Positions 1 to 47,470 of a DNA stretch of 47,470 nucleotides are shown in pieces. The position numbers were made by a program, and so were the translations under genes. This DNA comes from a virus. Each line of letters begins with the position of its first letter. Positions within the stretch are counted from its first letter, which is position 1. The notes below the pieces were generated by a model. That model had not been told where the DNA came from. It saw nothing but the letters and a program-made list of their open reading frames with translations, and did not search any database. The stretch lies in IMG/VR virus record IMGVR_UViG_3300010397_000019, positions 1 to 47,470 of that record; one strand, 5' to 3'.

Positions 1-123
1 CATTGGCGCTCAGTGGCTGTTCTTCGCTCTCCAATGCCCAAGCCGAGGCCGACGTCTACAACATCGTGGCGCCGGCGCATCACGACTACGTCGAGCACGA
101 CATCACCATGCCGACCGACGCCA
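1..123. repeat. Terminal direct repeat, left copy
   Basis: Bases 1-123 are identical to 47348-47470. The repeat cuts the lipoprotein gene in two, which is what an assembler produces when it runs round a circular or circularly permuted molecule. The unit length is 47,347 bases. A true short terminal repeat of a linear genome is possible but less likely, because the repeat lies inside a gene. Confidence 0.95.
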
Positions 124-194
124 AGATGCGCCGCTACGAGCTGCTCGACGCGTGGAGGAAGCGCATCGTCGCGAATGGCGGGGTGGTCAAGTGA
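1..194 (+). CDS. Small lipoprotein, C-terminal part (possible outer-membrane spanin)
   Basis: This is the continuation of the gene that starts at 47320. Joined across the ends, the product is 73 residues. It opens with MKRLLVVCCALALSGC, a signal peptide with a lipobox and a lipidated cysteine at residue 16. The mature part is polar and ends in KRIVANGGVVK. It sits directly after the giant internal protein and directly before two small proteins with membrane segments. Size, lipobox and position fit an outer-membrane spanin subunit acting in the last step of lysis, but no sequence family is recognised. The stop TGA (192-194) overlaps the GTG start of the next gene. Confidence 0.75.
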   Translation, partial: LALSGCSSLSNAQAEADVYNIVAPAHHDYVEHDITMPTDAKMRRYELLDAWRKRIVANGGVVK

Positions 195-475
195 GCGCTG
201 GCCAGATCGGGGCGACGGTCGCGGAAGCGGTCGACGCCATTCTCGCCACAGCGACCGACATCCCACCCGAGGATCGCGAGCAGCTTGCACGCCTCGGCGC
301 TGATGCGGCGGTGCTGGCTACACGAAAAGCGTTCGGCGCGCCCGGTGTAGACGCCGAGCTCGAAATCGTGCGGACGTCGGTCGAGCAACTGGCAGTAGCA
401 CACGCTTCCAAGGTAGCGCAGCAGGCACTCGCCGGATTCATCAAAATCCTGCTCGTTGCCTTGACCTTCGCGTGA
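191..475 (+). CDS. Small protein with C-terminal hydrophobic segment (lysis cassette?)
   Basis: The product is 94 residues from GTG at 191, chosen because GTGA overlaps the lipoprotein stop, the pattern used throughout this genome. It is alanine-rich and mostly helical, and ends in a hydrophobic stretch, LAGFIKILLVALTFA (about residues 80-94), which could be a tail anchor. It lies between a lipoprotein and a membrane protein at the end of the late block, where holin and spanin genes usually lie. No family is recognised. Its stop overlaps the next GTG start (472). Confidence 0.65.
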   Translation: MSAGQIGATVAEAVDAILATATDIPPEDREQLARLGADAAVLATRKAFGAPGVDAELEIVRTSVEQLAVAHASKVAQQALAGFIKILLVALTFA

Positions 476-780
476 CCGATCCGCAACCACCGCAGCCTCC
501 TCCCACGCTGATGTGGTGGATCGCGTTCATCAAGGAGATTGGTTTCCCCAGCACCATGGCGTTCATACTTCTTTACGCCCTGCTGGTTCGATTCCCGGAG
601 ACCTTCCGCCAGATCGCTGAGTCTGGTAACGAGAGAATCCTGCAGACGGTATTGCAGAATCGCGGCGACATTCTTCGCGATCAGCAGATGACACAAGACT
701 TCCAGAACCTGGCGCTCGAGAACCACAAGAAGACGCAGATGATGCTCGAGCAGGTTCTGGCCGAGCTCAGGAAGCGCTGA
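472..780 (+). CDS. Small membrane protein with coiled coil (holin or inner-membrane spanin candidate)
   Basis: The product is 102 residues. It begins with a proline-rich cap, has one hydrophobic segment at about residues 14-41 (WWIAFIKEIG and MAFILLYALLV), and then a polar helical tail that looks like a coiled coil. One membrane segment followed by a coiled coil suits an inner-membrane spanin; a single-span holin is equally possible. The nearby lipoprotein favours a two-component spanin. GTG start overlaps the previous stop. It is the last rightward gene, and its 3' end overlaps the convergent leftward gene by 14 bases (767-780). Confidence 0.6.
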   Translation: MTDPQPPQPPPTLMWWIAFIKEIGFPSTMAFILLYALLVRFPETFRQIAESGNERILQTVLQNRGDILRDQQMTQDFQNLALENHKKTQMMLEQVLAELRKR

Positions 781-1264
781 GCACTTCCTCGAGCCGTTCG
801 GCGAGCGCGCCGATCGGGTGCCAACGGGTCTCCCCGCACGCGAGCGACGTGAGTTCCATATCGAGGGGCTGCGCGTCCAAGATCGTCACGTTCTCCCCGC
901 GCTTCCAGACGATCAGCCCGAACCCGCCGGCCTTTGCGACCTCTCTGAGGTGCTGCATCTGGTGGGTCTTGACGCCGAAGTCCCCGCTGTCCTTCCACAG
1001 CGGCAGGCTCTTGCGCTCCTCGCCGCACTGCTTCGCCTCAATGGCGATGTGCGCCCCGTGGTTGTTGAAGCCGAAGAAGTCGCAGCCACCTCGATCGACG
1101 TAGGACATGGTCTTCGTTGCCACGCCTGCCCCGCAGTTAGAACACCGGGAACTGCTGTCTTGGAGGATTTTGTCGATTGGCCATTTGAACAGCCTTGCCA
1201 CCTGTCGGGCTGCGAGCCGCTGCGAGATGCTTAGGATCAGGTTTTCGAGCTCCCTTCCGCGCAG
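767..1264 (-). CDS. RecU-like Holliday-junction resolvase / nuclease, start uncertain
   Basis: The frame from about 1264 to 767 reads like a RecU-type nuclease (restriction-endonuclease-like fold). It begins near RGRELENLILSISQRL and WPIDKI, has the core GGCDFFGFNNHG then IAIEAKQCGE (the acidic D...E-x-K catalytic pattern) and the HQMQHL helix typical of RecU, followed by GGFGLIVW. Such enzymes cut branched DNA during replication, recombination and before packaging. A CXXC (CSNC) pair is also present. The frame is open further upstream to 1423, but that part looks like a shadow of the 1137-1499 frame. The only nearby start is CTG at 1264, so either a weak start is used or the gene is the second half of a frameshifted single gene. 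Residue count from 1264 is 165. Confidence 0.6.
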   Translation of the reverse strand: MRGRELENLILSISQRLAARQVARLFKWPIDKILQDSSSRCSNCGAGVATKTMSYVDRGGCDFFGFNNHGAHIAIEAKQCGEERKSLPLWKDSGDFGVKTHQMQHLREVAKAGGFGLIVWKRGENVTILDAQPLDMELTSLACGETRWHPIGALAERLEEVLSAS

Positions 1265-1499
1265 CGCATGACTGGAGGAGGTTGGTGGCCTCGATGAGGT
1301 ATTTGCTCTGGAGGAGCTGGAGGCTCGAGGGGTCTTTCGTGGCATTGGCCTGCTCTGTGAATCGAAGGAAGGACTTGTCGAGCGCTTCGTTGAACTCACC
1401 GTCGCACAAGTCAATCCCGCCATGGATTACTTGGTAGAGAGATTCGATCCTCTTGGATACCGATTCAACCGCCAGCTTGATGCGGAGTGTCTGACTCAT
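1137..1499 (-). CDS. Hypothetical helical protein, N-terminal half of a possible frameshifted gene
   Basis: Starts at ATG 1499, inside the 3' end of the primase-helicase gene (35-base overlap), with MSQTLRIKLAVESVSKRIES. The first ~77 residues look like a genuine helical protein. The last ~43 (CAARKGARKPDPKHL and on) look like a shadow of the RecU-like frame, which carries the conserved motifs there. Either the true protein switches frame near 1260-1290, joining this N-terminal half to the RecU-like domain, or there are two overlapping genes. The helical half has no recognised function. Confidence 0.5.
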   Translation of the reverse strand: MSQTLRIKLAVESVSKRIESLYQVIHGGIDLCDGEFNEALDKSFLRFTEQANATKDPSSLQLLQSKYLIEATNLLQSCAARKGARKPDPKHLAAARSPTGGKAVQMANRQNPPRQQFPVF

Positions 1500-4400
1500 A
1501 GGGGAATAGCTCGTCTAGGTTCGGCTTCTGTTGATCGGGCACACCCACGCTGCGATCCTTCCACATTAGAAGGCGATCGCGTCTTTCCTTGTAGTTCTCC
1601 GGCTCTTCATCGCCCATTGCCGAGATTGCGCGCAGTAGCCGATTGGCCGGCCTGGTCAGCCGCATGGACAGTAGCCTGTCGCCGTGCTTACGCCTGGACA
1701 ATGCGCCACAAGCAAACATGCGATACTGCCATTCTTGGACCTGGCGTTGATCCAGATTCAAGAACGTCATCAGCTCGCTTTGATTGAACTCGCCGAGCAG
1801 GTTGCGCAGCACGTTGCTGGCGAGCCCGGCGTCCGGCACGTTCTTGATGAGCATCCACTCGACCTCGAACGGATTGGCGAGGCGCGCCTTGTCGGAGCTG
1901 CGCAGCGAGAACTCGCCGTAGCCAGAGATAGTGAACAGCTTCTCGAGCACCGAGACCGCGAGCTGCACATGGCAACGTCGGACCAGGCACTGCATAGGAT
2001 GACCCGTTGGGTGCGAATAGCACAGGTTCGCGATCGCGATGGCGCAGCGCAGGATCGAGCGCACCTTGTCGGGGCCGGTGAACAACGGGAGCTCGGGGCT
2101 GTAGACCGCGAGCCATGCCTGACAGGTGTCGACCGCGAGCGAGATGGCATCCGGCTCGAACGTGATCGAGTCCGCTTCCATGTCCCACGCGCGCCGCAGC
2201 AGAGCCGTGCACAGCTCCCCTGTGAATCGCGGCGTCATTGGATCGGGCTGTCCGACTCGGTTCGCCTCCTCGGCGATCGCGTCTGTGATCGTGTAGAGGA
2301 AGTCCGTCCTGCTGATGCACTCGTTGCGCCGGTAGAGCTCGAACATCTGCTCGCACGGGTAGCTCATCGACTCGAAGCCGCCGACGCCGACCGGATTGGC
2401 GATCGTGAGCAGACGCACGGCCGCCTTGTATTGCACGCTACTCGCCTTCTGGATGTGGAGCACGCCTTGATCGCGCACCTCCTGCAAGAGCTCCATGGGC
2501 GACGTCCAGTTGCGCTCGTCCATCATCAGGTGATACTCGTCCAAGGCGAGCATCTTGCCGTGGCTCTGCGGGATGAGTCCTGGTTTGCTGCGCCACATGC
2601 CGCTCTTCGTGCGCATCTGCATCGCGAGCAGCCCAGCCACAGTGAACGACGACTGCGTGCTCCGAATCGTAGGGAGCCCGTCGTAGTGCTCGATCAGCCG
2701 GCGCGCGACCTGGCTCTTCCCCGAGCGGGTGATCCCCACGATGCACGCGTCGACCCAGCCCCGCTGCACGGCGCCATCGTAGTTGAACCAGAGTGCACTG
2801 TGCGCCACCAGATCGAAGCACAGGTGCAGCATGTCGGAGCCGAAGATGCGCGTCACGTTGCCGGCGAGGTCGAGGTAGCGCGCCGAGAAGTAGCGCTCCA
2901 CCTTGTCCATGGTCTCCGCGTTCCACGGACACAGCTCCTTCAGTCGTTCGTCATAGAGCTCGATCTTGAATACCGCGCGCTCGACCAAACGCACTTCGTC
3001 GGCCATCACCGAGACCGTCTGTTGCCCGTCTTTGGGCAGGAAGCTGGTTCCCTTGATGACCATCTCATTGGAGATGTCCGGCGGGTCCTTACTGAAGATC
3101 GGGATATCGACTGGCGTATGGTTCTGCGACTCCTCTGTCACTGTCCATTGGAGCATGCCGGTGCCTTCCGCGCTGTGCTTGATGACGGCCTGCGTGCATT
3201 GACCAGGCTTGCCCATGACCTGCTTCATGATGACGTCGTTCGGCTTGCTGCTACCGAACACCTGGGCCTGCAGCTCCTTGTCCTCCTTCCAGTCGATCAC
3301 GCCCGAGCCGTAGTAGCTGGGCACGCGGCACTTGCTGCAGAATCCGTGCTGCCCCAGCGGGCAGTCAATGAAGGTCTGCTCGGGGAACCACACCGCGGAC
3401 TCCATCGACGAGCTGCAGCGGCCGCGGAGCTCGACGTCCTTCTCGGGCGGGAGCTCGCGCTTCTCCTCGCCGTCCTCGTCCTTCTTCGAGACCAGCGGCA
3501 GATACACCTTGGCCCGGCTCGGGTTCGCCTCCTCGAGCGGGGTCGCCTTGAGCACGTCCAGGTTCGGGAGACGACCCGCTGTCCACGCGTCGCGCAGGTC
3601 GCCGCCCCAATTCTCGCGCGGGTCGATCGGCACCGTGAGGATCCGCACCTTGCACTCGGCCAAAACGGCGAGGATGCGCGCGACCTTCTCGAGCAGGTTC
3701 TTGCGCCGCGTGAGCATGTCGGTGCGCTTCTTCTCGTCCGGCGCCCACTCGACGCCCGGCCCCTGCCAGACGTCGTTGTCGTAGCAGATGTCCCACTCGC
3801 GCTTCTTCGCCCACTCAGGGAGCTGCGCGTAGACCAGGGGGCTGTTGGCCCCTCCCGTCCACGAGTAGGCGTCCACGTCGAGCTTGACCCGCAGGATCAG
3901 GGCGTCCCACTCGCCCTCACACAGGACCAGCCGGCGGCCTTCCCGGGGCAGGATGTGCGCCGGCCAGAGGTAGTTCGGCGGCGAGCCCTTGCCGCCCATC
4001 CAGCACCACTTCGCCCCCGAGACCCAGGGCCCCTTCCACGCGTGGTAGGTGGGCGCGAGCCCGCCGTCCATGCGCATGTGCGGGAAGACGAGCAGGTTGC
4101 TCTTGTAGCCCAGGAAGAACGGCAACAGCTCCTTCTGCGAGAAGCCCCGTCGCTCCAGCTCGGCGCGGAACTGCGCGGCCAACGGGTCCTCCCACAGGGC
4201 GAGGCAGGCGAGCTCGAGCTCCTGGGCGTCGAGGGCTAGCTTGGGCTTGCCCTTGCCGCGGGTCGGCTTCTCGATCGACAGCTTCTGGGCCAGAAGGTCG
4301 ACCGCCTCCTGCCACTGCTGCATGTTGTTCAGGTGGGCGACCCAATCGAACAACGGCTTGCCGAACCCGCATTTGAAGCACTTCAGAAATGCGGAATGGA

Positions 4401-4557
4401 TCTCGACAGATCCGGCTCCCTTTTCGTCATCGCAGAACGGGCACTTGACGCTGAGGTGATCTACCCCACCTCCCTGCTTGATTACGATGCCGAGTGCTTC
4501 TAGATTCGGCTTGAGGTTCGAGACGAACGCGTTTCGGACGCGGCTATAGAAGTCCAT
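1465..4557 (-). CDS. Zinc/TOPRIM primase fused to MCM-like replicative helicase
   Basis: The product is 1030 residues from ATG 4557, preferred over ATG 4587 because GAGGA lies seven bases upstream. Domain order: a CHC2-like zinc finger (C39, C42, C60, C63: CPFC and CFKC); a TOPRIM domain with EGEWDAL (214-220) and CYDND (258-262), the acidic metal ligands of DnaG-type primases; a region with VELRGRC and a cysteine set ending CSKC (about 374-410) that resembles the MCM N-terminal OB/zinc domain; then an AAA+ core with Walker A GITRSGKS (608-615), a GLLA segment, Walker B MLALDEYH (669-676), an HIQKASSVQY loop, sensor IANP (719-722) and arginine-finger-like ISRTDF (748-753). The C-terminal helices resemble the MCM winged-helix region. 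It would prime and unwind DNA at the phage fork. Most phages use DnaB-type helicases fused to TOPRIM, so the MCM partner is unusual. Confidence 0.85.
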   Translation of the reverse strand: MDFYSRVRNAFVSNLKPNLEALGIVIKQGGGVDHLSVKCPFCDDEKGAGSVEIHSAFLKCFKCGFGKPLFDWVAHLNNMQQWQEAVDLLAQKLSIEKPTRGKGKPKLALDAQELELACLALWEDPLAAQFRAELERRGFSQKELLPFFLGYKSNLLVFPHMRMDGGLAPTYHAWKGPWVSGAKWCWMGGKGSPPNYLWPAHILPREGRRLVLCEGEWDALILRVKLDVDAYSWTGGANSPLVYAQLPEWAKKREWDICYDNDVWQGPGVEWAPDEKKRTDMLTRRKNLLEKVARILAVLAECKVRILTVPIDPRENWGGDLRDAWTAGRLPNLDVLKATPLEEANPSRAKVYLPLVSKKDEDGEEKRELPPEKDVELRGRCSSSMESAVWFPEQTFIDCPLGQHGFCSKCRVPSYYGSGVIDWKEDKELQAQVFGSSKPNDVIMKQVMGKPGQCTQAVIKHSAEGTGMLQWTVTEESQNHTPVDIPIFSKDPPDISNEMVIKGTSFLPKDGQQTVSVMADEVRLVERAVFKIELYDERLKELCPWNAETMDKVERYFSARYLDLAGNVTRIFGSDMLHLCFDLVAHSALWFNYDGAVQRGWVDACIVGITRSGKSQVARRLIEHYDGLPTIRSTQSSFTVAGLLAMQMRTKSGMWRSKPGLIPQSHGKMLALDEYHLMMDERNWTSPMELLQEVRDQGVLHIQKASSVQYKAAVRLLTIANPVGVGGFESMSYPCEQMFELYRRNECISRTDFLYTITDAIAEEANRVGQPDPMTPRFTGELCTALLRRAWDMEADSITFEPDAISLAVDTCQAWLAVYSPELPLFTGPDKVRSILRCAIAIANLCYSHPTGHPMQCLVRRCHVQLAVSVLEKLFTISGYGEFSLRSSDKARLANPFEVEWMLIKNVPDAGLASNVLRNLLGEFNQSELMTFLNLDQRQVQEWQYRMFACGALSRRKHGDRLLSMRLTRPANRLLRAISAMGDEEPENYKERRDRLLMWKDRSVGVPDQQKPNLDELFPYESDTPHQAGG

Positions 4558-4569
4558 TGGCAGTCCTCG

Positions 4570-4599
4570 GCGCCCCGGCGGTGACAACGACCGGGGCGC
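4570..4599. other. Perfect hairpin in the leader of the primase-helicase gene
   Basis: GCGCCCCGG (4570-4578) and CCGGGGCGC (4591-4599) form a nine-base stem with a 12-base loop, between the 4636-5448 gene and the start at 4557. On the plus strand it is followed by TTCTTTG, like a terminator, but no rightward gene reads into it. On the minus strand it lies about six bases before the ribosome-binding site, so it could control translation or mRNA processing. The same stem recurs at 11718-11744. Confidence 0.6.
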
Positions 4600-4635
4600 T
4601 TCTTTGTTGGTGGCCTACTCAAGTAGCGTTCACCG

Positions 4636-5448
4636 CTACTCCTCCCGCTGCAGATTCTCGTCCTGCTGGCCAACATCAAGTCGGTTTGCGTCCCAGGCAT
4701 CGGCGAGCTTCTGGTAGAGCGCCTTGGCGGCGTCTCGGTAGGGTTGGGGGAAGACCTCACTCCTATCCCAGCCGATCGTCATTTTGAAGTAGGAGGCCTT
4801 CTTGCCGCTCCCGCCCTTGAGCTCCTTGGTGTCCAGGGCGACGTTCACCACCACGGGGTGGTGCCAGAAGTTCCGGTCGGCCATGGCGACGTCGGAGAGG
4901 AAGTCGGCTCCGGCCTTGAAACTGGTCCTCGAGAAGCGGAGCACGTAGGGTCCGAACTGCGTCAGGAAGACGTAGTTGTTAGAGAGGGAGCACGGCGGGG
5001 ATTGCCCGGCCGGTGTCTTGCCGTTCTCGTCCTTGGGCCATTCCTTGTGTTGGCAGGAGGCGCAATCCCCGTAATGCGAGCCCTGGATTGCTTGCGGAGC
5101 AATGCAGCGCTCGAGACCGGCGGTTTCAAGCCGGCTGTCCTGAGGGAACAGCGCTCGGCTCTTGCTGTGGAAGATAATCATTCCACGGATTGGCGGCTCG
5201 AGGCACTCCTTCCTATTGGTCAGGTAGAAGAGGCCTGGCCGTAGCCCGTCTTTGACCACCTCATCGGAAATGCCCTGCAGCACCTTGATGCGGGGCACGA
5301 TGATGTCACCGAGCTCGACGTTCTTTCGCGAGACGACCTCTTCGTCTCGGAACGGTTCGATCTCGGCGCTTTGGCCGCCGACGCTTGGTAGCAGGTCGAC
5401 GCCGCGGAACGGTTTTGGGGTCCAGACGGTGGGGGTGTTTTCACTCAT
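4636..5448 (-). CDS. Possible ssDNA-binding / replication accessory protein with four-cysteine cluster
   Basis: The product is 270 residues, starting MSENTPTVWTPKPF. It has a beta-rich core (GDIIVPRIKVLQ, GMIIFHSKSRALF), a cysteine cluster likely to bind zinc (C115, C129, C132, C153) and a second beta-rich part (NNYVFLTQFGPYVLRF, FKMTIGW). It lies immediately upstream of the primase-helicase in the same transcript. Position and the mixed beta/zinc layout suggest a single-stranded-DNA-binding or RPA-like accessory protein. No motif proves this; a plain hypothetical is the safe name. Confidence 0.6.
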   Translation of the reverse strand: MSENTPTVWTPKPFRGVDLLPSVGGQSAEIEPFRDEEVVSRKNVELGDIIVPRIKVLQGISDEVVKDGLRPGLFYLTNRKECLEPPIRGMIIFHSKSRALFPQDSRLETAGLERCIAPQAIQGSHYGDCASCQHKEWPKDENGKTPAGQSPPCSLSNNYVFLTQFGPYVLRFSRTSFKAGADFLSDVAMADRNFWHHPVVVNVALDTKELKGGSGKKASYFKMTIGWDRSEVFPQPYRDAAKALYQKLADAWDANRLDVGQQDENLQREE

Positions 5449-5638
5449 TGTCGTCTTCCTTGTATGGATCGATTTCGGTTTTCGCGTTCACCATTCTCAT
5501 GGCTCCTTTCAGCATTTGAATGATTGCATTGAACGCATAGACGTGCAGCTCTTCTGACAAATCATCAACCACAGCGTTGATGGCCTGCTCGCCGAGCTCA
5601 GCGATCCTCTTTAGCTGAACCTCAGTCGGAGTCTTCAT
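5441..5638 (-). CDS. Small acidic helical protein
   Basis: The product is 65 residues starting MKTPTEVQLKRIAELGEQ. It is all-helical by eye and ends in an acidic tail (EIDPYKEDDNE). The stop overlaps the start of the 4636-5448 gene by eight bases and its own start lies inside the end of the upstream gene, so translation is probably coupled. No family is recognised. Confidence 0.7.
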   Translation of the reverse strand: MKTPTEVQLKRIAELGEQAINAVVDDLSEELHVYAFNAIIQMLKGAMRMVNAKTEIDPYKEDDNE

Positions 5639-6062
5639 CGTCTTCTTTCCAGCCTCTCACGCTGATTGTTGGGGTTGTGTCCAGGTTCAGGAACTGCGGA
5701 ACTCCAGTCTCCGACTCGGGCAACGGGGCCTTACCCTCGTTCTCGAATACGGTCTTTAGGTATTCGGTGAGCCGCTTGGTCTTGAGCGATGGCTCCCAAT
5801 ACTGCTCGGGATCCTGGCCGCGCGTCTCGAGCCAGCTCAGCACCTTCTCGGCAATGTCCTTGCTTTTGCGATACCAGAAGGCCGGGCGCAGGCTGTATTG
5901 CCGCCCTTCATCGTCCGTCGTGTTACGCAGACCCTGGTCGACCAAGTGCTCGGCGAGCTTCTTCTCGGCGGCCTTGAAGCGCTCCTGCGCCTGCTTGAAC
6001 TCGAAGTTAGCGGCGTCCTTGCGGATGCGGGCCTCACGATACTCAGCTAGGACTTCTTTCAT
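5622..6062 (-). CDS. Hypothetical protein with N-terminal coiled coil
   Basis: The product is 146 residues. Residues 1-45 (MKEVLAEYREARIRKDAANF and on) form a charged heptad-like helix, followed by a short beta segment (GRQYSLRPAFWYRKS) and helices (IAEKVLSWLETRG). The length and helix-then-beta layout resemble small phage proteins next to single-strand binding or annealing functions, but this is only an analogy. The ATG at 6062 overlaps the previous stop (ATGA). The end is acidic (EDDEDSD). Confidence 0.7.
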   Translation of the reverse strand: MKEVLAEYREARIRKDAANFEFKQAQERFKAAEKKLAEHLVDQGLRNTTDDEGRQYSLRPAFWYRKSKDIAEKVLSWLETRGQDPEQYWEPSLKTKRLTEYLKTVFENEGKAPLPESETGVPQFLNLDTTPTISVRGWKEDDEDSD

Positions 6063-6292
6063 TGTGGTTGATCGTTGTTGTTGGCTTGAGCGAGAAGAAT
6101 GTTGAACGTGCGCACAGCAAGTTTCAGGAACAGCTTGATTTGTCTCCGATCCATAGACCCGGCTTGCATGATCTGATTAGCGCCTCGGGTCAGAGCGATT
6201 AGAGCTATTTCAATCACGGGCTCACCTTCCATTTCTCGCTTAAGCGCTTGGAATCGCGGATCGTTCTGAGTCATTTCCGAGTAGTCGCTCAC
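6059..6292 (-). CDS. Small helical hypothetical protein
   Basis: The product is 77 residues from GTG 6292, chosen because GTGA overlaps the stop of the upstream glycosyltransferase and GGAG lies at a good distance. ATG 6274 is an alternative. Sequence MSDYSEMTQNDPRFQALKRE is followed by a mainly helical body (IALIALTRGANQIMQAG, LFLKLAVRTFNILLAQ). No family is recognised. Confidence 0.65.
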   Translation of the reverse strand: MSDYSEMTQNDPRFQALKREMEGEPVIEIALIALTRGANQIMQAGSMDRRQIKLFLKLAVRTFNILLAQANNNDQPQ

Positions 6293-6969
6293 AGCCCAAG
6301 CTCCAAGCACATCCCCTCGAACCTGAGCCCCGCCTGCGCGCGCTCTTCGACCGGGATTGCGTTACTGGTCCTGCTTCCCTCGTGATGCGCCCATGCCGTA
6401 GGTGCGATGAGAAACGGTAATGGGTCGCTCAGCTTCTGCCAGATGCGCGCCGTCAGGTTGTCCTCATACCACGCGCGGCCCAGCCGCTCAGCAAAGAGCT
6501 GACGCCGATTCTCGACCTTGCCCAGCTTGCGCCACGCGATCATCACCATGACCATGGGCATCAGCCAACAGATGGCGGGCACGAACGCGGCACGACGGGG
6601 ACTCTCGAACCGAGGACCCGTTGCCGCCTGCTCGGGGCAACTGGTGTAGTCAGTCGTAGGGCACACGACCAAATGCTCCTGGCGATGCTTCCACAGCTCG
6701 TCGATGCACTTCTGCGGCATGTGCATGTCGTCATTGATGCACAGCACGTAGTCAGGAACGCTGTGTTGGAGGAGCAGATCGTGCAGCGCGCAGTTCATGC
6801 CGTAGGCGAACCCGAGCGGCTCATCCTGCAGGTTGTGGGTGAGACTGGCCGAGATGCCGCACAGCGCGAAGCCGCCGACTAGAGTCGTCGCCCATTCGTC
6901 GAGCGAATCCATGCGGCGCTTGTCGTCGTTGGGGTCGACGACGCTGCTGGTGATGATGCCGAGGTTCAT
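6289..6969 (-). CDS. GT-A type glycosyltransferase (family 2-like)
   Basis: The product is 226 residues from ATG 6969 (ATGA overlap with the upstream stop). It starts MNLGIITSSVVDPNDDKRR, a Rossmann-like beta strand, and carries VLCINDDMHMP (DDM at 80-82), the DXD-type motif that holds the metal and sugar nucleotide in GT-A enzymes. Later it has VCPTTDYTSCPEQAATGP and a hydrophobic segment (ICWLMPMVMVMIAW) that may be a buried strand rather than a membrane helix. It heads a three-gene glycosyltransferase group (6.3-8.9 kb). The acceptor could be phage DNA, a virion protein or a host surface glycan. Confidence 0.7.
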   Translation of the reverse strand: MNLGIITSSVVDPNDDKRRMDSLDEWATTLVGGFALCGISASLTHNLQDEPLGFAYGMNCALHDLLLQHSVPDYVLCINDDMHMPQKCIDELWKHRQEHLVVCPTTDYTSCPEQAATGPRFESPRRAAFVPAICWLMPMVMVMIAWRKLGKVENRRQLFAERLGRAWYEDNLTARIWQKLSDPLPFLIAPTAWAHHEGSRTSNAIPVEERAQAGLRFEGMCLELGL

Positions 6970-7388
6970 AGCCATTCTTGGATAGGTCGCCACCCCGCCT
7001 TGATCCGAGCCGCTGCCACCTCCTCCGCGCTCGGCAGCCGCTTCATTATGAAGATCCCTTCGTGATTGCAGATGTCTGGGTGGATCTTGCGGAGCAGCGC
7101 CTGCACTTTGTAGGACCAGACCCCCTTCATGCCTTTCTGAACTGTGATGACTGAGCAGCCGAGCCGCTTGCAGAAGTCCTCGAGATTCTTGCAGTCGTTC
7201 GTTGCCATCATGGCCCGAACCTGCTCTTCGCGGAAATCAGCCCATGGCGTTGGCTTCGCTCCCAATGGAAGAACCTGCTGAACGGCGCCAATAGGCCTGA
7301 TGCGATCCAGGGTGCCGTTCTCGAGATTCTTGTTCAACTGTTGGACCGCGTCAACCAGACGCTCTAAGACGGTTACCAGCTCTATCAT
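6966..7388 (-). CDS. Hypothetical protein with possible helix-turn-helix
   Basis: The product is 140 residues. The N-terminus is a leucine-rich helix (MIELVTVLERLVDAVQQLNK). The middle, FCKRLGCSVITVQKGMKGVW, could form a helix-turn-helix. It lies between two glycosyltransferases with ATGA overlaps on both sides, so it is expressed with them. No function can be named. Confidence 0.6.
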   Translation of the reverse strand: MIELVTVLERLVDAVQQLNKNLENGTLDRIRPIGAVQQVLPLGAKPTPWADFREEQVRAMMATNDCKNLEDFCKRLGCSVITVQKGMKGVWSYKVQALLRKIHPDICNHEGIFIMKRLPSAEEVAAARIKAGWRPIQEWL

Positions 7389-8140
7389 GGCCCAGGCGCC
7401 TCCTTAGCACTAGCTTCGTATATCAAATGCCTATACTTATCCTTATCAAACCCACGCGGCATCCGCAGATTATCAATAGGGACGAGGGTAAGTTTTTGTC
7501 CGGTGTGAAACGCCACCCCGTCTTTCAAGCACCTGTCAATGTGCTCGCGGCTCTGGTTGTTCAGCTCCTGATGTGAGTTGCAATCAATTTTCTTCAGAAT
7601 ACGATCAGGGCCGCCTAGAAAGCTCATGTGCCACGCCACCTCGGGAGCAACGGGGATCGAGTGACGAATGACTCGAAGTTGATCTGGGCTGTGTGACCTA
7701 AGCCACCCGACAGTAGCCGCCATCGGAGAAAGCTGCCTCTCGTGGTTAATGGCGTTCACATAATAGTAAGTGAACCTAGCCTGGAAAACGACAGGAAGCT
7801 TCTTGTCGATGAGCGCTCTAATGCCTTCTTCTGACACTATCTCGTCAGCATCGCAGACGGTAGCGATGTCGCCATCTTCAGCTCCGAGTCTATTAAGGCC
7901 GTCCATTATTGCATTGCGCTGATGGCGCTCCCGATCCCATGGGTCTTGACTGCTTGGCATACCGTATTGCACATGACAAATGCCAGGTATCGGCCCGCGA
8001 ATCGGCTTTGGCTTGCCGCTGAATGTCGTCTCTGATTCGACCATGACGAACCCATCGACGACGCCGCCTAGCTCTGCCAGTCGCATCTCGAGGCACTCCA
8101 CCTCGTTCATGTAGAGGAAGCAATCGAAGATGCGAGTCAT
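7385..8140 (-). CDS. Glycosyltransferase family 17-like protein
   Basis: The product is 251 residues from ATG 8140 (ATGA overlap with the 8137-8925 gene). It matches the family 17 layout (beta-1,4-N-acetylglucosaminyltransferase type): IFDCFLYMNEVECLEMRL, then VVDGFVMVESETTFSGKPKP, then RERHQRNAIMDGL, then VCDADEI (DADE at 97-100), the metal-binding acidic motif. The family transfers GlcNAc or related sugars. It is common in viruses and bacteria as an accessory enzyme, often with unknown acceptor. The DNA of this gene is visibly less GC-rich than its neighbours, suggesting separate acquisition. Confidence 0.85.
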   Translation of the reverse strand: MTRIFDCFLYMNEVECLEMRLAELGGVVDGFVMVESETTFSGKPKPIRGPIPGICHVQYGMPSSQDPWDRERHQRNAIMDGLNRLGAEDGDIATVCDADEIVSEEGIRALIDKKLPVVFQARFTYYYVNAINHERQLSPMAATVGWLRSHSPDQLRVIRHSIPVAPEVAWHMSFLGGPDRILKKIDCNSHQELNNQSREHIDRCLKDGVAFHTGQKLTLVPIDNLRMPRGFDKDKYRHLIYEASAKEAPGP

Positions 8141-8925
8141 GGAATCGTGACCTCTTTCGCTGTTTCTTCGTCCCAATAAGGGTCGATATACAGCTTGTCG
8201 ATTGTCAAGGCCTTGCCTGCCGCGGCCGCTCTCTGTAGCCCAACCTCGTATCGAGCTTGCCCGAATATCTTGTGAGCAGCGGGGTCTCCGTCAGGACGCT
8301 TCTCGGCGCCGCGCCATTCACGGTAATCAATGCTATCTAGCCAGTTGGCGCAACCAACGAAGGTCGGATTACGGAACGGACACATCTTCGCTCTCGTCGA
8401 GCGCAGCATCAGCTCAGTGTCCTCGCCGCCTACAAAACCCTCGAATGTCCTATGCATGCCGCCCAACACATTCGACGCGCGCCGCGTCATGCTAATCATC
8501 ATGGCGCCGTCCAGTTTGGTGGCTACTACCTGATAATCACCGCATGGTGGTCCATACTCGGTGATGCCTTGGTAGAAATCTTCTGGCTTGAAGGTGATGA
8601 TCTCACACTTGGTTGCTTGATGCGCATTTCGATACCATCGATCCCAACCCCTTCGGCTTGGATAGGTATCGTCCTCAAATAGGAATAAGTGCTCGAGCTC
8701 GGTGTGTTGCTTGAACCATTGGAAGATGCGGTTCTTGCCTCCCGATGGTCCAAGGTTTCTTCCAGAGCCCAGCTTTGCGTGCTCAGTGTCTATTGCCAAC
8801 GCTTCTTTGCTATTGGCTGATATTACCAACAAATACGGCTCAACAGTCAGGGCTGTGATCGCCGGCAAGATCACGTCCCGCACAAACTCCGCCCGCCGCC
8901 ACGTCAGAATGCCGATGCCAATCAT
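8137..8925 (-). CDS. Glycosyltransferase, GT-A fold
   Basis: The product is 262 residues. It starts MIGIGILTWRRAEFVRDVI, typical of family 2-like enzymes; NLGPSGGKNRIFQW (about 57-70) resembles the nucleotide-binding loop, and FLFEDDTYPS (DDT at 85-87) is the DXD motif. A later GGEDTELMLRS fits the catalytic acidic helix of the fold. It is coupled by ATGA overlaps to the family 17 enzyme and to the 70-residue gene upstream. Substrate is unknown. Confidence 0.75.
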   Translation of the reverse strand: MIGIGILTWRRAEFVRDVILPAITALTVEPYLLVISANSKEALAIDTEHAKLGSGRNLGPSGGKNRIFQWFKQHTELEHLFLFEDDTYPSRRGWDRWYRNAHQATKCEIITFKPEDFYQGITEYGPPCGDYQVVATKLDGAMMISMTRRASNVLGGMHRTFEGFVGGEDTELMLRSTRAKMCPFRNPTFVGCANWLDSIDYREWRGAEKRPDGDPAAHKIFGQARYEVGLQRAAAAGKALTIDKLYIDPYWDEETAKEVTIP

Positions 8926-9134
8926 TGTTCCCTGGTTCCGAGCAAGACCCTACGAAACTGGTCCTGGTTGTTCTTCACATACCAGCCGGACAAGCAACTG
9001 AGAATGACGCCAATCCTAGTCTCGGCCTGGCCTCGCTGAGCGCGAATGACCTGAAGTAGGAACAACAGCTCGCTGTCAGGCAATGGCGGCACCTTGAGCG
9101 TGTGCTCGATCGCTTCTTCGATGTCTCGTGGCAT
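8922..9134 (-). CDS. Small helical hypothetical protein
   Basis: The product is 70 residues, MPRDIEEAIEHTLKVPPLPD and on. It is all-helical by eye and unrelated to anything recognised. There is no clear ribosome-binding site; the upstream bases on the minus strand are the T-rich tail of the terminator at 9141-9226, so transcription must read through or start just after it. Confidence 0.55.
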   Translation of the reverse strand: MPRDIEEAIEHTLKVPPLPDSELLFLLQVIRAQRGQAETRIGVILSCLSGWYVKNNQDQFRRVLLGTREQ

Positions 9135-9140
9135 GGCAAT

Positions 9141-9226
9141 GAAAGAAAAAAGGCCGGGCAGGGCTCGGACAAGAGAACGATTGGGAGGGGATTCAGGTGG
9201 ATGTCAGCTCCACCGCCTGCCCGGCC
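9141..9226 (-). terminator. Branched rho-independent terminator downstream of the AT-hook gene
   Basis: On the minus strand an 11-base stem (arms 9216-9226 and 9152-9162, GGCCGGGCAGG) closes a loop that itself contains a six-base hairpin (GGTGGA 9196-9201 with TCCACC 9209-9214). It is followed by six T and CTTTC. This is a strong terminator for the 9249-9668 transcript. The two-level structure in a roughly 75-base loop is larger than a simple terminator, so a stable small RNA is possible. Confidence 0.7.
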
Positions 9227-9248
9227 AGGTGTGTCACAGCCCTTGTTT

Positions 9249-9668
9249 TTAGGTCAGGAGCTCTTCGAGCTTGTTGATGATCGACGTCAGCCGGTTGCGC
9301 TCCTGGATGAGCGCGTCCAGCTTCTTGGGCAGCCCATCGGCGCCGTCAGCAGCGTAGCCGTTCACGATCTCGGTCTTGTGCCGGCGCGCGGTGGACGCAG
9401 CCACCGCCTCCAACGGGCCCTTCCGAGGACGACCCGGTCCCCGCTTGGGCGCGCCCACACCAAGCCCTGCCGGCTCGGGCGCGACCCGGTCCTTGCGCGG
9501 CTTCGTCTTCACGAGCCCGAGCAGCGCCTTGGCCCGGCCGTAGACGATCGGGTAGAGCTCGCCGTGCTTACTGACCTTCGCCTTCACGTCCGCGAACAGG
9601 GCCCCGGGGTTCCGCTGCAGCACCTTGCATACCGCGGCCATCATCGGATTCATCTCACCACTAGCCAT
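9249..9668 (-). CDS. AT-hook DNA-binding protein
   Basis: The product is 139 residues with an excellent AAGGAG site six bases before ATG 9668. The centre holds KRGPGRPRKGP, a classic AT-hook (GRP core) that binds the minor groove of AT-rich DNA. The N-terminus is helical (MMAAVCKVLQRNP) and the C-terminus (DALIQERNRLTSIINKLEEL) is a short coiled coil, so the protein is probably a dimer. It follows the SNF2 helicase gene by nine bases and is likely its partner or a nucleoid/transcription factor. The AT-rich control region at 17.4-17.6 kb is a plausible target. Confidence 0.75.
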   Translation of the reverse strand: MASGEMNPMMAAVCKVLQRNPGALFADVKAKVSKHGELYPIVYGRAKALLGLVKTKPRKDRVAPEPAGLGVGAPKRGPGRPRKGPLEAVAASTARRHKTEIVNGYAADGADGLPKKLDALIQERNRLTSIINKLEELLT

Positions 9669-9677
9669 TGTAACTCC

Positions 9678-11639
9678 TTACGCTCCAATAAGATCCTTGA
9701 GCTCGCGCATGGTCCTCACAGCGAGGATCGTAGCCGCGGAGCCTTCCTTCAGTGCCAGCCTCCGCTCGAGGTAGACCTCGCAGGTTTCCAGAACGACTGG
9801 AAGCTCCACGTTGACCGTGCCGAGCTGACCGATGCGATGGCACCGATCTTCGGCCTGGGTATTCACTGCAGGGGACCAATCCCTACCGAACATAATGACG
9901 TCGGAGCTTCTTACAAGCGTGAAGCCCTCGGCCATCTTCACTTGCCCCAGCAGGACGTCGTAGCGCCCCGCTTGGAACCCTTCGACAACCTCCTGCTTTT
10001 GCGTGCTAGTGAGGTTCCCGACCATTAGGACCGGCTTCTTGCCGAGCCTCTCAAGCTCCTGGAAAAACCAGTAGAGAGGGGCATTGAACCGGCTCCAGAC
10101 AACTGCGGGTCTGCCAGCAACGAGTAGATCCTCGAGGTAATCGAGGGTCCAGGTGAGCTTCGTCGAGCCAGGGAACACGAGTTCCTTGGGCCGTCCCTTC
10201 AGGGAGACCGCCCTGCATTCCCGTAGGACACTTGCGACTCGCTCCGTCACTTCCTCCGGCAGCCCGCCTACAAATCCTTGTGCGATCTGCTCGAGCCGCA
10301 TGGCCTGCTCGAGCGCCGACCTGGCTCTTTCACTGAACACGTCCTCGTCATCGGGCAGATCGCCGAACGTGTAGAGCCAGAAGCGCTTCATCGCCGCGTA
10401 GACAAGGGCCGTGTGCTCGTCGAGCTCGAGGCCGTGCCGGCGCCGCACCTTGGGCGGCAGGTTCGCGACCTCGCTCTTGAGCCGGCGGATCTGGTAGCAC
10501 TCGACGATCGCGTTCAGCTCCTTCTCGTTCTTGATCGCGACGACGTGCCGCTTCTTCTTGCCGTTGGGCAGCGTCATCTCGCCATAGACCAGGTAGCGAT
10601 CCTCGAACTCGTTCCAGTTCGACCAGACCTCCATCAGCATGCTGATCTGCGTGTAGAGGTCGACGGCATTGTTGCGAATCGGCGTGCCGGTGAGGAGGAG
10701 CCGCGCAGCGGGTCTCAGGTCACGCACGATCTGCGTGCGCTTGCTCGAGCGATCCTTGATGTAGTGCGATTCGTCGCAGATGAGGAACGCGTCCTTGACG
10801 TGCGCCTCGATCGCGGCCATGTGGCGCTCGCTCAGATTCCGCAACAGGTCGTAGTTGATGACAATGACCTGCTTGTGCGGCACGAGCACGAACAGGTCGG
10901 CGCGCTTCTTCGGTGGGCCGTCGATGACGAGGATCTGCTGCTCGTCGACACCCTGGGCGAGGAGCTCGTTGCGCCAGTTCCACTTCACGCTGACGGGGCA
11001 GAGGACGAGGAGGCGGGGCGGCTTGGGCAGCAAGAGTTGCGGGTTCTGCTCGTGCACGCACCACAGCTTGAACGCCTCGATGGCGACGGCCGTCTTGCCG
11101 AGGCCCATGTCGTCGGCGAGCAGCGCTGTGAAGGCCTGTGCGCGAATGGCGCCCAGCGCCTGCTTCTGGTGCACGCGCAGCGGCCGGAGAGGCTTGGAGA
11201 GCCCGTCGCCGAACGCGAAGTCGGCATCGGTGCGCTCGAGGATGAACTTCTTGGTCGCGGGGCGCTTGCTCACGACGTCGGCCGCGAGGTCCGCGTGCTC
11301 AGTCCACTCCACCCCGTTCCCCGCCGCGCGCGGCAGGAGGCGCAGGAGCGCCTGAGCGGCCAGCGGATGCGCCGGCAGGATGATCGTGCCCTCTGGGGCC
11401 TGACGATTCCCGCCGGCGCGCACGCACCCAGGGATGGCCTTGAGCTTCGACCACAGCGGGTCCTTCGGCTCGGGCAGCCCTGGGCCCTTCAGGACGAAGC
11501 ACGGGCGCGGCCGGTCCTTCTGCATGAACGGCGGCGACAGGGCCGGGTCGAACGACACTTGCACGGGCAGCGGGTCTCCGTAGGAGGACGCGGAAGCGTC
11601 CGAACTGAAGGGAGCCGTGGGAGGTCGGTAGCCCGGCAT
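9678..11639 (-). CDS. SNF2-family DNA helicase / translocase
   Basis: The product is 653 residues. About 150 N-terminal residues are unassigned. The two RecA-like domains follow: LRPLRVHQKQAL, Walker A ADDMGLGKT (175-183), motif Ia LLVLCPVSVKWNW, Walker B LICDESHYIKD (DESH near 289-292), motif III LLLTGTPIRN, and in the second domain VVWSRFNAPL, LLGQVKMAEGFTL and QAEDRCHRIGQ (motif VI, about 593-603). The last is diagnostic of SNF2 enzymes, which move along duplex DNA. It may remodel nucleoprotein or help replication and recombination. Upstream lies a cluster of AAGCTTT palindromes; the AT-hook gene follows in the same transcript. Confidence 0.9.
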   Translation of the reverse strand: MPGYRPPTAPFSSDASASSYGDPLPVQVSFDPALSPPFMQKDRPRPCFVLKGPGLPEPKDPLWSKLKAIPGCVRAGGNRQAPEGTIILPAHPLAAQALLRLLPRAAGNGVEWTEHADLAADVVSKRPATKKFILERTDADFAFGDGLSKPLRPLRVHQKQALGAIRAQAFTALLADDMGLGKTAVAIEAFKLWCVHEQNPQLLLPKPPRLLVLCPVSVKWNWRNELLAQGVDEQQILVIDGPPKKRADLFVLVPHKQVIVINYDLLRNLSERHMAAIEAHVKDAFLICDESHYIKDRSSKRTQIVRDLRPAARLLLTGTPIRNNAVDLYTQISMLMEVWSNWNEFEDRYLVYGEMTLPNGKKKRHVVAIKNEKELNAIVECYQIRRLKSEVANLPPKVRRRHGLELDEHTALVYAAMKRFWLYTFGDLPDDEDVFSERARSALEQAMRLEQIAQGFVGGLPEEVTERVASVLRECRAVSLKGRPKELVFPGSTKLTWTLDYLEDLLVAGRPAVVWSRFNAPLYWFFQELERLGKKPVLMVGNLTSTQKQEVVEGFQAGRYDVLLGQVKMAEGFTLVRSSDVIMFGRDWSPAVNTQAEDRCHRIGQLGTVNVELPVVLETCEVYLERRLALKEGSAATILAVRTMRELKDLIGA

Positions 11640-11667
11640 CCGGGCGTCAACGCCGACCTGACGCGAA

Positions 11668-11847
11668 AAGCTTTAACTGGCGTCGAAGCTTTTGCAAGCG
11701 ACTCGAAGCAAAAAGAAGCGCCCCGGCCAATGGACCCGGGGCGCTGCTCTCCACGGTTTGTCACACCGGGTCCCGTGCAAATGCTTAGACCACAGGAAAG
11801 CTTTGAGAGCCTACTCGAAGCTTTTGATGTGGACAAGTGGAAAGCTT
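11668..11847. promoter_or_regulatory. Five AAGCTTT palindromes upstream of the SNF2 gene
   Basis: The 207-base gap 11640-11846 holds AAGCTT cores at 11668, 11686, 11798, 11818 and 11842, mostly extended to GAAAAGCTTT or CGAAGCTTTTG. Two pairs are 18 and 20 bases apart, and the two pair units resemble each other (GAAAGCTTT...CTCGAAGCTTTTG). The same motif recurs only in the main control region. The layout looks like operators or activator sites for the SNF2/AT-hook operon. The terminator at 11711-11745 lies between the two pairs. Confidence 0.55.
11711..11745 (-). terminator. Rho-independent terminator after the 11847-13931 gene
   Basis: On the minus strand a nine-base stem (GCGCCCCGG at 11736-11744 read in reverse, CCGGGGCGC at 11718-11726) with a nine-base loop is followed by TTCTTTTTG. 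This fits a leftward terminator about 100 bases after the stop of the 694-residue gene. The stem sequence equals the hairpin at 4570-4599. Confidence 0.75.
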
Positions 11848-13931
11848 TACACCATGGTGGAATAGTCCACCGCGAGCCACCGGTCCATGTCATCGAACGT
11901 TTCGACCTTGCCGCGCATCGCTCGGATCTGCTCGAGGATCGCCGCGCACCGAGCCTGGACGACGGGCTCCTCGGGCAGGAGCTGCTGGGCGAGCCGCACC
12001 GCCGGGTAAGCCCAGAGGTGGAACCCGTCGCCCGCGTCCTCGACGAACACGCCCTTGCCCGCGCCGTCGACTGCAGCGTAGGCAGCCGCGTCGAGCGGCT
12101 GGCCCTGCGTGCCGTCGGGGACCCAGAGCTGCTGACCCTGATCCCAGGAGAACCCGCGGTAGGCCACTCCGTTCGCCAGGCGCCACCCAGGGAGCCCGTC
12201 GCGCAGGAACCACCCGTAGAGCATCAGCGTGCGCAGCGAGCGCTTGATGACGCCCAGGAGGGCTGTGGCGGTGGATCCGATCTCGCGGTAGCCGAGGAAC
12301 AGGCCCGGCGCGCACAGCGCCTCGGCCCAGCCGACCCAGAAGTGCGAGCGGCCGCCGAGCTCGCGCGGGTCGGGCAGGCTGTAGCTGCTGCAGTCGATCT
12401 CCCACGCCGGGCTCGCTCCGGCCGAGGGCCAAGTGTCCACGTTGAGCTGCGCCACGTTCTGGATGGCAGCGAGCATCTCCACGTCGTTGGTGAGCCGATG
12501 GAGCCAGGCGCCAGCGTGCATGTTGCGGCCGCGCGCGCGGTTCGCCGCGTCGAACGGTGCGGCGCGCCAGTGCACGATCTGGTCAGCGAGCTCCTCCTGC
12601 AGGAGGCGGCTCCCGCCGAGGAGGACCGCGGCGCCGAGCCGGTTGATCGAGTTGTGCTGCTGGTCGCGGCCGAGGAACCCGTGGTCCGTGAACGGCCCCC
12701 ACCACTGCGGCTTGCCGAGCCGATCGGGGCTCACGTTGGGGTGGAAGTGAGTCTGCTGGGCCCAGCTCTTCCAGTCCGGGTGCGCGCTCGGGTCGATGCG
12801 CGAGCCGTCCGCCTCGCGGTAGTGAATGGGGCGACGGGTCTCTCCGTAGCCCGAGGCCTCGAGCTCGGCGAGATTGTAGGGTGCCGCGACAACGGGGCTC
12901 AGGACCTCGGGCGCGGGCCCGGGCGGGAAGTCTTCTTGCGCGCCCGTGCCCCCGGGGTTGCCGCGTAGGCCCATGGTCGTGCTCGCCCACGGTGCCAAGG
13001 TCTGGTCCGCGACTTCGAGCTTCCACTTCTGATAACGTTCGAGTGCCGCCGCGCGCCCGTCGAGAAGGAACGGGCTCAGAGCCGGGACGGCGCGAAAGGG
13101 ACCGCACTGGCCCTGCCACGCAGTGCCGGCGACCACCGCGCGCACGTCGCCGCGCTGGAGCGCATCCATGCTCTGGAGGTCGTCGTGCCCGTCGCCCCTA
13201 GCATGCATGTAGTGCAGCAGCACGCCGCGAATGCTCGTGTGCCCCTGCCCGTTGCCCAGCGTGTCCGCGAGCCACAGCCGGCGCGCCCAACCGAAGGGCC
13301 CGGCCTCGAGCTTCTGCGCGAGCCGATCGACCGTGGGCCCGTAGACGTGCACGTAGGCATCCTCGTGCCCACCGAACACGTCCTCGTGTGCGGCTTCGAG
13401 CGCTTGCGTGCGCGGATCCGAGAACAAGTAGGAGGCCTCGAACCGTGTCCACGGCTCGTCCGCGAAGCGCCACGCGATCATGGTCACGACGTTGGGCCCA
13501 TCGCGGCCGACCACGCGGCGCACGGACAACGGGCCTTCCGTGAGGGTCTGGTCCGACGTCCACGCCACCTCGTCCTTGCCGCGCTGCTGGACGCGTAGCA
13601 GAGGCACGGGGGCCGGCCGCGCGGCGAGTTCTGGTGCCAAGCCAGGACTCGCCGTTGGTTGGGTCACGAGCTCGGCGAGCACCTGCTGTGCGGCCGGGCA
13701 GCCCTCAGCCATGAGCACGTAGCCGCGCCGGCCCTCGACGCCGATACCCGAGCCGATCCAAGCGGGTTGTTGGCGCATGTCCCATTGGTAGCGCCAGGTT
13801 GCGGAGAGCGGCTCCTGATTGAGGGGAGTGGTCAACTCGACCCAGCCTTTGAATAGGCGGTCCGAGGAGTTGACGACGACGAAGGGGAGTGCCATGCGCG
13901 CGACCGTAGCCGCACGCACGGCGCTTGTCAC
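11847..13931 (-). CDS. Large protein of unknown function, possible polysaccharide-active fold
   Basis: The product is 694 residues from GTG 13931 (GTGA overlap with the upstream stop); ATG 13895 (MALPFVVVNSSDRLFKGW) is an alternative. The N-terminal ~170 residues look beta-rich; the C-terminal half has helices rich in W, H and Y (HFHPNVSPDR, FWVGWAEALC, LMLYGWFLRDGLPGW, FHLWAYPAVRLAQ), a style seen in alpha/alpha-barrel glycan lyases and hydrolases. No catalytic motif is certain. It follows a gene for an exported protein and is closed by its own terminator. It might be a glycan-degrading or receptor-related protein, but its place in the early block argues against a plain tail spike. Confidence 0.6.
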   Translation of the reverse strand: MTSAVRAATVARMALPFVVVNSSDRLFKGWVELTTPLNQEPLSATWRYQWDMRQQPAWIGSGIGVEGRRGYVLMAEGCPAAQQVLAELVTQPTASPGLAPELAARPAPVPLLRVQQRGKDEVAWTSDQTLTEGPLSVRRVVGRDGPNVVTMIAWRFADEPWTRFEASYLFSDPRTQALEAAHEDVFGGHEDAYVHVYGPTVDRLAQKLEAGPFGWARRLWLADTLGNGQGHTSIRGVLLHYMHARGDGHDDLQSMDALQRGDVRAVVAGTAWQGQCGPFRAVPALSPFLLDGRAAALERYQKWKLEVADQTLAPWASTTMGLRGNPGGTGAQEDFPPGPAPEVLSPVVAAPYNLAELEASGYGETRRPIHYREADGSRIDPSAHPDWKSWAQQTHFHPNVSPDRLGKPQWWGPFTDHGFLGRDQQHNSINRLGAAVLLGGSRLLQEELADQIVHWRAAPFDAANRARGRNMHAGAWLHRLTNDVEMLAAIQNVAQLNVDTWPSAGASPAWEIDCSSYSLPDPRELGGRSHFWVGWAEALCAPGLFLGYREIGSTATALLGVIKRSLRTLMLYGWFLRDGLPGWRLANGVAYRGFSWDQGQQLWVPDGTQGQPLDAAAYAAVDGAGKGVFVEDAGDGFHLWAYPAVRLAQQLLPEEPVVQARCAAILEQIRAMRGKVETFDDMDRWLAVDYSTMV

Positions 13932-14365
13932 TTCGCAGGGTCCATCTTGCTGTGATCGACGTCGACCACGAGCGTAGGTGGCCTTGGCTTGTGGCGCTTC
14001 TTCTGCGATGTCACCGCATTGTCGAACGCGTCCTCACATGCGGTGAATGACGTGTAGGTGGCGCAGTTCAAGACGATCTCGAAACGCACGCCGTCGCCGT
14101 CGAACCATTCGGCCTTGAGCACGATGGGCGGCGTATCGTCCACGATCATCATCATGACCGAGCTCTTCGGCACCGTGATCGAAGCGCCGAAGCTTACCGC
14201 GTCCTTCCTGACGACCAGGAAGGTGTGTTTGCTCATGGTGAGCAAGAGCTGATTCGGACCGTAGTCCGCAACGGACAAGACCTTGGCAAGGTCTATGACG
14301 TCCGGCTCATTGGCCGGTGGTATTGGCGCCAAGAGCGCCAATGTAGCTAGCAGGGTTACAAGCAT
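13928..14365 (-). CDS. Small exported protein
   Basis: The product is 145 residues starting MLVTLLATLALLAPIPPANE, a short signal peptide with a likely cut after the alanine/proline region, or a membrane anchor. The mature part is beta-rich (LLLTMSKHTFLVVRKDAVSF, VMMMIVDDTPPIVLKAEWF, VRFEIVLNCATYTSF) with two cysteines that could pair, and a basic K/R segment (SQKKRHKPRPP). A periplasmic role in host takeover or superinfection exclusion is possible; nothing identifies it. It is coupled to the next gene by GTGA. Confidence 0.65.
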   Translation of the reverse strand: MLVTLLATLALLAPIPPANEPDVIDLAKVLSVADYGPNQLLLTMSKHTFLVVRKDAVSFGASITVPKSSVMMMIVDDTPPIVLKAEWFDGDGVRFEIVLNCATYTSFTACEDAFDNAVTSQKKRHKPRPPTLVVDVDHSKMDPAK

Positions 14366-14394
14366 TGATGACTAGGGCGAAAGAAAAGAAGCAT

Positions 14395-14418
14395 TGTGCC
14401 GTCGCCCCGTTCGGCACA
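14395..14418 (-). terminator. Hairpin with pyrimidine-rich tail (terminator candidate)
   Basis: TGTGCCG (14395-14401) pairs with CGGCACA (14412-14418) around a ten-base loop. On the minus strand it is followed by ATGCTTCTTTTCTTTC. It lies in the 175-base gap between the 118-residue gene (ends 14541) and the exported protein (starts 14365). The T-rich part is not directly at the stem, so termination may be weak. The rest of the gap shows nothing else I can name. Confidence 0.45.
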
Positions 14419-14540
14419 CGCAATAACTCCGAGTAGCGCTCTCTCTCTTTTCAATCTACACCAGGTTGTCATGCATCGCTACTCGGGCAGTGTGGTGGAT
14501 TCGTCGCCATCGTCTGTAACGATGTATTCAGTGTAGCCGT

Positions 14541-14897
14541 CTACCATTGCCACTCCACAGGCAGAAGCGCCTTGTAGCGCTTGCACTCATCCTCGTGTTT
14601 GCGTTCGGCAACGGGTTCCCCGATGACTTTGGCGTTCTTCTGCTGCAGCCGAAACCAAAGAAAGTTGCCTAGGTTTGCGAGGCCGGCGAGGATGAGCGGA
14701 TCGGTGGAGTTGTCCATTAGCGTGCCGATCGTTTTTGCGCTTTCGTTAAGGCGATAGATGCGAGCTTCGGCTTGCGGAGGCAACGGGTCCTCCTGAGCGG
14801 GAACAAACGCGGCGCATGTGCAATCTGTGATCGAACAGATACCGATGCCATCTTTGTGGACGATGCGGACGTGATTGCAGGTGCAGCGGTCGGTCAT
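14541..14897 (-). CDS. Small zinc-binding-like protein
   Basis: The product is 118 residues. The N-terminus CTCNHVRIVHKDGIGIC then DCTC gives a Cys/His cluster likely to hold zinc. The C-terminus ends LLPVEWQW, closely like the end of the 15791-16066 product (RLPEEWKW), and both have a preceding helical domain of similar size, so the two are probably distant paralogues. ATG 14897 overlaps the upstream stop (ATGA). Confidence 0.65.
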   Translation of the reverse strand: MTDRCTCNHVRIVHKDGIGICSITDCTCAAFVPAQEDPLPPQAEARIYRLNESAKTIGTLMDNSTDPLILAGLANLGNFLWFRLQQKNAKVIGEPVAERKHEDECKRYKALLPVEWQW

Positions 14898-15109
14898 TTT
14901 GGCGCCTTCAGACCATACGCATTGAGGTCTTGGTCGGTAGCCCCAGCCCTCACGAGCATTGTCATCGCCATGATGATGAGCGCTTTGAGGACCTCAGGTT
15001 CGAGGAAGATGGTATTGGTGGCTTCGATGCCGTTCTCGGTAGTGATGGTGAAGCCGTAGCCGCTGAAGGCGAGATAGACGCTATCGCCTACGTATTGTTT
15101 GTCGTTCAT
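14894..15109 (-). CDS. Small conserved phage protein (YVGDSVYLAF type)
   Basis: The product is 71 residues from ATG 15109 (ATGA overlap). MNDKQYVGDSVYLAFSGYGF is followed by ITTENGIEATNTIFLEPEVL. From memory this layout (GD-S/G-VY, then TENG, then I-x-LEPEVL) recurs in many small phage proteins of unknown function. It ends in a helix (ALIIMAMTMLVRAG) that could be buried or membrane-facing. Confidence 0.7.
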   Translation of the reverse strand: MNDKQYVGDSVYLAFSGYGFTITTENGIEATNTIFLEPEVLKALIIMAMTMLVRAGATDQDLNAYGLKAPK

Positions 15110-15363
15110 CCGAACCAAGGGGCTACGTTTTCAGGGAAGGGGAACACATGGCCGCAAGTGCAAGTAAGCATGCCTTCCTCGCCTGAGTCAGGCACGATCT
15201 CTTCGGAGTCGCCAATGTCGATTAGCCATTGCGCTGTGCCTTCATCGCGTTCGTCGGGCGCCCGTAATCGTTTGCAGTAGCGGTGAACGATGACTTGCTC
15301 CGAGTAGATCCAGTCCTCTACGTTAGTGCCATTGCACTTGGGGCAGGCAACGGGGGCTTTCAC
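15106..15363 (-). CDS. Small zinc-ribbon protein
   Basis: The product is 85 residues from GTG 15363 (GTGA overlap with the upstream stop). ATG 15375 is possible but lacks the overlap. It has CPKCNGTN near the start and CTCGHVF near the end, the two knuckles of a zinc ribbon, separated by about 55 residues of acidic sequence. Early phage zinc ribbons often bind nucleic acid or RNA polymerase; here that is only a guess. Confidence 0.65.
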   Translation of the reverse strand: MKAPVACPKCNGTNVEDWIYSEQVIVHRYCKRLRAPDERDEGTAQWLIDIGDSEEIVPDSGEEGMLTCTCGHVFPFPENVAPWFG

Positions 15364-15788
15364 GGCAGCCCCCATGGCGCTTTGTCATACCCAGGAATCT
15401 CCATGACCGCTGATTCCCGAATCAAGGCGAGGATGCGGCAGGCTTCCGAATCCTTCCACTCGGGATGCTCGCACGATTGGTATTCGAGACAGTCACACAG
15501 CTTGACTATCTCGATAGCCGCAATGGGCTCGAAGCGCTTAGCGTAGAAGTAACGCTCGGCGCCATCGTAATCGACGGGCCCGGGCATGTCCGAGGGACCC
15601 GTTGTCTGTGGGTAGCGATAACGGATCGAGCGCTCGTTTTCTTCGAGCAGCATCCGGCCGAGTTTGGTCTCGGCCGCTACACCATTGATCTTTTCGTAAT
15701 GCAAGACCTGCGGAGCTACGCTCCGGTGCGCGGCCGCGAACGTCACGATTGCGTCGATCGTGGCTTTACTGACGATGAATGCGCTCAT
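15360..15788 (-). CDS. Conserved phage hypothetical protein (MSAFIVSKATID type)
   Basis: The product is 142 residues from ATG 15788. MSAFIVSKATIDAIVTFAAA, followed by LGRMLLEENERSIRYRYP, follows a pattern I have seen in many phage and plasmid proteins of unknown role. The C-terminal half has IVKLCDCLEYQSCEHPEW. Its start is two bases after the previous stop, so it is part of the early operon. Confidence 0.7.
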   Translation of the reverse strand: MSAFIVSKATIDAIVTFAAAHRSVAPQVLHYEKINGVAAETKLGRMLLEENERSIRYRYPQTTGPSDMPGPVDYDGAERYFYAKRFEPIAAIEIVKLCDCLEYQSCEHPEWKDSEACRILALIRESAVMEIPGYDKAPWGLP

Positions 15789-15790
15789 GG

Positions 15791-16066
15791 CTACCACTTC
15801 CACTCCTCTGGCAAGCGCTTGTAGAACCCTTCCGCCTGACGTTCACTGTCAACGGCCGACATGATGTTGCCGGCAAGGCGGAGCTTGATTGCTGAGTATG
15901 TCCAGTTAATGAACATACCGAACGCGTGGAGTTGTTCGAGTAGCTTGGGAGAGAGCGTAGCACGCGTCTCCATTTCCATGCCGATAGCTTGAATCGCATC
16001 GGCAATAATGTCATCTCCGACAGTGCGGGGAGCAACGGGCTCCCTGGGAGAACCCGAGGGAGCCAT
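15791..16066 (-). CDS. Small hypothetical protein, paralogue-like to 14541-14897
   Basis: The product is 91 residues from ATG 16066, which shares one base with the upstream stop (TAATG). It is mostly helical (LLEQLHAFGMFINWTYSAIK) and ends YKRLPEEWKW, echoing the C-terminus of the 118-residue protein. The N-terminal segment REPVAP is encoded over a copy of the repeated GAGCCCGTTG motif (16033-16042). Confidence 0.65.
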   Translation of the reverse strand: MAPSGSPREPVAPRTVGDDIIADAIQAIGMEMETRATLSPKLLEQLHAFGMFINWTYSAIKLRLAGNIMSAVDSERQAEGFYKRLPEEWKW

Positions 16067-16854
16067 TAGTTTAGTACTCCGCAATAGGTGTCAATCAACC
16101 CGTGGAGCGCTTGCGTAGCCTTTGGCACAGCGAACAGCGAGCGATCCTTGAGCGCTTCGGTAAACGCGTTGAACAGCGACCACGCGTTGCGCTCAGCGAA
16201 CTCAGGATGAGCCGGCTCGCGCCATTGCTTCAGCACGTCGGGAAGCATGGTCGGCCCCATGATGCGCGCGTCCAAGGCCTGGATGAGCAGATCATGCACT
16301 TGCCCATTACGCATCTCGGTAGCCTTGTAGGTGGCAATCCGCTGGTCTTGTCGCCCCCGCATGTCCGCAATGCGCCCCACAGCGCTCTCGATCAAGACGG
16401 GAAGGTCGCGGAGGATATTGGTGGTGTGCTTGCGCGCCAATGTGATCTCCCCCGAGAAGGCGAGATTATCGCACACGAACACGCCGCTCCCGACGCACAG
16501 CCCCGCAGGGAAGGATTGATCGTGCGAGTTGCGTAGGCCGATCACGAGGCCGTAGTCGCGGGGGCGAGGAAGGGGGAGCGGGACGAGAGGATACTGAGCG
16601 AGCGCAACGGGCTCCTTGGGAGCGGCCGGAGCGCATTCGAGGAGACCGAAGTAGCGTTGCCCTTCCCTGGCGAGCGCATGGGCTTGGGCGAGCACGCGGA
16701 GCCCGCTGCGTTCGATGGTGTCTTGGATGCCGTCCAAGAGGTCGACGTGCGGTATCGGACGCCAAATGCGGGTTGGTGCGGGGGTCGGGACGGCGGGGAG
16801 CTGAGAGCGGTCTACCGCTTTGCCGCCCGCGTGGAGACAGAGATTGAGGGCCAT
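16066..16854 (-). CDS. DUF932 family protein
   Basis: The product is 262 residues from ATG 16854 (MALNLCLHAGG). The core VIGLRNSHDQSFPAGLCVGS, then GVFVCDNLAFSGEITLARKHT, then LRDLPVLIESAVGRIADMR and a C-terminal AWSLFNAFTEALKD with TQALHGLIDTYCG closely follow the DUF932 family found in phages and plasmids; some members are linked to plasmid/phage replication or stress contexts, function unknown. It is the first gene of the leftward block. An AAGCTTT palindrome (16858-16863) sits directly before the start codon, where a ribosome-binding site would be, so expression is likely controlled there. Confidence 0.85.
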   Translation of the reverse strand: MALNLCLHAGGKAVDRSQLPAVPTPAPTRIWRPIPHVDLLDGIQDTIERSGLRVLAQAHALAREGQRYFGLLECAPAAPKEPVALAQYPLVPLPLPRPRDYGLVIGLRNSHDQSFPAGLCVGSGVFVCDNLAFSGEITLARKHTTNILRDLPVLIESAVGRIADMRGRQDQRIATYKATEMRNGQVHDLLIQALDARIMGPTMLPDVLKQWREPAHPEFAERNAWSLFNAFTEALKDRSLFAVPKATQALHGLIDTYCGVLN

Positions 16855-16857
16855 TGG

Positions 16858-17010
16858 AAGCTTTCTAGATGCTATCGGACAGAATGAGCGAGCGAAGTGC
16901 AAGCCCCAGACGGCGCCGATGACAAAGCATCGTAGTCTAAGAAAGCTCTACCACATGAGTAGGAAGCGTGGGAGATGAATGTTGAAAAAGCTTTGGGTGG
17001 GTGGAAGCTT
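16858..17010. promoter_or_regulatory. AAGCTTT palindrome group before the DUF932 gene
   Basis: AAGCTT cores lie at 16858 (GGAAGCTTTC), 16988 (GAAAAAGCTTTG) and 17005 (GGAAGCTTTT). The last two are 17 bases apart, like the paired sites near 11.67 and 11.80 kb. They precede the first leftward gene and are candidate operators. Confidence 0.5.
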
Positions 17011-17347
17011 TTAGGTGGAGCATGTCAAAATGTCTGGATAAGATTTGTCCATGAATGCGCTGCACCGTGTATGGGGTGAGTTGTGACATTTTGTAGGGGT
17101 TTGTTAGGGTGGGTGACGCCCCATGGCATGGGAGCTTCAGGAAGCGCCTGTAAACGCAGCGAAAGCGCAAAGTCGGTAAGAACGTCGCTTACAGATAGCC
17201 GGGCTGATGTCCGAAAGTCACTTCTGATAACGTTCATTATGTAAAGCTCCCGGGTTTTCCTCCCTAAATCGGGCATCTTTCCCTACCGAGCAGCTCGCGA
17301 GATGCGGTCGGCGCGCGGGGACCCTTTTCGACTCCCGTCGATCCTTG

Positions 17348-17476
17348 CCCCGACACATTTTTCTGTTACAAATCCCATGTTTTTTTCCCGACTCAGCAAA
17401 AAATCCCGTATACACACAACCTACGGCACGATTTTTCAAACAAAGATAATCGATTAATGAGTTCTTCCCGACACAG
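17348..17476. repeat. Three CCCGACWCA iterons
   Basis: Direct copies at 17348-17356 (CCCGACACA), 17385-17396 (TTCCCGACTCAG) and 17465-17476 (TTCCCGACACAG). All are in the same orientation in the noncoding region. Spacing is irregular (39 and 80 bases). They could be initiator-binding sites. Confidence 0.4.
17447..17456. promoter_or_regulatory. Perfect palindrome TAATCGATTA
   Basis: A ten-base perfect palindrome in the AT-rich control region, of the type bound by dimeric repressors or initiators. No cognate protein is evident. Confidence 0.3.
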
Positions 17477-17490
17477 ACTGTATAAACACC

Positions 17491-17586
17491 ACCACCAACA
17501 TACATATATATAGATAATAATAATAATAATAATAGTATAGAGGATTACTCTGATTATCATTATCGACATGTGTGTATGTTGGTGGT
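17491..17586. repeat. 14-base inverted repeat enclosing a TAA microsatellite (possible origin cruciform)
   Basis: ACCACCAACATACA (17491-17504) is the exact complement of TGTATGTTGGTGGT (17573-17586). The 68 bases between are almost pure A and T, with TATATATA, a run of about seven TAA units (17513-17535) and ATTATCATTATC near the far arm, which can pair with the TAA run. A ten-base direct repeat TAGTATAGAG occurs at 17533-17542 and again at 17610-17619. This looks like a DNA unwinding element or cruciform. Confidence 0.6.
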
Positions 17587-17720
17587 CATGTCTATGTGCG
17601 CGCGCGCGCTAGTATAGAGAGGCTCAGGAGTTTTGCCCGGTCTCTCCCACAGACCACCCGTTGCCCTCCGCGCGCCGCGGAAAATCGCCCTAAAAACCCA
17701 AAAACTTCGCGCCAGTCTTG

Positions 17721-17789
17721 AAGCTTTCTCCAAAACCGCTAGAAGCCTTCGCATGGGCGACGCAAGCGCTGAGACTTCCCACGAAGCTT
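17721..17789. promoter_or_regulatory. AAGCTTT sites flanking the first rightward start codon
   Basis: AAGCTT cores at 17721-17726 (TTGAAGCTTTCT) and 17784-17789 (CGAAGCTTTG) lie either side of ATG 17753. They match the sites that precede the two leftward operons, so all three transcription units seem to carry the same element. Confidence 0.45.
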
Positions 17790-18181
17790 TGACCGATCAG
17801 CCGACCTCATCCGAGGGCCCGTTGTCGCGCGCAACTCCAAACAGGGCAAGGCGTTACGCGATTTTCGAGGATGGCGATGTGAGGGTCTTCACGATCGCGA
17901 GACCCGAGGATGCCCCGATCCCGGTCGGGGTTTTGGTTCCCCTCGAAGGGGCACCTGGCTTCCAAACGGCCCAGGATGCCCGCAGTTGGCTCCGGAGGTC
18001 GGGGGGGCTCCCCCAGGGCCGCCGGATGCTCATCGCGAAAATCCAGGCCATCCTGGAGCTCCAGGAGGTCTCCCAGCCGAAGATCAAGCTCACCGAGAGG
18101 GCCCGGCGCGTCAAAACCGACCTCCCTGGTCAGCAAAAACTACCCGGAATGGGCGAAATCGGCCGAATCGTCCCGAGTTGA
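17753..18181 (+). CDS. Hypothetical protein, first gene of the late block
   Basis: The product is 142 residues from ATG 17753. The frame is open back to TTG 17633, so an N-terminal extension of 40 basic residues cannot be excluded. After a polar lead, RRYAIFEDGDVRVFTIARPE and PIPVGVLVPLEGAPGFQTAQ form a beta-rich unit, then a helix (MLIAKIQAILELQEV) and a basic tail. It lies just before the TerS candidate. No family is recognised. Confidence 0.6.
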   Translation: MGDASAETSHEALTDQPTSSEGPLSRATPNRARRYAIFEDGDVRVFTIARPEDAPIPVGVLVPLEGAPGFQTAQDARSWLRRSGGLPQGRRMLIAKIQAILELQEVSQPKIKLTERARRVKTDLPGQQKLPGMGEIGRIVPS

Positions 18182-18208
18182 CCCTCGGCGGCGAGGAAGG
18201 ATTCCCGA

Positions 18209-19009
18209 ATGAGCGATCAGGACCCGGCCGAAGGAGCTCCCGAGCCCGAGCCCGAGAGCCCGTTGCCCGCGAAGCGCCGCGGCGGCCGACCCACGAACGC
18301 CGAGATCGCCGCTCGCGAGGCGGCCGATCCCGAATACGCCGCGGCTCGCGCCGAGCGCCGATCCCGGAAGCCCGCGGCGCGCGGAGCGCTCTCGACCGCG
18401 GTTGCTGAGGATCTGGCCGAGCTCGAGCATGGCGCGCATGGCCTTCGCGTTTGGCAATGGCTCTCGATGCGCGAGTTCAAGCTTTGGCCGTCATTGGTCA
18501 TTGAGCTGTTGCCGGAGCAAAGGGCGTCGTTGGTCTTGCACCTGCTCTGCAAGGGTCACGCGGCGGTTACTATTGCCAATAAGCTCGGCTTGATGCCGAA
18601 CCTCGTCAAGGACATTTGGCGCGACTACACCGCGAAGGTCGGCGATGACGTCATTGGCATTACGCTGCCGGGCTTGGTCGGTCGCATCGACTCACTGGCG
18701 GACTCCTTGCGCGAGATGGCGGTTGAGGACAATCGACCCGATCGGGCGTGGAAGATCGAGAAAGAGCGCGTGCAGATGCTCCAAGAGCTGGGCGTCGTCG
18801 AGCGCGCGGCGAAGCGCTATGAGGTCGCGCATCAGCACACGCTCAAGGCCGGGGATGCCGCGGATGCCGAGACCCAGGCTGAGGTCGAGCGCATTCTCGA
18901 CATCGAGCGGAAGCGGCGTGAGTCGGGGGAGCGCGTGAAGCGCATCAATGCGCGGGTGCTCGATGCGTTGCCGGAGAAGAACACGCTGCCGAGGGATGAG
19001 GAACCCTGA
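18209..19009 (+). CDS. Terminase small subunit candidate
   Basis: The product is 266 residues. The N-terminus is proline/glutamate-rich, then a basic KRRGGRPTNAE segment (AT-hook-like). The middle, KGHAAVTIANKLGLMPNLVK, reads as a helix-turn-helix, and the C-terminal part is a long charged helix (AKRYEVAHQHTLKAGDAADA and on). DNA-binding N-terminus plus oligomerising helices, two genes upstream of TerL, fits the small terminase that chooses packaging sites. The stop shares a base with the next ATG (TGATG). Confidence 0.6.
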   Translation: MSDQDPAEGAPEPEPESPLPAKRRGGRPTNAEIAAREAADPEYAAARAERRSRKPAARGALSTAVAEDLAELEHGAHGLRVWQWLSMREFKLWPSLVIELLPEQRASLVLHLLCKGHAAVTIANKLGLMPNLVKDIWRDYTAKVGDDVIGITLPGLVGRIDSLADSLREMAVEDNRPDRAWKIEKERVQMLQELGVVERAAKRYEVAHQHTLKAGDAADAETQAEVERILDIERKRRESGERVKRINARVLDALPEKNTLPRDEEP

Positions 19010-19509
19010 TGCACCCAAGCTGCCTACGTCTTCTCAAGATCCTCATGCTCGATCGCGGCCTGCAGCATGATCGTGCCGTGAACGTGTTGGACGTGGGCTC
19101 GTATGACTACAATGGAACCTGTCGCGATGTCGTCAAGGAGCTGCTACCTAATGCGCTCTACGTTGGCATCGACCTGATCGAAGGCCCCAACGTCGATCTG
19201 GTGCATGACATCGAGAAGGCGCGTCCGCAAGGCTACTTCGATTTGATCCTGTGCGCGAACATGCTCGAGCATTGCTATAACCCGCACAAGGCCGCAGAGA
19301 ACATGATCGAAGCCCTCAAGCCCGGCGGCTACATCATCGTGACCGTGCCGTGGGACATCCCGATTCACAATCGCCCCGATCGGTGGCGCATCTCCATTGA
19401 TGGCATGAGGGTGCTCTTTGGGCACATGGACGAGTTCCGGACCGACTTCTACCCGGGCGATGTGATCGACACCTGGGCGTTCGGGAGAGCCCCGTTGGAG
19501 CGGAAGTGA
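19009..19509 (+). CDS. Class I SAM-dependent methyltransferase
   Basis: The product is 166 residues. Motif I is VLDVGSYDYNGTCRD (glycine-poor but in place), motif II YVGIDLIEGPNVDLVHDI, then YFDLILCANMLEHCYNP (the E-H of type 11 methyltransferases) and ALKPGGYIIVTVP. The family methylates small molecules, sugars or proteins; no DNA-target motif (NPPY or PCQ) is present, so it is not an ordinary DNA methylase. It sits between TerS and TerL with one-base overlaps on both sides. Near the second glycosyltransferase cluster, it may modify the same glycan. Confidence 0.85.
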   Translation: MHPSCLRLLKILMLDRGLQHDRAVNVLDVGSYDYNGTCRDVVKELLPNALYVGIDLIEGPNVDLVHDIEKARPQGYFDLILCANMLEHCYNPHKAAENMIEALKPGGYIIVTVPWDIPIHNRPDRWRISIDGMRVLFGHMDEFRTDFYPGDVIDTWAFGRAPLERK

Positions 19510-21161
19510 TGGTCGACCCCAACGACATCCGCGAGCGGCGCATACGCGAGGAGCGCGAGTTCTACAGTAAGCGCGAGAACCTGCTCGACTTCGTGCGCGA
19601 CTTTGGCGCTGCACCCGATGCCGAGGAGAGTCCGCACGGCGAAGGGCTTGCCTGGATCAGCGATTGGGACGTCTTGGTCGTCGACTCGGAAGGGCGGCCG
19701 CTCTTCAAGAGCAAGATGATCTTGTGGCCGCGTGGCTCGTTCAAGAGCCAGGTCTTCACGGTCGGCTACATCGCGTGGCGCATTGCCATGGATCCGGAGA
19801 TCCGGATCTTCATCGCCTCGGAGACTGGCCGCCAGGCGCGCAAGTTCGTCGACAACGTGATGCGCATCGTGGACTCGCCCAAGTTCCGCGAGCTGTTCGG
19901 CGTGCACAAGGGCGAGCAATGGAACAAGTTCGGCTTCGTCTCGCGGCTGCGCACCAAGGTGCACTTGAAGGAGCCGACCTTGGCCGGGTTCGGTGTCGGC
20001 GAAGTGCAGACCGGCGCGCACTGGAACCTCGGCTTCCTCGATGACGTGGTCAGCCAGGAGAATACCAAGACGCCAGAGTCGATCGTGGCCATGAACGATT
20101 GGGTCGGCGACATCATGGCGCAGCTCGACCCGGGCTCTCAGCTCGGCATTGTCGGCACGCACCATCATCACGCCGACCTCTACTCGCGCATCAAGAAGGA
20201 GGTCGAGCTACGCAAGGGCTTCCAGATCACGAGCCATAGCTGGAGCTCGAACAATGCCAAGGACGGCAAGCTCTTCTTCCCCCAGCGCCTGACGCCCGAG
20301 TTTATCGAGCGGCAGAAGGCGATCATGACGCCGCGCCTCTTCTCGTGCTTCTATGAAAACCGCCCGACGTCGGAAGAGCAGCAGCTCTTCCTGCCTCAAT
20401 ACTTCCGAAGCATTAGAGATAATGAGGTGCCTCGAGCGGTTTGGACTTACATTCTTACCGACTTCGCGTTCACGTCGAATAACGACAACGACCGCACATG
20501 CTTCTGGGCTGTCTCTCTTGATGCCAATCGAGTCGCCTACGTGCGCGAGTGTCTCGTTGGAAGATGGAAACCTGGTGATTCGATACGGGTTCTCATCGAC
20601 ATGTGGAACCGGTGGCTCCGCTTCGACATCAAGGGCGCCACAGTTGAAGCAGGTGCGCACGATGAGCTTATTCGAGGTCTCGCCGAAGAGGTCCGCCGGC
20701 AAACGATGACGCGCATCCGCTTCATCCCGATCATGGGGCGGAGCCAGGAGATCAAGAACATGCGCATCGAGGGCATCGAGCCCCGCTTCCGCCGCGGCGA
20801 CATCTACTTCTGCGAGTCGTTCCGCGAGACCAATCACCGGATGTTCAATGAGATGCTGCGCGAGATGACCGAGTGGCCGTTCTCGGCGCACGACGACATC
20901 CCCGACGCGATCAGTGACTTGGACAAGAAGGACCAGAAGGAGCACTACGTGTGCCCGCATCCCCCGGTGGGCTGGGCACCCGTTGCGCAGCAGAAATACA
21001 CCCCGTCCTTGGTGGACGGGAAGTTCAACAGGACAATGGTCGTAGACCCGCGCGAGATGCTCAAGCGCATGGGAATCAGTGGCGCTGTCAATAGTGACAT
21101 CTTGCAGAACCAGAGCGACAAAGCCGTGGGCTATGACCTATTCGGAGGACAGATTACATGA
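19509..21161 (+). CDS. terL: Terminase large subunit
   Basis: The product is 550 residues from ATG 19509 (TGATG overlap; GTG 19506 is also possible). ATPase: Walker A WPRGSFKS (73-80), Walker B LGFLDDVVS (about 174-182), coupling segment GIVGTHHHH. Nuclease: ILTDFAFTSNNDNDR (about 315) and AHDDIPDAISDL (about 460), the acidic metal ligands of the RNase H-like domain. It drives DNA packaging into the procapsid and cuts the concatemer. Codon use in the 20400-20660 stretch looks less GC-biased than the rest of the gene, suggesting mosaic exchange within the nuclease domain. Confidence 0.92.
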   Translation: MVDPNDIRERRIREEREFYSKRENLLDFVRDFGAAPDAEESPHGEGLAWISDWDVLVVDSEGRPLFKSKMILWPRGSFKSQVFTVGYIAWRIAMDPEIRIFIASETGRQARKFVDNVMRIVDSPKFRELFGVHKGEQWNKFGFVSRLRTKVHLKEPTLAGFGVGEVQTGAHWNLGFLDDVVSQENTKTPESIVAMNDWVGDIMAQLDPGSQLGIVGTHHHHADLYSRIKKEVELRKGFQITSHSWSSNNAKDGKLFFPQRLTPEFIERQKAIMTPRLFSCFYENRPTSEEQQLFLPQYFRSIRDNEVPRAVWTYILTDFAFTSNNDNDRTCFWAVSLDANRVAYVRECLVGRWKPGDSIRVLIDMWNRWLRFDIKGATVEAGAHDELIRGLAEEVRRQTMTRIRFIPIMGRSQEIKNMRIEGIEPRFRRGDIYFCESFRETNHRMFNEMLREMTEWPFSAHDDIPDAISDLDKKDQKEHYVCPHPPVGWAPVAQQKYTPSLVDGKFNRTMVVDPREMLKRMGISGAVNSDILQNQSDKAVGYDLFGGQIT

Positions 21162-21565
21162 GCCGTATGCCCTGGGCCCAACGCCCAATGCGTGGATCCC
21201 AAGCGGCGCGCGAGTGCGCGCTCGCTGCCGAGCAGATCCTCGGTCCCGTCGTCGCGGATCCGAACCAGCTCGACCGCATCCTGAACATGATCGAGGTGTC
21301 GATCAATCAGCATCTGCGGCAGATGCCGGAAGCCCAGAACACTGGCTTCGACCCGGTGTCCGGAGCCCCGTCGCGCAGCAAGCTCGAATACACGCACCGC
21401 GCGCGCTCGGCGCAGGAGCTCAAGGACACGGCGCACCTGGTGCCGGGACCGGTCCAGATCCCGCAGGAGCCCGTTGCGCCGCGGCCGCGGCCGAGACAAC
21501 CCCAGCCAAGGCAAACCAATGCCAACCCCGACCGACCGAATCCCTCTTCAATGCCCTGGGTGTAA
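21158..21565 (+). CDS. Hypothetical protein with proline-rich tail
   Basis: The product is 135 residues, coupled to terL by ATGA. The helical middle (LDRILNMIEVSINQHLRQMP) is followed by a P/R/Q-rich tail. The tail codons include a copy of the GAGCCCGTTG motif (21467-21476). It could be a small structural or packaging accessory protein. Confidence 0.6.
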   Translation: MSRMPWAQRPMRGSQAARECALAAEQILGPVVADPNQLDRILNMIEVSINQHLRQMPEAQNTGFDPVSGAPSRSKLEYTHRARSAQELKDTAHLVPGPVQIPQEPVAPRPRPRQPQPRQTNANPDRPNPSSMPWV

Positions 21566-21728
21566 GCGCCCGGTCATGTATTCCGCGACCAGAGCCATTG
21601 AAGCGGAGCGTGCTGGACGGCCGCTCTTCGTGTTCTGTAGTCGCAGGTGCAACCAGCTCTACGTAGCTACCCACGGCGAGCAAGACAAAATCCGGAGCCT
21701 TAATGAGACCAGGTCCAACGCAAGCTGA
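21519..21728 (+). CDS. Small zinc-ribbon protein
   Basis: The product is 69 residues from ATG 21519, inside the end of the previous gene in another frame. LQCPGCKRPVMYS then FCSRRCNQLY gives a treble-clef/zinc-ribbon pattern, similar to YacG-type small zinc proteins. Role unknown. It overlaps the next start by 26 bases. Confidence 0.65.
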   Translation: MPTPTDRIPLQCPGCKRPVMYSATRAIEAERAGRPLFVFCSRRCNQLYVATHGEQDKIRSLNETRSNAS

Positions 21729-22377
21729 CATTCTCCTTCCCTTCGTCGGCGATCGCTTCGGCGTGATCGAGATGCTCGACAACATCATGGAGAAGACCGA
21801 GATCCCATGCCGGATCGTCATCTGCGACGATGGCAACCAGGCCGGGGTCTTGGAGGGAATCCGGATCTTCGCCAAGCAGAGCAAGGTGCCTATGGTAGCT
21901 TTTCGCAACGAGCAGCCATTGGGGTGGAAAGCTTCGATTCTGCGCTGCCGCGCGCATGTGAGTCCAATGCACGACTACTTTGCCGTGTTGCCGCCGGATC
22001 AGCTCTTCGAGTCGGATACCTGGTTCGGTCAACTCATTGCTCCGCTGCAGCGCGATGGCACCGCCTACGCGGCGCTAACCAATCCTGAAGTGCCTTGGAA
22101 CAGCAACCCACCGGTGCGGTTGGTAGTGGCTCCAAACATTCGCCGGACATTGACCATGTTCAAGCGCAAGTCGAACCCACCGATTCCTGACGGCAGGTCG
22201 GAGAACTACGGCGCCGACCTGTTCCTCAATGCTCGCCTCACAGGAAATATCGTATGGGAAGTGGGCGCAGTCAGGACCAAGCCTTCGTTAGGCGGACTGT
22301 TCAAGTTCGTCGAGTTGTCGGATCCCGAGCTGAAGAAACGCACCGTCAAGGCCCCGGAAATCGCTATCAATCGCTGA
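21703..22377 (+). CDS. Family 2-like glycosyltransferase
   Basis: The product is 224 residues. ADILLPFVGDRFGVIEMLDN and CRIVICDDGNQAG (41-47) match the start of GT-A family 2 enzymes; PLGWKASIL and FAVLPPDQLFESDTW hold the second acidic position (PPDQ instead of DXD). The C-terminal part is shorter than in secreted-glycan synthases and has no membrane segment, so it would work in the cytoplasm. First of the second glycosyltransferase cluster, between TerL and portal. Confidence 0.7.
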   Translation: MRPGPTQADILLPFVGDRFGVIEMLDNIMEKTEIPCRIVICDDGNQAGVLEGIRIFAKQSKVPMVAFRNEQPLGWKASILRCRAHVSPMHDYFAVLPPDQLFESDTWFGQLIAPLQRDGTAYAALTNPEVPWNSNPPVRLVVAPNIRRTLTMFKRKSNPPIPDGRSENYGADLFLNARLTGNIVWEVGAVRTKPSLGGLFKFVELSDPELKKRTVKAPEIAINR

Positions 22378-22400
22378 CGTCGACCAGTCGTATCCGAGAC

Positions 22401-23729
22401 ATGAGTGAACCCCTACGCGTTGTCATCCTCAATGACACGAGCTTGATCTACTCCGACGACTACCGCGAGGGGTGGATCTGGGGGTTTCAGCAGCTCGGTT
22501 GCGACGTCAAGATCGTGGACGTTGGCTACCTCTCGAAGCTGCCGCGCAACATCAGCGGGGCTTCGAGCCCATACAGCACGACCCACAGCGGCCGCGCTTC
22601 CAAGATGCTGGCCAGCAATGTCGTGCAGATGCGGCCGCATCTCGTGTTCACCCATCACGGCCGCGCGAGCTCGCATAATGACTTCATCTCCTATATCAAG
22701 CGCTCAGGGGCCCCGACCGCGGTCTACCTTTGTGACGAGCCGTATGAGTGTGGGGAGACCTGCAAGTGGTCGCCTTATTTCGACCATGTCTTCACGATGG
22801 ACCCTTGCACCATGCAACTCCATCGTGACGTCCGCATTGGTCGTGGCGTTGGTGGCGATGTTCATTACCTGCCTCCTGGTGCTAATACCGATCGGTTTCG
22901 TCCTCGAGCTGATATCGAACGAACTACACCGGCTCTGTTCCTGGGTAACGCGTCGCTTCCGCCGCGTCCGGAGTGGTTGAAGCAGATCGAGCAGATGGTG
23001 AATGGAACGCGGATCCTCTACTGGAACTCGACCGGTAAGGGGCACAAGGATTGGATCCCCCTCGAGCAGCACGGTGAGCTCTATGCAAGCTGTAAGCTTG
23101 GACTCAATGTCCATAGAGATCCGAGTATCAATGAGGAGTGTTTCACCAAGCGACTCAGGGATCGAAGCGTCCTGCCTAAGGGACTTGTTGCGTGTAATAC
23201 TCGCCCCCAACGGTGGGGAACTGGATTCTGGAACGATGCAAACCTACCAGCAGCTCATGTCAATCCTCGGTTCTTCGAGATGGCGGCTTGTGGCACATGC
23301 GTTATCAATGACGATGCTCGCCCCGAGCTAGCGCGTATGTTCCCTATGGCGCCCCGAGCCATCGACTCCACGCAGTTCCTCACCCTCGTCAACTACTACC
23401 TCGAGCGCCCGCAGGAGGCGAAGGAGATCGGCGACGCATGCTCTGCGGAGATTTTGAAGCGGCACACGTATCGCCACCGAGCGGCGGAGATCCTGATCCG
23501 CGTTGGCTTGAAGGGTATCACCGTGGACAAGCTCTCTACATCATTGGGGGCGCCGGAGGAGTGGTTGACCATCCAGGACTTCAACGAGCTCGGCATCAAC
23601 CAGTTATCGGCACAAACTGGTGCCTACGGACCCTTCACCCCACATATTGGCAAGTCGTCGATCAGCCCGTCTGGAACAGCGAAGTCGGCTACCTCCCTCG
23701 GATCCGCTTTCCCGTGGTCGGACTCCTGA
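22401..23729 (+). CDS. GT-B glycosyltransferase (group 1-like), probably frameshifted at the 3' end
   Basis: The product is 442 residues from ATG 22401. It starts LRVVILNDTSLIYSDDYREG, has LVFTHHGRASSHNDF, AVYLCDEPYECGE, VHYLPPGANTDRF and the GT-B C-terminal signature RFFEMAACGTCVINDDARPE followed by HTYRHRAAEILIRVGL. That part reads as a spore-maturation CgeB-like group 1 glycosyltransferase. After about residue 373 the sequence (VDKLSTSLGAPEEWLTIQ and on) looks like a shadow of the overlapping 23438-24199 frame, so the natural protein either ends near 23520 or continues, after a frame change, into that domain. Confidence 0.75.
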   Translation: MSEPLRVVILNDTSLIYSDDYREGWIWGFQQLGCDVKIVDVGYLSKLPRNISGASSPYSTTHSGRASKMLASNVVQMRPHLVFTHHGRASSHNDFISYIKRSGAPTAVYLCDEPYECGETCKWSPYFDHVFTMDPCTMQLHRDVRIGRGVGGDVHYLPPGANTDRFRPRADIERTTPALFLGNASLPPRPEWLKQIEQMVNGTRILYWNSTGKGHKDWIPLEQHGELYASCKLGLNVHRDPSINEECFTKRLRDRSVLPKGLVACNTRPQRWGTGFWNDANLPAAHVNPRFFEMAACGTCVINDDARPELARMFPMAPRAIDSTQFLTLVNYYLERPQEAKEIGDACSAEILKRHTYRHRAAEILIRVGLKGITVDKLSTSLGAPEEWLTIQDFNELGINQLSAQTGAYGPFTPHIGKSSISPSGTAKSATSLGSAFPWSDS

Positions 23730-24199
23730 GCAGGGGGATCTTCAAGAGCGGTCATTACAGCTCGGCGTCGGGGAAGCTGCTGAAGCTGGTCGGGCAGCCT
23801 AAGTTGTTCACGCGGGTCGAGTTCGCGATTGCCCCGCCGGCGCGCGGCGGTCGCCGCATCGGGAATGAGTGGCACAACACGGCGGTGGCGCCCTTCATCC
23901 CCGAGCACATGGACCAGCCCTTCCACCCCTCGGGGAACTCGCTGTGCTACGCCATCCAGTGGGCGCTCCTCATGGGTGCTGACCCGATCTACCTCATGGG
24001 GTTCACGCTGCAGTCGGGCTCGGCCTACCCGTGGGGACCGAACAACCCCGTTACCGGCCGGCCCAGCTTCTACGACCTTCCGCGGGCGATCGACTTCCTC
24101 GAGTTCGTCGAGCGCACCTACCCCGGCCGCGTTCGACCCTTGACGGGATGGGAGGGCCCGCTGTATTCGGTCTTCCGTCCCGAGCAAGTGTCAACCTGA
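23438..24199 (+). CDS. DUF115-like / glycosylation-associated protein, start unclear
   Basis: From about 23525 the frame reads GQALYIIGGAGGVVDHPGL, then QPVIGTNWCLRTLHPTYWQV, and later HPSGNSLCYAIQWALLMGAD with PIYLMGF, matching DUF115/MAF-like proteins linked to glycosylation. The only ATG is at 23438, but residues 1-30 from there look like a shadow of the upstream enzyme. A GTG at 23523 would give MDKLYIIGG if the CTCTCT at 23532-23537 were two bases shorter. The C-terminus ends GPLYSVFRPEQVST. Role: probably transfer or recognition of a sugar, together with the upstream glycosyltransferases. Confidence 0.65.
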   Translation: MLCGDFEAAHVSPPSGGDPDPRWLEGYHRGQALYIIGGAGGVVDHPGLQRARHQPVIGTNWCLRTLHPTYWQVVDQPVWNSEVGYLPRIRFPVVGLLSRGIFKSGHYSSASGKLLKLVGQPKLFTRVEFAIAPPARGGRRIGNEWHNTAVAPFIPEHMDQPFHPSGNSLCYAIQWALLMGADPIYLMGFTLQSGSAYPWGPNNPVTGRPSFYDLPRAIDFLEFVERTYPGRVRPLTGWEGPLYSVFRPEQVST

Positions 24200-24208
24200 A
24201 GAGGTCCT

Positions 24209-24466
24209 ATGGCCCACGGCAATGGCGGTAAGCGCCACGAAGCGTCTATTCCCTACGATGCCAAGCGCTGCCCCGACCTCAGCGAGAGCTCGCCGCCGCC
24301 CGTCGATCGTCGCATCGGCACGCCGGAGGTGGACCGCGAGTGCCTTCCGCACATCCCGGTAACGCCGACGTTCGATGACGGTGACGAGGCCGTGAAGAAG
24401 GGCGGCAAGGGCTACTCGCGAGGCAGCACGACGGACGCGGACGAATCGAGCGAAGGCGAGTCGTAA
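24209..24466 (+). CDS. Small polar hypothetical protein
   Basis: The product is 85 residues with GAGG five bases before ATG 24209. It is polar and probably disordered (MAHGNGGKRHEASIPYDAKR; later FDDGDEAVKKGGKGYSRGST), without hydrophobic core. It lies directly before the portal gene and could be a small head-associated or scaffold-like protein. Confidence 0.6.
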   Translation: MAHGNGGKRHEASIPYDAKRCPDLSESSPPPVDRRIGTPEVDRECLPHIPVTPTFDDGDEAVKKGGKGYSRGSTTDADESSEGES

Positions 24467-24469
24467 GCC

Positions 24470-26848
24470 GTGCCCGATCGCCAAGGCGTCTACGGGCCGG
24501 GAGACTCCCCGCCAGATCCCCGCTGGGGCGGCATGGGCGGCGGCCTCGGGGCCGTTCAGAAGCGCAAGGGCTCGGCGCCGATCTACGGCCGGCACACGGA
24601 AACCGAGACCCCAGACGATCTGAAGGACCTGGCGAAGCAAGATCGGTTGTTCAATGAGTCACTGCCGCCGAACCTGGCGACTGATTTGGATGTCCGCGAG
24701 CGAGCGAAGAGCGCTGTCAATCTGACGATCAACAGCGTCTTCAACTCGATGGCCTACATGCGCAACAAGTGGTTGTCGCTGTATCGCCTGTTCCGCGGTG
24801 AGTCATTGGCGAAGTTCAGCTTTGGTAGAGTGCCATTGCATTCGCCGGAGCCATTCAAGGCCGTCGAGACGATGCACCCGCGCTTGTGGAAGGCGCTGTT
24901 CGGTATGGAGCCGTGGTTCCTGATTCACGGCCAGGAGTTTCGTGATGACAAACCGGCCAAGCTGCAAACGGCATTATGCCGCGCGCAGATGGTCGAGATG
25001 GAATACGAGAACACAGTGCGGATGCTGTTCCGCGAGTTCATGATCTACGGGACTTGCGTGCAGAAGCTGTTCTGGCGTCGGGAATCCCGTGACCTCCAAT
25101 ACCGGTATGCGCAGCGTGTCCCGAACCCAGACTTCCCTGGCACTTCCAAGCTGAATCTCCGCGACGTGCAAAGGGAGGAATACCAGTTCGACGGGAATGA
25201 TGCGCAACCAGTTTCCATATTCGACTTCTGGGCGCCATTGACTTCCAATGGTATGAACTCGATGGAGTGGTGCGCTGACCGCTCATTGGTGCCGGATTAC
25301 GAGGTGCGCAAACGAGGTGAGGCTGGGGAATGGCTCAACCTCGAGGAGCTCCAGCATGTTCCCGGCGACGAGGTGCAGACCTTCCGTGACGAGTTCAAGG
25401 AGCGGAAGAATCTGTCCTATGGCGTTTCCGATTCGCGGCAGGCGAGCACGGCGCCGCACGTAGGGCATCGTGAATGCGTCGATTGGTATGGGCCGCTGCG
25501 TCTGGACGGCAAGACCGAGGTCATGTGCCAGATCACGATCTTGGATCCGCGGCAGAAGCGGGTCGTCGTGGTCGCCCGCGAGATCCCCTTCTGGCACGGC
25601 GAGAAGCCCTATCAGATCGGCCGCTTTCTGTCGCTGGCTGAGGAGACGTTCGGCATCGGCCTGCTCGAGTCGTCGGCGCGGCTGTCCATGGAGCTCGACA
25701 GCAAGAAGATGCTCTACCATGCGGCGGTTCAGCTCGAGAGCAATCCGATGCTGGTGGTCGGTGCCAATGCCAACGTGCACGATAGCCAGCTCATTGCGGT
25801 GCCTGGTCTCGTGCTGCGCGCGGAGTCGGCGGACGACATCAAGCCGCTCATCATGCCGCGGGTTTCGGAGTCCTGTCTCGCCGCCATGGACAACCTGGTG
25901 CGCGACATCCGCGAGACGACCGGCATCACGGCGCCGGTCATGGGCGAGTCGAACAGCAAGACCGCGACCCAGGACACCAATGACCTGAACGAGAGCAACC
26001 TGCGCATCGGTGGCGCGATCAAGAGCTTCGAGATCGACATCATCAAGCCGATGCTCAATCAGATGTGCTGGAATAACCAGCAGTTCATGACGCGGGAGCG
26101 TGTCCTGAACGTGATTGGGCCGCTCGGTCTGCAATACCAGGATCGCTACTCGATCAAGCCGGAGCAGATATTCGGCCGCTTCATCTACGTGCCCATGGCG
26201 AGCGTGCAGCTCGCGCAGCGCAACGTCCAGACGCAGCAGCTCATCAACTTGCTGGATCGTGCGCCCGCCATCAATCAGCTAACCGGTCAGCCAACGATCA
26301 AGATCCCTGCGCTCTTGGCGCGCATCTTCCGCGACGGCTATGGATTCCACGATGTAGCCAGCTTCATTACCGTCCCGCCGGAAGAGGCTGGCGTGCTCAC
26401 TCCGGTGGAAGAGCACGAGATGTGGTATCACGGCGAAGTGCCGCCGGTGAAGGAGCAGGACAACCAGCTCCGCCATCTCATTGGCCACATGGAAGAGTTG
26501 AAGACCGACTCCTTCCAGCAGCTCGAGAAGAAGAACCCTGCCGTTGGCGACAAGGCGCGAGCCCACATTGCCAATCACATTCTCGAGGTCATGAAGCTCG
26601 GCATGACGCAAGAGCAGGTCATGATGATGGCCTCGCAAATGGGTTCTGTGCAAAATGCGGCGACCGGTGGAGGCGATGAAGGCGGTGGTGGTGGCGGTGG
26701 CGGCGAGGGCTTCGCTGGTGCTGGGCAGCAGCCGGGTAGCCCCGGCTTCCGCGGCTCGAGTGGGCCAGAGAGCGCGATGCCGAAGAACGGCAACGGTGCG
26801 GTGAAGAGTGAGGCCGGCATGAACGCGCCGAACGCGGGGGCGTCGTGA
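24470..26848 (+). CDS. Portal protein
   Basis: The product is 792 residues from GTG 24470. RNKWLSLYRLFRGESLAKFS, HPRLWKALFGMEPWFLIHGQ and a long central body with IGRFLSLAEETFGIGLLESS fit portals of short-tailed phages. The size, place after the terminase and before scaffold and capsid genes agree. The conserved stem segment near GITAPVMGESNSKTATQD is also portal-like. The C-terminus is a glycine-rich tail (GGGDEGGGGGGGGEGFAGAG), probably disordered. It forms the 12-subunit DNA channel at one capsid vertex. Confidence 0.8.
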   Translation: MPDRQGVYGPGDSPPDPRWGGMGGGLGAVQKRKGSAPIYGRHTETETPDDLKDLAKQDRLFNESLPPNLATDLDVRERAKSAVNLTINSVFNSMAYMRNKWLSLYRLFRGESLAKFSFGRVPLHSPEPFKAVETMHPRLWKALFGMEPWFLIHGQEFRDDKPAKLQTALCRAQMVEMEYENTVRMLFREFMIYGTCVQKLFWRRESRDLQYRYAQRVPNPDFPGTSKLNLRDVQREEYQFDGNDAQPVSIFDFWAPLTSNGMNSMEWCADRSLVPDYEVRKRGEAGEWLNLEELQHVPGDEVQTFRDEFKERKNLSYGVSDSRQASTAPHVGHRECVDWYGPLRLDGKTEVMCQITILDPRQKRVVVVAREIPFWHGEKPYQIGRFLSLAEETFGIGLLESSARLSMELDSKKMLYHAAVQLESNPMLVVGANANVHDSQLIAVPGLVLRAESADDIKPLIMPRVSESCLAAMDNLVRDIRETTGITAPVMGESNSKTATQDTNDLNESNLRIGGAIKSFEIDIIKPMLNQMCWNNQQFMTRERVLNVIGPLGLQYQDRYSIKPEQIFGRFIYVPMASVQLAQRNVQTQQLINLLDRAPAINQLTGQPTIKIPALLARIFRDGYGFHDVASFITVPPEEAGVLTPVEEHEMWYHGEVPPVKEQDNQLRHLIGHMEELKTDSFQQLEKKNPAVGDKARAHIANHILEVMKLGMTQEQVMMMASQMGSVQNAATGGGDEGGGGGGGGEGFAGAGQQPGSPGFRGSSGPESAMPKNGNGAVKSEAGMNAPNAGAS

Positions 26849-27315
26849 ACCCGGCCATTCTCGATTTCCCGCTGGTTGCCGATGAGGAGCGGCGGATCCG
26901 CGCCGACCATGCGCGCCGGCTCGGTGAGCTCGAAGCCGCGCGCGCGCTGTGTGAACAGGTGGCAGCACTCGAGGGCGACGGGCGGTTCCGGGTCTGGATC
27001 GCCCACGTTGAGGAGCTGCTGCGCCGCGCGGAGCACGAGCTGCGCACTGCCGTCGACCCGCACGCGCTCGCCCGCGCGCAGGGCAAGGTCCAGGCTCTCA
27101 CCAGCGTCGTGGCGATCGTGCGCGCGGCAGAAGGCGAGCGGCGGGCCCTTGCGGAAAGGCTGCTCGAAGAGCATGATCGGGCCTCCCGGGCTGGGCTCAC
27201 GAGCTCTGGCCCACTACACCCCTCAGGGGGCATTTGGAGTGACCATGGAAGGCAAGTCGAACGAGAAGCAGGGCAGCGGCGCGACGCCGGCGACGGGCAC
27301 GGATCGGGTGGCTAG
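26845..27315 (+). CDS. Helical hypothetical protein after the portal
   Basis: The product is 156 residues from GTG 26845 (GTGA overlap with portal stop). It is a long alanine/arginine/glutamate helix (ARRLGELEAARALCEQVAAL, LLRRAEHELRTAV, AEGERRALAERLLEEHDRAS), probably a coiled coil. The last ~35 residues lose this character and overlap the next gene by 71 bases. It may be a scaffold-assisting or head-completion protein. Confidence 0.6.
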   Translation: MNPAILDFPLVADEERRIRADHARRLGELEAARALCEQVAALEGDGRFRVWIAHVEELLRRAEHELRTAVDPHALARAQGKVQALTSVVAIVRAAEGERRALAERLLEEHDRASRAGLTSSGPLHPSGGIWSDHGRQVEREAGQRRDAGDGHGSGG

Positions 27316-27457
27316 CATCGACCGTAGCACGGGCACCTCGCTCGCGACGGGCGCGCTCGACAACAAGACCCGCAGCCCGCACAACAGCGCCGGTGGCCCA
27401 AACTACTGCTACACTGACGTCCCCGGTGAAGGCTTCGGCGGCAACGTCAGTCGGTGA
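27245..27457 (+). CDS. Small polar hypothetical protein
   Basis: The product is 70 residues from ATG 27245, with GGAG five bases upstream. It is rich in G, S, T and N (MEGKSNEKQGSGATPATG; later HNSAGGPNYCYTDVPGEGFG). It overlaps the end of the previous gene in another frame. Possibly a minor virion protein. Confidence 0.5.
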   Translation: MEGKSNEKQGSGATPATGTDRVASIDRSTGTSLATGALDNKTRSPHNSAGGPNYCYTDVPGEGFGGNVSR

Positions 27458-27469
27458 GCTGGCGAGAGA

Positions 27470-27489
27470 TCCCGCGGAAATGCGCGGGA
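27470..27489. other. Seven-base hairpin after the 27245-27457 gene
   Basis: TCCCGCG (27470-27476) pairs with CGCGGGA (27483-27489) around a GAAATG loop. No T-run follows, so it is not a typical terminator; it may separate the portal and capsid mRNAs by RNA processing. The remaining gap to 27644 holds a promoter-like sequence. Confidence 0.4.
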
Positions 27490-27531
27490 GGGGGGCACGA
27501 GCCAGCATCGTGGGAAGTGGACATGGGTCCC

Positions 27532-27560
27532 TTGACCGGGAGCTTGTTGTCCCGTATGCG
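27532..27560 (+). promoter_or_regulatory. Promoter candidate before scaffold and capsid genes
   Basis: TTGACC (27532-27537), a 17-base spacer and TATGCG (27555-27560) lie in the 187-base gap before the scaffold gene. The -35 box fits sigma-70 well and the -10 box only partly. A separate capsid promoter at this place is common in phages. Confidence 0.3.
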
Positions 27561-27644
27561 TCCTTCCTTGGCGTAAGGCCGGGATCGCCGCCGGCATCGA
27601 GCGCGTAGTCGTGCAGCGTCGCGCCCTGCCGAACCCTCACGGGT

Positions 27645-28649
27645 ATGCAAGTGTCAAACTTCCAAGAAAGGTCTGACTCGGCCGCCGAGAAGCTGAAGGC
27701 ATCCATGGGCCTAGAACCAACGAAGGTTCAGGTCAATGGCGATGGTAGACAGGTCAAGCCGCCCCCAGAAGGCAGCTACGCCGCAATGGCAATCGAGAAG
27801 CAGCGCGCCGCGGCCGAGGCCGAGCGCGCCAAACTCCAGGCGGAAGCGCCGCCTGCTCCGCCACAGCCAGTAGCAGAGCGAGACCAACCCCAAGCGCCGT
27901 CACCGGAAGCGCCTCAGCAGCCGACAGGGCAACAACCCCCCAACGATTACTCACCGCGCGCCAACGAGCGGATCGCCGAGCTAGCCAATGCGCGCAGGGA
28001 AGCGGAACGAAAGGCACAGGAGGCCGAGGCGCGAGCCGCGGCCCGCGAACAAGAGGCCGAGCAACTTCGGCAGGAACGATCGCGGCTCGAGGCCGAGCGC
28101 AATCGCATCTTGCAGGACCAGCTCGAGTCGATGGACCCCGAGACGCGGACACGAGTCCTCGCTGAGGGTCGGACGCGGGAGCTCCTGGCCGAGTCAGAGC
28201 AGCGAATCATGCAACGCATCGAGAAGCCGGTTCAGGAGCTACGGGCGGAGCGCCGAGAGGCGGAGCTGTCCAAGGTGGCCCAGAAGTATCCCGGCTTCGA
28301 CTATGACGTGCACAAGTCGCTGATTGACACGTTTCAGCAACGCAACCCCGCGTGCACAGTGGAGCAGGCATTTCGCGCAGTCGCCGAGGAGCAGGAGTTG
28401 AGGACACGCCCGGCTCAGCCAGGTCGGCAGGTTCCTCCCGTGCCGTCGCCGCGATCAACGCGCGGTTCTCAAGACTACGTGCCCAATCAAGAGCCACAGA
28501 AGAGCGAGCAGGAAGTCCTGGCCGATGAGGTCGAGGAAATCCGCAAGCTCGGCACCTCTTCTGATCCAATGGACAAGAGGCGGCACCGCGACTTGCTGGA
28601 CCAGCATCTGAACAAGCGATTTGCACAGAGGTTCTCTGCCAAGAAGTAG
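27645..28649 (+). CDS. Capsid scaffolding protein
   Basis: The product is 334 residues, directly before the major capsid gene. It is highly charged and almost entirely helical, with proline/glutamine-rich linkers (residues 60-105) and a long coiled coil (AREQEAEQLRQERSRLEAER), then AQKYPGFDYDVHKSLIDTF and a basic C-terminus ending HLNKRFAQRFSAKK. Such a basic helical end binds the capsid protein in scaffolds. No protease motif is seen. It would be removed from the procapsid before packaging. Confidence 0.7.
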   Translation: MQVSNFQERSDSAAEKLKASMGLEPTKVQVNGDGRQVKPPPEGSYAAMAIEKQRAAAEAERAKLQAEAPPAPPQPVAERDQPQAPSPEAPQQPTGQQPPNDYSPRANERIAELANARREAERKAQEAEARAAAREQEAEQLRQERSRLEAERNRILQDQLESMDPETRTRVLAEGRTRELLAESEQRIMQRIEKPVQELRAERREAELSKVAQKYPGFDYDVHKSLIDTFQQRNPACTVEQAFRAVAEEQELRTRPAQPGRQVPPVPSPRSTRGSQDYVPNQEPQKSEQEVLADEVEEIRKLGTSSDPMDKRRHRDLLDQHLNKRFAQRFSAKK

Positions 28650-28680
28650 GCTCGCGTGAGCCTACAGGCCCTTAGGGGCC
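28647..28680 (+). other. Double hairpin between scaffold and capsid genes
   Basis: TAGGCTC (28647-28653, containing the scaffold stop) pairs with GAGCCTA (28658-28664); directly after, GGCCC (28667-28671) pairs with GGGCC (28676-28680). No T-run follows. It could be a weak terminator, an RNA-processing site or a structure that raises capsid mRNA stability. Confidence 0.5.
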
Positions 28681-28692
28681 GGGCAGTGAACA

Positions 28693-29721
28693 GTGGCATT
28701 TGTAGGCGATACCGCAGTCCTTTCTTCGTTCAACGTCCTCCATGGGAATCGCGAGGACCTGTTGGACATCATCACGAACGTGTCCCCCATGGACACGCTC
28801 TTCCTCTCGATGTTCGAGAAGGTCGCAGCGTCGAACACCACGCACGAGTGGTTGATCGACAGTCTGGCGTCCTTCGGCAATCCCGAGAACGGCAATGCCG
28901 ATGTGCAAGCCGTGGCCGAGGGTTCCGACGCGACGTTCGATCCGCTGACGCCCAGGAAGCGGCTCTGTAACCTCACGCACATCATCCGGCGCACGTTCGA
29001 CGTGTCCGATACCCAGCGTGATATCAACACGGCGGGCATTCGCGACGAATACGTCTATCAGTTGCGCAAGGCCACGATGGAGCTCGCGCGCTTCATCGAG
29101 TTCGCGCTGGTGCACTCCATCCGCCAGTCACAGACGCAGCAAGGCAACAGTGCTGGTGTGCTGCCCCGGAAGATGGACGGGTTCAACCAATACGCCATCA
29201 GCACGGATCCGACGTGCGCGACGACGCTGGATCTGAGCAGCAACGAGCTCGCCACGGTGACCGATGTCGCCGGTAGCTCGCCGACGAACTGTGTCGACGA
29301 GTGCATCCTCAACGCTCAGCTCGAGGACATGTGGGCCAAGGGCTGCATGACGGACACGCTGTGGTGCAACAGCCCGCAGAAGCGTTCGCTGTCGAACCTG
29401 ACGCTCAATCCGAACAGCAACGTTCGATACAACATCGGCGTCAACGACAAGACCGTGGTCAACACGGTCGACTTCTACCAGAGCGACTTCGGGATCCTGC
29501 GGATCCTCCTCCACCGCTACCAGAGGGCGGCGGACATCGCGCTGGCCGAGCTCAACAAGCTGCGCATTGCGGTTCTCCGCCCTGTGCTGGCCGTCGAGCT
29601 CGCGAAGATCGGTAGCTCCACCAAGGGTATGGTGGAGTGGGAAGGCACCTTGGAAGTGCTCAGCCCGGCGTGTATCGGTCGCATCCTCAGCCTGTGCACG
29701 GGAGTCAGCGGCTGTCCGTGA
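28693..29721 (+). CDS. Major capsid protein, SU10-like (DUF5309 type)
   Basis: The product is 342 residues from GTG 28693. The start REDLLDIITNVSPMDTLFLS, then NTTHEWLIDSLASFG and RRTFDVSDTQRDINTAGI follow the SU10-type major head protein layout. The central ARFIEFALVHSIRQSQTQQG corresponds to the long spine helix of the HK97 fold, and the C-terminus GMVEWEGTLEVLSPACIGRI to the P-domain end. Several cysteines near the C-terminus (SLCTGVSGCP) might form disulphides. Forms the head shell. Confidence 0.85.
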   Translation: MAFVGDTAVLSSFNVLHGNREDLLDIITNVSPMDTLFLSMFEKVAASNTTHEWLIDSLASFGNPENGNADVQAVAEGSDATFDPLTPRKRLCNLTHIIRRTFDVSDTQRDINTAGIRDEYVYQLRKATMELARFIEFALVHSIRQSQTQQGNSAGVLPRKMDGFNQYAISTDPTCATTLDLSSNELATVTDVAGSSPTNCVDECILNAQLEDMWAKGCMTDTLWCNSPQKRSLSNLTLNPNSNVRYNIGVNDKTVVNTVDFYQSDFGILRILLHRYQRAADIALAELNKLRIAVLRPVLAVELAKIGSSTKGMVEWEGTLEVLSPACIGRILSLCTGVSGCP

Positions 29722-29849
29722 GATGTCCGTTGTGCAAGCATCACCTGATTAGGCAGTATGCACCGGGGCAGGTGGTCTACACCTGCTCCAATGTGCATTA
29801 CTGTCAATACAAGCAGGTGAAGTTCATTACGGCCAAAGGGGCGGGTTGA
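29718..29849 (+). CDS. Tiny zinc-ribbon protein
   Basis: The product is 43 residues from GTG 29718, overlapping the capsid stop (GTGA). MRCPLCKHHLIRQYAPGQVV then YTCSNVHYCQY gives four cysteines in a zinc-ribbon arrangement. It is too small for an enzyme. Translation is coupled to the capsid gene, so it would be made in quantity. Role unknown. Confidence 0.6.
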   Translation: MRCPLCKHHLIRQYAPGQVVYTCSNVHYCQYKQVKFITAKGAG

Positions 29850-29884
29850 CGTAAGTGCCCGCCCCCGAGGCCGGTCGGCCAACC

Positions 29885-30268
29885 ATGAGCTACATCGTCA
29901 TTGATCGCAGACCTCCTGAGGAGCAGATCGACAAGCTCCAGGAGATCCTCGATAGCGGACAGTTCCCCGGCGTTCACGTTCGGGGCAGCTCGCAGTCGGA
30001 GATCGCCAAGGACAAGCGGGTCGTCAGCAACTTTCTGAACCCTCACACGCCCAACCAAGCCGAGCGCCTCGAGCAAGCCTACAGCAAAGACCTCGAGCGC
30101 AAGCGGACCATGGCCGCCGAGCTCAAGAGCTCGAAGAAACCTAAGATCCGCATGACGCACTCGGTGCCGGCCCACCTCTATCACGGCAAGATCCGTGAGA
30201 CCGGGGACCGCAACTACTGGTCGGACAAGAAGAACCTCGAGCAGCACACGGACTGCAAAGTGCAATGA
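29885..30268 (+). CDS. Hypothetical head-region protein
   Basis: The product is 127 residues from ATG 29885 (MSYIVIDRRPPEEQIDK). A short beta strand is followed by charged helices and a basic segment (KSSKKPKIRMTHSVPAHLYH). Position between capsid and adaptor genes suggests a minor head or connector protein. The stop overlaps the next ATG (ATGA). Confidence 0.55.
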   Translation: MSYIVIDRRPPEEQIDKLQEILDSGQFPGVHVRGSSQSEIAKDKRVVSNFLNPHTPNQAERLEQAYSKDLERKRTMAAELKSSKKPKIRMTHSVPAHLYHGKIRETGDRNYWSDKKNLEQHTDCKVQ

Positions 30269-31896
30269 CCTCAAAATGGCTTGATCGCTTTGATAGGCAA
30301 GACGGCGCAGTCGGCTCTGCCTACCTGATCCCCTGCGGTCAGGCCATGATCTTCGACGAGCGCGTGATCCCGGTCACGACCGACGGAACGCAGAGCGGCG
30401 ACTCGCCAATCCTCGCCGGCACCACCGCGAAGAAGACGCAGGTGCTGTTCGTGCAGGAGGCACTCGACAGTCCCGACCAGGCGATCTACTGCGTGTGGAG
30501 CCACCTCGGCGAGATCATCGGCTTCGTCGACATCAACCAGCTCATGGCGCTGGCGACCGAGGATCCGTCGTTCACGATCCTGGCCCGCATGTCCAAGGAC
30601 CCGTTGCTCGTCGACCTGGGGCTCCGCGAGGATCCGGCGTGCTACGACCAGGGCTACGGGCTGCGCGTGACGTGCCCGCGCGACGGCTCCCTGCCGATCC
30701 TGAAGCTGGTCAAGTTCTCGGCGCGCGCGATCGCGCCAGGCATCCACGGCCAGACCACGGGCACCGAGACGGATGGCGCCTTCGTGCTCGCGAGCCTGCA
30801 GCTCGCCGCCGAGAACCTGCACGTCGACGAGAACGGCAACTATCGCAACATGGCGCAGGCGATGCGCTTGCGGATCCGGCGCGGCGACGACCAGGTGGTG
30901 CTCGAGGCCTACCTGAACGACCGCAACGTGCACGACCCTCTGCTGTCGTTCACGGACTACGCGGGGCCGCTGTGGGGCAAGGTCGGTGTGCCCGGCTTCG
31001 AGTTCCTCTCCGCGACGACAGCGAACCAGCCGGCCGGGACCAGCCCCTACAGCACGAAGGGGATCCCGATCATGACCTGCCACCTGTTCGAGGCCGAGAC
31101 GGTGCTCGACCAGGAGCCGAGTCGCGTCGCGTCGCCCGACAACCTGATGACCTACGAGCGCGTGGCGCAACGGGTCATCCAGCTCGTCGAGCGCAATGGC
31201 GACTCGAAATACACGGCCACCGCCAACGGCATGACGAAGCTCCAGGTCTACCTGGGTTTCGTGACCGAGGCCGAGAAGGCGATCATCCGGAAGGAGGGTT
31301 ACTTCCAGTGGACTTACCGCGAGGAGGAGATTCATCTCGCCAACGGCATCAATGACTACGAGCTGCCGGAGAACTGCGAGCTGCTGAACCTGATCCGGCC
31401 AGGCAACTGGAACGGGCAGCCATTGCGCGAGATGACGCGCGAGGAGTTCAACGTCAGCATCGGCAACAACCCGGGCGGCGGGCAACCTCTGGTCTACAGC
31501 CGGATCGCCCCGGGTCCCAACAGCCGAATCCGTGTGCGTCTGTGGCCTGTTCCATTCATCTCGGCTGGCACTGATGTTTGGATCGTCTGTGAATACTACG
31601 CTCGACCTTTCAATCCGTATAACTCGGCGTCGCAGTGTCCGTTCGTCCCGCAGCAGCACATCGACGTTCTGATCTACTCGGCGGCGGCGCTGGCGCTCTT
31701 GATGGACACGGACAACGAGAACGCGGCATTGTTCCAGCAACGCGCTGATGGGCTGCTCATGGATCTGCGGGTGGCCAACAACCGCAAGGCCGCCTCGCGG
31801 CAGACGGTCATGCGCTCGGCGTCCGACATGTGGTATCCGACCGTTTGGCAGCAGGTGCCGTTGCTCCGCACGAGCCAGCTCGGGAGCCTTCTGTGA
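30265..31896 (+). CDS. Head-tail adaptor with extra N-terminal domain
   Basis: The product is 543 residues and seems to be two domains. Residues 1-~285 are beta-rich (GSAYLIPCGQAMIFDERVIP, FVDINQLMALATEDPSFTIL, AQAMRLRIRRGDDQVVLEAY) and unassigned, perhaps a decoration-like or tail-associated domain. From MTYERVAQRVIQLVERNGDS onward the protein resembles phage adaptor proteins that link portal and tail: IHLANGINDYELPENCELLN, LPVP-like beta core, and the C-terminal helices YSAAALALLMDTDNENAAL and RRADGLL-type segment. A natural fusion of these two parts is unusual. ATG 30265 overlaps the previous stop. Confidence 0.6.
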   Translation: MTSKWLDRFDRQDGAVGSAYLIPCGQAMIFDERVIPVTTDGTQSGDSPILAGTTAKKTQVLFVQEALDSPDQAIYCVWSHLGEIIGFVDINQLMALATEDPSFTILARMSKDPLLVDLGLREDPACYDQGYGLRVTCPRDGSLPILKLVKFSARAIAPGIHGQTTGTETDGAFVLASLQLAAENLHVDENGNYRNMAQAMRLRIRRGDDQVVLEAYLNDRNVHDPLLSFTDYAGPLWGKVGVPGFEFLSATTANQPAGTSPYSTKGIPIMTCHLFEAETVLDQEPSRVASPDNLMTYERVAQRVIQLVERNGDSKYTATANGMTKLQVYLGFVTEAEKAIIRKEGYFQWTYREEEIHLANGINDYELPENCELLNLIRPGNWNGQPLREMTREEFNVSIGNNPGGGQPLVYSRIAPGPNSRIRVRLWPVPFISAGTDVWIVCEYYARPFNPYNSASQCPFVPQQHIDVLIYSAAALALLMDTDNENAALFQQRADGLLMDLRVANNRKAASRQTVMRSASDMWYPTVWQQVPLLRTSQLGSLL

Positions 31897-32831
31897 CAAA
31901 GTGGAAGGAGTTCCCGCTGCGCACTCCGGGCGAGTATTGGCCCGGGCTCTCGACGCGCAACGGTCGCCTGATGCGGCGCATTGGCGAGCTCGCCGATTGC
32001 GTCAACATCAACATCCAGCCCTTCGACACGCTCAGCAAGCGCAAGGGCCTCGTGCGCGCGTTCGACGAGCGCTTCAATGGCGTCGTCTGCGGGCTCTTTG
32101 CCTACACCGACAACTGCGGCAATGAATACGTGCTGGTCGCGGACCAGACCGGCTTCTCGATTCGGTCGCCTTCGGTGCTGCCCTCGTTCGTGATCGCCGA
32201 CTGCTACCCGTTCGACAACTTCGCGGTGGCCGGGGCGCTCGACCCGGTGAAGTGGCGCAACGCCGGGCGCTACGAGGCGGTCAGCGACGAGATGCGGATC
32301 GCGACAGGGGCCGGCGTGGTCAGCGAGACGGTGCTGCAGGACTCGCTGAACGCGTGCACCCGCTGGTTCAAGGACGCCTGCTCGAGCTCGTATCGCACCT
32401 CGGTCACCTTCGCCTTCGACGCGGCCGCAGCGCCGCGGCAGCGTCTCGTGCAGGTGATCCGTGGGGTCGGTGACCTGACCGACTTCGCCTCGATCGTGGC
32501 GGTCCTCGATCTGAAGGTCGGGGTCGACTACGTGCTCCGGCTGCTCTACCGCACGACCCAGGGGGTCTTCACGGAGCTCGCGCGCCGCTCCTACGACCCG
32601 GCGGCCGACCCGACCTCGGGCGTTCTCGAGCTCTCCTACAACGCCTCCACGCTGGTCCCCAAGGCCTCCCTGGCGCTCGGAGGCGGCGCAGCGACCGACC
32701 TGACCGGCCAGGCCCTCCTGGGGACCCAGGACGCGAACCTGGGCCTCGTGAGCGCCCTCGGGCTCATGCAGGTCGAAGCCGGCGCCCGGCCCGCGCTCGC
32801 GGTCGCCGTGATCGATGGAGGGCCGGTCTGA
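31893..32831 (+). CDS. Tail / nozzle-associated protein
   Basis: The product is 312 residues from GTG 31893 (GTGA overlap). DCVNINIQPFDTLSKRKGLV is the N-terminal pattern seen in tail-tube B/nozzle-type proteins that read 'DNVDI-PFDTL-KRKG'. The rest is beta-rich (VLVADQTGFSIRSP, YVLRLLYRTTQGVF). It is followed immediately by the 1254-residue protein that also has nozzle features, so the nozzle function may be split over two genes. Stop and next start overlap (TGATG). Confidence 0.6.
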   Translation: MTKWKEFPLRTPGEYWPGLSTRNGRLMRRIGELADCVNINIQPFDTLSKRKGLVRAFDERFNGVVCGLFAYTDNCGNEYVLVADQTGFSIRSPSVLPSFVIADCYPFDNFAVAGALDPVKWRNAGRYEAVSDEMRIATGAGVVSETVLQDSLNACTRWFKDACSSSYRTSVTFAFDAAAAPRQRLVQVIRGVGDLTDFASIVAVLDLKVGVDYVLRLLYRTTQGVFTELARRSYDPAADPTSGVLELSYNASTLVPKASLALGGGAATDLTGQALLGTQDANLGLVSALGLMQVEAGARPALAVAVIDGGPV

Positions 32832-35800
32832 TGCCCGCCTCCACGAGCCCCTTCGCCCTGCGCTACCCCAAGACCAACCTGGTGGGGCTGGGGAGCGTGA
32901 TCGGGGGCAACGCGACGACCAAGGTCGCCGCCGGCCAGACGATCGTCGACCGCGACCTCGGAATCCCCGTCGCCCCCGCGCGCTACAGCGCGATGCGGCG
33001 GGTCACGTTCTTCTGCCACGCGCGCTACAACAGCGCGGCGACGACGCTCACCTACACGCCGTTCGTGGGGTTCGCGGCGAAGGACAGCGTCGACAACGCA
33101 CCCCGCACCTACACGGTGCCGCTCAACTCGGTCGTCAACTGCGCGGTCGACGAGCCGATGTGGAAGTTCCAGGGCGGCACCGGGACGCGGATCTTCGCCG
33201 CGCGCGGGCCTGGCGTCGCGATCACGTTCAACGGCACAATCGCGAGCCCGAACAACCGCACCTACCTGCTCGGGATCACGTTCGACGTCAGCAACCCGGC
33301 GCACGCTGACTTCTGGGCGCTATGGAACACGCTGGCGCAAGCAGGCGATCCGGACGCCTACATGATGTTCTACCTGGGGCTGGAGTCAGCGACAGCCTCA
33401 GACGGGGACCTGGCGGCCCTGGTCATCTTCAGCCAGGGCATGACGATCGTGCAGGCGCCGACTCACGGCAACAACACCTGCACGACGATGCTGATGCAGG
33501 GTGGCTACGGCGAGACCACGGGCTACTCCAATGCCTTCTCGACCGGGCTCTCCGATGTCGTGCCGTGGGGCTGGCAATACAACGCCAATGAGTGGGATGG
33601 TCTGGTTTCGATCAACGCGATGACGTTGGGTCGGAACACGGTCAGCGACAGCACGCAGAACCTGCGCTTCCGCCTTACTCGGGTCGACCCCACCTACGGG
33701 CAGCTCACGACGGAGACGCACAACCCGTCGAACGGCAGCACGGGGCGTGGCTTCATGGCGCGTAGCTCTGACCTCCAGCCTCTGCTGGTTGATGGGCAGA
33801 CCTACGCAATGGAGTGGGTGCGCGACAATGCCAACTCCATCGACGTCCTGACGAACTGGATCGAGATCATCCAGGAAAACTTCTCGGTCACCACCACCTA
33901 CCACGATGCTTCGGCGCAGGGCTCGAGCTACTCATTGTGGTGGGCAGACACGACGTTCTCCTCGAGCTACGCGCTGACTGATTACGGCGAGCACACGTCG
34001 AGCTACTTCGACCCAGCATGGTATCGGAACATGCTGGACCGGATTCTCAAGAGCAAGTTCTACGGGGAGATCCTGCATAAGTCGGCTGGCAACAACCCTG
34101 ACCAAGTCATTATCATTGACCCGGATCTGCAGGGCGACAACAACATGCTCGCCAGCACGACCGATCTGCAGGTCTTGCCGGACATCACAGCGACGCCGAC
34201 GGGTTCGACTGGCCTCAAGCTCAAGCGCGCGGACATCACGCAGAACAGCCCCGTGCGCCGGCCGGGCCCCATGCGCTTCATGTGGGGCAAGAGCAAGAAC
34301 CGGGTCTGGAACGACGCGGGCAACGACGCCGCTGGCCAGCTCGGCATCTACTACACGTTCACGGTGCCGCAGACCGAGGTGCCCGAGCTCGGTCCGCTGT
34401 TCGACGAGAACGCCTTCAACCCCGAGGGCTGCGCCGCGACGGCGGCGGGCGGCGGGGACCCGGGGATCCTGGCGATCACCAACGGCTCGGTGCCGCCGGT
34501 CAAGTTCGACCCGGCGGCGCAGAGCATCGAGCTCTTGGGCATCCAGCCCCCTTTCGAGGGGGAGAACCCGAGCTCGAGTCAGCAGGCCGTGCTCCAGAGC
34601 CCCGCTGGCCTCGGCCTGTCGAATGGCACCTACGTCTACCGCTACACGTTCCTGAACTGCTGCACAGGGCGTGAGAGCGACCCTAATCCCGACGACATCA
34701 CGGTGATCGTGACGGCCGCGGGCGGCGGGCTCACGGCGTCGGTGACGCTGTCCTTCGCCAACGTGGTCATCCCCGGCGACCCGCAGGTCTGCAAAATCTG
34801 CATCTATCGGACGGTGAACGGGGGCGCCTTCCCGGTGCTCGCCAAGATCGGGTGCTTTGACCCGAACACGACGAGCCTCTTCACGGATACGCTCGCGGAC
34901 GCGCAGCTCGACTTCACCAACGAAGGGCTGTCGATCCTCAACGGACCTCCACCGTGCGCCCCGATCCTCGTCGACTTCCGCAACCGGCTCCATGCATTCG
35001 GGGACATCCCGCTGCGCTCGCCGGCGGGCACGGTGTCGGTGGTCAACGGGTCGAAGTATGTCATTGGCAGCTTCGACGTCGAGTGGGATCGCTGCCTCGA
35101 GGGCAAGTTCCTGCAGCTCTCTGGCGATTGCCGTGTCTACGAGATCGAGCGTGTGCTACCGCCGGTGGAAGGCACGTCGCCGCCGATCCAGCGCATCAAG
35201 CTGGTCGAGGAATACGCGGGGGTCACGCACCACGGGGCCTTTTACACCATCTGCGGGCACACGAATCGGTGGTGGTGGAGCGAGCCTTACGAGCCCGAGT
35301 TCTGGCCGGCGATCAACTTCCTGGACATCGAGCCCGGGGACGGCGACCGGATCATGGGTGGCTGCAGCAACTTCGGGCAGCTCGTTATTTGCAAGCGGAG
35401 GAAGACCTACACGGTTGCCTGGCAGGAGACCCCTGCCGAGGTCATCTGCCCGACTCGTGTGAGCTCGGACATCGGCTGCGTGGGCCCGCGCACCTTTGCG
35501 CAGGTCGAGAGTGGGACGGTGTGGCTCGCCGAGCGGGGCATTGCCCTCTACGACGGCCGAGGAGTCCAGCACATTGAGGCTTCCGACTACATCAATGAAA
35601 TCTTCACCGATCCTGACAACCCGCGATACGTCCGGAAAGACATCAACGGCCGAGTCATTGATGCGGTTGGTGTTTTCTATCCGAAGAGGCAGCAATATCT
35701 ACTTCTACTGCCCACAGTGCAGACGGATCGTGGGTGCAACCTGCTCCTCGTGTGGGATATCAAGTGCAACGCGATCACGCTCCACGAGTTTTGCCAGCAG

Positions 35801-36595
35801 TTCCAATCCATGGTGGTTGCGAAAGATTCTGATGGCAATCAAAGGGTTTACGTTGGCGACACCAATGGATTTGTTTGGCTACTCGACACCGGCGACACAG
35901 ACGGAGCCGGAACTCCAGGCGCGACAGGCACTGTCCAAGGCACGGTTACAGACGGCGGCTTCGACGACAATGGTGCGGCCGTGCTTGACGATAGCACAGC
36001 GAGCTTCATTGAAGGCGGGCTTCCTGCTCTTGCTGGCTTGTCTGGCTTGCCTGGATTCTCTGGCGCCATTAATGGCGGTGATCTTGGTCTGGCTGGCGTA
36101 TGCCTGTATGTGCGCCCTGATGCTGATTCGGAGTGGACGCAGCGCACAGTCTTCGCAGCAACACAAACGCGCCTCTACGTGACGCCGGCCTGGGCGTCTG
36201 ACGCGGTCCCGGCGGCGGGCTGGGAATACATGGTCGGCCCCATCGAGTTCTTGGCGCTGTTCAAGCCGACCGACTTTGGCTCGGACGACGACACCAAGCG
36301 CGATTGGCGCGTTGTCATCTACCACGAGCCGGAGGATCACGACAGTTTCGTGCGGATCGACCTCTTGCAGGACTTCCAGGCGACCGATCCCAATGCCGAC
36401 ATCCAGATCCAGGCGGACGGCACGACGGTGGGGCCGCGCCAGGTGAACCTCAACTACACCTTCGGCAAGCAGGTGATGCCGGTGTCGCGCGAGGTTTTCA
36501 CGACGATGCAGGTGAAGCTCTCGGCGTTCGCGCCTGAGGCGCCGGTGCGGATCATCAACTTCTGCCTCGCGGTCGAGGGGAGGACGTCCAAGTGA
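32831..36595 (+). CDS. Large tail nozzle-like protein
   Basis: The product is 1254 residues. Residues 1-~400 are beta-rich and unassigned. The middle and C-terminal part resemble tail-nozzle propeller proteins: YVYRYTFLNCCTGRESDPNP, RNRLHAFGDIPLRSPAGTVS, HTNRWWWSEPYEPEFWPAIN, IMGGCSNFGQLVICKRRKTY, ERGIALYDGRGVQHIEASDY. A glycine/aspartate-rich insertion at about 1015-1075 interrupts the fold. It is probably the gate and host-facing end of a short tail. The stretch 35560-36180 has clearly different codon choice (more A/T), which may mark an exchanged segment. Confidence 0.65.
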   Translation: MPASTSPFALRYPKTNLVGLGSVIGGNATTKVAAGQTIVDRDLGIPVAPARYSAMRRVTFFCHARYNSAATTLTYTPFVGFAAKDSVDNAPRTYTVPLNSVVNCAVDEPMWKFQGGTGTRIFAARGPGVAITFNGTIASPNNRTYLLGITFDVSNPAHADFWALWNTLAQAGDPDAYMMFYLGLESATASDGDLAALVIFSQGMTIVQAPTHGNNTCTTMLMQGGYGETTGYSNAFSTGLSDVVPWGWQYNANEWDGLVSINAMTLGRNTVSDSTQNLRFRLTRVDPTYGQLTTETHNPSNGSTGRGFMARSSDLQPLLVDGQTYAMEWVRDNANSIDVLTNWIEIIQENFSVTTTYHDASAQGSSYSLWWADTTFSSSYALTDYGEHTSSYFDPAWYRNMLDRILKSKFYGEILHKSAGNNPDQVIIIDPDLQGDNNMLASTTDLQVLPDITATPTGSTGLKLKRADITQNSPVRRPGPMRFMWGKSKNRVWNDAGNDAAGQLGIYYTFTVPQTEVPELGPLFDENAFNPEGCAATAAGGGDPGILAITNGSVPPVKFDPAAQSIELLGIQPPFEGENPSSSQQAVLQSPAGLGLSNGTYVYRYTFLNCCTGRESDPNPDDITVIVTAAGGGLTASVTLSFANVVIPGDPQVCKICIYRTVNGGAFPVLAKIGCFDPNTTSLFTDTLADAQLDFTNEGLSILNGPPPCAPILVDFRNRLHAFGDIPLRSPAGTVSVVNGSKYVIGSFDVEWDRCLEGKFLQLSGDCRVYEIERVLPPVEGTSPPIQRIKLVEEYAGVTHHGAFYTICGHTNRWWWSEPYEPEFWPAINFLDIEPGDGDRIMGGCSNFGQLVICKRRKTYTVAWQETPAEVICPTRVSSDIGCVGPRTFAQVESGTVWLAERGIALYDGRGVQHIEASDYINEIFTDPDNPRYVRKDINGRVIDAVGVFYPKRQQYLLLLPTVQTDRGCNLLLVWDIKCNAITLHEFCQQFQSMVVAKDSDGNQRVYVGDTNGFVWLLDTGDTDGAGTPGATGTVQGTVTDGGFDDNGAAVLDDSTASFIEGGLPALAGLSGLPGFSGAINGGDLGLAGVCLYVRPDADSEWTQRTVFAATQTRLYVTPAWASDAVPAAGWEYMVGPIEFLALFKPTDFGSDDDTKRDWRVVIYHEPEDHDSFVRIDLLQDFQATDPNADIQIQADGTTVGPRQVNLNYTFGKQVMPVSREVFTTMQVKLSAFAPEAPVRIINFCLAVEGRTSK

Positions 36596-36798
36596 GCCAG
36601 GCCTGTGATCTACCGCCGTTCTCGGCTAGCGTGGTTCCCCAGGACCCCCCGACGGCGAACTCCCTGAGGATCATGCAGGACGAAATCCAGCGCTACCTCA
36701 ACCTGCTCCGCGCTGCGGTCTGTGCGGATCTGCAGGTCTTGGAAGACCGCGTCACGACTTTGGAGCGGCGGGTCGACGCCTGCTGTGGTAGCTCATGA
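36592..36798 (+). CDS. Small coiled-coil protein
   Basis: The product is 68 residues from GTG 36592 (GTGA overlap). After a short lead it is one long helix (SLRIMQDEIQRYLNLLRAAV, LEDRVTTLERRVDACCGSS) with heptads, and ends in a CC pair. It probably trimerises and may connect tail and fibres. Similar tiny coiled-coil genes often precede fibre genes. Confidence 0.6.
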   Translation: MSQACDLPPFSASVVPQDPPTANSLRIMQDEIQRYLNLLRAAVCADLQVLEDRVTTLERRVDACCGSS

Positions 36799-36998
36799 AC
36801 GGTGTCATCGTAGGAAGCGTGAAGGGTGGTAACGAGGCGCTGGTGATCGACGGAGCGCTATGCGTGGAGATCGTCACGGGCGATCTTGGCAGCGGTCAAC
36901 ACGGCGACGGGCCAGACGGGGTAATCGTCGACGGCGAGAAGGACGACGGCACCGCGCGCGTGACCGGTGGAGCTCTCCACATTGTGATCGTCCCATGA
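36795..36998 (+). CDS. Small fibre-module protein (two copies of the GG-x-ARVINGAL motif)
   Basis: The product is 67 residues. MNGVIVGSVKGGNEALVIDG continuing ALCVEIV is one copy of the N-terminal module seen in the next two genes, and DGTARVTGGALHIVIVP is a second, shorter copy. The protein is just two modules and no fibre body, so it may be a docking or adaptor unit or the remnant of a fibre gene. ATGA overlaps on both sides. Confidence 0.6.
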   Translation: MNGVIVGSVKGGNEALVIDGALCVEIVTGDLGSGQHGDGPDGVIVDGEKDDGTARVTGGALHIVIVP

Positions 36999-37498
36999 AG
37001 TGGAACGGGCGACTCAAGGACGGCGAGCAGGGTGGCACCCACGCTAGGGTCATCAACGGTGCGCTCCAGGTGCGCGTGGCCGCGGGCAGCAGCGTCACGG
37101 GCACCGACGCTACGGCGCGCGCGTCCGCTGCTGACGCTCAAGCTTCGGCCGACGCGGCCCAGGCCGAGATCGACAACTACACCGACTTCGCCACTGCCGA
37201 GAAGGTCATCGGCAAGAACGAGATCGGGGCCACCCTCTACCGCAAGGGCATCGCGATCCCAGCGGGCCCCAACACGGCTCCGATCACCTACGCGCACGGC
37301 ATCACGGGTATCTTGACGGTCGAGCGGCAGTGGGGTCGACTCACGCGCATTGGAACGAATAGCCATGTGCCTCTGCCCTATCCGCACATCTCGGTCACCG
37401 TGCAGGTCAGCGTCGAAGGGGCTGACGTGAGACTCGATAGCGTGGGCAACTTCAGCGCTTTCTCTGGCATCTACTGGCTCGAATACACACGGTCCTGA
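36995..37498 (+). CDS. Fibre-like protein with shared N-terminal module
   Basis: The product is 167 residues from ATG 36995 (ATGA overlap). The N-terminus KDGEQGGTHARVINGALQVR is the shared module. An alanine-rich helix follows (ATARASAADAQASADAAQAE) like the collar of trimeric fibres, then a beta-rich tip (IGATLYRKGIAIPAGPN; HGITGILTVERQWGRLTRIG; YPHISVTVQVSVEGADVRL). Probably a short tail fibre or head fibre that binds the host. Confidence 0.65.
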   Translation: MKWNGRLKDGEQGGTHARVINGALQVRVAAGSSVTGTDATARASAADAQASADAAQAEIDNYTDFATAEKVIGKNEIGATLYRKGIAIPAGPNTAPITYAHGITGILTVERQWGRLTRIGTNSHVPLPYPHISVTVQVSVEGADVRLDSVGNFSAFSGIYWLEYTRS

Positions 37499-37501
37499 TC
37501 C

Positions 37502-38335
37502 ATGGGCAAAGACAACGGAATCATTCGCGACGGCGTCAAGGGTGGCAACTGGGCGCGAGTCATCAATGGGGCGCTGCAGGTGCGGGCGGTGGCGGGGGGC
37601 GGAAGCTCGATCAGTTTTCCGATCACGCCTGCGCAGGGAGGCACCGGGACTACGACGGTCTTCACGCAGGGTAGCGTTGTCTTTGTTGGGCCGGCAGGGG
37701 TGTATGCGCAGGACAATGCGAATCTGTTTTGGGATGACACCAATAAACTGCTTACCGCTAGTCTTGTTGTGCTTGGAAAGCAAGCGACCAACTATGGGGC
37801 ATTGGGATTAGCAGGGTCTATTGCTGGAGCAGCATATAACTTTGCTAGCGGGTCGTCTGATAAGAATCTATACATAAATGTTCCGTCTGGATTTCAATAT
37901 AGGTTTCAAATCAATGATTCAGAAGTAGCTAGGGTCACCGCCGGCCGCTGGCTCCTCGGCACCACGACCGACGACGGCAGCTCTAGGTTGCAGGTGAGTG
38001 GGAATGTTGCGGTGACAGGAAAAGTAACCTCCGTAGGATCTGGCGGTGATTACATCGAGTTGGACTCCTCAACCAACACAATCACTATATTCGATAATGG
38101 TGTAGAAAGTGGAACGATTGGCGTGGCTGGTAGCGTATTTACTTTCAACCGATCGATTCGACTAACATCACTCGCAAATGGATCGCGTGTCGCTTTGTTG
38201 GATGCGAATAAAAGCATCATTAGTGGTCCGGCAACCGCTGTAACTGGATCGCGTGCGCTTCCTGAGCAAGCGCTCAAAGATTTACTTACTAAGTTGGCAG
38301 ATATAGGCGTTATTACAGATAGCACTACAGTCTAA
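37502..38335 (+). CDS. Tail fibre / receptor-binding protein with shared N-terminal module
   Basis: The product is 277 residues. MGKDNGIIRDGVKGGNWARV continuing INGALQVRAV is the shared module; ITPAQGGTGTTTVFTQGSVV and NLFWDDTNKLLTA are signatures of phage fibre shafts ('PAQGGTG', 'WDDTNK-L'). The tip is serine/glycine/threonine-rich beta. From about 37700 to the stop, codon use shifts strongly to A/T (a run of ATA/AAT codons near 37860-37920), unlike the module, which suggests the shaft and tip came from another source by recombination downstream of the conserved module. The stop shares a base with the next ATG (TAATG). Confidence 0.7.
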   Translation: MGKDNGIIRDGVKGGNWARVINGALQVRAVAGGGSSISFPITPAQGGTGTTTVFTQGSVVFVGPAGVYAQDNANLFWDDTNKLLTASLVVLGKQATNYGALGLAGSIAGAAYNFASGSSDKNLYINVPSGFQYRFQINDSEVARVTAGRWLLGTTTDDGSSRLQVSGNVAVTGKVTSVGSGGDYIELDSSTNTITIFDNGVESGTIGVAGSVFTFNRSIRLTSLANGSRVALLDANKSIISGPATAVTGSRALPEQALKDLLTKLADIGVITDSTTV

Positions 38336-38583
38336 TGGAACCAGAAATCATCAATCTTCCTGACATCGTCACCGGAATCTCGCTCTCTGCCGGTGCCATC
38401 CAACTCATCACACATTGCATTGCCAACTGTCCGCTCACGGCTCTTCAGCGTGAGAACCTGAACAAGGAGCTGGTCACGGCGATCCGAGAAGCAGTCAAGG
38501 AACCCAACAATGGTCTACACAAAGTCGATGGTCTTGGACAACGTCAATGCAGCCCTGACGAACAACCCAGCCCTACCGGCTAA
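38335..38583 (+). CDS. Small hypothetical protein
   Basis: The product is 82 residues. The N-terminus has a hydrophobic stretch (DIVTGISLSAGAIQLITHCI) that may be buried or membrane-facing; then helix QRENLNKELVTAIREAVKE. The last ~20 residues overlap the next gene out of frame and may be non-essential. Unknown function. Confidence 0.5.
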   Translation: MEPEIINLPDIVTGISLSAGAIQLITHCIANCPLTALQRENLNKELVTAIREAVKEPNNGLHKVDGLGQRQCSPDEQPSPTG

Positions 38584-39007
38584 GGACATGCTGGTCGAGG
38601 TTCGGTCGGTCCAGAACAAGCCGCAGGATCGGCTGGTCAACCAGAACGCGGCATTCGACTACCTGTTCAAGATCCAGCAGACGCCAGCCTTCGTGCCAGA
38701 CACGGACCTGCTCAATGTGCACCTGTCATGGATCAACAACAACAAGGCAACCATCTCTGCGCCAGACCTGACCAACCTGCTCAACATCGTGCGCAACATC
38801 GTGGGCTCGGCGCAGCACGCCATGCCGATTCGGCTCCGCCTCCAGACCTTCAAACGCGAGACGATGGGCGACTACAGCGACTCTGATCCGATCGAGGCTA
38901 CGCTGTTCAGCATCTTCCAGCAGATCCAGGTCGCCGATACCGCAGACAAGCTCGATGCTCTGCAGAGCCAGCTCCGTTCCTATGAGTCCTTGATCCCCGT
39001 AGCGTAG
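38510..39007 (+). CDS. Hypothetical virion-region protein
   Basis: The product is 165 residues with AAGGA eight bases before ATG 38510. Mostly helical (MVLDNVNAALTNNPALPAKD; LLNIVRNIVGSAQHAMPIRL; IFQQIQVADTADKLDALQSQ). It lies between fibre and internal virion genes. No family recognised. Confidence 0.6.
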   Translation: MVYTKSMVLDNVNAALTNNPALPAKDMLVEVRSVQNKPQDRLVNQNAAFDYLFKIQQTPAFVPDTDLLNVHLSWINNNKATISAPDLTNLLNIVRNIVGSAQHAMPIRLRLQTFKRETMGDYSDSDPIEATLFSIFQQIQVADTADKLDALQSQLRSYESLIPVA

Positions 39008-39009
39008 CC

Positions 39010-39789
39010 ATGCCCACGTCCACCTACCCAGCCCAGAACAACCAGGCCACGAACCCTGGCCAGCCGCAAAACACTCAGGGCATGCCGCCGTCCGGCGCCA
39101 TCCCGCCGGGCAACGTGCAGACCGCGGGCGGTGGCAGCGTGCGCACCCTTCCCGCGACCGGGCTCCAGCAACAGGCCGCCGCGATCGCGGGCAACAACCA
39201 GGGCCTGCAGCAGCCGTCTCCGCAGCAGGGCATGCTCCCGCCGTCGAACGTGACGCGACCGGGCCAGACCAACCTGAACGACCTGGCCGAGAACCTCGCG
39301 CGCAACTACGGGATCCAGCTCGGCGCCAACCCGCTGGTCGACGAGCAGGGCAACTTCAACCGGATGCCCAGCAGCGGGCAGGAGGCGGTCGGCTTCCAGT
39401 TCATCAGCCAGGCGATCGCCGACGAGCAGAACCGCCGGCAGAACACGAAGGCCGAGTCGGCGCTGCAGACCGGGCTCGGCCAAGTGCAGAAGCGCGGCCG
39501 CGGCTCGCTCGCGACGCTGCAGAGTGGCCAGTTCGAGAGCCTAGCGAATCTCTACGCGAGCCAGCAGCACAAGGCCGCCGACTTCTCTTACTTCGTGCAG
39601 AAGGAGCAGCTCGACAAAGCCGAGCAGCTCGTCTCGCGCCAGGAGAGGCTCGCCAAGAAGATGGGCAAGCGAGCAATGATCGGCGGTATCGTCGGCGCGG
39701 CCGCGGGCTTCATGATCGGAGGACCCGTTGGCGCAGCAGCGGGCTACTCGGTTGGATCCGGTGTCGGCGGCGGGAGCGGCTTCTTCTAA
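39010..39789 (+). CDS. Internal virion protein candidate with glycine zipper
   Basis: The product is 259 residues. The N-terminal 90 residues are Q/N/P/G-rich and disordered; the middle is helical (FQFISQAIADEQNRRQNTKA and SGQFESLANLYASQQHKAAD); the C-terminus GGIVGAAAGFMIGGPVGAAA with GYSVGSG is a glycine zipper that could insert in a membrane. Small internal proteins ejected with the DNA have this form. Upstream of two further internal-protein genes. A copy of GGACCCGTTG (39721-39730) encodes part of the zipper (G-P-V-G). Confidence 0.6.
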   Translation: MPTSTYPAQNNQATNPGQPQNTQGMPPSGAIPPGNVQTAGGGSVRTLPATGLQQQAAAIAGNNQGLQQPSPQQGMLPPSNVTRPGQTNLNDLAENLARNYGIQLGANPLVDEQGNFNRMPSSGQEAVGFQFISQAIADEQNRRQNTKAESALQTGLGQVQKRGRGSLATLQSGQFESLANLYASQQHKAADFSYFVQKEQLDKAEQLVSRQERLAKKMGKRAMIGGIVGAAAGFMIGGPVGAAAGYSVGSGVGGGSGFF

Positions 39790-39798
39790 GGAATCACG

Positions 39799-40962
39799 AT
39801 GGCGACCTACGGCGGGACGGACACTTCTGGGCTGGCGAACGCGGACCTTGCTGGCCGGCAGCAGAAGCTCAAGGCGCAGATGGACTACGCGCAGCAGGTC
39901 AACCAGGGCCTGCAGGGAGCCGGGCAGCAGATCCAGGGTGGGCTCGGACAGGCAGCGCAAGCCGACGAGGCTGCGAAGGGCCGCCAGCTCGAAGCCGCGC
40001 GTAGCGGGCTCGAGCTCGACTCCAAGACCGGGAAGTATGTCGAGACGGCGCCAGCGAAGCAGCAGCGCGAGTTCAGCCAGGGACGCCAGGTCGCCGAATA
40101 CGGGCTCGAGAAGGACTACAAGACGAGCCAGATCCTGCAGCGTCAGCAGGAGCTGAACCAGCAGGGCGAGCAGCTCAAGCAGGAGAGCGGGCTGCGCCAG
40201 CAGCACAGCGCCACCGAGATGGCGCGCGCGAACGTCGATGCGATGCGCGAAGAGCGCCTGATGCAGGAGTTCAACACCAAGACCGGCATCGAGCGCGAGG
40301 ACGCGCGCAACAAGCTGAACAGCGGGGTCGACGATCGCCTCGAGAAGGCGACCGACCAGATGATCCGCCTGCAGACCGGAGACCTCTCGGCGCAGAAGGA
40401 GTCGATCGCTCTCTTGGCTCCTCTCGCGCAGAGCAATCCCAAGATGAAGGGCGCATTGGACGAGATCCTCAGCGGCAAGACAACGCCCGAGGGTATGCAG
40501 ACGATCATGTCGTCATTGCAGGAGCAGCGCAATCAGATCGCATTGTCTGGTGCTGCCAAGACTGGCTACATCAGTCCGCTGGTCGACCCGTCCTCGCCAA
40601 TGATGCAAGAGTTCTACTCCTTCCGCAACTTATACACGCGGCGTATGGAAGGGGACATGGCCGCAGAGATGCAGATCATGCAGCAGCTTCCCGAAGGAGA
40701 GCGGGACAGCATGCGCTCGTATCTGCGTCTATCAGCTAAGACCCAGGAGGATCGCGTTCGGCTTGCCAATCAAGCCGCCGCGCAGGGCTTCCTAGGCATC
40801 ACGATGGCCCGACGGGCCGCAGGAGCAAGCAGTGGACAATCTGGACCAGGAGGGGGAGGGCCAAGGCCAGGGGCCAGCCAGCCAACCAAGCTCGGCGGGA
40901 GCCAGCCAACCGGCAACTACCCCGGCACCAACACCGACTTCTCAGGCGGCTACTCCCGCTGA
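39799..40962 (+). CDS. Internal virion protein candidate, glutamine-rich coiled coil
   Basis: The product is 387 residues. Q/A/E-rich helices dominate (LKAQMDYAQQVNQGLQGAGQ; SQILQRQQELNQQGEQLKQE), followed by MLQEL-type helices and a low-complexity C-terminus (SSGQSGPGGGGPRPGASQPT). It is probably an ejection or internal core protein. The last 131 bases overlap the giant gene in another frame; both frames are low-complexity there. Confidence 0.6.
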   Translation: MATYGGTDTSGLANADLAGRQQKLKAQMDYAQQVNQGLQGAGQQIQGGLGQAAQADEAAKGRQLEAARSGLELDSKTGKYVETAPAKQQREFSQGRQVAEYGLEKDYKTSQILQRQQELNQQGEQLKQESGLRQQHSATEMARANVDAMREERLMQEFNTKTGIEREDARNKLNSGVDDRLEKATDQMIRLQTGDLSAQKESIALLAPLAQSNPKMKGALDEILSGKTTPEGMQTIMSSLQEQRNQIALSGAAKTGYISPLVDPSSPMMQEFYSFRNLYTRRMEGDMAAEMQIMQQLPEGERDSMRSYLRLSAKTQEDRVRLANQAAAQGFLGITMARRAAGASSGQSGPGGGGPRPGASQPTKLGGSQPTGNYPGTNTDFSGGYSR

Positions 40963-43900
40963 AGAGCCCGTCGTCCCGCGATTCAAGATCGCGAAGCCCA
41001 AGGTCTACTCGCCCGACGCCCAAGGCACGATCAGGGAAGAGGGCACAGGAGCGCGCGACTTCAACGCGCAGTTCTTCGAGTTCGCGAAGCGGCGCCAGCA
41101 CATCGAGCAGCTCCAGAAGGAGGGCAAGCGGCAGGACGCCAATGACCTGCTCGATGGGGAATACGTCGACTCGCTGAACCAGGAGGTCATGGCGGACGTG
41201 CGCGGGAAGGACCCGCTCTACGACCAGGGCAACACGATCGCCATGACCGAGCAGACCAAGGCGATCCGCACGCAGCGCCTGATCGGCGAGCGCATGGGGA
41301 AGCTCGATCGCGCCGTCAACGAGAACAAAGAAGACGTCGACTGGTTGCACAATATCTGGTCGACCAGCGTCGCGCAGTTCAAGGAGGTCAACAAGCTGAC
41401 GCTCGCCGACATGCACAACATGTCACCCGAGGATATGGCGCAGCGCATCAAGCCGCTGCGGCTCCTCGAGAGCGAGGCTGGCAACATCCAGCAGCGCATT
41501 GCCAAGATGAATGCGCGCTTCAAGACGATCGACCCCAACTTCTCGGTCTTCAGCCACCCCAAGACCGCCATTGCCGCCCAGGGGCTCGGCGTCATGACCA
41601 ATGGCGATCGGCCGTCCATCTTCAAGAAGGAGGCCGACCCCATGGCTGGCTTCCTCGGCAAGACGGCGACCAATCTCTCCGCCGTCGCGCTCTCCGGCGC
41701 CGAGGGCGCTACGCAGTTCATGGCCGACCTGGTGCGTCCGATCGGCGCAGCGGGTGGCCTCGTGGGCGACTGGATCCTGCGCGGGATCATGGGTGAGGAC
41801 GGCTACAACGCCGCCCTGCAGAAGGTCTTCGAGACCACCGGCTTCCATCCGGACTTCGTCGGCGCGCCCAATGTCGAGCTCCGCGACGAGCACGGCAACG
41901 TCCAGATCGTGAAGAACCGGTTCGGTCTCCCCGAGCTCGTGGGACCCGTTGGCGCGCTTCTCTATGGCCAGCACGCCGGCGAGTTCGCGGCCAACGCGCG
42001 CGAGGCGAAGGACGTGTGGAACGCGTTCGGCCACGAGCAGGCCTGGGGCTGGGGGCTCGCCGCGGACGTCTCCAACTTCGTCGGCGGCATGGCCGGGCTC
42101 GGCGTCGCGACCGCACCCTTCAACAGCGCCATGATGAAGGGCAAGACCCTGGTCGCCCAGGGCATGGCTGCGATCGGCGCGCGCACGACCGGCACGGCGG
42201 CGAAGATCGCGGACGTGCTCAGCAACGGGGCTGCTCAGGCGGCGGCCTTCGGCACCTACGAGACCGTTTCCCACGGCTTCATGGAGGGCTACACCGACTC
42301 CTTCCGGCGCGGTGCTGAGACCGGGCTCGTGTTCTGGGGGCTCGGTGCCATGGGGCACCAGGTCGAGTCCCTAGCACTGCGCAAGGAGATGCCGCTGTTC
42401 TTGTCCAACGCGCTCGGCGCCGCGACGGAGGGCGTGGGCATGACCGCCTACGGCGCCGCGCGCGACGTCGCGTTCCGCGACACGCCGGCCGGGCAAACGC
42501 TCTGGGCGTTCATCAAGAACCCGAGCAGCGAGACCTGGCACAGCTACCAGGAGGAGCTCGGCAAGAACGTGCTCGGCATGGTCGCCTTCAAGGCCGCGTT
42601 CGGCCGCGGGGCCACGCGCGAGAACCTGCTGAATCAGCGGCTCGAGGCGGAGGCGCGCGAGGGCCGCAAGACCGTCGACGAGGCCACCAAGCGCCAGGCC
42701 GGCGAGCGCACAGCGCAGATGCTGGTCGACCTGCAGGAGGGTAAGACCAACACGCCGATGGAGGCGTGGCAGCTCGCGCGCTACCACAAGGAGCTCGGCC
42801 CCATCGCGAAGGAGATCGGGCAGCAGGGCCGCGAGGAGGCGGCGCTTGGCAAGACCCGCGGGGAGCCCGAGCAGATGCTTCCCGGCTCGCTGTCGGGGCG
42901 CAGCGGCACCTACAACGTCGAGGCGACCGAGAACCTGGCCGAGCGCATGATCCGCTTCAACCGCAAGCGCGACGCTGCGCGCGCGGAGGAGGGCGGGGGC
43001 GAGGGGCGCGAGCTCGGCGTCGTCGGCGCGCACATGGGCGACCGCATGGTCTTCACGGCCGTGAAGGGCACGAGGGGCGTGGCCGGCCCCGAGGTCGACC
43101 TCGCCGGCGCTGCGAAGCGGCTCGGCGCCGAGGGCGAGAAGCGCGGCGTGACGCCGGAGCAGATCCTCGAGCGTGCCTTCACGCTGCACAACCACCCTGG
43201 ATCCACGCCGTTCTCGGCGCAGGACCTCGGCTACTTCCTCGGTCGCAAGGCCGCCACGGGCGCCGACAAGCACTTCGTGGCGACCGACCGCGGGCTGTGG
43301 GTCGCGCAGACCAAGGGCTCGGCCGAGGGCAAGCTCGACATGGCCGCGGTGAACAAGGAGATCGCCGTCGCGGCCGGGCGGCGCGCGTCGGACAAGGCGA
43401 TGCAGGACGCCTACCTGTCGAACTGGCACATGCTCAAGCGGAGCACGCCGGAGCAACGGGCCCTCGCGAAGGAGGGGGCCAAGCGCTACGGCGAGGCGGT
43501 GACCGAGGTCGCAGCCCGGCACGGCATCGACGTGCGCTTCTACGACGCCAAGGAGGGCGCCCAGCGCTTCGGCGAGTTCCAGAAGAGTGGGGACTTCGAG
43601 AAGGCGTTCGGCGAGCAGCGGGCGCCAGAGGCCCCTTCCAGAGGCCCCGTTGTCTCCGAAGAGGAGCTGGCCGCGCTCTCCGCCGGCATGCCCGATGTCG
43701 GCGAGGGGTCCGACTTCAAGGAGGGTGGCCCCGAGCTCGAGGCGACGGCGCCGCGCGAGGGCCCCGCGCGCGAGCCCAAGGTGTCGGTGCCGCGCCGGCG
43801 CAAGGGCGAGAGCGTGCTCTCGGACTCCGAGCTCCAAGCCCTCATGGGCGGCGACGAGATGGTCAGCGAGCCCACGCCCGAGAAGCAGGAGGCCCTCGCC

Positions 43901-46900
43901 AACGCCTACAAGTGGTTCCAGAAGACCAAGGACCCGGAGGTCTTCTTCGACATCGCCGGCGACCAGTTCGGCACCGAGGGCCTGGCCAAGACCCCCGAGA
44001 ACGTCGAGCGCCTGATGCGCGCCGCGGGCCTCGAGACCGGAGGACCCGTTGCCCAGGGCGCCCCGGACAAGGCCCAGGCCGGCCGGACCGGCATCAGCGA
44101 GGACGAGCTGCTGCAGGTGACGCGCAGCCACGCGCGCCTCGAGGCGGCCGCGCGCGAGATGGAGAAGGAGGGGCGCTTCAGCAAGAGCCTCAACCGCATG
44201 GTCGAGGCCGAGACCTACCAGGCCATCGCGGACAAGGTCCGGGCGATGCGCGGGCAGAACGAGGCCAAGCTCGAGGCGGCCGCGCGCGAGATGGACAAGG
44301 AAGGCGCCTTCAGCACGAGGATCGGCAAGCCCGTGGAGGCCGCCACCTACGCCAGGATCGCTCGTGACGTCCGGGCGATGAAAGACACCGTCCGGCTCGC
44401 CGAGCCCACGCCCGAGCTCCCTGGCGCCCTCCACGAGCCCACCGGCGGCAAGGAGCCGTCTGCTCCGCCGCCCTCGGACGCCGACGCCGAGAAGTTCCTC
44501 TCGAACATGTTCGCCCGGCGCAGCAAGCTGATCGGCGAGGGACCGAGCCTCTACCAGCGGATGAAGGGCTGGGGCGAGCGCTTCGCTGCCGCCTTCAAGA
44601 ACCCGTCGACACGCGAGCTGATCGCCGAGCGCATCGAGAAGGCTGGCTACCGCAGCAAGTTCGCCAAGCTCGGCAAGGACGAGGAGTTCGTGCTCGCGGA
44701 GACCGACCGGCTCCAGGGCGACCTGCGCATGGCGCCGCGCCTGTCGATGGGCGACCTCGGCGACATCTTCGAGCCGATCACGGCGAAGGCGCGCGACAAG
44801 AAGATCACGCCCGACGGCGCCGTGATCGAGCTGATGGACGTGCAGGAATACGCGGTGATGCGCGATCAGTTCGACAATCGCATCCGCACCCACAAGGAGC
44901 TCATTACCGACGATGCCGGCAAGCCCGTGCTGGACGAAGGTGGCAATCAGCAATACCGCGACGTGGAGACCGAGAACACGTTGCCAGGGAACCTGACCCC
45001 CGAGCAGTGGCAACGGGCTCTCCTGCAGGCGGAGGGTCGCCTCACGCCGGAGGGAAAACAGGCCTACCTCAACATGCGCAAGGTCCTGGACGACTCTTGG
45101 CAGTCGCTCGTCGACCGTGGGCTCGCGCGCGCCGAGGACAAGCAGCAGAACTACTACCCGCGCAAGGTCGTCGACTACGAGGACTTCATTGCTGGCATCG
45201 GGCCAATGCGAGACGTGGCAATGCCCAAGGAGCCGTTCCGTGGCTTCTTGAAGGCGCGCAAAGGCAGCGAGCGCATGATCGACCCGACGCCAGAGGCTCT
45301 CATGAGCTATCTGACCAAGGTCCGTCTCACCAATGCGGTGCACGACTACAATGAGCGAGTCGCGCGCGGCATCGAAGATCGCCTCCTGGACGAGCTCGGC
45401 ACCTCACGCGAAGAGGTGAAGGACATGACGCCCCAGGAGTGGCAGGACCTGCGCGCCCGCGCGGAGAAGGAGCACGGCGGCGTCGTGGTCGACATCCGCT
45501 ACGGCCGCTCCGGGCAGCGCACGCTCGAGCGCGACCCGGTGACGCTGGATACGATCGCCACCATCCACGCGCTCACCGACATGCGCATCGTGCCCGAGGC
45601 CGTGGTCGGCCGGAACATGCGCCCCGACGCCGAGCTCGGCCGCCACCTGGTCACGAAGGACATGATCGACCTGTGGCGGAGCCAGCGCGACGCCAGCTCC
45701 TGGCTCAGCTCCCCGTTGCTCCGCGGGATCCGCCGGATGATCGGCAAGTGGTTCAAGGGCCCGGCTCTGCGCGGGCTCGGCGGGGCGCGCGTGTTCGGCC
45801 GCAACGTGCGCAACGTCATCAGCGATGAGACGGCGATCGCGTTCAAGGATTCGATTCGCGCCGCGGCTGAGACGACACGGCTGATTCCTGAGACGAGCCC
45901 GGTGGCGAAGGCGCTCGCGGTGCGGGACTCGGAGGCGGCGATCGCCAAACTCTCGCCTGCGGCTCAGAGTTTGGCGCGGGAGCTTCAGCGCTACAACACC
46001 GCGAAGAGCGGCCTGTGGACCAGTGAGGTCGAGGGGATGCGCGACCAGCTCCAGGGCGAGTGGCTCAAGCACTACCTGCCCGAGACCGGCAACTTCCTGC
46101 GCTGGGTCAGCAAGCTGGCGCGCAGCGACTTCCGCTGGGCGAACGCCGTCGATAACTACGCCGAGAACCTGGTGCGCTCAGCCTACTTCATGCGCGAGCG
46201 CATGTCGGCGCTGCGCGACATCGCCGAGGGCAAGCTCGAGCCTCGGCCGGGCGAGAGCGCCGAAACGGCGGCGACACGGAAGGCCCACCTGCAGGTCAGC
46301 GACGTGCTGGTCAACTACGACTGGCTGACGCCGCTCGAGCGCCAAGCGCTCAACGGCGTGATCTTCCCGTTCTACACCTGGGCCCGCTACAACCTGACCA
46401 AGCAGCTCGCGGAGGTCGTGCGGCACCCGGGGAACGCGCTCGCGAAGTATGCGACCTATGCCGGTGCGATCGGCCTTTTCAACTGGCTCATGGCGGCCAA
46501 CGAGGAGGATCGGTTGACGCAGCTCCGGCCCGACCTCGCCGGCAAGGGGCACCTGTTCCTGCCGTGGGCGAAGGACGAGTTCGGGAACCCGTTGCTGCTG
46601 ACGTGGGAGGACACGTTCACGGCTGCGACCGACTTCCTCGGCCTGTCCGGCGCCGGCAACAAGATCGGCGCCTACGTGCTCGGGCACGGCAACGAGGAGC
46701 TCCTCATGGCTCAGCTCTTCCCTCAGGGCCTCGAGCAGGCGCAACGGGCTCTGGCGAACGCGACCGCGCCGTGGATCCGCCAAGCACTCGACGTCGGCTA
46801 CCGCACCAGCTACCAGACGGTCGGCGAGCGGGCCGAGAACGTCGAGCGCACGGTGGGGCGCTCCTTCCTCCCCGCGACCGACGCCATGCGCTACCTGGGG

Positions 46901-47323
46901 GCCGGTCCCCGCGACGAGAGCGCGGGACAACGGGCTCTCACGCAGCTCCCGATGTTGCGCTTCATCGACCTGACGGCCGGGGTGCCGAGTGCTCAGGCCG
47001 GGGAGCAGTTCACGGCCGGGCGCATCCAGCGCGAGGCCGCTCAGGTCGCGGGTGGCGTCCAACACCACATGCAGCGCTTCGTCGCCGGGCTGAAGAGCGG
47101 CAACAGCGATATGATGCAGGGTGCGGTCGACAAGGTCTGGGCTGAGCTCGGCGAGCAGATGACTCAGGCCGGGCAGACCGAAGCCAACCTGTGGGCACGC
47201 ATGATGCGCGTTGGCACCCATCAAATGCTGATGCAAGAAATGGCTACGAGTGGTATGCCACCCAAGTTCTGGCAGCTCAGTAGGACCCAGCAAGTCGACT
47301 TCCTGATGAGGGAAAACCAATGA
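40832..47323 (+). CDS. Giant internal virion / polyvalent protein with JAMM-type metallopeptidase site
   Basis: The product is 2163 residues from GTG 40832 (GGAG six bases upstream), starting inside the previous gene. The P/Q/A/T-rich lead is followed by helical domains. At about 784-798 the sequence TLHNHPGSTPFSAQD holds the His-x-His-Pro...Ser-x-x-Asp pattern of JAB/JAMM (RadC/deubiquitinase-fold) peptidases; the spacing between the second His and the Ser is one residue shorter than usual. Around 950-1150 come three short related motifs (VSEEELAALSAG, VLSDSELQALMGG, ISEDELLQV) and a tandem repeat (LEAAAREMEKEG / LEAAAREMDKEG). The C-terminal ~450 residues (PFYTWARYNLTKQLAEVVRH; GAIGLFNWLMAANEEDRL) resemble the conserved end of phage polyvalent proteins. 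Expected to be ejected into the host with the DNA. Confidence 0.75.
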   Translation: MDNLDQEGEGQGQGPASQPSSAGASQPATTPAPTPTSQAATPAEEPVVPRFKIAKPKVYSPDAQGTIREEGTGARDFNAQFFEFAKRRQHIEQLQKEGKRQDANDLLDGEYVDSLNQEVMADVRGKDPLYDQGNTIAMTEQTKAIRTQRLIGERMGKLDRAVNENKEDVDWLHNIWSTSVAQFKEVNKLTLADMHNMSPEDMAQRIKPLRLLESEAGNIQQRIAKMNARFKTIDPNFSVFSHPKTAIAAQGLGVMTNGDRPSIFKKEADPMAGFLGKTATNLSAVALSGAEGATQFMADLVRPIGAAGGLVGDWILRGIMGEDGYNAALQKVFETTGFHPDFVGAPNVELRDEHGNVQIVKNRFGLPELVGPVGALLYGQHAGEFAANAREAKDVWNAFGHEQAWGWGLAADVSNFVGGMAGLGVATAPFNSAMMKGKTLVAQGMAAIGARTTGTAAKIADVLSNGAAQAAAFGTYETVSHGFMEGYTDSFRRGAETGLVFWGLGAMGHQVESLALRKEMPLFLSNALGAATEGVGMTAYGAARDVAFRDTPAGQTLWAFIKNPSSETWHSYQEELGKNVLGMVAFKAAFGRGATRENLLNQRLEAEAREGRKTVDEATKRQAGERTAQMLVDLQEGKTNTPMEAWQLARYHKELGPIAKEIGQQGREEAALGKTRGEPEQMLPGSLSGRSGTYNVEATENLAERMIRFNRKRDAARAEEGGGEGRELGVVGAHMGDRMVFTAVKGTRGVAGPEVDLAGAAKRLGAEGEKRGVTPEQILERAFTLHNHPGSTPFSAQDLGYFLGRKAATGADKHFVATDRGLWVAQTKGSAEGKLDMAAVNKEIAVAAGRRASDKAMQDAYLSNWHMLKRSTPEQRALAKEGAKRYGEAVTEVAARHGIDVRFYDAKEGAQRFGEFQKSGDFEKAFGEQRAPEAPSRGPVVSEEELAALSAGMPDVGEGSDFKEGGPELEATAPREGPAREPKVSVPRRRKGESVLSDSELQALMGGDEMVSEPTPEKQEALANAYKWFQKTKDPEVFFDIAGDQFGTEGLAKTPENVERLMRAAGLETGGPVAQGAPDKAQAGRTGISEDELLQVTRSHARLEAAAREMEKEGRFSKSLNRMVEAETYQAIADKVRAMRGQNEAKLEAAAREMDKEGAFSTRIGKPVEAATYARIARDVRAMKDTVRLAEPTPELPGALHEPTGGKEPSAPPPSDADAEKFLSNMFARRSKLIGEGPSLYQRMKGWGERFAAAFKNPSTRELIAERIEKAGYRSKFAKLGKDEEFVLAETDRLQGDLRMAPRLSMGDLGDIFEPITAKARDKKITPDGAVIELMDVQEYAVMRDQFDNRIRTHKELITDDAGKPVLDEGGNQQYRDVETENTLPGNLTPEQWQRALLQAEGRLTPEGKQAYLNMRKVLDDSWQSLVDRGLARAEDKQQNYYPRKVVDYEDFIAGIGPMRDVAMPKEPFRGFLKARKGSERMIDPTPEALMSYLTKVRLTNAVHDYNERVARGIEDRLLDELGTSREEVKDMTPQEWQDLRARAEKEHGGVVVDIRYGRSGQRTLERDPVTLDTIATIHALTDMRIVPEAVVGRNMRPDAELGRHLVTKDMIDLWRSQRDASSWLSSPLLRGIRRMIGKWFKGPALRGLGGARVFGRNVRNVISDETAIAFKDSIRAAAETTRLIPETSPVAKALAVRDSEAAIAKLSPAAQSLARELQRYNTAKSGLWTSEVEGMRDQLQGEWLKHYLPETGNFLRWVSKLARSDFRWANAVDNYAENLVRSAYFMRERMSALRDIAEGKLEPRPGESAETAATRKAHLQVSDVLVNYDWLTPLERQALNGVIFPFYTWARYNLTKQLAEVVRHPGNALAKYATYAGAIGLFNWLMAANEEDRLTQLRPDLAGKGHLFLPWAKDEFGNPLLLTWEDTFTAATDFLGLSGAGNKIGAYVLGHGNEELLMAQLFPQGLEQAQRALANATAPWIRQALDVGYRTSYQTVGERAENVERTVGRSFLPATDAMRYLGAGPRDESAGQRALTQLPMLRFIDLTAGVPSAQAGEQFTAGRIQREAAQVAGGVQHHMQRFVAGLKSGNSDMMQGAVDKVWAELGEQMTQAGQTEANLWARMMRVGTHQMLMQEMATSGMPPKFWQLSRTQQVDFLMRENQ
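44042..44051 (+). repeat. GGACCCGTTG / GAGCCCGTTG motif family (example copy)
   Basis: One of 15 exact ten-base copies found by eye. GGACCCGTTG or its complement CAACGGGTCC: 4180, 6614, 14781, 15595, 30597, 39721, 41942, 44042. GAGCCCGTTG or complement CAACGGGCTC: 16033, 16605, 18256, 21467, 45011, 46742, 46928. About 20 further sites share the seven-base core CCCGTTG. Most read CCCGTTG on the coding strand. Confidence 0.75.
44138..44295 (+). repeat. Tandem repeat inside the giant protein gene
   Basis: A 26-base identical stretch occurs at 44138-44163 and at 44270-44295, the starts of two ~42-residue tandem protein repeats (LEAAAREMEKEG... and LEAAAREMDKEG..., each with EA-x-TY-x-x-IA and VRAM later). 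The protein copies have diverged outside the identical core, so the duplication is not recent. Confidence 0.8.
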
Positions 47324-47470
47324 AGAGACTTCTCGTTGTTTGCTGCGCATTGGCGCTCAGTGGCTGTTCTTCGCTCTCCAATGCCCAAGCCGAGGCCGAC
47401 GTCTACAACATCGTGGCGCCGGCGCATCACGACTACGTCGAGCACGACATCACCATGCCGACCGACGCCA
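47320..47470 (+). CDS. Small lipoprotein, N-terminal part (continues at 1-194)
   Basis: ATG 47320 overlaps the stop of the giant gene (ATGA). The sequence MKRLLVVCCALALSGCSS is a lipoprotein signal with lipobox L-S-G-C. The gene runs off the end of the window and continues at base 1 because of the 123-base repeat; full length 73 residues. See the entry at 1-194. Confidence 0.8.
   Translation, partial: MKRLLVVCCALALSGCSSLSNAQAEADVYNIVAPAHHDYVEHDITMPTDA
47348..47470. repeat. Terminal direct repeat, right copy
   Basis: Identical to bases 1-123; marks closure of the 47,347-base unit. Confidence 0.95.

Follow-up and report, generated by a model that had tools for sequence, protein, structure and literature searches.

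The window analysed here, the whole 47,470 nucleotides of IMG/VR virus record IMGVR_UViG_3300010397_000019, carries an exact 123-bp repeat at its two ends and thus represents a closed genome of 47,347 bp (Table 1). Near its left end, a minus-strand gene runs from an ATG at 4557, with GAGG 7 nt 5′ of the start codon, to a stop at 1465; its product is predicted to join a bacterial (DnaG-type, TOPRIM) primase to an MCM-type helicase. On the upstream side this gene adjoins one for a four-cysteine protein related to Pam3 gp34, homologs of which immediately precede the primase-helicase gene in 11 of the scanned loci, and this zinc protein is probably a replication partner. A RecU-like Holliday junction resolvase and a SNF2-type helicase are encoded in the same gene block, and SNF2-type helicases are also common near relatives of the primase-helicase (matches in 27 related loci).

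Table 1. Coordinates of features in the window and of predicted domains and motifs in the 1030-residue primase-helicase
Feature	Residues	Position	Strand	Basis
Direct terminal repeat, left copy		1..123		exact
RecU-like Holliday junction resolvase, downstream of primase-helicase		767..1423	(-)	PF03838 31.1 bits, cut-off 25
TOPRIM primase-MCM helicase gene	1030 aa	1465..4557	(-)	open frame; family profile and model
C-terminal winged-helix-like domain	886-967	1657..1902	(-)	model: helices, then two strands
MCM AAA+ motor and lid	550-885	1903..2910	(-)	structure, profile, hhalign
Arginine finger in SRFD-like motif ISRTDF	R750	2308..2310	(-)	invariant across three groups
Pre-sensor-1 hairpin with K704	699-711	2425..2463	(-)	model strands 699-702 and 708-711
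Helix-2 insert hairpin	640-664	2566..2640	(-)	model strands 645-649 and 655-659
Walker A, GITRSGKS	608-615	2713..2736	(-)	G608, G613, K614 invariant, 56 members
MCM N-terminal-like OB domain with inserted zinc ribbon	346-535	2953..3522	(-)	separate fold of domain
Primase catalytic core and TOPRIM	about 111-330	3568..4227	(-)	profile matches; catalytic residues
DnaG-type zinc-binding domain	36-98	4264..4452	(-)	PF01807; 2au3 DnaG match
Four-cysteine small protein related to Pam3 gp34		4636..5448	(-)	PF23977 29.4 bits, cut-off 27
SNF2-type helicase, in the minus-strand gene block of primase-helicase		9678..11639	(-)	PF00176 115.1 bits
Direct terminal repeat, right copy		47348..47470		exact

The N-terminal third of the protein resembles DnaG. 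All four CHC2-like zinc ligands (C39, C42, C60 and C63) are present, and the window protein alone exceeds the PF01807 cut-off (25.6 vs. 24.9 bits) and matches DNA primase phrog_47 (E 9.4e-13). The TOPRIM motifs EGEWD (214-218) and DND (260-262) supply the conserved residues E214, D218, D260 and D262, and D320 and D323, likewise conserved, are also among the catalytic residues of the core; judged from the translation, the TOPRIM catalytic residues of this protein are intact. Searched against the PDB, a profile built from 56 family members matches DnaG-type primases through this region, including 2au3 (E 5.8e-23) and 1dd9, as well as the T7 gp4 primase 1nui (E 1.1e-8). The first TOPRIM glutamate is missing in 12 of 62 TOPRIM-MCM family members, suggesting that priming is not strictly selected everywhere.

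Through the AAA+ part, the same profile matches MCM2-7, archaeal MCM and MCM8/9, with MCM6 and MCM3 at E about 4e-11 (MCM6 E 3.8e-11). In addition to the Walker A and arginine-finger motifs, the translation contains GLLA (642-645), LALDEYH (E674), HIQKAS (K704) and IANP (N721), in MCM order. G608, G613, K614, E674, N721 and R750, along with cysteines C399, C407 and C410, are invariant in the 56-member alignment, so these AAA+ and cysteine signatures are not chance; K704 is kept in 53 of the 56, and G642 and G660 of the helix-2 insert are invariant with archaeal-virus MCMs included. Walker A/B, sensor 1 and SRF-finger residues are invariant or nearly so across TOPRIM-MCM proteins, MCMs fused to an archaeo-eukaryotic primase (AEP-MCM) and archaeal-virus MCMs, R750 being invariant in 63, nine and four rows of these groups, respectively. 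Comparison with archaeal-virus MCMs by hhalign gave a probability of 99.1 (E 1.2e-18), and the window protein alone matches phrog_10371, which includes such MCMs (E 9.6e-13). The putative winged helix is covered by a structural alignment with 8x7u_C extending to residue 956, and by hhalign to residue 965.

The predicted OB/zinc domain between these regions contains C399, C407, C410 and C454. When residues 346-535 were folded alone, the top structural match was the N-terminal domain (NTD) of archaeal MthMCM (1ltl, Z 10.3, 133 residues), and on this modelled structure an MCM-like OB/zinc domain is present; by sequence-only profile-profile comparison with archaeal-virus MCMs, the domain gave no significant match. 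Structural alignments with MCM begin near residue 346, and the primase occupies the position of N-terminal helical subdomain A, in a model whose confidence is low at 340-370. The original prediction, made from the DNA letters and a list of translated open reading frames, had proposed a CHC2-like zinc finger and TOPRIM domain, a cysteine-containing OB-like region and AAA+ signatures ordered as in MCM rather than DnaB, that is, a bacterial-type primase and an archaeal/eukaryotic-type helicase in one polypeptide, and had suggested looking for a helix-2 insert. These proposals have held up: profiles match the two enzyme types in separate halves, the quoted motifs are all present at the expected positions, DnaB_C was not found, the model places strands at the helix-2 insert and pre-sensor-1 hairpin, and the OB region agrees with MCM on structural grounds.

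A scan of viral contigs with the window protein as a single sequence found no relatives; the alignment-based scan identified 236. Relatives also occur in isolated phages of Microbacterium, Arthrobacter, Bacillus, Weizmannia and Paenibacillus, where the proteins of Krampusvirus, Wollypog, BSTP5, Youna2 and API480, which share just 20-24 percent identity with the window protein, have the same full architecture and conserved residues and are annotated as ‘DNA primase/helicase’, ‘DNA primase’ or ‘DNA primase small subunit’. With one genome per species scanned, the sole relative in cellular genomes was in a Microbacteriaceae metagenome-assembled genome. TOPRIM-MCM is therefore a broad phage family, not a one-off. 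We found no description of this architecture in the open-access papers covered, and an earlier mention elsewhere is possible.

DnaB helicase (PF03796) was found in none of 38 records searched, the window genome included, and in all 14 control genomes. DnaE occurs in 27 of the 38 and PolA in six, and the isolated phages examined encode phage polymerases, with the primase-helicase nearby. The closed window genome, which had been predicted to encode no polymerase, yielded no match to PolA, PolB or DnaE, a search that covers the three main families and could miss a very divergent polymerase; the polymerase profile PF03175 gave no match in any control genome. No phage polymerase was seen in sister contig G001, which is not closed. 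The C-terminal tails of sister proteins (NLDELFP, DIGGLFP) looked suggestive of a beta-clamp peptide that would signal recruitment of the host replicase, but clamp-like motifs proved no commoner than in shuffled tails, and the tails were dropped as evidence for such recruitment.

On the evidence of sequence and model, both halves of the window protein, their order and their intact catalytic residues can be regarded as established, and the protein is probably the phage's replicative primase-helicase, in which an MCM-type AAA+ helicase bears a DnaG-type primase at its N-terminal face. MCM is regarded as the replicative helicase of archaea and eukaryotes. Six copies would form a ring that tracks 3′-5′ along the leading-strand template, N-terminal tier first, and the primase, replacing the MCM N-terminal helical subdomain in position, would consequently lie at the leading edge, close to the zinc ribbons and the exit of the excluded lagging strand, where tethered primases may lay RNA primers. 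By analogy, this geometry would be akin to that of the eukaryotic CMG with Pol alpha-primase and would mirror that of T7 gp4, whose motor moves 5′-3′ on the lagging strand. The model (pTM 0.63) does not fix where the primase lies with respect to the ring; in CMG, the primase is located at the leading edge, over the channel through which the lagging strand exits (PMC10501992). As the genome has no recognisable DNA polymerase, the host replicase would extend the primers, a plausible arrangement for this phage, while in most relatives their own DnaE or PolA would serve instead. The Pam3-gp34-like protein is a candidate single-strand binder or loader.

The AAA+ half might instead belong to another member of the superclade (RavA/Mg-chelatase, Lon or D5/SF3) combined with a generic OB domain. 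On its own, the window protein scores under the cut-off of the Pfam MCM profile (PF00493) and has one weak, sub-threshold match to Mg-chelatase (E 0.014), but relatives exceed that PF00493 cut-off of 23.3 bits (BSTP5 27.7, Youna2 27.3, Wollypog 24.0), and the best 60 PDB profile matches are all primases or MCMs. D5/SF3, Lon and Mg-chelatase are absent from these and from the best 50 structural matches, although absence is not proof. The AlphaFold2 model (pLDDT 82.6) matches MCM across residues 347-881, spanning both NTD and AAA+ (Z 29.6), and the NTD folded alone aligns with MCM, zinc subdomain included, over a longer stretch than the 81-93 residues aligned with RPA and CST chains. With profile and structure searches placing the motor in MCM beside an MCM-like OB domain, this alternative is largely refuted, and we consider it highly improbable.

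Two further alternatives concern function. A repair or fork-restart enzyme, which re-primes after stalling rather than serving as the main replicative helicase, would be in keeping with the re-initiation role suggested in a review of BcMCM (PMC4538821) and with the RecU-like resolvase and SNF2 helicase of the gene block; it is unlikely given the lack of DnaB in the 38 records, the phage DnaE or PolA that most relatives add, as in the usual make-up of a phage replisome, and the proximity of the gene to polymerase genes in isolated phages. The ring and primase could also act mainly as an initiator, melting the phage origin and priming once before host DnaB and Pol III run the fork. This would suit the lack of a phage polymerase here and in G001, as well as a predicted C-terminal winged helix that could bind the origin, and MCM-like helicases of SCCmec have been proposed as initiators, with Cch2 of the same elements binding specific DNA repeats (PMC7581432). 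However, the same protein occurs in relatives with polymerases of their own, arguing for elongation, and a primase fusion is best suited to repeated lagging-strand priming, such that we doubt a role confined to initiation.

The nearest relatives of TOPRIM-MCM are AEP-MCMs of the BcMCM type, found in a Bacillus prophage and in Bacillus phage vB_BboS-125 and its relatives, which likewise combine an OB/zinc NTD, AAA+ motor and winged helix with a primase in one polypeptide. In these, however, the N-terminus is an archaeo-eukaryotic primase (PF01896, 40.8 bits in vB_BboS-125), no match to which was found in the window protein, whose N-terminus consists of PF01807 and TOPRIM, and the zinc ligand C407 is replaced by a non-cysteine. 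Both 3′-5′ helicase and primase activities of BcMCM have been reviewed (PMC4538821). T7 gp4 and DnaB-type proteins share with the window protein a zinc finger and TOPRIM primase N-terminal to a ring helicase, but gp4 has a RecA-fold 5′-3′ motor in place of the MCM AAA+ motor. MCMs of archaea and archaeal viruses (HATV-3, HSTV-1) share the OB/zinc NTD, helix-2 insert, pre-sensor-1 hairpin, SRFD arginine finger and winged helix, but lack a fused primase and are separated by a long branch.

Phage MCMs in the literature reviewed are paired with archaeo-eukaryotic primases; here a bacterial primase is predicted on an MCM ring, throughout a broad family. This implies that primases and helicases of different types combine freely, provides a one-polypeptide model of priming coupled to a leading-strand (3′-5′) helicase, and suggests that the BcMCM primase was swapped. 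A wider reading, which we find quite possible without yet leaning towards it, is that TOPRIM-MCM is ancestral in a phage-only MCM lineage within which AEP-MCM (BcMCM) arose by primase swap, and that its members run a hybrid fork, with a 3′-5′ leading-strand MCM ring whose leading face bears a bacterial primase and which feeds a C-family polymerase from host or phage. If so, phage DNA in bacteria would be replicated by a fork with eukaryote-like polarity. The tree unites AEP-MCM and TOPRIM-MCM in one clade against archaeal-virus MCMs (support 100/100) and nests AEP-MCM within TOPRIM-MCM; the AU test does not reject monophyly of TOPRIM-MCM against AEP-MCM at the 5 percent level (p 0.058), so the direction of the swap is only suggested. 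L069, initially taken as TOPRIM-MCM, carries an AEP instead, hence its position next to the AEP-MCM proteins.

Every motif quoted in the original prediction was found in the translation of the primase-helicase ORF. Scanned alone against Pfam, the window protein exceeds the threshold for a single family, the DnaG zinc ribbon; among PHROGs it matches DNA primase phrog_47 (residues 29-262, E 9.4e-13), phrog_10371 (residues 594-764, E 9.6e-13), which archaeal-virus MCMs (HATV-3, HSTV-1) also match, and phrog_18685 (residues 513-881, E 6.4e-18), which is matched along the full length by the vB_BboS-125 protein, a fusion of an archaeo-eukaryotic primase to MCM (AEP-MCM). In a profile built from 56 full-length members of the TOPRIM-MCM family, the N-terminal third matches Aquifex DnaG (2au3, E 5.8e-23), E. 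coli DnaG and T7 gp4 primase (E 1.1e-8), and the AAA+ part matches MCM6, MCM3, archaeal MCM and MCM8/9 (E 4e-11 to 8e-7), upholding the proposal that a DnaG-type primase and an MCM motor share one polypeptide. Alignment by hhalign to four archaeal-virus MCMs (probability 99.1, E 1.2e-18) spans part of the OB domain, the AAA+ motor and the winged helix.

The structure prediction originally proposed as a check was run: the AlphaFold2 model (pLDDT 82.6) aligns to MCM 9nuk over residues 347-881 (Z 29.6, rmsd 5.2, 451 residues) and to MCM 8x7u as far as residue 956, and it places strands where the helix-2 insert and pre-sensor-1 hairpin are expected. The anticipated MCM OB domain is borne out by the predicted structure but not by sequence: folded alone, the N-terminal domain (NTD, residues 346-535) has MthMCM NTD 1ltl as its best structural match (Z 10.3, 133 residues), with other OB proteins equal in Z but aligned over only 81-93 residues, whereas the NTD sequence alone gives no significant match to archaeal-virus MCMs. 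Walker A, Walker B, sensor 1 and the arginine finger show little or no variation across TOPRIM, AEP and archaeal-virus proteins, and the TOPRIM catalytic residues of the window protein are intact. The first TOPRIM glutamate is lost in 12/62 TOPRIM-MCM members, which keep the MCM motor intact and whose primases may, judging from sequence, be dead or altered; GGExK replaces the motif in L005, L053, L081, L085 and L088, and A or G replaces the glutamate in L006, L017, L022, L027, L039, L048 and L071.

By tblastn, distant relatives (20-29 percent identity) occur in isolated phages, namely Microbacterium Krampusvirus, Arthrobacter Wollypog, Bacillus BSTP5/8/10/12 and BSP7, Weizmannia Youna2 and Paenibacillus API480, and in contig ctokW459. 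Chimeric assembly as the source of the fusion is excluded, because it is carried by isolated phages with complete genomes. All TOPRIM-MCM phage relatives examined with Pfam match TOPRIM and/or the DnaG zinc finger together with PF00493 MCM, the MCM cut-off being exceeded in three. The vB_BboS-125 protein is alike in its helicase half (MCM 49.7 bits) but has an archaeo-eukaryotic primase (PF01896 40.8 bits). Scanning viral contigs with an alignment yielded 236 relatives, from which 80 loci were retained. In L096, a relative in a Microbacteriaceae MAG, the primase-OB part (5938-7626) and AAA+ part (8236-9591) are encoded by different ORFs, two small ones lying between them, a natural split version of the fusion.

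Bacterial mobile elements are already known to carry AEP-MCM fusions (PMC5862659; PMC4538821), and the TOPRIM-MCM fusion is a variant beside them, differing in primase type. No description of it was found in the full-text literature searched, which did not cover a survey of viral replication proteins published in NAR in 2016, and the GenBank names of members go no further than 'DNA primase', 'DNA primase/helicase' or 'DNA primase small subunit'. The last, an AEP label, is misleading for L003 (6789-9692) and L007 (4255-7272), which by Pfam carry TOPRIM and a zinc finger of the DnaG type.

In a tree built from OB plus AAA+ columns, phage TOPRIM-MCM and AEP-MCM proteins group together in a single clade, apart from archaeal-virus MCMs (support 100/100), and the window protein and L010, from a sister contig, branch off deepest. 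The AEP-MCM group nests within the TOPRIM-MCM proteins, and a single TOPRIM clade is disfavoured though not rejected (AU p 0.058). A larger tree agrees; its single odd TOPRIM row, L069, beside the AEP group, was rejected as such since it carries an AEP. Because branches are long, the direction of primase change is only a suggestion.

The two ends of the window contig share an exact 123-bp direct repeat (1-123 = 47348-47470), so the genome is either closed or terminally redundant; the repeat closes it to 47,347 bp, and a lipoprotein-like frame crosses the join. The sister contig matches much of its structural and replication genes (major head protein 80 percent identical); no terminal overlap was found there, so it may be a fragment. 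That no polymerase is encoded holds for PF00476, PF07733 and PF00136, none of which matches the window genome. Across 38 family-carrying records, DnaE occurs in 27 and PolA in six; five records, the window among them, lack both. In G010, the record of L035, the PolA match lies in pieces within a single 1196-residue frame (G010:C1:8724-10913), which suggests an intein or large insertion. DnaB_C was found in 0/38 records and in 14/14 control genomes.

Both enzymes, recognized by homology and by the model, are present, primase then helicase, with catalytic residues conserved and without a DnaB helicase. The protein would form a ring that moves 3'-5' along the leading-strand template, as do MCMs and BcMCM (biochemistry reviewed in PMC4538821). 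Since the fusion point is the expected place of the MCM N-terminal helical subdomain, the primases would lie on the leading face, adjoining the zinc ribbons. This would be the reverse of T7 gp4, whose motor runs 5'-3' along the lagging strand. In the replisomes of yeast and humans, the catalytic subunit of primase is positioned between MCM zinc fingers at the leading edge of CMG, above the channel through which the lagging strand exits (PMC10501992); the phage protein would reach the same geometry using an unrelated primase. Because the window lacks a phage polymerase, the host replicase would extend the primers; a search for clamp-binding peptides as a sign of its use gave no support.

Primase-helicase gene and other features of the window
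Feature	Position	Strand	Remarks
TOPRIM primase-MCM helicase ORF	4557 to 1465	minus	1030 codons; ATG start; GAGG 7 nt upstream
Pam3-gp34-like protein	4636-5448	minus	four cysteines; immediately upstream of primase-helicase
Glycosyltransferase-like gene	7385-8176	minus	replication-side block
Glycosyltransferase-like gene	8137-8925	minus	replication-side block
694-residue ORF	11847-13931	minus	replication-side block; no Pfam or PHROG match
Glycosyltransferase-like gene	22254-23729	plus	between terminase and portal
2163-residue ORF	40832-47323	plus	no Pfam match; contains HNHPGSTPFSAQD

Neighbours of the primase-helicase gene include a downstream RecU-like resolvase and a SNF2 helicase. The gp34-like gene lies directly upstream in 11 loci (the window and ten others), distant members included, and its uncharacterised product is a candidate replication partner. 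The 2163-residue ORF probably encodes a giant virion protein; its HNHPGSTPFSAQD resembles the JAB/MPN metalloprotease motif.
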